A stretch of 64,000 bases of DNA from Ricordea florida (Eukaryota > Cnidaria > Anthozoa > Corallimorpharia > Ricordeidae), in assembly GCA_949710005.1 (NCBI GenBank), contig OX453280.1, positions 13,988,258-14,052,257 on the forward strand. The letters are read 5' to 3'. Positions 1 to 64,000 of this stretch are shown here, piece after piece. A program made the position numbers and the translations under genes. The notes beneath the pieces are model-generated. The model worked only from the letters and a program-made list of their open reading frames with translations. It was not told the origin of the DNA and ran no database searches. How positions within the stretch are numbered: position 1 is the stretch's first letter; each line of letters opens with the position of its first letter.

Positions 1-1418
1 AGCTGACTTAGATGTGAGTTGCAGAAAGCCTTTCTTAGAAGGAAGTTCTTTTAAAACACAAACTATAGGCCTGACAAGTTTACTGACCTCAGGGAAGGAA
101 TTAGCCAAAAGTTTTCTTCAAGATTAAAGCCAAGCTTAAATAGACAAAAATGGCTTTTAAGTTTCTGCTCATAATATAGGTGCTACCTTAAGAACGTACC
201 TGCATAAATTGCTTGGTTCTGAACCTGGCGTCTCCCACAGTCTGAGGTCTATAGGCTGGCTAATACACCAGTCATCACACACCGCCCCGTCTTTAATTGC
301 CACTGCTTGTGAGATGGTCAATAAAACTGGGCACTGCTTACAGACCGGGACACTACAGCAACTGACAACAACAAGTATTAAGGCAACTCTCAACACAGAC
401 ACGTAGGAAGTAATGAATGTCAATGAGTAATCAAAGCTCTCTAAAATTAGCACTTCAGGCCAATTACTTGAACCAGACAGAAACCACACCCCACTAGCAT
501 CCCCTAGTGACTCGCCCCCTGTTCTCACATCCCCCAGCATGACCAACTATGTCTCTAGGGTATGGGTATGAACTATTCACTGACACCAGTGCAGACAGTC
601 CCCCCATCAAACCAGTAGCACGCGAATTCCCTAAGCCCAATTAGGCAAAAAACCTAGCGTGCATTTTGCAGGTACGTTCTCTGAAAAGCACCTAGATGTA
701 TATATATATATATATTAAAGGTGTTCGTTCGCAGGCCAGGTTACCTGGCAACATTACTTCATTGGAAAATAATGTGAATTTCATTTGTGGAAACCGATTT
801 TTCTAATCCTGGAAGTACATCGTAGCAAGATCTCCGAGATGCACAAGTAAGAGTTGCAAGAGATCGTCGAGGAGTAAGTTTGAATGCCGCAAAAATCAGC
901 ACACGGGAAGCGGCGACTCAAAGTAGAGACTGAGAAACGACGGTTAAGGGACGATAATAGGGAGCTTACGAAAGGACGACTTTTTCACGACGACGCCGTT
1001 AGATTGAGTCACATGCCTACTACGCATGCCTCTCTTAGCACTGGCCGGCGTCGCATCAAAGTTGACGACGTTGGTAAGAGATATTTACCGGCGTCGTGTA
1101 TTTCAGCAGCACATAAGGCTTATCTAGCAAGTTTTCTTTGGATATATTCAGTGGCTTGGCTAGCTAGATAATCCACTTATCACATTAGTAACAAGTTCTT
1201 TACATATGGTTTTGTTTTTTGGCTAGTTTCATTCAAATAACAATCCAGGATAACGCATGATGGATAGCTCGAAGAGCGAAACGGCGAGTGAAAGCGAAGT
1301 GTCTAAATCAAATTGCTGTATGAAAGCTGTTTCATATTAATCATTCTTGATTGGGGTCTAACAGATTCTTTAGTGTAACGTGAATTCCAAAGGACTGAAA
1401 GGATGTTTTATATCTTTA
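1..1418. repeat. Dispersed repeat, second copy at about 40,568-42,143
   Basis: This stretch reappears in the same direction at about 40,568-42,143. The copy here lacks roughly 190 bases found in the other (about 41,110-41,300). The first 700 bases match the ~950-bp tandem units at 38.9-41.4 kb. From about 718 on it holds the GGTGTTCGTTCGCAGGCC sequence that recurs at 23.6, 41.4, 46.4, 49.6 and 52.7 kb. A short reading around 580-620 (ending SADSPPIKP-type in the 40.3-kb copy) faintly resembles the spacer before a Gypsy reverse transcriptase, but no domain can be proved. The open frames here are broken between copies and I do not call a gene. Confidence 0.7.
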
Positions 1419-1800
1419 CTAGAAATACGACTCCCGCAAAACCTCGCGAAGCTACTTTTTAAAGAACTCAGGATGGTTTTTCCCATGAGGGATAGAACCC
1501 CAATTTTTTATCTATTTACTTATTGTTATATCATCACTTTTTTACTTTCTCATTTCTTGTAATTATTATCATGATTATTATTGTATTATTGCCATTATTA
1601 TTATTATCATTATTATTATTATTGCTGGTATTGATATTATTATTATTGTTATTTTTACTGTTATGGGGTGGGGGTGTATGTCCTAATCTGGGTAAAGGTA
1701 TTTTTCCTCTACTACTACAAGCAATACAGTTTTCTTCTGAATTGGGTTTGTATCAGTTGTGGTAAAAATTACTCATCTCTGAACAATACCATTTCTTCTT
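1419..1800 (-). mobile_element. 3'-end fragment of Helentron-like repeat, inverted
   Basis: The segment begins with the reverse complement of the terminal signature GGGAGTCGTATTTCTAG that closes the 2.96-kb elements at 49,258 and 52,446. It continues into an ATT/ATC microsatellite matching the reverse complement of about 47,880-48,050. The uninterrupted version of the flank is seen near 42,131, where the sequence runs straight on after ATATCTTTA. The insertion is therefore placed at a T-T step, as for the other copies. The low-complexity Leu/Ile-rich frame inside is microsatellite, not a gene. Confidence 0.6.
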
Positions 1801-2128
1801 TTCGGCTTAGAATCTAGTCATGGTTGCCACAGCCACAGGATCTTGAAATTCCTTTACTTTTCCCTTATAAATATAAAATTTCCCTTACAAACTAAATAAG
1901 AAAACTCACAAATTAGTCCTGGCAATGGCATCCAACCTCACCTCACAGCCAACCTCTACACCCATTTATTTAATATGCTTTCAGAAAGTCACATGCAGTG
2001 CATATGGATTGACAGTTTCTTACGGTAACAAAGTCATGGAAAAAGCATTGATTTTCCAAGCAATCCAAAATCAGCTTGTCATTTAATTCTACCACTCCAA
2101 CACATTTCATGTCACATTCTTAATTACA
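1801..2128. repeat. Dispersed repeat flanking P1, inverted copy near 42,625-42,910
   Basis: Sequence around 1,810-2,095 is the reverse complement, with differences, of about 42,625-42,910. No gene is visible. It forms the left flank of the P1 Polinton. Confidence 0.6.
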
Positions 2129-2133
2129 CCAAA
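2129..2133. repeat. P1 target-site duplication, left (CCAAA)
   Basis: CCAAA directly precedes the left TIR and is repeated directly after the right TIR at 19,472-19,476. Confidence 0.85.
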
Positions 2134-2406
2134 AGTAGTTGTAAACGGAGAGTTCTGGGACAAAACGATTTTGAGTGTCGACTTTTTGCCTCAAAGTCAT
2201 TTTGAATATTTAATGAGCCCCAAAATCAAAATTGAATTTTTGAGTTGGCCATTATGCAAATTAGGGTTTGAGCAGACCATACCCTAATGAGCAAATTCAT
2301 ACCCGTACAGGGGTGGGGTGGGTATAAATTGTACAAGATGGGGCGTGGTGAAAAAATTGGCAGTGATTCGCGAGTGATGTAGTAATCGGGCAGATACAGT
2401 GAAGAG
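2134..2406 (+). repeat. P1 left terminal inverted repeat, 273 bp
   Basis: Matches the reverse complement of 19,199-19,471 over its whole length by eye. A GC-rich tract followed by GGTATAAATTG (about 2,320-2,332) gives each end an inward-facing TATA-type promoter candidate. Confidence 0.95.
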
Positions 2407-2415
2407 TTAGCGCCT

Positions 2416-2508
2416 GTGGCATGGCACCCAGATCGCGCATGGGATTGGTGTTTCGATAATGAGCACAAGGGATATGCTGAGAAACTATGGAATGGTTATT
2501 TGGATTAA
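2416..2508 (+). pseudogene. 3' fragment of the WHP-motif gene
   Basis: Only about 30 codons remain, directly against the TIR and with no start codon. They read a VAWHP-R-WDWC-D-E pattern. The same pattern ends the gene at 54,431-55,073 in P3, which also lies at the outer end of its element and points the same way relative to the element end. This is therefore a 5'-truncated relic of the same gene. Sequences ending in HPxR...W.xDxxE are, from memory, common in giant-virus proteins of unknown function. A stem-loop follows at 2,544-2,570, as after other genes here. Confidence 0.6.
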
Positions 2509-2543
2509 CGCTGGGTGATAGATTGGTAATAGTACAATATACA

Positions 2544-2570
2544 TTTTGTAACGCGCTTCACGTTACAAAA
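2544..2570. terminator. 3' stem-loop after WHP gene relic
   Basis: A perfect 10-bp inverted repeat (TTTTGTAACG / CGTTACAAAA) with a 7-base loop. Its sequence nearly matches the reverse complement of the stem-loop at 18,744-18,770, so the two element ends carry related hairpins. Confidence 0.55.
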
Positions 2571-2589
2571 GTGAAATGGTGTTGTGACT

Positions 2590-2602
2590 GAGTTAAGGGT
2601 TA
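2590..2602 (+). promoter_or_regulatory. Upstream motif of the polymerase gene
   Basis: GAGTTAAGGGTTA lies 22 bases before the candidate ATG at 2,625. It fits the (A/G)NTTAAAGG motif shared by P1 and P3 start sites. Confidence 0.4.
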
Positions 2603-2624
2603 CTATTACCATAGCAATTGTGAG

Positions 2625-5600
2625 ATGAACTTACCAGTGAAAGAGTTGAGGGAATAGCCAAGAAGGCCGGAGTAAAAGGCTATGCCAAATTCAGAAAGGC
2701 TGAACTACTCGAGGTGCTGAGCGGTGTTAAACCAGAGAATTTAACAGTGAGGGTATTAAGGATTATATCCAAGAAACTTGGTATACAAGGCTATGCCAAA
2801 ATGCGTAAGACTGAACTTATCAATTCCATTGGCGATACATCAGTATCTGAGGCTAATATCTCAATTCCTAAACCCATTAGGCCACTAACAAAGCCTACCC
2901 ATTCCTCATATAAGAGGGCCTGGCCTCATATAAGAGGATTTGGCTAGGACTGAGATTAAGAAGTTTACGGATTGGATCTTATCTTACATACCAGATTCGG
3001 CAAAGAGGGCTGTGAGTAGGAGACTAAAAATTTTTCAGAAAAAGGTAACTAGTGCCTTCGAAGAGCAGCCTGATTATTTTATCCCTGAAAGGCAAGAAAC
3101 GGCTCTGAAAGGCTTTTTGAAGACATATATAATAAAGGGGAGAAAGGGCTATGACCCAACTTCGTTCCTGAAGAGAGCTAGATCACAGTTCTATGTACTA
3201 ATTCGAAAACAGAGAAAGCCGCTCAAATTGAAGTGCATATTAACATGTGGCTTCATAAGAAGGGACAATGAGAACAGCCGAATTATTGAGACTAGTGAAG
3301 GGCACTTTCATTCAGTAATGGAGACAGTAACAGATTCAACAAATATATTTACACTGTTCGATGGAATCGCAGCCAGACTGATTGCATTGGTTCAAAAATA
3401 TGAGAATGAGCGCTCTGGGTGGGTATTTTACCATGTGGTGGAGTTTCGTATCCATATAAACACATTTCAACCGTTTTCTGGAAGTTCATATATCCCACTA
3501 CCACCTAAATTGGCTGCCAAGAAGGCAATCATAAATGTTAAGAACGAGGAAGACCAGGAGTGCTTCAAATGGGCAGTAACGTCTGCTGTATTCCCAAGGG
3601 AGTATCATACTGAAAGGTTGAATAAGGAGATGAGAGGGACCTCTGAGAAACTCGATTGGTCAGGAATAGAGTTTCCAGTGTCAGCACTTGCCACAACTCA
3701 GATAGATAAGTTTGAAAGACAGAACCCCTACGGGATTAATATCCTTGGCTATGAGAACGATGAGCCAACCCTAATCAGGCGTAGTAATAAGTCAGGGGTA
3801 CCAAAGATAAACCTGCTATTCATATCGAATGATGAGACAAATCACTTTTGTTGGATTAAGAACATGTCAAGACTGATTGATTATAACAAACATAATGGTG
3901 CCCGTTTTCACTGTGACAATTGCCTCAATTCATTCCGGTCAGAGAAGTCACTAGAAAAGCATATGGAATACTGCCTGAACAATGAAGCAGTGAAGGTGGA
4001 AATGCCTATGAACGAGGACGAGAGCCCAAAGTACATTACATTCAAAAATCATAAGAGGAAGATGCAAGTTCCTTTCGTGGTTTACGCGGATTTCGAGTGC
4101 TTCACTGAGAAGATAGACACTTGTTCACCGGATGATAGGGGTAGCTTCACGAACCAATACCAGAAACACAGGCCATCAGGCTTCTGTTATCTTATTAAGT
4201 GTTTTGATGACGAGGTATTTGAACCCAAGCTAGTGATGCGTACAGCTAACTCATCTGAGGATGATATCCCCCAGATGTTCCAGGAAAGCTTGGAGGAGGA
4301 TATTAAGGAGATTTATAAGCAATTTAAGTCTGAAAAGAGTCATAATGAAGATGAGTGATTATACTAAACATAATAATGCGACTCATTGCCATATTTGCGA
4401 GGGTGAATTGGGTAAGGACAAGGTGCGCGATCATTGCCATACTACAGGCAGGTATAGAGGGGCAGCCCATAATAAATGCAATCTTGAATTCAAGGCTCCT
4501 AAGTTCTTCCCGGTCATTTTTCACAATTTGTCTGGGTATGACAGCCATTTATTCATTAAAAAGCTTGGGGTGTCAGAGGGTAAGATAGACTGTATTCCCC
4601 TAAACGACGAGAAGTACATTTCATTCACAAAGGAGATTGTGGTTAGTACCTTTAAGAAAAAGGATGGGAAGGAGGTACAGATTAAACGATACATTAGATT
4701 CATAGACAGCTTTAGATTCATGTCAAGTGGTCTTGCCAGATTGGTGGACAACCTACCAAGAGAGTCTCTGGAAAATCTTGAGAGCTCTTATGAAGGGAAA
4801 AAGCTTAACTTACTGGCTAGAAAGGGGTATTCCCATACGATTGGTTTGATGGTTTTGATAAATTACAAGTGGTTAGTCTCCCACCAATAGAGGAATTCTA
4901 CTCGAAGCTTTATGATGTTGGTATATCGGAGGAGGATTATCAACATGCTGGAACAGTGTGAGAAACCTTCGGGATGGAAACCTTCAGAGACTACCATGAT
5001 CTATACCTGAAAACGGACGTGCTTCTACTGGCTGATGTTTTCGAGAACTTCAGAGGTGTCTGTATGAGCAATTACGGGTTGGATCCTGCATGGTACTATA
5101 CTGCACCTGGATTGGCATGGGATGCCACATTGAAAATAACCAAGGTGGAATTGGGGCTATTGAGAGACCCAGATATGTTGATTTTGATTGAGAATGGCAT
5201 ACGAGGTGGGATTTCAACGATTTCCACTAGACATGGGAAAGCCAACAACCCATATATGAAGGAGTACAATCCAGCCTTGATTACAAAGTATATTACATAT
5301 TTGAACGCAAATGGACTGTATGGTCACGCAATGACCAAAAACTTACCAACTCATGGTTTTGAGTGGATGGATGACCAAGAGTTAATAAACTGGAGGGACC
5401 ATCCATGCATATTGGAAGTGGATTTGGAATACCCCCACATGCCACATGCCACACAATGATTACCCCTTAGCCCCAGAGAGACTGGATGTAGAAGGGGTAG
5501 ACAAGTTAGTCCCGAATTTGATGGACAAAACAAAGTACATACTACACCATGAAGCACTGAAGCAGTATCTGTTCCTAGGATTGAAACTAACCAAAGTACA

Positions 5601-6507
5601 CAGAGGCATCACATTCGAAGAATCAGCGTGGCTAAGGCCTTACATTGACTTGAACACTAGTCTGAGGGCTAAAGCTGAGAATGACTTTGAGAAGGACTTC
5701 TTCAAACTAATGAACAACTCAGTATTCGGGAAGACCATGGAGAACATCAGGAAGAGAGTGGACATTCAGTTGGTCACGAATGAGAAGCAAGCACACAAAC
5801 TAATCGTTAAGCCGAACTTCCACCACAGGAATATCTTTTGCGAGAACTTGGCCGCGTTTCATATGAAGAAAACCAAACTGATCTTCGATAAACCCATTTA
5901 CTTAGGCTTGTCTATTCTGGACCTGAGCAAGACGACCATGTACGATTTTCATTACAACTACATAAAGCCCAAATATGGGGAGAAAGCTAAGTTGTTGTTC
6001 ACAGACACGGATTCTCTCGCGTATGAGATACAGACCGAGGATTTCTATAAGGACATAAGCCCGGATGTGAGGGATAGGTTCGATACTAGCAATTATCCCA
6101 AGGACCACTCATCTGGTATTGAAACGGGAGTTAATAAGAAAGTTGGAGGGATGTTCAAGGATGAAGCTGGTGGGCAGCAGATCATAGAATTTGTAGGTCT
6201 AAGGGCCAAGCTCTACGCCTTCAAAACGGATAAGAAAAGTGAAGTGAAGAAGTGTAAGGGGGTGAACAAGTCAGTTGTGACTAGCAGTATAAGTTTTGAG
6301 GATTACAAGACGTGCCTTTTCAGTGGTAAATCCCAGAGAAGGCAGATGAATACCATTAGAAGCCACCAGCACGATGTCTATACTGAGACTATTAACAAGA
6401 TTGCATTATCACGCGAGGACGATAAACGTGTGATAATGGAGGATGGGGTACATACCTATGCACATGGTCACTTCAGAACGCTTTCTGGCGGTAATTCAGT
6501 GTCCTGA
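2625..6507 (+). pseudogene. polB: Protein-primed family B DNA polymerase, decayed
   Basis: This would copy the element's linear DNA by protein priming. Open pieces lie at 2,714-2,947, 2,940-4,358, 4,261-4,890, 4,974-5,459 and 5,446-6,507. In order one sees two SAP/Rho-N-like helical repeats (to about 2,850), an N-terminal domain with a C2H2-like finger (about 3,921-3,977), exonuclease motif I VYADFECF (near 4,080), an HCHIC...DHCH...C zinc/endonuclease VII-like module (4,384-4,476), the palm motif LYGHAM (near 5,320), MNNSVFGKTMEN (near 5,712) and DTDSL (near 6,004). Lesions are frameshifts near 2,655, 2,935, 4,350, 4,835 and 5,450, a TGA at 4,959, and Asn in place of the usual catalytic Asp in the palm motif A region (near 5,305). 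The gene ends tail to tail with, and slightly overlapping, the integrase. Confidence 0.93.
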
Positions 6508-7457
6508 GGTACAAACTGAAGTTCCTCGCGAACGAATCCTCGTCTTGGACCCCCATCCAAATAGTACAAGACTGGTTGACCCGGTTCAACTACAGTTCGA
6601 GCCAAATCATAGACCTCAAGGCTCCATATAGGATCAGTAGCCCTTCGTTTGTCTCCACCTTCATCTTCACCAGGGGCATAAAGATACCTGACTTCAACGT
6701 CTGGAGGTAACCTCTTCTCATCCAATCCCACAGGTCGCTTATACTCTGGAGGCTTGATATCAATTGCCTCCATTTTCAAAGCTTCCTGAGATTCTTTACC
6801 AGTGATACGGGTCGGCTCGCTATTCAGAGTTTTCATGATAGCAGGCAATCTTTTCACCCAAACTCTGGATCGGCCACCACTCACCATCTCTTGAGCGTAT
6901 TGATGACTGAACAATTTCTCACCAATAGTCCGATTGGCTCTCTCAACAAAAGCCTGAGCTCGATGATTCCCAGCTTCACTCCGCTGGATAGTTACCTGGT
7001 GATTATTCATCAGATTTGTCACATCACCCTTGAATTCTGTACCTGGATCCACCATTAATGTCCGCGGCCACTTCAACTTGCGGGCATAGATCCTCTCGAA
7101 GGCATTGGCGACTTCCCTACTGTCCTTCGAAGTCAATGCTTCAGCGTCCTTGTATCTGGAAGCAATATCAATCACGACTAGCGCATAGCGATACGTTTTT
7201 CTTCTCAATGTATCGTGAGGAAGGAACAACAAGTCCGCTTGATGGATCTGATTGGGCTTATCAACACCCCAATGTGGTCTGGGTATATACTTGGGGTCTG
7301 GGAGATATATCTGCCACAAGGCCTGCTTCTCCAGCCACTTTTTGGCCACACCTTCGCTGACTTTGGCTTTACTTGCCAATTTAGGTATGGCTGAGTATCC
7401 TTTCCAGTATCCATCAGTGGAGTAATACAACTGACTTAAAACATCAGAATCTTCCAT
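6468..7457 (-). CDS. Retroviral-type (DDE) integrase
   Basis: A 329-residue integrase that would insert the linear element into host DNA. The catalytic Asp residues fall in HQADLLFL (about residue 74) and VDPGTEFKG (about 138), and the Glu in AFVERANRT (about 172). A C-terminal chromo/SH3-like segment ends near GPRRGFVREEL. The N-terminal part resembles the helical zinc-binding region of Polinton integrases. The frame is fully open. It diverges from the capsid gene across 26 bases and converges on the polymerase gene. The start ATG at 7,457 is used because the P3 homologue at 63,543 begins at the equivalent place. Confidence 0.95.
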   Translation of the reverse strand: MEDSDVLSQLYYSTDGYWKGYSAIPKLASKAKVSEGVAKKWLEKQALWQIYLPDPKYIPRPHWGVDKPNQIHQADLLFLPHDTLRRKTYRYALVVIDIASRYKDAEALTSKDSREVANAFERIYARKLKWPRTLMVDPGTEFKGDVTNLMNNHQVTIQRSEAGNHRAQAFVERANRTIGEKLFSHQYAQEMVSGGRSRVWVKRLPAIMKTLNSEPTRITGKESQEALKMEAIDIKPPEYKRPVGLDEKRLPPDVEVRYLYAPGEDEGGDKRRATDPIWSLEVYDLARTVVEPGQPVLYYLDGGPRRGFVREELQFVPQDTELPPESVLK

Positions 7458-7483
7458 TTATAAACGAGAATACGAGTATTTAA
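7458..7483. promoter_or_regulatory. 26-bp divergent promoter, integrase/capsid (P1)
   Basis: The gap between the two ATGs holds TTATAAACG and TATTTAA, AT-rich boxes facing both genes. P3 keeps the integrase/capsid divergence but has a small extra gene in between. Confidence 0.5.
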
Positions 7484-8719
7484 ATGACTACCATACCAGA
7501 AACGCTAAATCCTGAACGTCTTCCTCGAGAGTCGAAGGGGTTGAAAGAGCATGCAATATTGAATCGGGTCTCATTGACTCCACCTGTAGCAAACCCAGGT
7601 CAGATCCTATATGTCGATATCCCCAAACTGGCGGATAACGATGTGATAGTGCCCGGTAGCGTTTACCTCATATTTGATCTGAACGTTTCGGGACATAAGG
7701 ACAATACCTTGGTCAATAATGTGGGGAGGAACCTCGTTTCAAGGCTCAGAGTTGTCTTTGGCGGGGAGACCATTCAGGATACTCAGAGATTCGACCTGTT
7801 TCAGACTTACCATGATTTGTACTTGCCAAAGGAGGAGCGCGTGGATAAAATGATAGAGGGCATCTCATCGGATAACATGCGTAAACTCAGAACCAATGCC
7901 GGGGATAAGAATACCTCAGATGCAAAGGCTGTGAGGTTGGCAGCTATTCATAACACTGAATACGCTATCCCCTTGGACCATCCAATCCTCCGAGATCATG
8001 GTGTCTTCTACCCAAGAGCACTGAAAAACACACTTAGATTCGAAATCACACTTGCCCCTGTTTCTGATGTTGTAGTGTACTCAAATGCTGAGGACCCTCC
8101 AAATTACACCCTAACCAACATTCATATGGAGTATTCATCCATCATGAGTGATTATTTGGCGAGTAAGGCATTGGCCCAATACAGGATTGGCAAGGGGTTC
8201 ATGTATGAGAACATAATTCTGGAAAAGACCTTCACAGTCTCCAGGCCTAATGATGAGGTCATTAATGAGACTATAAATGTCTCCAGACGATCCATGACAG
8301 GGGTATTATGCCTACTCACAGCCGTTCATACACCTGGTGCAAGGGACTCTGAACAGTTCGTGAACCCAGACATAACCTCAATCAGAATAAACATTGATGG
8401 AAAGCCAAATTGTCTTTACTCTAACGGTATGGTACCCACAGACTTATGGAGATCCATAGTCAAGCGTTTTGGACTGACAGATTCCATTGATGAGGGGGAC
8501 TTCTATACAGACAAGTTCGCGCTTTGGATTGACCTGAGGACACATCCTGACAATCACATTCATGGCAGTGGACTGGCCTTGAATGAAACTCGGGATGGGC
8601 TCAAACTCCAAATCAGGCGTCGAAAGTCTGGAAGTGGTACACTAAACTGCTATATGTTCGTAGTAGCTGATGCAGTCATGGCCATCATGGATTCTGATCT
8701 AAAAGAGATAGTGTACTGA
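7484..8719 (+). CDS. Major capsid protein (double jelly-roll type)
   Basis: A 411-residue protein, fully open, aligning along its length with the 415-residue product at 62,049-63,296. Matching blocks include PGSVYLIFDLNVSGH (about 55), VFGGETIQDTQRFDLFQTY (about 92), LRTNAGD (about 140), DHPILRDHGVFYPRALKN (about 165) and GDFYTDKFALWID near the C-terminus. Length, position between integrase and packaging ATPase, and conservation identify it as the Polinton/adintovirus hexon-like capsid protein. The jelly-roll fold is inferred from family membership, not seen. It is followed after 6 bases by the ATPase gene, suggesting co-transcription. Confidence 0.9.
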   Translation: MTTIPETLNPERLPRESKGLKEHAILNRVSLTPPVANPGQILYVDIPKLADNDVIVPGSVYLIFDLNVSGHKDNTLVNNVGRNLVSRLRVVFGGETIQDTQRFDLFQTYHDLYLPKEERVDKMIEGISSDNMRKLRTNAGDKNTSDAKAVRLAAIHNTEYAIPLDHPILRDHGVFYPRALKNTLRFEITLAPVSDVVVYSNAEDPPNYTLTNIHMEYSSIMSDYLASKALAQYRIGKGFMYENIILEKTFTVSRPNDEVINETINVSRRSMTGVLCLLTAVHTPGARDSEQFVNPDITSIRINIDGKPNCLYSNGMVPTDLWRSIVKRFGLTDSIDEGDFYTDKFALWIDLRTHPDNHIHGSGLALNETRDGLKLQIRRRKSGSGTLNCYMFVVADAVMAIMDSDLKEIVY

Positions 8720-8725
8720 GTAAGG

Positions 8726-9355
8726 ATGAACGAACTGAGAGACAAGATCCCCTTCAATTGCATCATTACTGGGCCCACGAATTGCGGAAAGACTCAATAC
8801 CTGGTGGACCAGCTTCGAGGGCATTTTAGAGGCGCATTCGAGTATATTGTACTGATTTGCCCCACCTATGCCCATAACAAGACTTACAGGGACTTTGCAA
8901 AGGGTGACAAGAGATTCTTGGTACTCTCACCAGACGCGAGCGATCAGGACGAAATCAACGAGTTATTAACGCTTTGCTCCTCATTCTTCTCAGGTGAGAA
9001 TACCCTAATCATCTTGGACGATTGCGCTGTTTCCAAAGACTTGAAGAAGCGTTCAAACAAATTCATAGACTTGGCCTTCTCTGGCAGGCATACCGGGATA
9101 TCCGTATGGGTTCTCACCCAGCAGCTCACATCGATAGCCAAACCCTTCCGAGAGAATGTTGCGTGTGTGGTATCATTCTATAACCCATCCCAAATCGCCA
9201 TGAAGATGCTATTCGAGAACTATGGAGGGACTCTGGATTCAGAATCTCGTAAACGGCTTGAAAAGGCACTCAAGAAGGAAAAGTACGCCAGACTCTGCTT
9301 CTGCCTTCGGCACCCATTTCAAAGCTATTTAGAGATACCGGCGGTTCTGGCATAA
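8726..9355 (+). CDS. Genome-packaging ATPase (HerA/FtsK type)
   Basis: A 209-residue P-loop ATPase that would drive DNA into the capsid. Walker A is GPTNCGKT (about residues 14-21) and Walker B is TLIILDDCA (about 91-99). A WVLTQQLTS segment (about 129) provides the sensor-like Gln. The homologue at 61,387-62,013 matches throughout. It lies between the capsid gene and a small conserved gene that starts two bases after its stop codon. The frame is intact. The family also includes the A32-like packaging ATPases of large DNA viruses. Confidence 0.93.
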   Translation: MNELRDKIPFNCIITGPTNCGKTQYLVDQLRGHFRGAFEYIVLICPTYAHNKTYRDFAKGDKRFLVLSPDASDQDEINELLTLCSSFFSGENTLIILDDCAVSKDLKKRSNKFIDLAFSGRHTGISVWVLTQQLTSIAKPFRENVACVVSFYNPSQIAMKMLFENYGGTLDSESRKRLEKALKKEKYARLCFCLRHPFQSYLEIPAVLA

Positions 9356-9357
9356 CC

Positions 9358-9855
9358 ATGTCAACTGCCGAAGAGATACTGAATACTGAAAGCTCGGTCA
9401 GTACTAATAGCTCCCTACCAGATGATGAGTTGGAGTCAAAGAGAGAGGCGCTTTCAATTTTGGCTTGCTTGGGCGCTACCAAGGAATACACTGGTGTTGA
9501 TATGGATTTCAAGGATACACTCAAACTGTCTGATAAGGAGGTGGAGAAGTACTATAAGAGGTACAAGGTGGTCTCTGGCAAAAAGATCGCTGATGGGTTT
9601 GTGGATTCCTCCTTCCAGCTTTTAGCAAATGTTGTTAGTAAGTTCGTTAACATAGATGACCAAGACGCTCTTGTACAGGACTAGAGGAGTGACCAGTTGA
9701 TACTAAAGGAAATAACAGAGCTTTCTGGTTTACTTGTACTGAAGGATGGTAGGCTAACAGCACTACTATCAGCACTCATTCACATTGCAAAGCACTTCAA
9801 ACTAAGAGAGCCAGAATCCACACCAGAGTATGTTGGAGTGGATACTGTTCATTGA
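9358..9855 (+). pseudogene. Conserved small Polinton protein, single in-frame stop
   Basis: The homologue at 60,869-61,381 is 170 residues. Here the frame stops at TAG 9,682-9,684 after 108 residues, yet stays in the same frame and similar in sequence to the far stop near 9,853, both ending in DTVH. Shared blocks include ALGTTKEY/CLGATKEY and SDKEVEKYYKRY. The function is unknown. The protein is helical and soluble-looking, with a basic segment near the end. A single nonsense change is the simplest explanation; stop-codon readthrough cannot be excluded from sequence alone. A strong stem-loop follows at 9,873-9,899. Confidence 0.8.
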
Positions 9856-9872
9856 TAGTACCCTCTTGGAAG

Positions 9873-9899
9873 TTTCCTAATAGAAAACCTATTAGGAAA
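9873..9899. terminator. 3' stem-loop
   Basis: A perfect 11-bp inverted repeat (TTTCCTAATAG / CTATTAGGAAA) with a 5-base loop, about 20 bases after the stop of the preceding gene and followed by an A-run. Confidence 0.65.
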
Positions 9900-9973
9900 A
9901 AAATTGATCTGAAAAAAAATTGAAAACTGACCAAGGCTATACCAGTAACGTCTATACAATTTGAGCGAGAGAA

Positions 9974-10852
9974 ATGGCCCAATCTAGAACGCTTTTTGTC
10001 CCAATTGACCAAACTAACTTTGACTGGAAATCCATAGTTGTGGAGAAGCCCATATTGAACAAGAAGTTCAAATGTGCCTTTTCAAAAGTCTTTGTAATGA
10101 CCAAGGACGGCCAAAAGAAGGAGTTGTCTTTTGATCTAGCAAAACAGGACATATTGGGAGTATCTCATAGTTACAAATACGACAAAAGGAAAGATAGGAA
10201 AATCGAGGATATAAATGGAATACAGGTGAATTATCCAATGACATCGTTCGATACGATGGAAGAGCCCACTGATAAAGAGGAAGAGACTAGGAATCGAATT
10301 GATGGAATTATTGAGGTTATAGGCTCTACTCTTAAGAAATTCTATAATGACAAGGAAATTTCCGATCTAATGCCTGTACTCAGTAAGGGAAAGCAAAAAC
10401 TACTCAAAGATGGGGCCACTGACTTGGTAAAGGTGCCATATGTCTATTCCAAAAAGAAGGATGGTAGTGGTCAAGAGGATGAGTCAAGGCCACTATGTAT
10501 GTACCTTAGTTTCAAGACTAGTGGATCTGGCAGTAGGCTTAAGTGTCATACTGTATTCAAGGGCCGTAAAAGAAACCAAACCTACGAAGACTACTTGTGG
10601 GATAAGGACCGCAATAACCGAGCATGCGCACGTATAGCATTACTATGGGAAAGCATATACTTTGGTGCACATAGTACTAGTGACTTCATTGCATCAGCGC
10701 GATTAGTGATTCAATCAATTGGTCTAAGTAAACCTATTCTGGATTATGAACCAGTGGCAGATGAAGAAAATACGATTGGTAACCACGAATACGAGGAGGA
10801 AGAGGAGGAGGCAGAATTCTCAACAGGTAATACTCACGATGATATGGACTAG
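9974..10852 (+). CDS. 292-aa protein with acidic tail, possible ssDNA-binding protein
   Basis: I do not firmly recognise this protein. It has a compact mixed N-terminal part (residues 1-230) rich in Lys and aromatic residues, including PYVYSKKKDG and MYLSFKTSGSG, and then a strongly acidic C-terminal tail (residues 245-292, with EEEEEEAE). That layout is common in viral single-stranded DNA-binding proteins, and large DNA viruses have a family of this size. The assignment is inference. The gene is open and bracketed by stem-loops at 9,873 and 10,887. It has no counterpart at the matching place in P3, where the neighbouring genes are adjacent. Confidence 0.55.
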   Translation: MAQSRTLFVPIDQTNFDWKSIVVEKPILNKKFKCAFSKVFVMTKDGQKKELSFDLAKQDILGVSHSYKYDKRKDRKIEDINGIQVNYPMTSFDTMEEPTDKEEETRNRIDGIIEVIGSTLKKFYNDKEISDLMPVLSKGKQKLLKDGATDLVKVPYVYSKKKDGSGQEDESRPLCMYLSFKTSGSGSRLKCHTVFKGRKRNQTYEDYLWDKDRNNRACARIALLWESIYFGAHSTSDFIASARLVIQSIGLSKPILDYEPVADEENTIGNHEYEEEEEEAEFSTGNTHDDMD

Positions 10853-10886
10853 ACTATAGTAAGTAATTAGTAGGGTATTCATAGTT

Positions 10887-10909
10887 TCCTAGTATATCAC
10901 TTACTAGGA
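10887..10909. terminator. 3' stem-loop
   Basis: A perfect 8-bp inverted repeat (TCCTAGTA / TACTAGGA) with a 7-base loop, about 35 bases after the 292-aa gene and just before the next gene's upstream motif. Confidence 0.6.
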
Positions 10910-10922
10910 GACTTAAAGGTTA
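10910..10922 (+). promoter_or_regulatory. Upstream motif GACTTAAAGGTTA
   Basis: Lies 19 bases before the ATG at 10,942. It is one of the best matches to the motif seen before P3 genes (compare GTTTAAAGGTTTC read on the minus strand at 60,853-60,865). Confidence 0.55.
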
Positions 10923-10941
10923 GATTAGGCATACCCATAAC

Positions 10942-11295
10942 ATGTCTGAGGAAAACACTGAGCAAATCACTAGAGAGCCTGATATCAAACCCAAAATCAA
11001 AGACCCCAGAAGGGTAAAGCAGGGCAAGACTATAGCTGCGAAAAATAAGGCCGCTTATGCCGCTTTGGATCGTGAGAAAGAGAGAGAGGCCAAGGCCTGG
11101 ATACCCAGTCTATCTTTCCAAAATGCGTTAACACTCGGGTCCATTGGACTCGCTGCCTATGCCCTGTTCACAAATTACAGGAGTAGGGTGGCTGACTTAC
11201 ACGTGCCAACCCATACTTTCAATCCCCCTCCCGTGAAAACCTTCGATGATAGGGTACCCACCCAAGAAAATAATTTAAAAGATGACTGGATGTAA
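10942..11295 (+). CDS. Small single-pass membrane protein (117 aa)
   Basis: The protein has a charged, lysine-rich N-terminal half, one hydrophobic stretch (about residues 56-74, LTLGSIGLAAYALF) and a short hydrophilic C-terminus. The P3 homologue at 60,403-60,834 has the same plan: Lys/Glu-rich, then SWLPELSF, then one membrane segment. The function is unknown. Position inside the virion-type gene block suggests a minor virion or membrane protein. The next gene starts 7 bases after its stop. Confidence 0.75.
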   Translation: MSEENTEQITREPDIKPKIKDPRRVKQGKTIAAKNKAAYAALDREKEREAKAWIPSLSFQNALTLGSIGLAAYALFTNYRSRVADLHVPTHTFNPPPVKTFDDRVPTQENNLKDDWM

Positions 11296-11302
11296 TGCAT
11301 AA

Positions 11303-11524
11303 ATGGCTGAGAACAAGCTCGTAAAAACCGTTACTGATTCCGCAGTGCTCGTTGGACTTGCAGCCGCTGTGGGTTATGTTGGCAAAAAGGCTCTGAGAGA
11401 GTCATTCATTGGGGATCCATCCTCCAGCCTAATGAACTATGGCAAATGGGTCGCTGTATTGGCAGCAAGCATGTATCTCAAAACCTATTTAGAAGATCAG
11501 AAGATACTACCCCAAAGTGTGTGA
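11303..11524 (+). CDS. Small membrane protein (73 aa), ENKLVKTVTDSA family
   Basis: Very similar to the 72-residue product at 60,139-60,357. Both begin with an ENKLVKTVTDSA block, have two hydrophobic stretches (about residues 14-30 and 47-63) and end in KTYLEDQKILP. The match is among the closest between the two elements. The function is unknown. It is probably a two-pass membrane or membrane-associated protein of the particle. The next ATG follows within a few bases of its stop. Confidence 0.8.
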   Translation: MAENKLVKTVTDSAVLVGLAAAVGYVGKKALRESFIGDPSSSLMNYGKWVAVLAASMYLKTYLEDQKILPQSV

Positions 11525-12366
11525 AATGGACAGATTGAATCTGGCTGAGAAGCAATTCAAGAGAGCTTTACTGAATCATATCAGAGACTCCTTTTTGGAT
11601 ACTTTGGTTGATGCTGAAGGGGACTATAACAGGCAAATGAGTCCTATGAATACAAGCCCCTTGAGCTACGTTCTATGGACGAGATGGTCCAATGGTACTA
11701 TGAAGATTACCCCAATCGTTACTCTGATTATGAGCCAGAATTGAGAGATTTCCTAACCAAAGGCAGGAGACGTAGGAAAGTACCCTTATTCCCGATTATC
11801 ACGCTCACCAGCTTACTAACTCTTACATTATAGCGGAGCTCCACAGCGGCTCGAAGAGCCGCAGAGCGGAGCCCCATAACTACCGTGCGAGGATAGAAAT
11901 TGAGAAAACCATGCGTTTGAGTTTTCATGGTCATCGTGACTAGCGGCATGGCTCGCGGGCGCGTGCGCCTAGCGACGACGACGACGACGACGACGTTGCC
12001 CCAACATGGCGGCCATAGTCATCTGGGATATTTAGAAGGTCTTAAACCGAAAGGAGGCTTTGTTTTTCGCGCGCTTTTCGCGGCTTGTCGCGGCTACACA
12101 ACCTACAGCCAGCAGTCTACAGCAGTCTACAATGTTTTGCTGAAGAAACGGACCTTATTCCACAGGTACTGAGATTTACTCCTTATAAATCTGTGTGAGA
12201 AAAATAGTCTGTAAAAAACTAGAAGCAATTTGGTTGGTTGGACCATTTTCTTCACTAGTGAAAAAAAGTGGTCCGACCAATTCACTGTTCATAGAGGTGG
12301 GATCAGTTTTGGCGCCATCAACTCGGCAAAAAGTGAGCAATAACGGCTTCTTCCTCAGCTTCTTCC

Positions 12367-12552
12367 TTGAGAAATTCTAGGTTTGCAGATACAGCTTCAG
12401 TCGAGGACTTCATACAAGATCAAGAAAATAAAAATACGAATAACAAATCCGAACAGCCCGTCGCTTCACTGAGAGAATTCTTGACGTTGAAAGGCGAATC
12501 AAGGTCCGTAGAAGAAATTCCTTCAAACGAGCTCAATTCAGTTCATGAGTGA
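12367..12552 (+). other. Short open frame inside the 1.7-kb element
   Basis: About 60 residues, hydrophilic and Ser/Glu-rich, with no recognised domain. The second copy (near 35,910-36,095) has a 5-base insertion near its start and so does not keep the same N-terminus. It may be a captured host exon or chance. Confidence 0.25.
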
Positions 12553-13059
12553 ATTTGTCCGGTAGCAGTGGGAAAGAAGGAAAACAAAGATTATGAGCCA
12601 AGTTCGCTCCGTTCTCTCTTTCGCAACGGTTACTTGAATAAAAAAGCTACGGATTCAGCATCTCAAAAGAAGTGGTGTTTGAAAAAGCAAGAGCCGCATT
12701 AAACTGATCAAAACAAAGGTAATTTTACATTGTATTTCCCGTACACAAGACATTCCTGAGTCATTCACGAGTCGTTTTAAAACGTTTTTAACTGTCTTTG
12801 GTTCTTATACTTCTAGCGACATTTCCAACAGTGTTTAAAGTAGAATTTTCCAGTTCGTGCAATGTTTGTATCATTTTAGAGAAGTAAATTTTGAACGCAT
12901 TTTTAACTTGACTGTCATGTTTATTCGGTATGCTCCAAAATAAAGCCTGCTAAGTGCGTTTTGCACCTTGTTGTGGTATCTTGATTTTTCTAGCCCAGCG
13001 TGATTCATGATCAGTTAGTAGTATTTTGTAAGGAGTAAATCTCAGTACCTAAAAAATAA

Positions 13060-13215
13060 ACAAATTACTTCATGATTAGTTCGCCCGTACCATTTTTCTT
13101 CACTCGTTGTGAAGAAAAGTAAACTCTCTCGTTCGCTGCGCTCACTCGTTCGTTTTCTATTCTTCACAACTCGTGAAGAAAAATCGTCCGCCCTCACTAA
13201 CCATGAAGTAATCTC
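13060..13215. repeat. Imperfect fold-back inside the 1.7-kb element
   Basis: Arms beginning ATTACTTCATG and ending CATGAAGTAAT can fold into a long imperfect hairpin. The same fold-back is present in copy 2 near 36,605-36,760. It could be a nested MITE-type element. Confidence 0.5.
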
Positions 13216-13603
13216 TACAGTCATAGCGGTTTTGGAGGAAAAATTTTCTTCCTACAAGTTTTCAAGCGTTTTTGGAGGGACATAAGCATAAAGCTGAGTG
13301 TCTATTTTCCTTTGTTAAAGAGCTGCCTAGCTGCTTTTGGTGTTGCTTTAAAACTATTATAATTTTGCTGACCAGGTAATGGTTCTTCCGTTGAGTCGCG
13401 AGCTAGATGTTTTTTTTTGACGATTTATTTGAGCTATCGAATCTTCTTTAAGTAGTTGCGTACACCAGGCGTATTTAATAACTTTAGTGACAACATTTTC
13501 AATGTGTGAGGGTCTGTGTGAGGAGCTCCGCTTTTAGGCTTGCCTAAATCTATTTAATACCTACTGCCAAAATTGCTTAAGAGACAAGATAAGTAGTGTA
13601 TAA

Positions 13604-14009
13604 ATGGCGAGTATAGCGATCATGCTTGGAGGGGCAGTACTCAATGCAACAGCCTTCATTGGTGGGAATTATATAGCAAAGACGCTTAGTGGCTCATCGT
13701 CCGCTGATCTCCAACTCGAAAGAGAGAGGCATGACAAAGCAATGGAGAAGTACCAGAAAGATTACGCTGAGTACCAGGAGAAGAGGCTGGCTTATATTGA
13801 CTTTATGAATAGGAAGAAGGGCGACGCAAACCAGGCCTCTGAGAACATATCAAAGACGGATGAAGCGCTGAAATTGTACAGTCAAATGGGTAATCCTCCC
13901 AAGTTCTCTGACTATTACCGACCGAATTAGATCAAAGAATGGAAGAAATGGCTTATGTCTCTGGCGGTATGTTAGCCTTGGGATATCTCACCAGCAAGTG
14001 GCTATAATG
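13604..14009 (+). pseudogene. Conserved small Polinton protein, 3'-end frameshift
   Basis: The P3 homologue at 59,738-60,139 is 133 residues. Here the frame ends after 108 residues at YYRPN, but a neighbouring frame continues the homologous C-terminus, a second hydrophobic stretch ending near SKWL, up to the TAA at about 14,005. One base has been lost near 13,929. The N-terminus is hydrophobic and Gly/Ala-rich (IAIMLGGAVLNATAF), followed by a coiled-coil-like Lys/Glu segment with HDKAMEKYQ. The function is unknown; it is a likely membrane-associated particle component. Its stop overlaps the start of the next gene. Confidence 0.75.
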
Positions 14010-14252
14010 GCGGACTATGTGACAGATAATACAATGACTCCCAATGAATATATCCGTGTGGTAAGTTTAAGGGCTAAACAACTCATATTCGGAGCCAAGC
14101 CTCTTATAGAATGGAAAGGTGATTTTGATCCAATAGCCATTGCCAAGAGTGAAATGAAGCAGCGCGTTTTACCAATGGCTATAGTGAGAAAGATCCCAGG
14201 TCACCGCGATGAGATTTGGAACATCCAGGACATGAACATACGAGACTACTGA
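14007..14252 (+). CDS. RNA polymerase subunit Rpb6-like protein
   Basis: Eighty-one residues from the ATG at 14,007, which overlaps the preceding stop. The sequence follows the conserved core of Rpb6/RpoK/omega: a Thr-x-x-Glu-Tyr start (MTPNEYIRVVSLRAKQL, residues 10-26), a Gly-Ala-Lys-Pro step, then DPIAIAKSEMKQRVLP and an IVRKIPG hairpin, ending in a short WNIQDMNI strand. Cellular Rpb6 has an acidic N-terminal extension that is absent here; viral versions are often short. In cells the subunit clamps the largest RNA polymerase subunit. Known large DNA viruses encode one; I know of no Polinton that does. It is not at the matching site in P3. The assignment is by eye. Confidence 0.7.
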   Translation: MADYVTDNTMTPNEYIRVVSLRAKQLIFGAKPLIEWKGDFDPIAIAKSEMKQRVLPMAIVRKIPGHRDEIWNIQDMNIRDY

Positions 14253-14267
14253 AACTAACTTAGAAGC

Positions 14268-14293
14268 TTCCATATTGGACTTCAAATATGGAA
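14268..14293. terminator. Stem-loop between Rpb6-like gene and next ORF
   Basis: A perfect 9-bp inverted repeat (TTCCATATT / AATATGGAA) with an 8-base loop. The right arm includes the ATG of the next gene, so it may affect both the 3' end of one transcript and the start of the next. Confidence 0.45.
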
Positions 14294-15235
14294 ACTGAGC
14301 TCGACCCGACTAAACTAAATGAACCAGGAGCTGCTGGTGGTGGTGAGGAAGAAGGGGATACTACCACCTATGGTACCCCACTAACCACCTTTACATCCAC
14401 CACTCGTGTTAACCCAGGTTTTGAAGAGGAGACATCATTCATTGATAATACTGATGAGACCACTCACTTGTTAGAAGAAAAAGAGGAAGATAAAGAGTAT
14501 GCAGAGACTGAAATTAAGCGCTTTTACCCCTATGCCAAGTTTTACGAGTTAATAGCTAGTCTTAGAAAGAATGCGCTTGGAATAAAGGAGGTAGTTTTGA
14601 AATTGAGAAGGAAAGGTGCACATGAATACAAGTTATTAGAAGGCGGTAAATTCGATGGTAAGCTACCCCCAAGCATAAAGAATAGCCTCGGTCCAAGCGT
14701 ATCAGAGATTGTGGAAGCCAACGATAGCCAGATAGCAGATAAAAAGAAGGCCCTAGACGAACTGAAGGAGGAGCTAGACTTCCATCAAGACAAGGCATTA
14801 AAAACACCAGAGGAATTAAGGCGAATAGAGGCCCTCAAAAGACAAATCACCGAACAGGAGGGAGAGATAGCTAACCTGGAGGAGGAAAATGAGCAAGTAC
14901 AGGAACGAATGCCGTTGCGAGAGCGTGTGAAAGCCATCTTCAAGAAATACGGCTTCACAGTCTTTGCCGTTGCGAGTGCCGTTAGTGTGGTCATTGGCGT
15001 TATCGTGTCAAATCTCTCCAAAGGGCTCTCGAGATTGGGTAAAGGTGTTGGTGACGGACTAAAGACCATCGGTAAGAAACTGGGCGAGATATTACCCGGT
15101 ATGGTGGGAGCGATCGTGAGCTTCTTATTCAAGACTGCCGGTGAGGTCATTTCATTCCTAGGCAAGAACGCTTGGCTGTTAATCGTAGCGGTTGTGGTGT
15201 ACTTCGTAGAGCAATTAAAGAGAAGGTATCGTTGA
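14288..15235 (+). CDS. Conserved Polinton membrane/coiled-coil protein (315 aa)
   Basis: The protein opens with an acidic, disordered N-terminus (residues 1-75). A charged middle carries a coiled-coil-like Glu/Lys run (about 140-205). The C-terminus is highly conserved from about residue 215: a hydrophobic stretch VFAVASAVSVVIGVIVSNL, a Gly/Lys amphipathic segment and two further hydrophobic stretches ending FLGKNAWLLI. The P3 product at 58,721-59,701 matches this region closely. The protein is presumably embedded in or acting on membranes as part of the particle. I cannot name a biochemical function. Confidence 0.8.
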   Translation: METELDPTKLNEPGAAGGGEEEGDTTTYGTPLTTFTSTTRVNPGFEEETSFIDNTDETTHLLEEKEEDKEYAETEIKRFYPYAKFYELIASLRKNALGIKEVVLKLRRKGAHEYKLLEGGKFDGKLPPSIKNSLGPSVSEIVEANDSQIADKKKALDELKEELDFHQDKALKTPEELRRIEALKRQITEQEGEIANLEEENEQVQERMPLRERVKAIFKKYGFTVFAVASAVSVVIGVIVSNLSKGLSRLGKGVGDGLKTIGKKLGEILPGMVGAIVSFLFKTAGEVISFLGKNAWLLIVAVVVYFVEQLKRRYR

Positions 15236-15241
15236 ATATAA

Positions 15242-15421
15242 ATGCAGAGCTATTGCGTCAAAGAGAGAAAGAAGACTGAGTGTGTGCCTGGCAGTGAAAC
15301 ATTCACCAAAACTTCCAAGGGTAGGCCTATGATGAAGTGCAAATGTGCTAGCTGTGGGATAACCAAGACTCAATTCCTTTCAGAGGCTGAGTATAGAAAT
15401 TTAAAGGATGCCAAGGAGTAA
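15242..15421 (+). CDS. Small zinc-ribbon protein (59 aa)
   Basis: Starts at the ATG at 15,242, seven bases after the previous stop, and ends at 15,421, six bases before the next ATG. It begins MQSYCVKERKKTE, has a KGRPMMKCKCASCG block, and a short helical tail. The YCVK...GRPxxKCxCxxCG pattern is that of a small viral zinc-ribbon family (from memory DUF5679-like), although the first CxxC pair is reduced to a single Cys here. The role is unknown; it is possibly a DNA-binding core protein. I could not find an intact P3 copy. Confidence 0.6.
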   Translation: MQSYCVKERKKTECVPGSETFTKTSKGRPMMKCKCASCGITKTQFLSEAEYRNLKDAKE

Positions 15422-15427
15422 TCTAAA

Positions 15428-16060
15428 ATGTTGAGCGTTACCATATACGAGTCTGAAACAAGGGTGTACTTGGATCCTCCCCTAGATAAGGTTCGGGAGA
15501 TACAACTCCTGGATTATAGGATACCCAAACGATTGGTGAATTTCAAGGATCGCCAAGGCTTGCTCAAGGAGGACAATCGCCCCTTCATAATAATCGAGCC
15601 TGGTACATATTCACTGCGCAGTATACACGCGATATTTCTCAATGATACGGATAATGCCAAGTTATCGATCATTGAGACTGATACTGTTGACTATCTGTAC
15701 TCCAATAAGAGCTTCAAAATTAAACTCACCAGAGGACTGCAAATTGGTCTGGGTGTACCTGAAGTCATAACTCCTGGCAAGTTATATCCCATAAATATCC
15801 AGATCAAAGAGCCTCTGAGACTTACGTGCAGTCTAGTGGATAACCAGTCATCCTATATGAATAAAGCTCCATCAGTAGGCTCAGTAAAGATCTCACCCTC
15901 ATACCTACTTGCCAACATACCCTCACAGGATTATACAATCATCCCGGCTAGGAAATTCAAGAGCCCCATAAATCACTTTGATTTGAGCATCCTCGACAGT
16001 GAATGGAAAAAGTTGGATTTGAAGGGGTCTTTAATCACTCTCAGCTTAAGGTTCAGATAA
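15428..16060 (+). CDS. Penton-like minor capsid protein (single jelly roll)
   Basis: A 210-residue, fully open frame. It aligns end to end with the product at 55,125-55,754: both open with a SETRVYLDPP block near residue 8, carry LQ-x-LGVPE in the middle, and end NHFDL-ILD...W followed by a SLRF terminus. Size, beta-rich composition and company with capsid and ATPase genes fit the single-jelly-roll penton of Polintons and adintoviruses; the fold itself is inferred. The codon before the ATG runs TCTAAA, so a motif-like sequence sits directly at the start. Confidence 0.8.
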   Translation: MLSVTIYESETRVYLDPPLDKVREIQLLDYRIPKRLVNFKDRQGLLKEDNRPFIIIEPGTYSLRSIHAIFLNDTDNAKLSIIETDTVDYLYSNKSFKIKLTRGLQIGLGVPEVITPGKLYPINIQIKEPLRLTCSLVDNQSSYMNKAPSVGSVKISPSYLLANIPSQDYTIIPARKFKSPINHFDLSILDSEWKKLDLKGSLITLSLRFR

Positions 16061-16061
16061 C

Positions 16062-16074
16062 ATCTTAAAAGGAC
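16062..16074 (+). promoter_or_regulatory. Upstream motif ATCTTAAAAGGAC
   Basis: Lies 18 bases before the ATG at 16,093 and fits the shared (A/G)NTTAAAGG pattern. Confidence 0.45.
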
Positions 16075-16092
16075 GCAGGAGTCGTACCAAAT

Positions 16093-16695
16093 ATGGATGG
16101 TTATAACAGAATCTATCCCGCATTACCTCCAACAGCACCTCCTCCTGATGGTGTGTCTTTCAGGTTACAGAAATGCTGTGAAGCCTTGAACACTCTAAAA
16201 ACCGAATTGAAGCACTACGAGACTGTACTCAAAAAGTACAACCGGTCCAAAAACGCGCTCATAAACGCAAGCTCGACCTGTGGTATCCTGTCTTGTATTT
16301 TGGCGGCTGGAGGTTTAGGTACATCTTTGAGTGGAGTTGGAATTGTGGCAGCTATACCCTTGGGTGTTACAAGTGGAATACTTGTCTGTACTTCCATAGC
16401 GTGTGAACAAATCTCCAAGAGTCTGGCCAAGAAAGCGGTCAAGCACCAAAGTACCGTTACGCTAGCCAAAGCCAAAATAAATACAATCGAGGATCTGGTG
16501 TCCAAGGCGCTTAGTGATAATAAGATATCTGACGAGGAGTTCTCCATAATAATCGAGGAGCTCAAGAAGTTCGAGAAGCTAAAGGCTGAGATCCGACTAA
16601 AGGCTCAAAAAAGCTCAATGAAGGGGGACGATCATGTGGCCTTGAGACAGAGTGTCCGAGAAGAAATACTCAAAGAACTCAAAGGAAGGTCATAA
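16093..16695 (+). CDS. Conserved Polinton protein with coiled coil and membrane segments (200 aa)
   Basis: The N-terminus MDGYNRIYPALPP is almost the same as that of the P3 homologue at 58,081-58,677. It is followed by a coiled-coil helix (about residues 28-55), a Gly/Ala/Ile-rich hydrophobic stretch (about 63-100) that could span the membrane twice, and a second coiled coil containing KISDEEFSIIIEELKKFEKLK. This bundle-membrane-bundle plan suggests a membrane-remodelling or virion-internal protein. No known enzyme motif is visible. The frame is intact. Confidence 0.75.
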   Translation: MDGYNRIYPALPPTAPPPDGVSFRLQKCCEALNTLKTELKHYETVLKKYNRSKNALINASSTCGILSCILAAGGLGTSLSGVGIVAAIPLGVTSGILVCTSIACEQISKSLAKKAVKHQSTVTLAKAKINTIEDLVSKALSDNKISDEEFSIIIEELKKFEKLKAEIRLKAQKSSMKGDDHVALRQSVREEILKELKGRS

Positions 16696-16722
16696 CCATA
16701 ACGTACGATAAGACTTACTATT

Positions 16723-16765
16723 GATTTAAACACTATAACCCTTCTACCCAAACAATGGATAGAAG
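16723..16765 (+). promoter_or_regulatory. Motif plus stem-loop upstream of large conserved gene
   Basis: GATTTAAACACTA at 16,723-16,735 fits the shared motif. Next to the ATG, 16,741-16,765 can fold (CTTCTACCC / GGATAGAAG, one mismatch). Confidence 0.4.
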
Positions 16766-18315
16766 ATGGGCTTACTTGTTGACTTCAGAAATAGGTACCC
16801 AAGGGCTGATTTGAGCCGATTCACATTTGTGAGTGATAGTTATGGTGGGTATATCAGGTGGAAGCGTAATGGGATAACAGTCATGTCTTATGATGACCCT
16901 ACCGGTAAGACATGGACTGATGGCCTTCCACCCAATTTGAAGATACTACTTTGGACTGATCTGGGTTTGGGTGGTAATACAGTGAGCTCATTCCCAGATA
17001 GTCTAAACATGACAGATAGCTCGTACCCAATACCAGCCATTGACTTTGATGACTTTACCAGTGACACCACAACCATGCTAACCTCATATACGTGTCAAAC
17101 ACCAAGAAGTTCACCGCTAAGATGCGTAACGTGTTTACATCCCAAGTTGTGACTTTCAAGTCTGGTAAGCAGAGTCGAAAGTGGCTGAACGCGCCCGATA
17201 TGAATTATTGGCCTCAACAACTGAACTTTGCAGTGTGGTGCGCGACCTCTGGATGTGGTATCAGCCCATTCGAGAGTCTCAGCTATCCCAAAGTGATAGC
17301 TGGCTTCGTAAAATTCCACGTGTACTTCACCATAAGGCGGATACTGTACGAATTGAGTGTACCACTGCCTGATGAGCAACCATTTGCCATAGCTAACAAT
17401 CCTTACAGTAAGATTGCCTACCAAAGATTGTGCGCTGAATTCAGCATCGCGAATGATTCTGATTTCAGGTGGAAAGGCGGGCGAAACGGTGGTCTGGGTG
17501 ATATCTTCCTGGACTATGGAGCTGGGTATCATGGACGTGGTGGAGGATTCCAAAATGTTCATGTGATACGAAACTATGATAAGGATGCCAACCAATGGCC
17601 GGGCGCTGGTGGCAAATTCTCAGATGATGGTGGTAAAAAGGACAAGGAGGATCTCATCTCATTCATTCGTAATGATGACTTCGCTGGGTACAAGTATGCC
17701 TGGTTCATTCCAACTAGTGGTTATGGGCTCACCAAGGCTGGACTGGGTAGACTGAATCGATCCGCTAAAGCCTTCGTTTACTGTGTGTTGGGCTGTCAAG
17801 TTAACACCCGAAACTCAATTGTAGGCACTGGTGGTGGGGCAATTGAGACGCAGCAAGAATTCTTGGCTCTGTTTGAAAGCAGTGTGATTGAAAACGATAT
17901 CTCAAGCTCAGTACAAAGGTACCAGCTAGCCACTCAAGAAGCGAAGCTAAGACTAGACTTGGCCATTGCGCCTGGATTATGGCTAATGCCCAGCAATATG
18001 ATCATAAATACGGAGAGTGTGGTTGGGTACAACAACAACCTAATGAAAGCCACTGATGAAATGAAGTTCGGTGTTAACTCTGATGTGAACCTGGAGACCA
18101 TGTCTGTGGGAATAAGCTATAACTTAGGCTCTTCAAAAGTTAAGTTACCACAAGCAGCTGTGAAAGCAAGACCCATTCAAGTGCAGACTCCAACGGTTAA
18201 TACTGAACCCACTATCAAAGAGCTCCCTCGAGTTGATACTAGCACCCACCATGAAAAGAGTCTCATAGCATTAACCATTGCGGCTGCTGAAGCGGCTTGG
18301 TTTCTATTGAGATGA
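16766..18315 (+). pseudogene. Large conserved Polinton protein with C-terminal anchor, one frameshift
   Basis: The P3 homologue at 56,312-57,952 is a single 546-residue frame. Here the first 100 or so residues (16,766 to about 17,090) and the remainder (from about 17,090 to 18,315) are in different frames, so a small indel near 17,090 breaks the gene. Shared blocks include DDPTGKTWTD, WPQQLN-AVWCATSGCG, FTIRRILYELSVP, YAWF-P-SG-GLT-AGLGR and INTESVVGYNN. Both end in a variable Pro/Thr linker and a hydrophobic tail (last about 20 residues). The conserved Cys pair and large size suggest a structural or surface protein of the particle. I cannot assign its role. Confidence 0.8.
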
Positions 18316-18364
18316 TACCAAGAAATTGGAATCGATTATTCATTTATCTCCTAGTGAGTATACC

Positions 18365-27235: not shown

Positions 27236-28653
27236 CTGGTTAATTCCCCCCTGTTCACTCTGCTCGTGAGCTTGCTTGATGATGAGGGTCGTGACCCAAT
27301 GACTTCGAGGTAAGATGATGGGGTAACGGGTTTCCCATGGTAGATATGCCTCCCATCACAGCGAAGAACCCCATCCTCTGACAAGACAGGTCTCAGGGGC
27401 TGCAATCTACTCCCATTTGGCAGTTCCTTTTTGGTCTTGACTGCTCGTATTTCTTCCTTAAAGACTTCTTGCTGTGCTTGTCTGATAAATCTCATTCCAG
27501 AAGACGCTACTTCATCAGGCTGTATAGTACCTTCTCTTCGAAAGGCAGCTGGTAAACGACAGTTTTCGAGGAATCGATCAACTCTTGCAGCAACTCTGGT
27601 AAGTATACTCCAACTCGAGTATCTTCGTGGCTCTAATCGGTCTTCACCGACTGAAGAAAGGAATGTCTTCTCCCCTACTTGTTCCCTTGCCTGGTACGAC
27701 TTCCGGATCTCACTGTTGAACCCAGCCTTCATTTCAATTTTGGTCTCTGGCCACTCAGAAGGGGGTTGCTTTAGATATGATGGACCATTCCACCATTGTT
27801 TTTCCTCAGCAAGGGTCGAAATGCTAAGACCCCTTGTCAGCAAGTCAGCGGGGTTTAGCTTGGTTGGTACATGTCTCCCCTGCTCTGGATTGGTCAAGGC
27901 TTGAATCTCCCCTACACGATTAGACACAAATGGCTTGTACTTTCGACTTTGTCCGCAAATCCAATAGAGGACATCCATGCTATCAGACCAAAACACCCAC
28001 TCATGTTTCTCTATAACAAGCACTTGTCCAACCGTCTCACCAAGCCTGAGGCCTGCCACGGCGGCCATCAGTTCCAGACGTGGTATGCTTATAGCCTGAA
28101 GTGGTGCAACACGGGACCTTGAGGCAATGAGGCGGCAACTGACAGTTCCATCTTTATAGAGGTGTCTGACATAACAGGCTGCTCCATACGCTTCTTCAGA
28201 TGCATCCACAAATATATGTATAGCCATGTGTTCAACTGGAGTGCTGGTCCTCAAGCATCGTGGGATCTGAAGTCTTGGTAATGCTGATAGTTCACTGAAC
28301 CACTGTGTAGCCCTCGCTGACAAATTTTCACCGACCAGCTCATCCCAGTCCACACCACTTGCCCACATGTCTTGTAGCAGGACCTTGGCTCGCACAATGT
28401 AGGGTGATAAAAGGCCAAGTGGGTCGAACAATGTTGCTATCTTCCTTAAGAAGTTACGTTTTGTTTGGGAATGCTTCTCAGTAGGCTGATTAACTTGGAA
28501 TTTAAACACATCTTCCATGGGACACCACAGGACTCCCAAGGTTTTCACTGGAGGTAACTCACCCCGGTCAAGATCAACTTCTGTGGCACAGTCTGAAGAT
28601 GGAATTGATTGTAACACTTCAGGTTCATTCGAAAGCCACTTTCTGGCATGCAT
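27229..28653 (-). CDS. BEL/Pao RNase H and linker region
   Basis: A 474-residue open frame covering the end of the reverse transcriptase (TLGVLWCPMEDVFKF), the thumb/connection region (DPLGLLSPYIVRAKVLLQ) and the RNase H-like domain (IFVDASEEAYGAACYVR, SIPRLELMAAVAGLRL, VFWSDSMDVLYWI). It also covers the start of the integrase zinc region. It belongs to the same polyprotein as its neighbours, which lie in other frames. Confidence 0.9.
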   Translation of the reverse strand: MHARKWLSNEPEVLQSIPSSDCATEVDLDRGELPPVKTLGVLWCPMEDVFKFQVNQPTEKHSQTKRNFLRKIATLFDPLGLLSPYIVRAKVLLQDMWASGVDWDELVGENLSARATQWFSELSALPRLQIPRCLRTSTPVEHMAIHIFVDASEEAYGAACYVRHLYKDGTVSCRLIASRSRVAPLQAISIPRLELMAAVAGLRLGETVGQVLVIEKHEWVFWSDSMDVLYWICGQSRKYKPFVSNRVGEIQALTNPEQGRHVPTKLNPADLLTRGLSISTLAEEKQWWNGPSYLKQPPSEWPETKIEMKAGFNSEIRKSYQAREQVGEKTFLSSVGEDRLEPRRYSSWSILTRVAARVDRFLENCRLPAAFRREGTIQPDEVASSGMRFIRQAQQEVFKEEIRAVKTKKELPNGSRLQPLRPVLSEDGVLRCDGRHIYHGKPVTPSSYLEVIGSRPSSSSKLTSRVNRGELTRC

Positions 28654-29698
28654 TCCAGCAGATCACCATAGTTGCGACAACTGGCTGTACAGCTCAACTG
28701 CTGTCTTGATGTCAGGAACGGAATCCATGCTATCATCCATGTACGTACTCTTGAGGATAGTTTCAGCTGCTAGGGGAAACTCTGATTGACATCTCCTGGC
28801 GTGTTCTTAGGGTTACAAACTGGGCTCGAAAAGGAGATGAATTTACTCCAAATACAAGGCGGTCAAACTCAAAGATGTCAGGCTCTCGGTTTGTCTCTAA
28901 ACTTCGCCACAGAAAGCGATGATGCGGTTGATCATCTTGTTTCAGCTTGATCTGCAGGTACATTTCTTTGATGTCGCACATTAAGGCTACAGGATCACGC
29001 CGCAACCGAAGAAGAACTGTAAACAGGTCATTCTGGAGTTTAGGCCCTTGTAATACAACGTCATTAAGAGACATGCCATTGAACTTGGCGGAGGCATCGA
29101 ACACTATGCGAGTTTTAGTTGTTGACTTGTCTGGTCGTAACACAGGGAAGTGAGGTAGGTACCAGAGTTGATCAGGCTCTCTCCCTTTACGAGGGACCTT
29201 GTGGATGTATCCCTCTTTCTTATACGTTTGCAATATTTTAGTGTAAACTTCAGCAAGCTCAGGAGATCTTTGTAACTTCTTCTCAGTGTTCTGCAAACGG
29301 TGCAGTGCTATACTGTAATTGTTGGGCAATGAACTTTTGTTGCGTTTCCAAGGCATTCCAAAAGCGTAGCGTCCATTGTCATAGGTCAAAGAGTTAGCAA
29401 CTGTGTCCTTTGCAAACTTCTCGTCTGGATTGACAATGCAATTCTCTATACATATAGACTCTTCTATGTCCCAGTACCGACGAACAAGGCTGTTTAGTCT
29501 GTCCGAATCATTCAGGAAGAAGGTAAAATTGGTCTGGGTTCTCTCTGAGTTCACATCTGGATTGCCAATACAAGTCCACCCTAGTGGGGTCAGCCTAGCA
29601 ATGGGCTCTCCTGGTAGCCCCTTCACATCCTTCAGTGAGTACAGCAAGTCAGCATGATCCACGCCAATAAGCAAATCTACCATGGTACGGGGTCCCAC
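28654..29698 (-). pseudogene. BEL/Pao reverse transcriptase, frameshifted
   Basis: The open part (28,763-29,698, 311 residues) contains WYLPHFPVLRPDKSTTKTRIVFDASA and DIKEMYLQIKL, the motifs preceding the active site. The catalytic YMDD lies in another frame near 28,735-28,746, so the domain is interrupted by a frameshift near 28,770. Confidence 0.88.
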
Positions 29699-29716
29699 TT
29701 GAGGAAACTTGATATT

Positions 29717-30175
29717 TTATAGATGTCCCCATTTAGTGCGGTACTTCCTCCAATCCACCACTTCCATGTTTCCTGTAACTCTTTCAGTTGCATAGGCTGA
29801 GACTTCCTTGGACAATTCTCCACTTAATTCCACAAGAGTAGTTTGAAACCTCTCTTGCTTGTCATTCAATACCTTAACAGTTAGTTCATGTGGGCTTCCT
29901 TCAAGTTCAAGTTCCACTGCAACATCACTGTTCAAGTAACGTTTGCTGCTTGCATCATCCAAGAGAGCATTTACTTTAACTCTTCTTTTCCCATTGCTCA
30001 AATAAACAGGAATAGTTCTCAGTGCCATGAATCTGGTGGACAGAATAGGTTCTTCTCCAGTGGTGGTCGAATGGGTTCTCTCACTTATCTCCCCTTCTCT
30101 GGTACAGCTGCTTGTTGATGCACTTGATGACTCCACTCCAACTTCTGCCTGTGTTTCTACTCTTGCCACACCCAT
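29717..30175 (-). CDS. BEL/Pao aspartic protease region
   Basis: VNALLDDASSKRYLN provides the retroviral-type protease active-site Asp (D-D-A-S in BEL/Pao elements). The fragment is 152 residues and overlaps the end of the gag frame. Confidence 0.75.
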   Translation of the reverse strand: MGVARVETQAEVGVESSSASTSSCTREGEISERTHSTTTGEEPILSTRFMALRTIPVYLSNGKRRVKVNALLDDASSKRYLNSDVAVELELEGSPHELTVKVLNDKQERFQTTLVELSGELSKEVSAYATERVTGNMEVVDWRKYRTKWGHL

Positions 30176-31505
30176 TTATCCCACAGACCTTGTTCCACAA
30201 ACACGTATCCCCACGATGTCCATCACTTAGACATCTAAAACACAATTTATGCTCCTTTGCAATGTTCCACCGGTTGCTTACTGCTAGCCTCTTAAAACCT
30301 TCACAATTCCAGAGACTATGGGGTCCTTTGCAGACCTTGAACTTCCTCACAGGTTTCCTCTTGGAGCTTCGGTCTTCAGCTAAGAATGTTCTCTCCCTCT
30401 TGGGCCCATCTTTAATGGCACCTACTATTGTTTCGGAAGCTATTGTCATAAACTCTGACACACGGTCAACGAATTCTCTCAATGCTGTAACACTTTCACT
30501 CTCACCACTATCGAAAATCCATTGCTTGTACTTTGCAAGAAGACTCTTGTTGAACTTGTGTTGGAGAGAGATATAGAGCAATCCACTCCCAAGTTCTGCT
30601 TCTTGATTGGCAACTGTTACGTTTACGACTAATGCTTCCAAGAGCTCAGCAAACCTCTCCAGATCCTTCTCATTCCCTTCTCTTATTTGTTTACAGGCAT
30701 CCAACTCTTCGAGACGAAGTGTGAGAGCTCGCCGCTTCCCACCATATTTGCGGTCCAGTCGTGCCTTGGCTACTTCATAGGCTGTGGCTGAATGGCCAAG
30801 ATGCTCGATTACTTTTAATGCTTCACCCTGGAGGCATTCACGCAATCTTAACAACTTGTATTCTGGTGTCGCTCTTGCTCGATCATCACATGAGTAAAAT
30901 ACTGCCTTCCAAGCCCCATACTGCTTCTTATTACCAGAAAACTTAGGAATGCTTACTCTCTTAAGGGCTGCAGAATCAACATTGATCTTGTCATGGTAAG
31001 GGTATGATGGTTGGCTGGCTTCAGGGGTTGATTGACTTTGATTGCCACTTGACATACGTGGTACCACACTGGGAGTTCCAGATGCCATTACATTAGAATT
31101 ATATGAAGCTGGTGTTGGTAAAGCAGATGATCCAACTGGGATGGTCTGACCTGAATTTGCAAGTGGATTTATGGGATGCTGCTGAGATTGAGGTTGATAA
31201 ACCACTGTGGACATCTGAGGCACTGAGCCTTCAGGCACAAAGGGGGTAAAAGAATAAACAACTCCACTTACTGGTGAAGATAGTGCAGCCATACTGTTGA
31301 CAGGTGTGGATGTTGACATGTGCAATTTTGATGTTGAGGAAATACAGGGCTCACCTGGAATGGGTGCCTCTGCAGTCATCTGAGACTCTGGGGCAGTACC
31401 TGTTTCCCTTGTGGATTGTCCTAGCACCTGCGTGTCACTGACTTGTCCTTTCAATCCTTCCATCAGATTACGAGCCCCATTTTTCTGACCTCGCTCCACC
31501 TGCAA
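30081..31505 (-). CDS. BEL/Pao gag
   Basis: A 474-residue frame with a Ser/Pro/Thr-rich N-terminal half, a retrotransposon gag core around FSGNKKQYGAWKAVFYS and LRLRECLQGEALKVIEHLG (DUF1759-type), and Cys/His knuckles near the C-terminus (CKGPHSLWNC and CFRCLSDGHRGDTC). These are the nucleic-acid-binding fingers of the capsid precursor. Confidence 0.88.
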   Translation of the reverse strand: MQVERGQKNGARNLMEGLKGQVSDTQVLGQSTRETGTAPESQMTAEAPIPGEPCISSTSKLHMSTSTPVNSMAALSSPVSGVVYSFTPFVPEGSVPQMSTVVYQPQSQQHPINPLANSGQTIPVGSSALPTPASYNSNVMASGTPSVVPRMSSGNQSQSTPEASQPSYPYHDKINVDSAALKRVSIPKFSGNKKQYGAWKAVFYSCDDRARATPEYKLLRLRECLQGEALKVIEHLGHSATAYEVAKARLDRKYGGKRRALTLRLEELDACKQIREGNEKDLERFAELLEALVVNVTVANQEAELGSGLLYISLQHKFNKSLLAKYKQWIFDSGESESVTALREFVDRVSEFMTIASETIVGAIKDGPKRERTFLAEDRSSKRKPVRKFKVCKGPHSLWNCEGFKRLAVSNRWNIAKEHKLCFRCLSDGHRGDTCLWNKVCGINGCGKSRNTGRSWSGVIKCINKQLYQRRGDK

Positions 31506-31528
31506 TTTTCCTCTGCGAATTCTCTCAT

Positions 31529-32011
31529 TCAGCTTTTTCTGGCATTCCTCGTAGTTTTTTCCAGGTCTTGTGCCACTTGACTAAGCTCCAACTCACGCTT
31601 ACTAATTTCCTCCTTGATCCGATCAGTCTGCTCCTTTATCATAAGCTCTTCAGCGGCTGCTGATTTGGAACTGTTTAAGACACCACATTGACTCGAACTG
31701 CTGTTCAGATATCCTCTAACTAACTCTTCAATTTCGTTAAAATTTTCTTCCACAGCCTCTACCTCCAAAAGTACAGCTCTAAGTTTATCCAAGTCGCCAG
31801 CGATTTCGTAATGTGACTCAAGCCGCACACAGGCTTCGACGACCGTTTCGAAAGCGACCGAAACAAAATCCAAGGCTTCCATAACTTTAACTTTCGGAGA
31901 TAACCCTCCTTCCATCAACATCAACAGTCTCGTCCTGGTTCGCGTGTAAGCACCTTTGGCCTTCGCCTTTTCGCACTTGAGTTTCTCCATCGATCGGGGC
32001 ACACAACACAA
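31529..32011 (-). CDS. BEL/Pao gag N-terminal fragment
   Basis: A 160-residue, Glu/Lys-rich coiled-coil frame just inside the 5' LTR. It is followed in another frame by the main gag, so it is probably the original N-terminus separated by a frameshift near 31,520. Confidence 0.65.
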   Translation of the reverse strand: MCCVPRSMEKLKCEKAKAKGAYTRTRTRLLMLMEGGLSPKVKVMEALDFVSVAFETVVEACVRLESHYEIAGDLDKLRAVLLEVEAVEENFNEIEELVRGYLNSSSSQCGVLNSSKSAAAEELMIKEQTDRIKEEISKRELELSQVAQDLEKTTRNARKS

Positions 32012-32092
32012 ACTGGTCGTAAATAGCGAACGTCGATCTCAAATAATTCTTGAATTCCAGCGGTTCACCATTTGCAACCTCGCTACCAAAAA

Positions 32093-32287
32093 TGTTCTTC
32101 CGGGTGACTCCTGGGCTTTCGTTCATCAACAACTAAAGAACACACTGAAAATTTCAACTTTTATTTTGCCACCGAACGAAACAAATGGCGGGTCTTCGAC
32201 CTCGTGGCACCAAAGACCCACGCGCATGCTCAGCTTTTTGCCATATAATATTATAACCGCAGGGGGGACTGGTAAGTCTTCAGAACA
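32093..32287 (-). repeat. BEL/Pao 5' LTR
   Basis: Partner of 25,894-26,089; followed by CTCCG. Confidence 0.9.
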
Positions 32288-33078
32288 CTCCGGTTCCAAC
32301 AATAGAAAATTGATTGAAATTTAAATAAGGAATAGTCCAGGCCTTCTAGTTTGTGTGGTCCAAGTATCAAAGCAATTTGCCGATTGGGTTTGGAGAAATG
32401 GCCGTTCAAAAATCGTTGATTTTCAAAGAAGCAGCAAAAACGGTGGTGTTGTTACTGTAAGGCACTCTCTCGTCTTTAAACGGCTATTTCTCCGGTTCCA
32501 ACGAGCCAAATTGATTGAAATTTAAATAAGAAATAGTCCAGGCCGTCTAGTTTGTGTGGTCCAAGTATCAAAGCGATTTGCCGAGTGGGTTTGGAGAAAT
32601 GGCCGTTCAAAAATCGTTGATTTTCAAGGAAGCAGCAAAAACGGTGGTGTTGTTACTGTAAGGCACTCTCTCGTCTTTGAGCGGCTATTTCTCCGGTTCC
32701 AACAAGCTAAATTGATTGCAAATTTGGATTGGGAGAAGTCAAGGCCTTCTAGTTTGTGTGCCCAGGTATCAGAGCGATTTGCTTATTGGGTTTGGAGTAA
32801 TGGGCGTTCAAAAATCGTTGATTTTGAAAGAAGCAGCAAAAACGGGGGTGTTGTTACTGTAAGGCAACCTCTCGTCTTTAAGCGGCCATAAGGAAAAGTC
32901 AAGGTGGTCTAGTTTGTATGGCTTAAATTTAAGAGTGATTTGCTGATTGGGTTTGGAGTCATCGCCGTTAAAAGTACGTTTATTTTCAAAGAAGCACCCT
33001 CTCGCATTAAAACGACAACTTCCCCGGTTCCAACAAGCTAAATTGATTGAAATTTGGATAGGGAAAGGTCCGGGCGCT
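32288..33078. repeat. ~201-bp satellite array, right part
   Basis: About four further units of the array seen at 24.1-25.9 kb, with deletions in the last units. It ends abruptly near 33,078 where Polinton polymerase sequence begins. Confidence 0.8.
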
Positions 33079-36000
33079 CTGCTTACCTCCAGTTTCGTCC
33101 TTCATCATACCAATAATTTTCTTATTCAATCCAACTTCGATTCAAGAAGGATGATCCTTAGGAAGGTTACTTGTGTCGAATAAATTTCTTACATCAGGGC
33201 TTATATCCTTGTAAAAGTCTTCCGTCTCTATCTCATACATAAGCGAATCTGTGTCAGTGAACAAAAGTTTAGCCTTTTCACCATATTTAGGCTTGATATA
33301 ATTATAGTGAAAATCATACATTAAAATCTTACTTACATCTAGAATGGAAGCACCCAAGTAAACAGGTTTATCAAATGACAGCTTCGTCTTCTTCATGTTA
33401 ATGGCTACTAGATTCTCACAAAAAATGGTACGATGTTGAAAATTTGGTTTAGATATTAATTTCCTAGCTTGGAATTCGCTTGTAACCAGTTGGACATCCA
33501 CTCTGTTTCTAATGTTCTCCATAGTCTTACCGAATACTGCATTATTCATGAGCTTGAAGAAATCTTTCTCAAAGTCATTTGTTCCTTTAGCTCTGAGTTG
33601 AGTATTCATATTAATATAAGGCTTCAAAAATGCAGACTCTTCAAATGTTATTCCTCTATGTATTTTGGTTAGTTTTAATCCGAGACTAGTTTCAAAGATT
33701 CATGATGTATAACATAATCTATTTTATTTCCTAATGTTGTAATGAGTTTCTCTATTCCGTTAATTTTAAGTCTTTCCGGAGCAAGTGGATAATCATTGTA
33801 AAAATCATGAAGATGTTTGGGATATTCCAAATCAACTTCTAGAAAGCATGGTAAATTTTCCCAGTCTTCAGGCTCACTATCTGTAATTCACCTAAAACCA
33901 TGAGTTGGTAGAGGTTTTGTCATAGGCCATCCGTAAAGATTGTTCGCATCTAGATATATAATGTAACTTTTAGGTTTCTGAGGATCATACTCCTTCATAT
34001 GCGGATTGTTAGCATTACCAATGATCTAGTAGTTATCATTGAAACTCCTCCCCGAATTCCTTTCTCAATCATAATTAGCATTTCAGGATCTGTCAAAAGC
34101 TCCAACTTCACTCCAGTCTTCTTTAACATCGCACCCCAAGCTAGTCCGGGTGCTGTGTAATACCTAGCGGGATCCAGTCCATAATTTTTGGAACAAACAT
34201 TTTCAAAATCATCTGCTAATAGAATAACATCAGTGTTAAGACATAGATCATGGTAATCCCTCATGCTTTTCATATTGTAATAATTCCAAATCTTTTTAGC
34301 GTGTTCATAATCCTCATCTGATATGTGAGTGTCATTCAGCATTGAGTAAGATTCTTCTTTCTGAGGAAGTTGTGTGATATTAAGTTTGTCAAACCAATCA
34401 CAAGGAAAAACACCTTTTCGCAACAAGAATTCCAATTCATCTTCTTCAAAAAAATGATCCTTGTTATCAAATGAATCGTTGGAAGGTCATTTACCAGATT
34501 ACTGAGGCTGGTCGACATAAACTTGAATGAATCTATGAACCTAATATCTCGTTTAACATCTATCCACTTGCCTTGCTTGTTTTTGAATCCGTTCAGAACG
34601 ATTTTTTTACTGAAAAAAATATACTTCTCTTCATTATTTGCTATGCAGTTTATTTTACCTTCTGAAATACCAAGATTCCTTATGAAGAGATGTGAATCAT
34701 AACCAGAAAGATGGTGAAATATCACCGGAAAGAACTTAGGAATCTTATAGTTTAACTTGCATGATTCATGAGCTGCGCCTCGATATTTTAAAGTAAGATG
34801 ACAATGATCCAATACCTTATTTTTATTACCTAATTCTAATCCGGATATGTGACAATGTGTAGCATTTTCAAAATCTATTTTATCCCTTTCAGTCATCCTA
34901 GCATTCATTTTAAACTTGAACTTATTATAAGTATCCTTAATATCTGTCTCTAGAGAATTTAAAAAATGCTGTTCTACATTTTCTCCTGGTGATTTGGCTG
35001 TATATGATACTAGTTTCGGTTTAAATACAGAATCACGAAAACATTTAATAAGATAAGTATACCCAGATGGTTTGTGTTTTTAATATTGATTTTTAAAGCT
35101 TTTTCTTTCATCTGGAGAACTGGTGTCAATTCTTTGATTATAACATTCAAAATCCGCATAAACAACGTAGGAGACTCGCATCTTTCTGTTGTAATTTTTA
35201 AGACTAATTTACTTTGGACTTCCATCTTCATTCATAGGCATTTCTATCCTAACTGCTTCATGTTCTTTACAGAATTTATGATGTTTTTCTAATGATTTCT
35301 TAAGTTGGAAAGAACTAAGACAACGATAACAAAAATGACGCTTACAATGATAGCGGATCTCCACAGCGGCTCGAAGAGCCGCAGAGCGGAGCCCCATAAC
35401 TACCGTGCGAGGATAGAAATTGAGAAAACCATGCGTTTGAGTTTTCATGGTCATCGTGACTAGCGGCATGGCTCGCGGTCGCGTGCGCCTAGCGACGACG
35501 ACGACGACGACGACGATGTTGCCCCAACATGGCGGCCATAGTCAGCTGGGATATTTAGAAGGTCTTAAACCGAAAGGAGGCTTTGTTTTTCGCGCGCTTT
35601 TCGCGGCTTGGCGCGGCTACACAACCTACAGCCAGTAGTCTACAGCAGTCTACAATGTTTTGCTGAAAAAACGGATTTTATTCCATAGGTACTGAGATTT
35701 ACTCCTTATAAATCTGTGTGAGAAAACAGTCTGTGTGAGAAAATAGTCTGTAAACAACTAAAAGCAATTTGATTGGTTGGACCATTTTCTTCACTAGTGA
35801 AAAAAAGTGGTCCGACCAATTCACTGTTCATAGAGGTAGGATCAGTTTTGGCGCCATCAACTCGGCAAAAAGTGAGCAATAACGGCTTCTTCCTCAGCTT
35901 CTTCTTTGAGAAATTCTAGGTTATATTTGCAGATACAGCTTCAGTCGAGGACTTCATACAAGATCAAGAAAATAAAAATACGAATAACAAATCCGAACAG

Positions 36001-37535
36001 CCCGTCGCTTCACTGAAAGAATTCTTGACGTTGAAAGGCGAATCAAGGTCCGTAGAAGAAATTCCTTCAAACGAGCTCAATTCAGTTCATGAGTGAATTT
36101 GTCCGGTTGCAGTGGGAAAGAAGGAAAACAAAGATTATGAGCCAAGTTCGCTGCGTTCTCTCTTTCGCAACGGTTATTTGAATAAAAAAGCTACGGATTC
36201 AGCATCTCAAAAGAAGTGGTGTTTGAAAAAGCAAGAGCGGCATTAAACTGATCAAAACAAAAAGGTAATTTTACATTGTATTTCCCGTACACAAGACATT
36301 CCTGAGTCATTCACGAGTCGTTTTAAAACGTTTTTAACTGTCTTTGGTTCTTATACTTCTAGCGACATTTCCAACAGTGTTTAAAGTAGAATTTTCCAGT
36401 TCGTGCAATGTTTGTATCATTTTAGAGAAGTAAATTTTGAACGCATTTTTAACTTGACTGTCATGTTTATTCGGTATGCTCCAAAATAAAGCCTGCTAAG
36501 TGCGTTTTGCACCTTGTTGTGGTATCTTGATTTTTCTAGCCCAGCGTGATTCATGATCAGTTAGTAGTATTTTGTAAGGAGTAAATCTCAGTACCTAAAA
36601 AATAAACAAATTACTTCATGGTTAGTTCGCCCGAACCATTTTTCTTCACTCGTTGTGAAGAAAAGTAAACTCACACGTTTGCTGCGCTCACTCGTTCGTT
36701 TTCTATTCTTCACAACTCGTGAAGAAAAATCGTCCGCCCTCACTAACCATGAAGTAATCTCTACAGTCATAGCGGTTTTGGAGGAAAAATTTTCTTCCTA
36801 CAAGTTTTCAAGCGTTTTTGGAGGGACATAAGCATAAAGCTGAGTGTCTATTTTTCCTTTGTTAAAGAGCTGCCCAGCTGCTTTTGGTGTTGCTTTAAAA
36901 CTATTATAATTTTGCTGACCAGGTAATGGTTCTTCCGTTGAGTCGCGAGCTAGATGTTTTTTTTTTTGACGATTTATTTGAGCTATCGAATCTTCTTTAA
37001 GTAGTTGCGTACACCAGGCGTATTTAATAACTTTAGTGACAACATTTTCAATGTGTGAGGAGCTCCGCTTTTAGGCTTGCCTAAATCTATTTAATATTTA
37101 TTATTTAACTGAGAAGTCTGCTATTTTTAATCCAAGTGTAGTGATTTGTTTCATTATTTGATATTAGTAAGTTAATTACACGTTCGTCATCACCTTCGAA
37201 TTTTTTACTAATCCCTAATCGGTATACATATCCAACATCCTTCTTCTTAACTTCATCGTTATATCCAAAAACATTAACTACAAGTTTGTTCTGCCTTTCA
37301 AATCTGTCAATCTGCGTTAAAGGTGTAGGAAACTCAATACCAGTCCAATCAAAGTTCTCTGAATTAGCTGTCATTTGTTTGTTTAACCTGGTCATTACGG
37401 TGGTTACAGCCCATTTGAAGCACTCATGATCATTCTTATTGTTTACATTTATTATCGCTTCCTTTTTAGCTATTTCCTCTGGTAATGGTAAATATGAGCT
37501 ACCTCGTAAAGGCTCGAATTGATTTACATGAAATT
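33079..37535 (-). pseudogene. polB: Truncated Polinton family B DNA polymerase (P2)
   Basis: Minus-strand pieces at 37,105-37,530, 35,209-35,345, 34,336-34,908, 33,995-34,435 and 33,142-33,627 follow the order of the P1 polymerase: N-terminal domain, C2H2-like finger, VYADFECY (near 35,150-35,180), the HCHIS...DHCH zinc module (near 34,780-34,860), the LYGW palm motif (near 33,920-33,950) and DTDSL (near 33,240-33,260). The 1.7-kb element splits it at 35,352. Both ends are missing: the N-terminus is cut near 37,535 against a Helentron-like repeat and the C-terminus near 33,079 against the satellite. It is AT-rich and closer in style to P3 than to P1. Several frameshifts are present. Confidence 0.9.
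35353..37094. mobile_element. ~1.7-kb unclassified mobile element, copy 2 (in P2)
   Basis: Near-identical to 11,833-13,557, in the same plus-strand orientation. TA is present on both sides (35,351-35,352 and 37,095-37,096). The flank CTTACAATGAT resembles the P1 flank CTTACATTAT, hinting at a target preference. Confidence 0.8.
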
Positions 37536-38502
37536 TTCATATATTCAAAATAACTTTCATGTGGTATATACTTTTGACTGATTGATGTTGATTTCACATT
37601 ATTTTTTTACAGGAGTACGTAGTGCAGAAATCTTTTTCAACATATTAAGATTTCAATAACTCTTTCTTTCATGTATTGCTTTTATGATATGACCTAAAAA
37701 TAGCACAACCACATACCATACAGTGGGCACTCACTATTACGAAACCTTTCAATCCAATTGTTTTACGCCAATATTTTTTATATAATGACATTGTATCTCA
37801 CACTTCTGTTGATATGGTATCTCTTTTGAGGGAAGAGGAATTTTCTTATCTACCACTGGGGGTACCTTTGCAACTGAAGAGAGTACACAAATTGAAACAT
37901 GCACTATTCATAATGCTCTCAATAATGGTTATCTAGGAATGAAATAATGACTGCAGTAGACAATAAAATATCTAATTAGAAGATTCTTCCTACAATGAAT
38001 CTCATGTAATTATAACAAAAAAAAACATAAAAAAATAATTGGAGCATTCAACTCATCCTCGGTGTAAGAACATATTGTGTTTTAAACTAAAAAAAACAGG
38101 TTTTTACACCGTGGTAAACGAAAGGATTCATATCAACTCTTCAAAATTTCACCTGCAAAAGATTTACAATCATTTTCAATTTGTGTTAAGTGAATATTAT
38201 TCTGATACTTCATCGAATCTGTATTCCTTGTCAAGATAATAAATAATTTTACTTCTATTCCCTCTGGTGCAATCTCAGTGGCAGTGAAAGAGCTAAATGA
38301 AGGTCAATATTTTAAGCAGTGTGTTGAGCGGTATACTGATCATGTAATTTTCACCAGGTGTCACTAATTGTGTACCAAACACAGCATAACAAATGAAATA
38401 ATGGGGATTACGCTGATGTAGAAAATAAAAAATAAAATATAAGAGCATTGTGACTTCTTCAAAACTAGCTTCGCGAGGTTTTTGTGGGAGTCGTATATCT
38501 AG
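37536..38502 (+). mobile_element. 3' fragment of Helentron-like element (copy A)
   Basis: Matches about 48,170-49,258 and 51,350-52,446 with an internal deletion. It ends GGGAGTCGTATATCTAG. Confidence 0.7.
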
Positions 38503-38878
38503 TATTAAATATCAGTGCAAATAATGATAATGATGATGTAATGATAGAATGATTACAATTATTGGGGTTTTAGCCCTGATAGGGAAAACCATTATGGATT
38601 CTTAAAAAAATACCCTCGCGAGGTTTTGCGGGAGTCGTCTTTCTGCTAGTACTAGCTATTGAGATCTTGAGATTGAAAAGTTTATATTTTTAATCTTTGA
38701 AGCCAAATGTTGTTAGTCTGTTGTATTCGGTTCTCATGGAAGTTAATTTGAAAATCTTTAGCTCATTTTTAATGACAATTTTACTAAATTACTGGTATGT
38801 GTGAGTACATGTACAAGTATTAATGGTTAATAAGTATTAATGGTTTATTAATGGCCGAATTACAGAGCGTAGCAAATA
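38503..38878. repeat. Further Helentron-like end and AT-rich sequence
   Basis: A second terminal signature (CCTCGCGAGGTTTTGCGGGAGTCGT) lies near 38,612-38,638, preceded by GGGGTTTTAGCCCTGATAGGG, as in the inverted copy near 1,460-1,510. No gene is seen. Confidence 0.5.
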
Positions 38879-41446
38879 CACCGCCCCGTCTTTAATTGCC
38901 ACTGCTTGTGAGATGGTCAATAAAACTGGGCACTGCTTACAGCCCGGGACACTACAACAACTGACAAGAACAAGACTCTTGAGGAGCGTTCACTCGGGCT
39001 TCGTATGAAGCGTTTTACTTGATCATTTACCACGAGTCAAAAGTATACGAAACTACATGCGGGATCCGTGTGGGGAATTTCCGTTATCAGTCACTCCAGT
39101 CCCACATTTTAACGGTTACTTGTGCCCACCGGTCAGTTTAATTACTCATGTGCAATCTGAAAAAATTTATTGGCGTGTGTACAGCCAAAAATCACAAATC
39201 ACGAGTACAATCGTAATATAAATACTTTGCATAACGAGAACTGAATTGCTGCACTTTTATTGACACTGTAACATTAAGTTTACGTATATTAGTCATATTG
39301 ACAACTTAGCTCACAGTCACCAAGAGTAATCATCATGTCTTCCTTCTATCATCCTATCAATCACATGCAACTCCGTGCAAAGAGCAAACCAACATCTACG
39401 ATCCCTTGTACAATAATAATAGTGATTACGTACGCAATACCAAATCGTGCTTTACAAGTATTGAACACAATAAAAACCAATCACGGAAACGGTAAATTTA
39501 ACGGAAGAGCTAAGCTTAGATATTTACTATTCAAGTTGCTTCTGTCAGTATCCTTATCCAATTCACTGTTGTTAGCGCCATCATATAGTTTGTTGTTGTT
39601 GAATCGGCTGTCACAGTTTTGATAACTAACATATGGCTCATTTGTTACCTCGTGAGAACTAGTATGAACTCTGCACATTTGGCTAGCTTTCAAGCTAAAG
39701 AATTCGTGGATCACCAACATATTCCGACAACGCTCGACATCACTTAGTGTGGGTCTACTGCGAACGGCCTGTACGTTTGTCTGTATTTTGAGCGTCCCAG
39801 AAGAAAATAGATTCGCCATAATTTCCAGTAAAGATTACGCCAGTATGTCAGTGGCCTCGTTTTCGTGAATGTCTCGACTGTATAAATTACGCCAGCATAT
39901 AAAATCGTGACATGACGATAGACTGATAGATAGGAAACCGAAACCTAGACTCGGCCTACCTTTCAGGTAGCCCGAGTAACAAGTATTAAGGCATCTCTCA
40001 ACACAGACACATAGCAAGTAATAAATGTCAATGAGTAATCAAAGCTCTCTAAAGTTACCACTTCAGGCCAATTACTTGAGCCAGACAGAAACCACACCCC
40101 ACTAGCATCCCCTAGAGACTCCCCCCCTGTTCTCACATCCCCCAGCATGACCAACTATGTCTCTATGGTCCACAGACAAAATAGAGCAGCTCACAGAAGC
40201 TTTGGTTTGAGTCTGAGACAACCCACATGTGAAATTAAATCAAACGGCTGAGACTCTTAGCTTGACAACCGAAAGTCTCCCAGCCCACCCCCGACAAACT
40301 AAGAGCAGCAGTCTCGCAAACACAACATGGCAAGGTAGAACTGGGTACGAACTATTCACTGACACCAGTGCAGACAGTCCCCCCATCAAACCAGTAGCAC
40401 GCGAATTGTCTAAACCCAATAAGATAAAAAACCTAGCGTGCATTTTGCAGGTACGTTCTCTGAAAAGCACCTAGATAACAGCACCAAATGACACAAATCT
40501 GACCAAGCATGTCTCAATAGGCTTCCAGTCACTCAACAGAATACCTCTAGACAGAGCAATAGTCCAAGCTGACTTAAAGTGAATTGCAGGAAGCCTTTCT
40601 TAGAAGGAAGTTCTTTTACATGACAAACTATAAGCCTGACAAGTTTATTGACCTCAGGGAAGGAATTAGCCAAAAGTTTTCTTCAAGATTAAAGCCAAGC
40701 GTAGATAGACAAAAATGGCTTTTAGGTTTCTGCTCATAATATAGGTGATTCTGTAAGAACCTACCTGCATAAATTGCTTGGTTCTGAACCTGACGTCTCC
40801 CACAGTCTGAGGTCTATAGGCTGGCTAATACACCAGTCATCACACACCGCACCGTCCTTAATTTCCACTGGTTGTGAGATGGTCAATAAACCTGGGCACT
40901 GCTAACAGCCCGGGACACTACAGCAACTGACAAGAACAAGTATTAAGGCATCTCTCAACACAGACACATAAGAAGTAATGAATGTCAATGAGTAATCAAA
41001 GCTCTCTAACGTTACCACTTTAGGCCAATTACTTGAACCAGACAGAAGGCACACCCCACTAGCATCCCCTAGAGACTCCCCCCCTGTCCTCACATCCCCC
41101 AGCATGACCAACTATGTCTCTATGGTCCACAGACAAAATAAAGTAGCTCACAGAAACTTTGGTTAGAGTCTGAGACAACCCACATGTGAAATTAAATCAA
41201 ATGGCAGAGACTTTTAGCTTGACAAGCAAAACTTCCCCAGCCCACCCCCGACAAACTAAGAGCAGCAGTCTCGCAAACACAACATGGCAAGGTAGAACTG
41301 GGTATGAACTATTCACTGACACCAGTGTTGACAGTCCGCCCATCAAACCAGTAGCACGCGAATTGCGTAAACCCAATTAGGCAAAAAACCTAGCGTGCAT
41401 TTTGCAGGTACGTTCTCTGAAAAGCACCTAGATGTATAAATATATA
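38879..41446. repeat. ~950-bp tandem repeat, about 2.5 units
   Basis: Recurring blocks about 951 bases apart (for example near 40,051 and 41,002). The first unit is interrupted by the insertion at 38,975-39,977. A related copy opens the window (1-700). No proven gene. Confidence 0.7.
38975..39977. mobile_element. 1,003-bp insertion with 6-bp duplication
   Basis: The uninterrupted site is visible near 40,930 (GACAAGAACAAGTATTAAGG). AACAAG is duplicated at 38,969-38,974 and 39,978-39,983. The ends are ACTCTTGAGG and CGGGCTACCTGAAAGG-type (read inward), with a shared ACTCGGGCT block. On the minus strand 39,481-39,819 is an open frame of 112 residues without known motifs. The element type is not recognised. 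Confidence 0.6.
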
Positions 41447-42130
41447 TTAAAGGTGTCCGTTCGCAGGCCAGGTTACCTGGCAACATTACTTCATTGGAAA
41501 ATAATGTGAATTTTGTGGAAACCGATTTTTCTAATCCTGGAAGTACATCGTAGCAAGATCTCCGAGATGCACAAGTAAGAGTTGCGAGAGATCGTCCACG
41601 AGTAAGTTTGAATGCCGCAAAAATCAGCACACGGGAAGCGGCGACTCAAAGTAGAGATTGAGAAACGACGGTTAAGGGACGAGAATATGGAGCTTACGAA
41701 ACGACGACTTTTTCACGACGACGCCTTTGGATTGAGTCACATGCCTACTACGCATGCCTCTCTGAGCACTGGCCGGCGTCGCATTAAAGTTGACGACGTT
41801 GGTAAGAGATATTTGCCGGCGTCGTGGATTTCAGCAAGACGTAAGGCTTATCTAGCAAGTTTTCTTTGGATACATTCAGTGGCTTGGCTAGATAATCCAC
41901 TTATCACATTAGTAACAAGTTCTTTACATATGGTTTTGTTTTTTGGCTAGTTTCATTCAAGTAACAATCCAGGATAACGCATGATGGATAGCTCGAAGAG
42001 CGAAACGGCGAGTGAAAGCGAAGTGTCTAAATCAAATTGCTGTATGAAAGCTGTTTCATATTAATCATTCTTGATTGGGGTCTAACAGATTCTTTAGTGT
42101 AACGTGAATTCCAAAGGACTGAAAGGATGT
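41447..42130. repeat. Helentron-like 5' region plus flank, second copy of 718-1,418
   Basis: Direct copy of the first kilobase's right half. It contains the short frame 41,612-41,950, which matches 884-1,171 with an altered end and is not called a gene. Confidence 0.6.
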
Positions 42131-42924
42131 TTTATATCTTTAAAAAGTCCTGTCAATATTTCGAAACAGAACTAAGAAGAGAACTACTGTTATTGTTGTA
42201 GCAAAATATATTTTGTGTATTTTAGTATTTGAACACAGCTGTTTTTATTCTTCAATTTATTATACATCGTAAAAAGTACTTGCACCAGTAGATTGTGTTC
42301 TCGTTTGCTGATCTTGAATTATAGTGTATTTCTAGACCTTTTCAAGCGTTCGGAGTGTTATTGTTGTTTCGCTAGAGTATTACAGGTCTACCTTGGGAAC
42401 GTTTATCAAATAGCGGAGCTAAAACTAAGCAGTCATCTCGTCAACTAGCCACCGGCACTTTAAGCAAAGGGCTAAAGGGGTAATATCCTCTTGTGGAAAC
42501 GAAAATAGGTCACGCATTCTTCTTTGCTTGTTTTCCTCGTCCAAATCGAACCTTTCGTAGTTTCAGTGCAATGCTCTGGATTTACTGATTTGTCAACTTC
42601 ACCGTAAAAGTGGAAAATCCTTTTGTTGGAGTGGTAAAATTAAAAGACAAGCTGATTTTGGATTGCCTAGAAAATCAATCCTCTTTCCATGACTTTGTTG
42701 CCTTAAGAAACTATCAATCCATATGCACTGTATGTGACTTTCTTAAAGCATATTAAATAAATGGGTGAAGAGGTTGGCTGTGAGGTGAGGTTGGAGGCCA
42801 TTACCAGGACTAATTTGTGAGTTTTCTTATTTAGTTTGTAAGGGAAATTTTACATTTGTCAGGGAAAAGTAAGGGAATTTTAAGATCCTGTTGCTGTGGC
42901 AGCCATAACTAGATCCTATATCCT
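42131..42924. other. Gene-free spacer
   Basis: No supported gene. About 42,625-42,910 is the inverted partner of about 1,810-2,095. Confidence 0.5.
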
Positions 42925-45900
42925 ATATAGGCTAATCAGATAAATACTTACGCTAACCAGGTATATAAAGGGCCCGATAACGTAAATAAATGAAATAATT
43001 AGGCAAACACATGGCCTAATTAGATAAATAGATAAACTAACTAGATAAATATATAATCAAATGACGTAAGGGGATACGCTAAATAGGTATATAAATAGAC
43101 CAATCAGATAAGCCCAAAAGCAAAATAAATAAATACATAGGTTAGTCCGGTAAATAAATAAGGAAATAAAATAAACATATATGTTAATCAAGTACATAAA
43201 TAGGCAAACTAGATAAACCCATCACGCAATCAGGTAAATAGATAGGCTAATTAGGCAAATACATAGGCTTATTAAACATATAGATAAAATTATTCGGGAA
43301 ATATATAGACTTATCAGGGAAATAGTTGAAATATCAATAAGCCAGTTAGTGAAACCCATCAGATAACCGGGTAGATAGATAGACTAATTTGGCAAAGACA
43401 CAGGCTAATTAGATAAGCCAATGAGGGAGATATATAGTCTAATCAGGTGAATAGTTAAGCTAGAAATAGTTAGGCTAAAAATAGGTAGATACATAGGCTA
43501 ATCTGGTAAGTAGATAGGCTAAATATAAGCATATATGCTTATTAAGTAATTACATAGGTTAATCAGGTAAAGTTATCAGGCTTCAAATTAAATAGACAGG
43601 GCAATAGGCAAATGCGTCGGTTAATAAGGTTAAAAGATAAACTAATAATGTAAATATATAGGCTAATCAGATATATAAATAGGCTTATTAAATAAAACCC
43701 ATCAGGCAATCAGGTAAATAGATTGGCTAGTTATGCAACAACATAGACTAATCAGATAAATAGATAAACGTATTAGATAAATATATAATCTAATTAGGTA
43801 AATAGATAAGTAACGCCGGTCTGTAACTTGGCCAATCAGGTAAACCCGACAGCCAAATAAGAAAATACATAGGCTAATCAAGTGAAAAGATGAACTTAAT
43901 AGGTAAATTTATAGGCTAATCAGGTAGGTAGATAGGCTAGTTAGGCAAAGACATAGGCCTTTTAGATATATAGGTAAACTAATTAGAGAGGTATATAGTC
44001 TAATAAAGTGAATAGTTAGGCTAAACATGTATATAAATAGGTCATTCAAGTAAACCCAGTTAGGTAAACCCATCAGACAATCATGTAAATGGATAGACTA
44101 GTTAGGAAAAGACACAGGCTAATTAGATAATCCAATTAGGGAGATATATAGTCTAACCAGGTAAATAGTTAGGCGAATCAGGTATATCATTGTGCAACTC
44201 AGGTGATCCCATCAGAAAATAAGGTAAAGAGGTACACTAATTAGGCAAAGACATGGCTAATTAAATACATACATAAGCCAATTAGGGAAATATATAGTCG
44301 AATCAGGTGAATAGTTAGGCTAAAGAGATATATAAATAGGGCAATCAGGTAAACCCATAAGCCAATTAGGTAGATACATAGACCAATCAGGTAAATACAT
44401 ACACTAATTAACTAAGCATATATGCTAATTAAGCACAAACAGCTTAATTAGGTAAACATATTAGGCAATCAGGTTAGTTGATAAAACAATTTGGCAAACA
44501 CAAAGGGTAATCAGATAAATAGATAATTAGTAATAATAATGGTTATTAGGTAAATACATAAGCTAATCAGGTATATAAATAGGCAACCTAAGAAAACCAT
44601 CAGGCAATTAGGTAAATAGATGGGCTAGTTAGGCCAGGAAAGAGGCTAATATGATGAATAGAGAAACAAATTAGGTAAATATATAGTCTAATCGGGTAAA
44701 TAGATAGGCTAGTTAGGCAAGGACATAGGCTAGTTACATATATTGGTAAATTAATTAGGAACATTTATAGTCTAATAAGGTGAATAGTTAGGCTACAAAG
44801 GTATATAAATAGGGATATCAGGTATACCCATCAGCCAAATAGGTAGATACATAGGCCAATCAGGTAAATACATACACTATTTAACTACGCATATATGCTA
44901 ATTAAGTACAAACATAGCTTAGACAGGTAAAGTTATTAGGCAATCAGATAAGTAGATAGAACAATTAGGCAAATACATAGGGTAATCAGATAAATAGATA
45001 AACTAATTAGGTAATTACATAGTCTTATCAAGTAAATAGAAAAACCAATAAGCAAATGTATACGATACTCAGATAAAAAGATAAACTAATTATTTATATA
45101 TAGGCTTATCAGGTAGATAGATAGGCTAATCAGATATGTAAATAGGCTACTTAGGCACAGCTAACAGGCAATCAGGTAAATAGATAGGCTACTAAGGCAA
45201 AGAGATAAGGTAATAAAAGAAATAGATAAACTAATAAGGTAAATATATACAGTAATTAAATAAGCATATATGCTAATCAAGTAGATACATAGGTTAATTA
45301 AGTAAAGTTATTATGCAATCAGATAAATAGACACGCTAATTAATAAAATACATAGCTTAATTAGATAGATAGATAAAGTAATTAGATCAATATTTAATCT
45401 AATCAGTTAAGGGAATCAGGGAGTCAGGTAATCATATCTGCTAATGATGTAAATACTAGGGCAAACTAGGAAAGCTCATCAGGCAAACAGCTACAGAAGG
45501 AGGCTAATTAGGCAAATACATAGGCTAATCAGATATATATATAAACTAATTAGGAAAATATATAATTTAATCAGGTAAATAGGCTAATTAGGTATATAAG
45601 TGGGCCAATAAGGTAAAGCCATCAGGCAATCAGCGAAATAGATAGGCTAATTAGGCATAAGCTAATAAGACATAGGCTAATTAGATAAATAGATAAACTA
45701 ATTAGATAAATATCTTATGTAATCAGGTAAATAGATAGGCTGAACGGGTATATAAATAGGCCAGTCAGATAAACCCAACAGTCAAATAAATAGGTACATA
45801 GGCTAATCAGGTAAATACATAGTTTAATCAAATAAGGATATATGATAATGTAGTACATACATAGGCTTACTAGATAAACTCATGTGGCAATCAGAAGAAT

Positions 45901-46295
45901 AGATAGGCCAATTACGCAAATACATTACCTAATTAGATAGATAGATAAAGTAATTAGGTCAATATATAATCTTATCAGATAAATAGATTGATTAGGCAGG
46001 TATATATAAATAGGCTTATCAGGTAAATCCAACAGTCAAATTGGTAGATACATGCTCTAATCTGTTAAGTACATAGACTAATTAAATAAGCATATATGCT
46101 AATCAAGTACTTACATAGGTGATCTGCTAATCAATGCCATCATAGGCCACTCAGGTAATTCCATCAGCCAAAGTAGGTAAGCTCATCATTGAAACAGCTA
46201 ATTAAATAGGCTAATTAGCCAAATACATAGGCTAATCAGATAAATAGATGAACTAGTTAGGAAAATATATAACATAATCAGGTAAATAGGCTAAT
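42925..46295. repeat. AT-rich minisatellite (~20-22-bp submonomers)
   Basis: Thousands of bases made of variants of AGGCTAATTAGGTAAATAGAT, with irregular higher-order patterns such as GCATATATGCTAATTAAG recurring at variable spacing. The array continues at 49,259-49,485 and 52,447-52,557 between inserted elements. It is not a CRISPR: the repeats vary and there are no unique spacers. Confidence 0.9.
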
Positions 46296-49258
46296 TCCTC
46301 GCGAAGCGAGGCCGAAGGCCGAGCGTAGCGAGGTTACTAATCGTGTCGCTTCCGGTCAGACCACGTGGCTCGCAAGCCCGAGTAAATCGAGCCGAGAGTT
46401 TTTATATATGTATATATATATATATATATATATCTATATTTTAAAGGTGTCCGTTCGCAGGCCAGGTTACCTGGCAATAGTAGCGTATTTGAGAACTCCT
46501 GAATTTCCGCCATTTCGAATGCGGTGATGCCTTTTTGAAAGAAATGTAAATTTTGTGGAAACGGATTTCACTCGTCCTGGAAGTGTATCCCAGCAAGATG
46601 ATCTCCGAGATATTCAAGAAAGAGTAGCCCGAGATCGTCGCCGAGTAAGTTCGAACACCGTGAAAATCAACACAAGGAAAGCACGACTCAAAGCAGGGAA
46701 AGAGTACGACAGCAGGGCGAATAACAACAGACATCCGTCATCGCAGCAAAGACAAAAACTGCTCGCTCTAGAAAAAGGCAAACGAAACAGCAGGGAAAAG
46801 GACCAGGAATTCAACCAAGTTAGTTTTGAATTTGAATGTGTTATTGATAGAAATACAGAACAGGAGTGAACGATTACATAACGAAATATATTAGCGTACT
46901 AAATTTAGCAAAACGGCTTAGAAGGGAAACCGAGTAGAAACAACTACAACGATTGGAGATGTCTCTGGAAAATAATTATATTAGTCTAAAAACGGAATAG
47001 GAAGACGACCAACAGATTACAAGAGAATGTAAGTAGGTATTTTTCATAATAAAGCGATAGCGTTTCCATTTTGAAGAAATTCCCAACACAGAGAGTTGCA
47101 GTTGTTATAACAATCATTTACAACGATGTGATCTGATATCATTGCAACAGTGAAAATATTGTAAATTTTCTTGATCTAGCAGCTATGTTTAGCATTTTCA
47201 ACAGAATATATACCCAGTGTCACTATAAAGTACTGGTTCTGCAATATCATCAGTGATCAATGCGATCATTTGAAAATAAAGCAAATGTTATAACTTACTT
47301 CTGAGTAGTATTTCTCTTTGCTATATATATGTATGTATTCTCTGATTGAAAGGTTTCAATAATATTACGTATAGACAACAAGTTTCATAGCCTTTTCACA
47401 ATGGGTCAGTTTTACCTTAGAGTTCAATGACCCTCCCCCCCCCCCCTGATAATATTGCAATCTAGAAACCTGGCCATTTCCCACAAATAAAATGTTAATT
47501 CAAGCCTTAATTAACATATTAACCTTGTTACTTTCTGTTGTTTACTTCATTTTTATGATGTCAAATATCAATATTTAATAACAACCACAACATACAGTTA
47601 ACATTTTACATCGGAAAAACTATATAAAGAAGAAAATAAATTTTGTAATGCCAAAATGTTTATGATCTTTCTCATATATTCATTGCAAGTGTGCTGTATG
47701 TAGTAACAAGTGTTTCAAGTTTTCTAAATGCCCTATCCTTTCAATAATGATTTTCCACACAAACTTTATAGACAAATGACCGCACTAGATTTCAAGCCTT
47801 TAAGAAGAAATGGTATTGTTTGGAGCTGTTTTGATTACTACCACCTCTGATGGAAAGCCTATTAAGAAGATTTTTGTGTTGCTTGCAGTAATAGAGTAAC
47901 AATACCTTTACATAGGTTAGGGCATGCATCCCACCTCATAAAAATATATTATGTTAAACGTAAAAAATATAACAATAGTAATAATAATAATATCAATACC
48001 AGTAATAATAATAGTAATGATAATAATAATGATAATAATATAATGATAGTGCTTCTCATTACTATATGTCATTGGTTACAGTTCAATACCTCTGGCTGCC
48101 ATGACTTTTTCGATGAAATGCCATCCTTATATTAAATCTTTCTTCTGCAGTTTTTATAATAGAAATTTGCATATATTCAAAATAATATAACCTTCTCTTG
48201 TTGGGTATGGATATTTTGCCTGTTTCTGTAACAGCACAATTAAACTTTCATGTGGTATATACTTTTAACTGATTGATGTCGATTTCACATTATTTTTTAC
48301 AGGAGTGCGTAGTGCAGCAATCTTTTTCAACATATTAAGATTTCAATAACTCTTTATTTCATGTATTGTTTTTATGATATGACCTAAAAATAGAACAACC
48401 ACATACTATACAGTCGGCACTCACTATTACCAAACCTTTATTCAAAGTTGTTGTAGAATCCAATTGTTTTATCCCCATTTTTTATGTAATGACATTGTAT
48501 CTCACACTTCTGTTGATATGGCATCTCTTTTGAGGGAAGAGGAATTTTCTTATCTACCACTGAGAGTACCATTGCAACTGAAGAGAGTGCACAAATTGAA
48601 ACATGCACTATTCATAATGCTGTCAATTGTGGTTACCTAGGAATGAAATAATGACTGCAGTAGACAATAAAATATCTAATCAGAAGATTCTTCTTACAAT
48701 GAACCTCATCCAATTATAACCAAAAAACATAAACAAAAAATAATTGGAGCATTCAACTCATCCTCAGTGTAAGAACATATTGTGTTTAAAAGGGATGTAC
48801 AACAAAGGAGACAAAGCAGTAGGGACTAAGAAAATAAAACTAAAAAAAAAACAGGTTTTTTCACCATGGTAAACACAAGCATTCATATCAACTCTTCAAG
48901 ATTTCACCTGCAAAAGATTTACAATCATTTTCAATTTGTGTTAAGTGAATATTATTGTGGTAATTCATCGACTCTGTATTCCCTGTGAAGATAATAAATA
49001 ATTTTACTTCTATTCCCTCTGGTGCAATCTCAGTGGCAGTGAAAGAACTAAATGAAGGTCAATTTTTAAGCACTGTGTTGACCGGTATACTGGTCATGTA
49101 ATTTTCACCAGGTGTCACTAATTTTGTACCAAACATAGCATAACAAATAAAATAATGGGGATTACGCTGATATAAAAAAATATAAAATAAAATATAAAAG
49201 CATTGTGAATTCTTCAAAAACTAGCTTCGCGAGGTTTTTGCGGGAGTCGTATTTCTAG
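46296..49258 (+). mobile_element. Helentron-like non-autonomous element, copy B (2.96 kb)
   Basis: Starts TCCTCGCGAAGCGAGG (a GC hairpin) and ends GGGAGTCGTATTTCTAG. It is inserted in the minisatellite with no target duplication, at a T-T step. The flanks AGGCTAAT and TAGGTATATAA join to give a normal minisatellite unit. It contains a TA microsatellite, a 104-codon open frame (46,555-46,869), a homopolymer C tract near 47,440 and an AAT-type microsatellite. No Rep/helicase is present. The layout fits non-autonomous Helentron-associated elements. Confidence 0.75.
46555..46869 (+). other. 104-codon open frame inside copy B
   Basis: Basic, Arg/Gln-rich sequence beginning METDFTRPGSVSQQDD with no known domain. 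It is identical in length and almost in sequence at 49,739-50,053, and recognisable but broken at about 770-1,000, 23,760-24,020, 41,510-41,740 and 52,844-52,990. A GAGTAAGTT in the middle looks like a splice donor, so it may be a captured exon end. Confidence 0.35.
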
Positions 49259-49485
49259 TTAGGTATATAAATGGGCCAATAAGGTAAACCCATAAGGCAA
49301 TCAGGTAAATAGATAGGCTAATTAGGCAAAGACATAGGCTAATTAGATAAAAAGATAAACTAGTTAGATAAATATATAATGTAATCAGGGAAATAGATAG
49401 GCCAAACAGGTATATAAATAGGTCAATCAAATAAACCCAACAGCCAAATAACTAGGTACATAGGCTAACCAGGTAAATACATGGT
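49259..49485. repeat. Minisatellite segment between copies B and C
   Basis: Same submonomers as 42.9-46.3 kb. Confidence 0.9.
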
Positions 49486-52446
49486 TCCTCGCGAAGCGAG
49501 GCCGAAGGCCGAGCGTAGCGAGGTTACTAATCGTGTCCCTTCCGGTCAGACCACGTGGCTCGCAAGCCCGAGTAAATCGAGCCGAGAGTTTTTATATATG
49601 TATATATATATATATATCTATATTTTAAAGGTGTCCGTTCGCAGGCCAGGTTACCTGGCAATAGTAGCGTATTTGAGAACTCCTGAATTTCCGCCATTTC
49701 GAATGCGGTGATGCCTTTTTGAAAGAAATGTAAATTTTGTGGAAACGGATTTCACTCGTCCTGGAAGAGTATCCCAGCAAGATGATCTCCGAGATATTCA
49801 AGAAAGAGTAGCCCGAGATCGTCGCCGAGTAAGTTCGAACACCGTGAAAATCAACACAAGGAAAGCACGACTCAAAGCAGGGAAAGAGTACGACAGCAGG
49901 GCGAATAACAACAGACATCCGTCATCGCAGCAAAGACAAAAACTGCTCGCTCTAGAAAAAGGCAAACGAAACAGCAGGGAAAAGGACCAGGAATTCAACC
50001 AAGTTAGTTTTGAATTTGAATGTGTTATTGATAGAAATACAGAACAGGAGTGAACGATTACATAACGAAATATATTAGCGTACTAAATTTAGCAAAACGG
50101 CTTAGAAGGGAAACCGAGTAGAAACAACTACAACGATTGGAGATGTCTCTGGAAAATAATTATATTAGTCTAAAAACGGAATAGGAAGACGACCAACAGA
50201 TTACAAGAGAATGTAAGTAGGTATTTTTCATAATAAAGCGATAGCGTTTCCATTTTGAAGAAATTCCCAACACAGAGAGTTGCAGTTGTTATAACAATCA
50301 TTTACAACGATGTGATCTGATAGCATTGCAACAGTGAAAATATTGTAAATTTTCTTGATCTAGCAGCTATGTTTAGCATTTTCAACAGAATATATACCCA
50401 GTGTCACTATAAAGTACTGGTTCTGCAATATCATCAGTGATCAATGCGATCATTTGAAAATAAAGCAAATGTTATAACTTACTTCTGAGTAGTATTTCTC
50501 TTTGCTATATATATGTATGTATTCTCTGATTGAAAGGTTTCAATAATATTACGTATAGACAACAAGTTTCATAGCCTTTTCACAATGGGTCAGTTTTACC
50601 TTAGAGTTCAATGACCCCCCCCCCCCCCCCGATAATATTGCAATCTAGAAACCTGGCCATTTCCCACAAATAAAATGTTAATTCAAGCCTTAATTAACAT
50701 ATTAACCTTGTTACTTTCTGTTGTTTACTTCATTTTTATGATGTCAAATATCAATATTTAATAACAACCACAACATACAGTTAACATTTTACATCGGAAA
50801 AACTATATAAAGAAGAAAATAAATTTTGTAATGCCAAAATGTTTATGATCTTTCTCATATATTCATTGCAAGTGTGCTGTATGTAGTAACAAGTGTTTCA
50901 AGTTTTCTAAATGCCCTATCCTTTCAATAATGATTTTCCACACAAACTTTATAGATAAATGACCGCACTAGATTTCAAGCCTTTAAGAAGAAATGGTATT
51001 GTTTGGAGCTGTTTTGATTACTACCACCTCTGATGGAAAGCCTATTAAGAAGATTTTTGTGTTGCTTGCAGTAATAGAGTAACAATACCTTTACAAAGGT
51101 TAGGGCATGCATCCCACCCCATAAAAATATATTATGTTAAACGTAAAAAATATAACAATAGTAATAATAATAATATCAATACCAGTAATAATAATAATAG
51201 TAATGATAATAATAATGATAATAATATAATGATAGTGCTTCTCATTACTATATGTCATTGGTTACAGTTCAATACCTCTGGCTGCCATGACTTTTTCGAT
51301 GAAATGCCATCCTTATATTAAATCTTTCTTCTGCAGTTTTTATAATAGAAATTTGCATATATTCAAAATAATATAACCTTCTCTTGTTGGGTATGGATAT
51401 TTTGCCTGTTTCTGTAACAGCACAATTAAACTTTCATGTGGTATATACTTTTAACTGATTGATGTCGATTTCACATTATTTTTTTACAGGAGTGCGTAGT
51501 GCAGCAATCTTTTTCAACATATTAAGATTTCAATAACTCTTTATTTCATGTATTGTTTTTATGATATGACCTAAAAATAGAACAACCACATACTATACAG
51601 TCGGCACTCACTATTACCAAACCTTTATTCAAAGTTTTTGTAGAATCCAATTGTTTTACCCCCAATTTTTTTTATGTAATGACATTGTATCTCACACTTC
51701 TGTTGATATGGCATCTCTTTTGAGGGAAGAGGAATGTTTCTATCTACCACTGGGGGTACCATTGCAACTGAAGAGAGTGCACAAATTGAAACATGCACTA
51801 TTCATAATGCTGTCAATTGTGGTTACCTAGGAATGAAATAATGACTGCAGTAGACAATAAAATATCTAATCAGAAGATTCTTCTTACAATGAACCTCATC
51901 CAATTATAACCAAAAAACATAAACAAAAAATAATTGGAGCATTCAACTCATCCTCAGTGTAAGAACATATTGTGTTTAAAAGGGATGTACAACAAAGGAG
52001 ACAAAGCAGTAGAGACTAAGAAAATAAAACTAAAAAAAAACAGGTTTTTACACCATGGTAAACACAAGCATTCATATCAACTCTTCAAGATTTCACCTGC
52101 AAAAGATTTACAATCATTTTCAATTTGTGGTAAGTGAATATTATTGTGGTAATTCATCGACTCTGTATTCCCTGTGAAGATAATAAATAATTTTAGTTCT
52201 ATTCCCTCTGGTGCAATCTCAGTGGCAGTGAAAGAACTAAATGAAGGTCAATTTTTAAGCACTGTGTTGACCGGTATACTGGTCATGTAATTTTCACCAG
52301 GTGTCACTAATTTTGTACCAAACATAGCATAACAAATAAAATAATGGGGATTACGCTGATATAAAAAATGTAAAATAAAATATAAAAGCATTGTGACTTC
52401 TTCAAAAACTAGCTTCGCGAGGTTTTTGCGGGAGTCGTATTTCTAG
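49486..52446 (+). mobile_element. Helentron-like non-autonomous element, copy C (2.96 kb)
   Basis: Near-identical to copy B over its whole length, in the same orientation. Differences are mainly microsatellite and C-tract lengths. The flanks ACATGGT and TTAATCAAATAAG join to restore minisatellite sequence. It carries the same 104-codon frame at 49,739-50,053. Confidence 0.8.
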
Positions 52447-52557
52447 TTTAATCAAATAAGCATACATGCTAATATAGTACATACATAGGCTAACCAGATA
52501 AACTTATCGGGCAATCAGAAGAGTAGATAGGCTAATTACGCAGATATATAGGGTAAT
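52447..52557. repeat. Minisatellite segment between copies C and D
   Basis: Same submonomers as the main array. Confidence 0.85.
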
Positions 52558-52987
52558 TCCTCGCGAAGCGAGGCCGAAGGCGGAGCGTAGCGAGGTTACT
52601 AATTCCTCGCGAAGCGAGGTTACTAATCGTGTCGGTTCCGGTCAGACCACGTGGCTCGCAAGCCCGAGTAAATCGAGCCGGGAGTTTTTATATATGTATA
52701 TATATATATTTATATATATGTTTATATATATCTATATTTTAAAGGTGTCCGTTCGCAGGCCAGGTTACCTGGCAACATTACTCCATGTGAAATTCCGACA
52801 TTACGAATTCCTTGAATGATGTTTTGAAAATAATGCGAATTTTGTGGAAACCGATTTCACTCGTCTTGGAAGTACATCCCAGCAAGAAGATCTCCGACAT
52901 ATACAAGAAAGAATGGTGAGAGATCGTCGTCGAGTAAGTTTGAATGCCGCAAAAAATGCACACGGGAAGCGGCGAGTAGATGTAAAA
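52558..52987 (+). mobile_element. Helentron-like element, copy D, cut by P3
   Basis: Begins with the same CCTCGCGAAGCGAGG hairpin, partly repeated in tandem (52,558-52,625), and runs through the microsatellite and GGTGTCCGTTCGCAGGCC region. It breaks off inside the 104-codon frame region at about 52,985, where P3 sequence starts. Confidence 0.7.
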
Positions 52988-53500
52988 AGCGGGCTCCAGG
53001 ACAATTTAGCTTGTAAGCTAATTTTGACAAAGATTTTGTCTGTGATTTCAAACAATCAAAGATTTAACAAAGTACATGTCGGATGATCGGGTGGGCGGGC
53101 GGGTACCTCTGTGAAATTGTTAAGTTTCTGATAATCAAATAAAGAGTGTAGACAGATTGTTACTAAGTCGACACCAAGCCGATGTGAAGCTGATGTGAAA
53201 TTGGCATGAGGTTGGCCCCAACATACAAAGATTTTGTCGGCGATTTCACGCAATCAAAGATTTAACAAAGTACATGTCGGATGATTGGGTGGGCGGGTGG
53301 GTACCTCTGTGAAATTGTTAAGTTTCTGATAATCAATGAATAGTGCGGATAGGCTGCCGCAAAGCCATCGCCAAACCGCCACCAAGCCTATATGAAATTG
53401 ACACGGAGTCAGCCCTAACATAGTCTATATGAAATTGATGTCGGGTTCCAAGACAATTTAGGTTTTGCCTAATTTTGACAAAGATTTTATAAAAAAATTG
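52988..53500. repeat. Candidate P3 left terminal region with ~198-bp tandem repeat
   Basis: Two 111-bp copies (53,028-53,138 and 53,226-53,336), period 198, starting CAAAGATTTTGTC. A third partial copy lies near 53,446-53,495, where a CCA(A/G)GACAATTTAG block recurs from 52,996. This may be the TIR, but the partner is outside the window. Confidence 0.55.
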
Positions 53501-53513
53501 AATTCTAAAAACA

Positions 53514-53526
53514 GATTTAAAGGATT
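53514..53526 (+). promoter_or_regulatory. Upstream motif GATTTAAAGGATT
   Basis: Lies 18 bases before the ATG at 53,544. Confidence 0.55.
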
Positions 53527-53543
53527 AAATTGATTTGATAAAG

Positions 53544-53912
53544 ATGGAACAGAAAAACGTGAAAGAATTAAAACTCCTCGCCAAAGAGAGGAGGATACCG
53601 AGATATTATAGGCTGTGTAAAGAACAACTTATTGAAGCTTTAGAAAATTTTATAACTCCTCATATAAAACAAACAAAAACTAATAAGTATAAGTGTATTC
53701 ACGATAAATTAAAATATTACTGTATGTTATGTGAAGGATCACAAATATGTGAACACAAAAAACAGAAATCGCGTTGTATTGAATGTAATGGCGGCAGTAT
53801 TTGTGAGCATAAACGGAGGAGGTATCAATGTAAAGAATGTAATGGGAGAGGGATATGTATTCATGGGAAACAAAGATGGTTTTGTAGAATTTGTGAAAAA
53901 CAAGATGAATAA
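53544..53912 (+). CDS. SAP-like plus zinc-repeat protein 1 (122 aa)
   Basis: The N-terminal 40 residues (KELKLLAKERRIPRYYR, then KEQLIEALE) look like a SAP/Rho-N helix-extension-helix DNA-binding module. The rest has repeats Cys-x-His-x6-Cys-x2-Cys (ICEHKKQKSRCIEC, ICEHKRRRYQCKEC, ICIHGKQRWFCRIC). It is the first gene inside the left end, with a paralogue next to it, and resembles the terminal zinc-repeat gene of P1. The ATG at 53,544 is chosen because the upstream in-frame codons lack ATG. It is likely a nucleic-acid-binding regulator; the role is inferred. Confidence 0.7.
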   Translation: MEQKNVKELKLLAKERRIPRYYRLCKEQLIEALENFITPHIKQTKTNKYKCIHDKLKYYCMLCEGSQICEHKKQKSRCIECNGGSICEHKRRRYQCKECNGRGICIHGKQRWFCRICEKQDE

Positions 53913-53919
53913 AAAATTA

Positions 53920-53951
53920 TGTTATATAACCTAATAAATGGCTACATAACA
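53920..53951. terminator. 3' stem-loop with AATAAA in loop
   Basis: TGTTATATAACC pairs with GGCTACATAACA (two mismatches). The loop TAATAAAT contains a polyadenylation hexamer. It starts 8 bases after the stop of the first zinc-repeat gene. Confidence 0.65.
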
Positions 53952-53974
53952 AAAATAAGGTGTAGAATAAAATT

Positions 53975-53987
53975 GATTTAAAGACGT
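53975..53987 (+). promoter_or_regulatory. Upstream motif GATTTAAAGACGT
   Basis: Lies 22 bases before the ATG at 54,010. Confidence 0.55.
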
Positions 53988-54009
53988 TCAATATTTAACA
54001 AAAATTAAA

Positions 54010-54396
54010 ATGGAACAATTAAGATATTTATATACTTATGAATTAAAATTAATGGCAAAAGATCTAGAAATTAAAGGAAGATCAAAAATGAGTAAAAAAG
54101 AGCTAATTGATGAAATTAAAAAATTTACAGATGTGGATATTGATAAGTTAATTGAAAAAGTTACCACAACTAGCAAAATTATTTGCGATCATGGGAAATT
54201 AAAAAAATTTTGTAATGATTGTAATAGGTATAATTGTAAGCATAATAGATATAAATATCGCTGCAAAGAATGTGGGGGAACACAAATATGTAAACACAAT
54301 AATCAAAAACAACAATGTAAAGAATGCGGCGGATCACAAATATGCGAACACGGCAAACAAAAAGCTTCTTGTAAAGAATGTAAAAATAAAAATTGA
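54010..54396 (+). CDS. SAP-like plus zinc-repeat protein 2 (128 aa)
   Basis: Tandem paralogue of the preceding gene. The N-terminal SAP/Rho-N-like module (ELKLMAKDLEIKGRSKMSKKEL) resembles the repeats at the N-terminus of the P1 polymerase (for example KLGIQGYAKMRKTEL), which suggests module shuffling. It is followed by about four zinc repeats (ICDHGKLKKFCNDC, NCKHNRYKYRCKEC, ICKHNNQKQQCKEC, ICEHGKQKASCKEC). The frame is open. It is probably a nucleic-acid-binding protein. Confidence 0.72.
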   Translation: MEQLRYLYTYELKLMAKDLEIKGRSKMSKKELIDEIKKFTDVDIDKLIEKVTTTSKIICDHGKLKKFCNDCNRYNCKHNRYKYRCKECGGTQICKHNNQKQQCKECGGSQICEHGKQKASCKECKNKN

Positions 54397-54407
54397 TTTA
54401 AAGAAAA
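54395..54407 (+). promoter_or_regulatory. Upstream motif GATTTAAAGAAAA
   Basis: Lies 23 bases before the ATG at 54,431, directly at the stop of the preceding gene. Confidence 0.55.
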
Positions 54408-54430
54408 AATATAAAATATAAAATAAAACA

Positions 54431-55073
54431 ATGAAAAAATTAAATATTAAATATTTAAACAATAAGAAGCTTAATATTTGCGATTTTATAGAAGAAATAA
54501 AAGAAAACTTATTAAAAAATTTAACAAAAAATAGGGAATATATAATTTATTATAATCAAAAAATTACTTTTTATTATCCAATAAATTTTGATGTAGAATA
54601 TTATAATACAAATTATGATTTTGAACATTATATTTATTTTGGTGAAGAAACAAATTTTGGAGTTAGTGGTATTAACACTAGTAAATTTGCGAAAAAAATT
54701 TTAAAAATAGCTAATTATGATTTTATTGAAAATGAATATGAATATGAATATGATCCACATTATGGTATGATTATTGCAAACGGAATGGAAATTGGTCATT
54801 TTTATGAAAATGATGTTTATCTTGCTTATCATGATGATGAATGTAAAATTGATGTATGTATTTAAAATTGATGTATTTGATAAAAATTTTATAATAAAAA
54901 AATTACATGTAAGTGTTGATTTAAGTGAATATAAGATTGAGCATAAAGAGTTATTTTACAAACCATTACATGATGAATTAATGACAGTAGCATGGCACCC
55001 ATCTAGGTATTTAGATTGGTGTATTGATTTTGAAGAGTTAAGAGATTTGAAAGAAAGATGGGGCGGAGATTAG
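54431..55073 (+). pseudogene. WHP-motif gene split by a 19-bp duplication
   Basis: The first frame (54,431-54,865, 144 residues, Asn/Tyr-rich) stops just where a second frame (ATG 54,852 to 55,073, 73 residues) takes over. TAAAATTGATGTA occurs at 54,844-54,856 and again at 54,863-54,875. A 19-base duplication shifts the frame, so this was probably one gene. The second part ends in VAWHPSRYLDWC-D-E, the motif also found in the P1 relic at 2,416-2,508. Two separate, overlapping genes remain possible. The function is unknown; the motif recalls giant-virus proteins. Confidence 0.55.
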
Positions 55074-55087
55074 TTAAAAAATAATTA

Positions 55088-55119
55088 TGTTATATAACCC
55101 AATAAATGGTTACATAACA
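55088..55119. terminator. Stem-loop with AATAAA in loop, between convergent genes
   Basis: TGTTATATAACC pairs with GGTTACATAACA (one mismatch). The loop CAATAAAT carries the polyadenylation hexamer. It is nearly the same sequence as 53,920-53,951 and serves the 3' ends of the WHP and penton-like genes. Confidence 0.7.
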
Positions 55120-55124
55120 AAAAT

Positions 55125-55754
55125 TTATTTAAATCTTAAACTAAAAGTTACGGATTGCCCATTTAGATAAAACCTTTTCCAATTAGCGTCTAAAATGGTT
55201 AAATCAAAGTGATTAATCAAGTTATCGTATTTTCTAATTGGAATAGATGGGTAATCTTTTGATGGAATGTTTGCTAGCAATTGAGATGGTTGTATTTTTG
55301 TAAGATCTCCATTTTTACCTTTATTTGTGTATGACATTCTATTATCAACTATACTGCATAAAAGTCTCAAAGGTTCTTTTATAGTTATATCTATTTGTTG
55401 TATTTTAAATAAAATCTCCGGCACCCCTAAAGAATTTTGCAAACCCTGGGTAAATTTAATGTTAATTGTTTTATTGTTGATTATGTAAGCAAAATTATCT
55501 CCGATAATCATTGTTATATTTTTACCCTTTTCGCTGAGCTCAATTAATATTTTTATATCATTTATGGAATATGTTCCTGGATTAAATATTACTAAAGACT
55601 TATCTTGTTCATCAGTTATTTTTTCTTGATTCTTTAAAGTTATTAGTCTTTTTGTTTTTATATTGCAATCTAAAAGTTGTAATTCACTAACGTGTTTAAT
55701 TGGAGGATCTAAATAAACCCTAGTTTCAGAATAATACATTGTAATGCTGAACAT
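55125..55754 (-). CDS. Penton-like minor capsid protein (single jelly roll)
   Basis: A 209-residue, fully open homologue of 15,428-16,060, sharing SETRVYLDPP, LQ-LGVPE, LLANIPSKDYP and the NHFDLTILDANW...FSLRF ending. In P1 this gene sits between the zinc-ribbon and 200-aa genes; here it lies beyond the large 546-aa gene, so the order has changed. It diverges from the Rpb7-like gene across 51 bases. The fold is inferred from the family. Confidence 0.82.
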   Translation of the reverse strand: MFSITMYYSETRVYLDPPIKHVSELQLLDCNIKTKRLITLKNQEKITDEQDKSLVIFNPGTYSINDIKILIELSEKGKNITMIIGDNFAYIINNKTINIKFTQGLQNSLGVPEILFKIQQIDITIKEPLRLLCSIVDNRMSYTNKGKNGDLTKIQPSQLLANIPSKDYPSIPIRKYDNLINHFDLTILDANWKRFYLNGQSVTFSLRFK

Positions 55755-55805
55755 ATTTTTGATTAAATTATATTAGTTTTTAGATTATTTATAAAAATTA
55801 AGAAA
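55755..55805. promoter_or_regulatory. Divergent promoter, penton/Rpb7-like genes
   Basis: The gap contains TTTTTAGATTATTTATAAA. Read on the minus strand it gives AATCTAAAAACTAA, the motif form seen before other minus-strand genes. Confidence 0.45.
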
Positions 55806-56267
55806 ATGGAAACTAATATACTTCAAAGGCGTATATATCTTGAACCTAAATATTTAGATAAAAATATTATGAACCATCTTTTTAAAAAACTTAATAAAGT
55901 AACTTTTAACCAATTTGATAAAGAATATGGATATATTATTTCAGTAAATCGTATAATAAAAATTTTAGATAATGAAGATACTTTTTTTGTTTTAAGATTT
56001 GAAGCAAAAACATATAAACCAAAAATTAAACAAAAAGTTGATGGTGTAGTATGCGGGGTTTATGAAGAAGGTATTTTTATTAAAGTTTTTGAAAAAATGA
56101 AGATTTTAATTCCGCATATTTATTTGAAAGATTATAAGTTTGATGAAATTTTTAACACATACGAAAATAATAATAACAAAATTGGAATGGGAGATAAAAT
56201 TAATGTTGAAATAAAAGCAGTTAAATATGATAAAAATGAACTTAGTTGTATTGGTTTTTTAGTTTAA
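55806..56267 (+). CDS. RNA polymerase subunit Rpb7-like protein
   Basis: One hundred and fifty-three residues, fully open. The layout follows Rpb7/RpoE1: an N-terminal tip domain beginning with a basic-hydrophobic RRIYLEPKYLDKN strand, EYGYIISVNRI at about 41-51, a conserved Phe-x-Ala-x-Thr-Tyr-Lys-Pro turn, and then an S1/OB-like domain (DGVVCGVYEEGIFIKV, ILIPHIYL, GDKINVEI). The cellular partner of Rpb4-Rpb7 binds emerging RNA and is needed for initiation. Several large DNA viruses encode an Rpb7 relative. I know of none in a Polinton. It is plus-strand, between two minus-strand virion genes. Recognition is by eye from the pattern. Confidence 0.72.
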   Translation: METNILQRRIYLEPKYLDKNIMNHLFKKLNKVTFNQFDKEYGYIISVNRIIKILDNEDTFFVLRFEAKTYKPKIKQKVDGVVCGVYEEGIFIKVFEKMKILIPHIYLKDYKFDEIFNTYENNNNKIGMGDKINVEIKAVKYDKNELSCIGFLV

Positions 56268-56274
56268 ATATTTT

Positions 56275-56310
56275 GTTTTGATTACATCTTTAGATTTTTA
56301 TAATCAAAAC
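56275..56310. terminator. Stem-loop between convergent Rpb7-like and 546-aa genes
   Basis: A perfect 10-bp inverted repeat (GTTTTGATTA / TAATCAAAAC) with a 16-base loop, right between the convergent stop codons. The right arm ends 2 bases before the 546-aa gene's stop. Confidence 0.65.
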
Positions 56311-56311
56311 A

Positions 56312-57952
56312 TTATCGAAATAAAAACCAAGATAATAATCCCCCAGCAAGCATTAAAACAATAAGAGTATTTTGGTGAGAAGATGTTTCTGTATTACTAA
56401 CTTCATCGTTATTGTTTGATTCATTGATATTTAATTTAGGTTTTATATTTTTACTAGGCCGAGCATTAGTATTTAATAAAACCTTTGATGTTCCCAAACT
56501 ATGAGTTATTCCAACATTTTTTGTTTCAACATTTATTGAATTATTTGCTCCAAATTTCATACCTTTTGTTGCTGTTTGCAGATAATTATTGTATCCAATA
56601 ACGCTTTCTGTATTTATAATTAAATTGCTTGGTATCAACAAAACACCAGGAGCTATAGCAAAATCAAGCCGCGCTTTTGAATCATTAAGCGTTTTTTGAT
56701 ATCTTTCATTTGAATTTGCAATATCATTTTTAATCACACAGCTTTCAAATAAATCTATGAAATTTTGCTGGGTATTAAATGCACTTCCTCCATTACCAAT
56801 AATTGAACTCCTAGTATTAACTTGTGCTCCCAAAACGCAATAAACAAAAGCTTCAACCGATCTATTTATTCTTCCTAATCCAGCATTTGTTAATCCATGT
56901 CCAGATTTGGGCATAAACCAAGCATATTGAAAATCTACAAAATGATCATTTCGAAGCATAGATATTAAATTTGCATCTATTTTTTTACCGCCATAATCAG
57001 CAAATTTATTTGTTTCACTTGGCCAAATATTCGCATCAGGATCATTAGGATGTATAATTCTTACGTTTTGATTTCCTCCTCCTATTGCTTGCGCACTACC
57101 ACCTCCGGGAGGTATGTATCCTTTTCCATAATCAATGAATACATCTCCCACGCCATGGTTTGCACCCCCCTTAAATCTAAAATCGGCTAAAGGTTTATTC
57201 CATCCCTTATAATCTTGATTATTACTTAAACCAAATTCTCCACATAAACGATTATAAACATTTTTGTTGTATGGATTATTTTTTAAAGAAAAAGTTTTTT
57301 CTTCAGGAAATGGTACTGATAATTCATATAATATTCTTCTTATTGTAAAGTAAATGTGAAATATAAAAAAACTTCTAATAACTTTTGGGTAATTAAAACT
57401 TTCAATTAAACTTACACCACATCCAGATGTTGCGCACCAAACCGCCATGTTTAACTGTTGTGGCCAGTGATTAATATTTGGTTTACTCAACCAAGCTCTA
57501 GCTTCTTTACCGCTAGTAAGTCCTACAGTTTGATTTTTAAATACATTTTTCATTGGTGAGGGTGTAGTGAAATGGTCTTTTTCTGAAACATATATATCTA
57601 GATTGATTAAAGTTTTTGTTACATTATGAGGAAGTTCATTAAATTTTAATCCAGCCATTGGATATGTTTCTTTTGTAAATAATAAACTTTTTGGGAAAGA
57701 TCCAACTTTAGTTTTATTTTCTGGAAACGAATCAACCTTGGTCTTCTTTTCTGGCCCTAAATCGTGCCACAATAAAATTTTTAATATTGGGTTCATGTCA
57801 TCAGTCCATGTTTTCCCAGTAGGATCATCATCAGACATAACTGTTATCCCATTAACTTTCCATTTAATATATCCGCCAAATGAATCATTAATAAATGTAA
57901 ATTTATCAAGGTTCGCTTTTGGGTATCGATTTTTGAAATCATCTAATAACAT
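56312..57952 (-). CDS. Large conserved Polinton protein with C-terminal anchor (546 aa)
   Basis: An intact homologue of the broken P1 gene 16,766-18,315. The conserved N-terminal block (DDPTGKTWTD, about 42-51) precedes the Cys-containing AVWCATSGCGVS (about 170), FTIRRILYELSVP, a Gly-rich middle, YAWFMPKSGHGLT and INTESVIGYNNYL. A Pro/Asn linker and a hydrophobic tail (last about 20 residues) follow. The size and single tail anchor suggest a membrane-tethered structural or surface protein. No enzyme signature is visible. Confidence 0.8.
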   Translation of the reverse strand: MLLDDFKNRYPKANLDKFTFINDSFGGYIKWKVNGITVMSDDDPTGKTWTDDMNPILKILLWHDLGPEKKTKVDSFPENKTKVGSFPKSLLFTKETYPMAGLKFNELPHNVTKTLINLDIYVSEKDHFTTPSPMKNVFKNQTVGLTSGKEARAWLSKPNINHWPQQLNMAVWCATSGCGVSLIESFNYPKVIRSFFIFHIYFTIRRILYELSVPFPEEKTFSLKNNPYNKNVYNRLCGEFGLSNNQDYKGWNKPLADFRFKGGANHGVGDVFIDYGKGYIPPGGGSAQAIGGGNQNVRIIHPNDPDANIWPSETNKFADYGGKKIDANLISMLRNDHFVDFQYAWFMPKSGHGLTNAGLGRINRSVEAFVYCVLGAQVNTRSSIIGNGGSAFNTQQNFIDLFESCVIKNDIANSNERYQKTLNDSKARLDFAIAPGVLLIPSNLIINTESVIGYNNYLQTATKGMKFGANNSINVETKNVGITHSLGTSKVLLNTNARPSKNIKPKLNINESNNNDEVSNTETSSHQNTLIVLMLAGGLLSWFLFR

Positions 57953-57977
57953 TTTATTCTTTGTGTTTCATATAATA

Positions 57978-57990
57978 TGATCTTTAGATT
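57978..57990 (-). promoter_or_regulatory. Upstream motif AATCTAAAGATCA (minus strand)
   Basis: Lies 25 bases before the ATG at 57,952. Confidence 0.5.
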
Positions 57991-58080
57991 AAGAATAAAA
58001 TGTAAAGTCATATCATTCGTTGGTATTTCTAATTCCTGCAAAACAATTACAACCAACATCGGTTCTCTCATATGAAATTT

Positions 58081-58677
58081 TTAATGACCTGGATTTGTTA
58101 GTTCTTTTAATAGATTTTCGCGCACTTCTCTCCTTATCACAGACATATCCAAGTTTTTTTCCGAGTCTTTTCTAAATTTTTGTCGTATTTCTTGTTTTAG
58201 TTTTTGAAACTTTTCCAACTCCGCTAAAATTATAGAAAATTCTTGATCGGATATAACATTATCTTTCAAAGCTTTTGAAACTAAATCGTTAATGGTGTTT
58301 AATTTTGATTTTGCAATTGCGGCGGTTTGTTCGTGTTTACTAACTTTATGAGAAAGTTTTTTTGATGCAATTCCAAATCCAACAGATAATCCCCCAAAAA
58401 CTCCACCCACAACCCCTAAAGGAATCCCAACAATAGCTCCAAAACCAGTAAGAGATGTACTCAATCCACTCGCGGATAGAATAACTGAAATCATTCCGCC
58501 AGAAACACTAATTTTTGTACATATGGTTCTTGCTCTATTATATTTTTTTCTTACTTCTTCGTAATGTTTAATTTCTTTCTCAAGATTTTGTAATACTTCA
58601 CTCGATTTTTGTAGCCTGAAATTAATAGGATCTGTATTATTGGGTAATACAGGGTAAATTCTATTGTATTCATCCAT
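58081..58677 (-). CDS. Conserved Polinton protein with coiled coil and membrane segments (198 aa)
   Basis: Homologue of 16,093-16,695. It shares the YNRIYP-LP start, coiled coil, Gly-rich hydrophobic centre (about residues 55-100) and a C-terminal coiled coil with VISDQEFSIILAELEKFQKLK. The frame is intact, which supports a conserved structural role across both elements. The function is unknown. Confidence 0.78.
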   Translation of the reverse strand: MDEYNRIYPVLPNNTDPINFRLQKSSEVLQNLEKEIKHYEEVRKKYNRARTICTKISVSGGMISVILSASGLSTSLTGFGAIVGIPLGVVGGVFGGLSVGFGIASKKLSHKVSKHEQTAAIAKSKLNTINDLVSKALKDNVISDQEFSIILAELEKFQKLKQEIRQKFRKDSEKNLDMSVIRREVRENLLKELTNPGH

Positions 58678-58699
58678 ATTGTATTTTACTACTCAACAT

Positions 58700-58712
58700 G
58701 AAATCTTTAGAT
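58700..58712 (-). promoter_or_regulatory. Upstream motif ATCTAAAGATTTC (minus strand)
   Basis: Lies 22 bases before the ATG at 58,677. Confidence 0.6.
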
Positions 58713-58720
58713 TGGCTTTG

Positions 58721-59701
58721 TTACTTTCTCTTCTTTTTTATACTTTCCACAAAATATAGAACCGCGGCCATTATCAAAAGCCAAGCATTCTTTCCTAAAA
58801 ACCCAATAACTTCACCCGCTGTTTTGAATAAAAAGCTAACTATTGCACCAACCATTCCTGGCAATATTTCACCTAGTTTTTTACCTATAGTTTTCAATCC
58901 TTTTCCCAACCCCCTACCTAATGTTGATAAACCTTTAGAAAGATTAGAAACTATAACTCCAATTACTAAAGCAACAGCGCTTAAAACTGCAAAAGCAGTA
59001 AAACCATGCTTTTTGAAGATATCTTTCACACGTTCTCTCAAAGACATTGTTTCTTGGATTCTTTCTCTTTCAGCAACATCGTTTGCTATATCTTCATCGT
59101 TTTCTATAACTTCTGTATTTAAATTTTCAATCTCCGCCTCTTCTTCTGCGGTTTTATTGGTTTTATTATCAAGAACTTTTTTTCTTTCAAGTCTTTCATT
59201 TTGTTTTTCTTTTTTATTCGCAATTTCTGTATCGAGTTGTTCAACTATTTCTGATCTACTTGGGCCTAAATCATCTTTTAATTTTCCAGGTCCAAGTTTT
59301 TCTTTTATCTCACCTGTTTTTTTATCATATCTTCTAAACTCATCATCACCCGTATGAACATATATTCCACCCTTTGGCCCTTCAATTGCTGGTAATTCTA
59401 TTCCACCACGAATGCGTTGAAAAAATGAAAGAAATCGTTTCATTTTTGCTCTTGGCCGCGCTTTTTTTATAGCTTCTTCTGCGCTTTCTAATTCCTTATT
59501 TTTATTTGCTAATAATTTGCTTTTTTCATTGAATGAATTTTCTTGCTCTTCATCTTCACCATCAAAAGCGGGATTTTGAAAAGTACTAGTAGATGTGGCT
59601 GTAATTATATTATTAGCAACTTCTTCATCATCTTCATCATCTTCATCAGCATCATCGTCATTATCTCTTGATAAATCTTCTAATGGTATATCTTCCGCCA
59701 T
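58721..59701 (-). CDS. Conserved Polinton membrane/coiled-coil protein (326 aa)
   Basis: Homologue of 14,288-15,235. It has a very acidic N-terminus (Asp/Glu run about residues 13-27), a Lys/Glu coiled-coil middle (about 150-215), and the strongly conserved C-terminus with VIGVIVSNLSKGLS, ILPGMVGAIVSFLFKTAGEV and FLGKNAWLLI. The C-terminal 100 residues are among the most conserved between the two elements. The Rpb6-like gene that precedes this gene in P1 is missing here. Confidence 0.82.
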   Translation of the reverse strand: MAEDIPLEDLSRDNDDDADEDDEDDEEVANNIITATSTSTFQNPAFDGEDEEQENSFNEKSKLLANKNKELESAEEAIKKARPRAKMKRFLSFFQRIRGGIELPAIEGPKGGIYVHTGDDEFRRYDKKTGEIKEKLGPGKLKDDLGPSRSEIVEQLDTEIANKKEKQNERLERKKVLDNKTNKTAEEEAEIENLNTEVIENDEDIANDVAERERIQETMSLRERVKDIFKKHGFTAFAVLSAVALVIGVIVSNLSKGLSTLGRGLGKGLKTIGKKLGEILPGMVGAIVSFLFKTAGEVIGFLGKNAWLLIMAAVLYFVESIKKKRK

Positions 59702-59721
59702 GATTTTTTACTAATCAGTAA

Positions 59722-59734
59722 GAAATCTTTAAAC
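59722..59734 (-). promoter_or_regulatory. Upstream motif GTTTAAAGATTTC (minus strand)
   Basis: Lies 20 bases before the ATG at 59,701, overlapping the end region of the preceding gene. Confidence 0.6.
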
Positions 59735-59737
59735 GAA

Positions 59738-60139
59738 CTATAAAAATTTACTAACTGCGTAACCTAAACCTAACATTCCAGCTCCAACATATACCATTTC
59801 TCCCGTTTTTTGATCATCGTTTGGTTTGTAATAATCGGCGAATTTTGGTTCATGCATTTGACTATACAATTCAAAAGCTTGGTCTGTAGCCGACATATTT
59901 TTTGTTGCTTGATATTTATTTTCCTTTCGCTGCATTTTCCAATCAAGCATTTTTTGTCTATTTTTCTGATATTCTGCCCAATCTCTTTGATATTTTTCCA
60001 TTGCTTTATCGTGTCGTATTTTTTCTGTATCAACATTTTTTTTATTAAATAAATATTTTGTAAGAATATTTCCACCAGTAAATGCTGATGCATTTAATAT
60101 TGCGCCGCCAACCATCATTGCTATTGATACTAACGCCAT
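59738..60139 (-). CDS. Conserved small Polinton protein (133 aa)
   Basis: Intact homologue of the frameshifted P1 gene at 13,604. It has a hydrophobic Gly/Ala-rich start (AMMVGGAILNASAFTGG), an RHDKAMEKYQRDWAEYQ coiled-coil segment, a YYKPNDDQKTGE linker and a final hydrophobic stretch. The ATG overlaps the TAA of the preceding gene, a tight arrangement also used in P1. Confidence 0.78.
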   Translation of the reverse strand: MALVSIAMMVGGAILNASAFTGGNILTKYLFNKKNVDTEKIRHDKAMEKYQRDWAEYQKNRQKMLDWKMQRKENKYQATKNMSATDQAFELYSQMHEPKFADYYKPNDDQKTGEMVYVGAGMLGLGYAVSKFL

Positions 60140-60357
60140 TATTTTGGTAAAATCTTTTGATCCTCTAAATATGTTTTAAGATACATACTTCCGGATAATA
60201 CAGCTACCCATTTTGCATAATTTGCAATACTTGAGGATGGATCGTTCAAAAATGATTCTTTCATTACTTTTTTAGCAACATAGCCAACTCCAGCTCCTAA
60301 TCCAATAAGTGTAGCTGAATCAGTTACAGTTTTCACAAGTTTGTTTTCGCTTGACAT
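60139..60357 (-). CDS. Small membrane protein (72 aa), ENKLVKTVTDSA family
   Basis: Close homologue of 11,303-11,524, sharing the ENKLVKTVTDSA start, two hydrophobic stretches, a NDPSSSIANYAKWVAV block and KTYLEDQKILPK at the end. The function is unknown. Confidence 0.82.
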   Translation of the reverse strand: MSSENKLVKTVTDSATLIGLGAGVGYVAKKVMKESFLNDPSSSIANYAKWVAVLSGSMYLKTYLEDQKILPK

Positions 60358-60378
60358 AATTTTTTACTACATCATTAA

Positions 60379-60391
60379 GAAACCTTTAGAT
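60379..60391 (-). promoter_or_regulatory. Upstream motif ATCTAAAGGTTTC (minus strand)
   Basis: Lies 21 bases before the ATG at 60,357. Confidence 0.6.
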
Positions 60392-60402
60392 GGCTTTAGT
60401 AC

Positions 60403-60834
60403 TTATTCCATTCCTAAAGATTTTGGAGTTGCAGAAAATGGTATCTTTGCCGGCCGTGATATTTGCGGAACTTGCGATAAATCAACTATCCTATTTTTAT
60501 ATTCAGTGTATCCATCTCTAGCTTTTTCCCGGTATCTCATAAAAAGATCAAATGCTGTAAACCCCAATCCAACAACGGATAAAACAGTAGTAAAAGATAA
60601 CTCTGGAAGCCATGATTTCGCTTCATTATTTGACTTTTCTTGATTATACTCTCTTTCTGTATTTTCCTCACGTTTCATCTCCCTAGCTAATGCTTCTTTT
60701 GCTTTTTTATTATATTCTGCCAATTTCTTACCAGCCGCAACCTTTTTAGGATCTTTTTCCCTCTTTTTAGTATCTTTATTTTCCGGTGCAGGATCGGCTG
60801 TAATTTGCTCAACTTGTTCATTTTGTTCAGACAT
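60403..60834 (-). CDS. Small single-pass membrane protein (143 aa)
   Basis: Homologue of 10,942-11,295, longer in the Lys/Glu-rich N-terminal part. One hydrophobic stretch (about residues 84-100, TTVLSVVGLGFTAFDLF) follows SWLPELSF. The start at 60,834 is chosen over an earlier in-frame ATG because it matches the P1 start (MSEE/MSEQ) and sits right after the upstream motif. Confidence 0.75.
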   Translation of the reverse strand: MSEQNEQVEQITADPAPENKDTKKREKDPKKVAAGKKLAEYNKKAKEALAREMKREENTEREYNQEKSNNEAKSWLPELSFTTVLSVVGLGFTAFDLFMRYREKARDGYTEYKNRIVDLSQVPQISRPAKIPFSATPKSLGME

Positions 60835-60852
60835 TATTTTACATATAATTAA

Positions 60853-60865
60853 GAAACCTTTAAAC
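60853..60865 (-). promoter_or_regulatory. Upstream motif GTTTAAAGGTTTC (minus strand)
   Basis: Lies 18 bases before the ATG at 60,834. Confidence 0.6.
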
Positions 60866-60868
60866 GGA

Positions 60869-61381
60869 TTAGTGAACAGTATCATAACCGCTATCAGCCT
60901 GCTCAGTAGTCTGTTCAGTTATAACTTGTTGATTTTTGTTGAATTTTATGTGCTTAGCAACCTGAAATAACCCGCTAGCAAGTGCAGCCAGTCTTCCCGC
61001 TTTTAATGCTAATAGCCCAACAATGTTTGTTAATTCACGATTAACCAAATCATCATTCTTCAAATCAGAACAAAGAGATTCTATATCATCAACCGGAACT
61101 AAATATGAAATAAGTTTGGAAACTAATTGTAGGGATGAATCTACCAATCCTCCATTAATTTTTTTACCCATTACCGCTTGGTAACGATTAAAATATTTTT
61201 CTACATCACGTTCCGATAATTTTTTTACATCACCCAGACTCATTTCAACCCCCAAATATTCCTTTGTTGTTCCGAGCGCTGCTAGAATTGCGAGTGATTC
61301 TTGTTTGATTTCAACTTCATTATCTTTTCCCTGTGGTTGTTCATCTTTTACTTCTTCAATGTAATCTTCAATATTTACCAT
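60869..61381 (-). CDS. Conserved small Polinton protein (170 aa)
   Basis: Intact form of the P1 gene that carries a stop at 9,682. It has an acidic N-terminus, then SLAILAALGTTKEYLG (about residue 30), DVEKYFNRYQAVMGKK and a helical C-terminal half ending DTVH. The start at 61,381, just after the ATPase stop, is preferred because P1 has the same spacing. An upstream ATG at 61,417 would overlap the ATPase. The function is unknown. Confidence 0.75.
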   Translation of the reverse strand: MVNIEDYIEEVKDEQPQGKDNEVEIKQESLAILAALGTTKEYLGVEMSLGDVKKLSERDVEKYFNRYQAVMGKKINGGLVDSSLQLVSKLISYLVPVDDIESLCSDLKNDDLVNRELTNIVGLLALKAGRLAALASGLFQVAKHIKFNKNQQVITEQTTEQADSGYDTVH

Positions 61382-61386
61382 CTTTG

Positions 61387-62013
61387 TTAAATCACTTCGG
61401 GTATCTCTAAATAGCAATTAAATGGATGGCGTAAAGATAAACATAACCTAGAATATTTTTCAGTTTTCAGGAGTTGAACAAACTTTTTGCCCAATTCATA
61501 ATCCAAATCACCACCATAATCTTCGAAAAACATTTTCATACCTTTCTGCGATGGATTATGAAAAGTAACAACGCAGGCTACATTTTCCCTGAATGGTTTT
61601 GCTATTGATGTTAATTGTTGGGTTAAAACCCACATTGATAATCCATGATGTCTTCCGGAGAATGCTAAATCTATAAATTTATTAGATCTTTTCTTCAGAT
61701 CGGCGGATACGGCGCAATCATCTAAAATTATTAGTGTATTGAGTCCAGAGAATAAAGTTTGACAATCATTTAACAATTCATTAATCTCATCTACATTACT
61801 TGCATCGGGTGATAATACAAAGAATCTCTTGTCCCCACGGGCAAAATTATGATATGTTTTATTTTTAGAATAAGTTGGGCAAATTAAAACAATGTAATCA
61901 AAAACTTTTCGGAAAGGACCTCGAAGCTGTTCAATTAGGTACTTTGTTTTCCCACAATTTGTTGGTCCAGTTATAATACAATGAAATGGGATTTTATCTC
62001 GTAAATCTTCCAT
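61387..62013 (-). CDS. Genome-packaging ATPase (HerA/FtsK type)
   Basis: A 208-residue P-loop ATPase, homologue of 8,726-9,355. Walker A is GPTNCGKT (about 14-21), Walker B is TLIILDDCA (about 91-99), and it has WVLTQQLTS. The start MEDLRDKIPF matches the P1 start MNELRDKIPF. It would pump DNA into the particle. Confidence 0.93.
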   Translation of the reverse strand: MEDLRDKIPFHCIITGPTNCGKTKYLIEQLRGPFRKVFDYIVLICPTYSKNKTYHNFARGDKRFFVLSPDASNVDEINELLNDCQTLFSGLNTLIILDDCAVSADLKKRSNKFIDLAFSGRHHGLSMWVLTQQLTSIAKPFRENVACVVTFHNPSQKGMKMFFEDYGGDLDYELGKKFVQLLKTEKYSRLCLSLRHPFNCYLEIPEVI

Positions 62014-62035
62014 GATTTTTTGTATCATAACATTA

Positions 62036-62047
62036 TGTTTTTAGATT
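62036..62047 (-). promoter_or_regulatory. Upstream motif AATCTAAAAACA (minus strand)
   Basis: Lies 22 bases before the ATPase ATG, overlapping the capsid gene's 3' end region. Confidence 0.45.
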
Positions 62048-62048
62048 C

Positions 62049-63296
62049 TCAGTACTTAATTGATCTCAAACTTAAATTCATTATTTCCATCATTGCATCA
62101 GCAACAACAAACATATAACATGTTATAGTTCCTGATCCGCTTTGTTTCCTTTTTATTTCTATTTTTACGCCATCGTGTGTATTATTTAGAGCTAGTCCTC
62201 CACCGTGAATACTATTATCTGGGTGAGTTCTCGTATCAACCCAAAGAGCAAACTTGTCCGTGTAAAAATCCCCTTCTTTCAATGAAATTTGTAAACCATC
62301 ATCTCTATGAAAGCGTTTTTTCGCGGATTCCCAAAGATCGGATGAAATCATTCCTCTAGAGTATATTCTATTTGGCACACCATCAACATCAATTTCTACT
62401 GAAGATATACCTGGATTATAAAAATTTTCAGAATCCCTTGCTCCTGCAGCTTGAGGTAATAAAAACAAAAATAATACCCCAGTCATTGATCTTCTCGGTA
62501 AATTAATATGCTGATTAATAACACCATCACCACCAATGGAAAATGTAAAAGTTTTGTGTAAGGTAATATTTTCATAAAAGAATCCTTTACCAACTTGATA
62601 TGTTGATTGTGCCTCGCGGGCTAAGTATTCGCTTGAAATTGAAGAATATTCTAATTCTAAGTTTTTTATTGAATATGATGGTGTTTTAGTTGTATCGGAA
62701 TAAATAAGAATATTATTAATTGGGGCGAGTGTAATCTCAAATATTAAATGATTTTCTAATGCTTTTGGATAAAAAACCCCATGATCGTTTAATATTGGGT
62801 GGTTTATTGGTATTCTATACTTTGATCCGTGAACATTAGCGAGAATTACTTCCTTTGTTTCTTTTTGAGTTTTCTTTGCATCGCCCGCATTTGTTCTAAG
62901 TTTTCTAATGTTTTCGGAAGAAATACCTTGTTTTAATTTATCTTCTCGCTCTTCCTCAGTTAAAAATAAATCGCGATATGTTTGAAATAAATCATATCTT
63001 TGAGTATCTTGCAATGTTTCTCCTCCAAAAAGAACTTTTAATCTAGATACAAGATTGCTCGCTAAATTATTAACAACCGTATTATTTGCATGACCCTCAA
63101 CATCTAAATCAAACAAAAGAGATACACTTCCAGGCACAATCACTAAATTCTCAGAAAGTTTTGGAATATTTATATATAATGTTTCGCCCGGACTGGCTGA
63201 TGATGGATTTAGAGTAATTCTATTTAATGTTGATTCTGCCTTCAAACCAAAGGGTTCTCGTGGAATTCTGTTTGGATTAATTTTTTCAGACGTCAT
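62049..63296 (-). CDS. Major capsid protein (double jelly-roll type)
   Basis: Four hundred and fifteen residues, fully open, and homologous along its length to 7,484-8,719. Blocks shared include PGSVSLLFDLDVEGH, VLFGGETLQDTQRYDLFQTY, LRTNAGD, NHPILNDHGVFYPKALEN and GDFYTDKFALWVDTRTHPDN. It precedes the ATPase as in P1. The jelly-roll assignment comes from Polinton/adintovirus family knowledge. Confidence 0.9.
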   Translation of the reverse strand: MTSEKINPNRIPREPFGLKAESTLNRITLNPSSASPGETLYINIPKLSENLVIVPGSVSLLFDLDVEGHANNTVVNNLASNLVSRLKVLFGGETLQDTQRYDLFQTYRDLFLTEEEREDKLKQGISSENIRKLRTNAGDAKKTQKETKEVILANVHGSKYRIPINHPILNDHGVFYPKALENHLIFEITLAPINNILIYSDTTKTPSYSIKNLELEYSSISSEYLAREAQSTYQVGKGFFYENITLHKTFTFSIGGDGVINQHINLPRRSMTGVLFLFLLPQAAGARDSENFYNPGISSVEIDVDGVPNRIYSRGMISSDLWESAKKRFHRDDGLQISLKEGDFYTDKFALWVDTRTHPDNSIHGGGLALNNTHDGVKIEIKRKQSGSGTITCYMFVVADAMMEIMNLSLRSIKY

Positions 63297-63318
63297 TGTA
63301 ATTTATAAGATACTTTGT

Positions 63319-63331
63319 CTAACCTTTAAAC
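63319..63331 (-). promoter_or_regulatory. Upstream motif GTTTAAAGGTTAG (minus strand)
   Basis: Lies 23 bases before the capsid ATG and overlaps the stop of the upstream small gene. Confidence 0.6.
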
Positions 63332-63510
63332 CCCTTCACACTATTATTCTTTAATTTTTCAATATGTTTTAATAAGCCCTCTCTCGCATCGGGGATTAAA
63401 ATCATAATATTAAAAATTTTATCACCATCTTCCATATATAGAATTTTTTTTCTAATAATTTTTTTCATAAGATTAATTTGATATTCACTAAATTTTGTTT
63501 CCTCCACCAT
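63319..63510 (-). CDS. Small unrecognised gene (63 aa)
   Basis: Sixty-three residues, Lys/Ile-rich and probably helical, between capsid and integrase genes. It has no P1 counterpart, where the gap is 26 bases. The upstream sequence TTAACAAAGTATCTTATAAATTA is repeated almost exactly before the capsid gene. This suggests a duplicated promoter and supports the gene being real. Confidence 0.5.
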   Translation of the reverse strand: MVEETKFSEYQINLMKKIIRKKILYMEDGDKIFNIMILIPDAREGLLKHIEKLKNNSVKGFKG

Positions 63511-63542
63511 TTTAATTTATAAGATACTTTGTTAATTTTTAA
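63511..63542. promoter_or_regulatory. Divergent promoter, integrase/63-aa gene (P3)
   Basis: The AT-rich gap holds TATCTTATAAATTA on the minus strand, matching the sequence before the capsid ATG, and TTAATTTTTAAATG facing the integrase. Confidence 0.5.
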
Positions 63543-64000
63543 ATGATGTCAAAAATATATTATTCAGCTGGGGGGTATTGGAAAGGATATACCGCGATTT
63601 CAAAATTAGCCGAAAAGGCGAAAGTAAGTGAAAATGAGGCAAAACAATGGCTGCAAAAACAGGCAATATGGCAAATCTATCTCCCAGCCCCAAAGTATAT
63701 ACCTAGACCGCATTGGATTGTGGATAAACCAAATCAGATTCACCAAGCAGATTTATTATTTTTACCGCATGATAGAGTTGGAAGAAAAACATATAAATAT
63801 GCGTTAGTTGTGGTTGATATCGCCTCGAGATATAAAGATGCGGAGCCATTAACCTCAAAAGAAAGTCGAGAGATATCAGAAGCTTTTACAAAAATATATT
63901 CTAGAAGGTTAAAATATCCCAAAACATTAATGGTTGATCCAGGAAAAGAATTTATGGGCGAAGTTAGTAAACTCATGAATTACCATAATGTGGGTATACA
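63543..64000 (+). CDS. Retroviral-type integrase, partial (runs off window)
   Basis: Open from the ATG at 63,543 to the window edge, about 152 codons. It aligns with the P1 integrase from its N-terminus: GYWKGY, then KAKVSENEAKQWLQKQAIWQ, the first catalytic Asp in HQADLLFLPHD and the second in MVDPGKEFMG. The catalytic Glu lies beyond the edge. It diverges from the capsid side as in P1. Confidence 0.92.
   Translation, partial: MMSKIYYSAGGYWKGYTAISKLAEKAKVSENEAKQWLQKQAIWQIYLPAPKYIPRPHWIVDKPNQIHQADLLFLPHDRVGRKTYKYALVVVDIASRYKDAEPLTSKESREISEAFTKIYSRRLKYPKTLMVDPGKEFMGEVSKLMNYHNVGI

Follow-up and report, generated by a model that had tools for sequence, protein, structure and literature searches.

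The window analysed here, a 64,000-nucleotide stretch of the Ricordea florida genome, carries two related Polintons, P1 and P2. P2 is about 16 kb long and extends from window position 52975 to the equivalent of 68928, with its right terminal repeat outside the window (C9:14056602-14057190). The features on which the analysis rests, including the rpb6 gene of P1, are as follows:

13998..14252, plus strand: rpb6 of P1, 84 codons from a GTG (ATG at 14007), RPABC2 match
52970..53558, plus strand: left terminal inverted repeat of P2, 589 nt, matching its inverted counterpart in locus L009 at 98.98% identity
53494..53501, plus strand: early-type promoter motif AAAATTGA, 47 nt upstream of the ATG at 53541
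53541..53912, plus strand: accessory protein, an N-terminal Rho_N-like segment and then Cys/His-rich repeats (Rho_N 7.1e-5, below cut-off, scanned from 53535)
54010..54396, plus strand: second Rho_N / Cys-His-rich accessory protein (Rho_N 1e-6, above cut-off)
54431..54865, plus strand: accessory protein, no Pfam family above cut-off
55125..55754, minus strand: virion-type protein divergent from rpb7, 49% identical to P1 15428-16060, late-type motif at -30
55806..56267, plus strand: rpb7, RNA polymerase stalk subunit Rpb7, 153 aa (Pfam, PDB sequence, fold, copies, selection)
56274..56311, no strand: palindromic 3' stem-loop, TGTTTTGATTA-16 nt-TAATCAAAACA, between the stop codons at which rpb7 and the 546-aa gene converge
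56312..57952, minus strand: 546-aa virion-type protein, no family, 54% identical to P1 17092-18315, late-type motif at -36
58081..58677, minus strand: 198-aa virion-type protein, no family above cut-off, 53% identical to P1 16093-16695, motif at -34
58721..59701, minus strand: 326-aa protein, 51% identical to P1 14288-15235, motif at -32
59738..60139, minus strand: 133-aa protein, whose P1 homologue directly precedes rpb6 there
61387..62028, minus strand: packaging ATPase (A32-like), Pox_A32 5e-11, above cut-off
62049..63296, minus strand: major capsid protein, putatively of the double jelly-roll type, Capsid_N 0.0011 (19.1 bits, below the cut-off of 24), 60% identical to P1 7484-8719

Apart from rpb7, P2 is an ordinary, full-length Polinton. 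Its start is probably AGTAGATG at 52975, and a 5-bp CGGCG, read by eye, flanks it on both outer sides; Polinton target site duplications are 6 bp. Terminal inverted repeats, capsid protein and packaging ATPase are joined by a 325-aa rve integrase (PF00665, 1.4e-8, above cut-off) and a long DNA polymerase-like gene, the set of traits seen in Polinton/Maverick (adintovirus-like) elements. The latter gene is a 1295-aa open frame (52% to its P1 homologue) in which Endonuclease_7 is the only Pfam family above cut-off and no DNA polymerase family matches at E 0.1; from the motif FTDTDS and its position, we tentatively take it to be the protein-primed DNA polymerase B. No adenovirus-type protease match was found among the ORFs scanned, and Pfam searches of the larger ORFs of P2 recognised neither Rpb4 nor a catalytic polymerase gene. 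Among the accessory genes, the 53541..53912 product is related to P1 18788-19183, and of seven further short loci, two (L003 and L007) have the 54431 gene near rpb7, whereas it was not seen in the remaining five. The 55125..55754 product has no Pfam family, and penton-like is our guess at its nature.

The rpb7 frame runs over 153 codons from ATG to TAA on the plus strand, between two minus-strand virion-type genes (55125-55754 and 56312-57952), as the preliminary description had it. That description had also read a two-part Rpb7 pattern in the product, and both parts score above the Pfam cut-offs in hmmscan: SHS2_Rpb7-N (PF03876) at residues 10-54 (27.1 bits; cut-off 24.8), followed directly by a C-terminal S1/OB domain (PF00575) at residues 71-147 (34.6 bits, 2.6e-8; cut-off 22). 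The GYI strand and Tyr-Lys-Pro turn singled out there are found at residues 42-44 and, as TYKP, at 69-72; G42 and P72 are among the seven columns that are invariant when 15 Polinton sequences are aligned with 18 prokaryotic ones (17 labelled archaeal, one labelled bacterium). A tip-domain profile match (E 0.01) is present in 21/21 scanned copies and an S1 match in 20/21; the former rules out a generic S1 protein. In a phmmer search of all PDB sequences, human RPB7 ranks top (residues 6-152 aligned, E 1.2e-7), and it is again human Pol II Rpb7 that heads the matches to a 21-copy profile (2e-8). Among the 23 PDB sequences matched by that profile up to E 10, the best 18 are all Rpb7/Rpo7/RpoE and none is a poxvirus or ASFV chain. 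Identity is 24% to Pol II Rpb7, 10-11% to the vaccinia protein and 15% to that of ASFV (17% for a tip-only chain), and scans of viral contigs found no relative. The NCBIfam RpoE models also match (3.4e-9 and 6.6e-8) at scores far under their naming cut-offs (NF006333, 36.6 bits against 143; TIGR00448, 32.3 against 124.2), so the rpoE equivalog score is not reached. Because these models name prokaryotic proteins, their low scores argue against a prokaryotic orthologue and not against a divergent relative. The match to Rpb7 is full-length and colinear in both sequence and predicted fold, the fold prediction being biased towards Rpb7 by the prokaryotic Rpo7 sequences in its alignment; the model made without them is poor (pLDDT 49.8). 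The tip loop is six residues short in all 15 Polinton rows relative to all 18 prokaryotic rows, and six residues shorter than in human RPB7 around human 'IGAGVIQPGRG'. A tip loop of cellular length is a common, not a defining, trait of Rpb7/Rpo7/RpoE. P2 thus encodes a genuine viral Rpb7 with a docking (tip) domain and an RNA-binding S1 domain.

Copies of rpb7 were sought in the window's own genome (538 Mb, 48 contigs), where 209 candidate places were found and 150 scored. At least 150 copies exist, at 63-100% identity; 148 of the 150 scored are free of stop codons, which excludes a chance origin of the frame. Among 28 copies read, one (L020) lacks the usual N-terminus. Related Polintons keep the gene in its setting: both neighbours are retained in 8/8 short loci, the window's own included, and the 546-aa gene, capsid, ATPase and integrase accompany rpb7 in 19/19 longer loci. 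In two of the latter (L037, L043) the divergent neighbour differs from the usual penton-like gene, and in L050 that neighbour was not seen. The median dN/dS of rpb7 is 0.33 (27 copies; 349 usable of 351 pairs), and 0.35 in 18 of the 19 longer loci, where the ATPase gives 0.06, the capsid 0.08, the integrase 0.11 (12 loci), the 58081 gene 0.15, the 546-aa gene 0.23 and the 60869 gene 0.27 (11 loci). The gene is therefore the fastest-evolving relative to the six others measured, at a dN/dS well below 1. Constraint is strongest in the N-terminal strand and helix (residues 1-25, pN/pS 0.15), the seven other segments ranging from 0.26 to 0.70, the last at residues 111-125. Together, these values indicate that selection preserves the rpb7 protein and, above all, the beginning of its tip domain.

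The stem-loop assigned to the 3' end of rpb7 is also a property of the family. A perfect stem of at least 9 bp (9-13 bp) follows the rpb7 stop in 29/33 distinct copies, against 1.5% of shuffles; these copies are related and thus not independent. In a weaker control based on score, the best of 30 shuffles attained at least the score of the observed hairpin in 13/28 copies. Only one other such hairpin occurs in 10.4 kb of P2.

The Rpb6 attributed to P1 is likewise borne out. Its best PDB match is Drosophila RPABC2 (Rpb6) at E 7.4e-11, over the conserved C-terminal domain, although it falls under Pfam's own cut-off (23.5 against 26 bits); RpoK models match at 2.2e-10, also below their cut-offs. 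The genome holds 378 candidate places for rpb6, of which 150 were scored and 144 lack a stop, giving at least 150 copies, and dN/dS is 0.25 (18 copies). In three further loci (L079-L081) rpb6 adjoins at least the gene of the P1 13604 type. Two related Polintons thus carry different small polymerase subunits, as first described, with at least 150 sites each and none shared among those listed. Across the 150 + 150 sites listed, the nearest rpb7-rpb6 pair is 41 kb apart and none lies within 20 kb. One shared element would pair most sites within 16 kb, so the two genes reside in different elements; their spacing is otherwise like chance (0 seen, 1.7 expected at random). Direct search of P2 and of parts of 19 rpb7 elements found no Rpb6. 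P1 also encodes a SLOG/DprA-like protein (18326-18730; YAcAr 3.4e-10) and a DUF5679 protein (15242-15421), neither of which was seen in P2.

Two kinds of promoter motif are found in P2. A late-type motif, T[CT]TA[AG]A[AG], lies 30-36 nt upstream of 7/7 virion-type genes tested in P2 (55125-63296). In the 19 longer loci it stands mostly 27-37 nt before the starts of virion genes: the penton-like gene (16/16), capsid (18/18), 58081 gene (19/19), 59738 gene (6/6), 546-aa gene (14/16) and 61387 gene (2/5), against 9-21% of shuffled upstream sequences. In the same loci it precedes neither rpb7 (0/18) nor the integrase (0/9), the 16 reverse-strand matches before rpb7 being those of the divergent gene. 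By eye, many P1 genes (7484-18315) are preceded by similar motifs, and the motif suggests an old element-wide promoter common to P1 and P2.

The early-type motif AAAATTGA precedes four non-virion P2 genes, the three accessory genes and the DNA polymerase gene, by 41-50 nt from the ATG, against 2.5% of shuffled upstream sequences. Besides the copy at 53494, the second accessory gene has one at 53969 (41 nt before it) and the third has one at 54389 (42 nt before it); in the right terminal repeat of P2, the copy that belongs to the DNA polymerase gene is 50 nt upstream of it. Since two of the four genes have their motif in the two copies of the terminal repeat, these are three independent cases. 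Further copies occur at 54845 and 54864, and none on the reverse strand from 52975 to 64000. The four genes carry the late-type motif too; upstream of rpb7 and the integrase of P2, neither motif is present. In the fetched loci, which include the window copy (L001), 11 of 18 occurrences of AAAATTGA[AT]TT lie 39-44 nt (one 62 nt) before an ORF, and 7 have no ORF start within 150 nt. The motif was picked after being seen, in AT-rich sequence. In the accessible part of PMC11788076, AAAATTGA is described as the early promoter motif of mimiviruses and pacmanvirus, reported in ASFV too, and as preceding transpoviron genes. Four of the 19 rpb7 Polintons (L034, L039, L044, L046) carry one more gene, oriented like rpb7 and placed between those of the 58721 and 59738 types (for example L044:4580-5401, minus strand). 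It is DUF2738 in L044 (PF10927, 9e-50) and is assigned by similarity in the others; in three of the four loci AAAATTGA lies 39-44 nt upstream of it.

Polintons are thought to depend on host transcription. From the findings above we infer, in agreement with the preliminary description, that this Polinton lineage manipulates transcription, and the data suggest that the P2 and P1 families modify a transcription machine that they do not themselves encode. The reading that we favour, at a probability of roughly one half, is that Polinton Rpb7 docks on host RNA polymerase II beside Rpb6, replaces the Rpb4/7 stalk and steers transcription. Under this model the conserved N-terminal tip would bind the enzyme next to Rpb6, Rpb7 would exchange into the stalk site in place of host Rpb4/7, and initiation, elongation or 3'-end formation would be steered towards the element's own genes. 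The P1 family might reach the same Pol II site through its viral Rpb6; the separation of Rpb6 and Rpb7 in sister families leads to the prediction that both act at one site. A different promoter would drive rpb7 itself, earlier than the virion genes or independently of them, which fits the lack of the virion-gene motif before rpb7 (0/18, against 18/18 for the capsid). Available sections of PMC13152212 describe the stalk as Rpb4/7 with 'its adjacent Rpb6' and report that a viroid uses Pol II without Rpb4/7 and Rpb6. The subunit table of PMC10881513 gives viral polymerases with Rpb7 and without Rpb4, those of ASFV and vaccinia, and according to PMC8950122 influenza polymerase binds RPB4 and so contacts the Pol II stalk. 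Against docking, the six-residue-shorter tip loop could weaken the hold on a cellular core, the ASFV-type C-terminal domain in Rpb4's place is absent from Polinton Rpb7, and divergence is more rapid in rpb7 (dN/dS 0.35) than in the capsid (0.08) and ATPase (0.06) genes. A more far-reaching version, which we regard as tentative and doubtful, is that two sister Polinton populations each captured one of two adjacent stalk-site subunits, never both in the listed copies, and, through exchange of a peripheral subunit, turn host Pol II into a virus-specific enzyme for the elements' own TYTARAR promoters, all without encoding a catalytic core.

The NCLDV-like early motif in P2 could point to another polymerase, and AAAATTGA makes a helper virus the main rival: an NCLDV-type polymerase would transcribe the Polintons, as it does virophages, with Rpb7 or Rpb6 as an adaptor for that enzyme. 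Such a reading would account for the four motif-bearing non-virion genes (three independent), for the 11/18 occurrences placed ahead of an ORF, for the identity of the motif with the early signal of mimiviruses and pacmanvirus, also reported in ASFV and located before transpoviron genes (PMC11788076), and for the 3' hairpin kept in 29/33 copies, mimivirus transcripts terminating at hairpins according to the available text of PMC4402537. We nonetheless consider it unlikely. In sequence and fold the protein resembles Pol II Rpb7 (24% identity) more than it does the vaccinia or ASFV proteins, P2 has two hairpins in 10.4 kb and not one per gene, no helper is known, and rpb7 itself lacks AAAATTGA. 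The motif was moreover chosen post hoc in AT-rich sequence, and 7/18 of its occurrences have no ORF start within 150 nt.

Alternatively, Rpb7 may have left the polymerase and now bind RNA on its own as an S1 protein, perhaps during packaging or in the handling of viral mRNA, as its place among virion genes, its faster evolution than the six other genes and its shortened tip loop would allow; the most conserved part is, however, the N-terminal tip-domain segment and not S1, and the subunit found in the sister family, Rpb6, lacks an S1 domain and is not known to have a role outside polymerases. We rate this reading below the helper polymerase. Less probable again is a decoy, in which Rpb7 shuts off host transcription, by sequestering host Rpb4 or by obstructing the stalk site, with no direct help to viral genes. 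No partner Rpb4 gene was recognised, the faster evolution of rpb7 would fit an arms race, and other viral factors touch the stalk, as influenza polymerase does in binding RPB4 (PMC8950122); in contrast, the element-specific promoter motifs suggest active use of a polymerase, and dN/dS is well below 1. Finally, Rpb7 is a universal cellular gene, and its capture as a functionless passenger, picked up by chance, is easy to imagine. This last reading is contradicted by the selection data and is very improbable: rpb7 has a dN/dS of 0.33-0.35, 148/150 scored copies are open, and Rpb6 shows a parallel value of 0.25.

P2 and its Rpb7 differ in several respects from the systems that they resemble. Relative to cellular RPB7 (human 2c35, yeast 1wcm), the tip loop is shorter by six residues and the gene is a single open frame carried by a Polinton, with at least 150 copies. 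ASFV D339L/vRPB7 and vaccinia Rpo18 are likewise virus-encoded and belong to polymerases without Rpb4, but these viruses encode the catalytic core (subunit table of PMC10881513), whereas no core was recognised in P2; vRPB7 also has an extra C-terminal domain that fills the place of Rpb4 (PMC10881513, in part), absent from Polinton Rpb7. Polinton relatives also include the yeast cytoplasmic linear plasmids, which have acquired a capping enzyme, a helicase and an Rpb2 gene of the Pol II type, as stated in the accessible part of PMC10328495, and their polymerase is described in an available portion of PMC6211774. These plasmids have catalytic subunits and have lost the capsid; in P1 and P2 only small docking subunits were recognised and the capsid is kept. 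Virus-encoded Rpb7 is thus known from NCLDVs with full polymerases, and Rpb7 or Rpb6 in Polintons was not met in the literature searched: no report was found in the open-access literature (most subscription journals lie outside that search), nor in the accessible portions of PMC11071308, PMC11071296, PMC12220804 and PMC11253617. If the reading holds, these elements, virus-like and present in numerous intact copies under selection, would represent a new route of polymerase take-over in which small docking subunits are all that is encoded of the enzyme. Polinton rpb7 and rpb6 also bear on the origin of NCLDV-type transcription, and gain of transcription genes by Polinton relatives has been used as a test of their origins (PMC10328495, accessible part).

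The window contains further repeats. Broken pieces at 33142-34908 (minus strand) are similar to the P1 and P2 DNA polymerase gene and probably represent a third, decayed Polinton. Immediately left of P2, 46411-52955 holds head-to-tail copies of an approximately 3.18-kb block (97-99% identity), and next to it, at 42.9-46.3 kb, 21-nt units form a long array. Segments 12382-13009 and 35926-36555 are nearly identical (99%); the former lies inside P1 between the 11524 and 13604 genes and is probably a later insertion of another repeat into that element.
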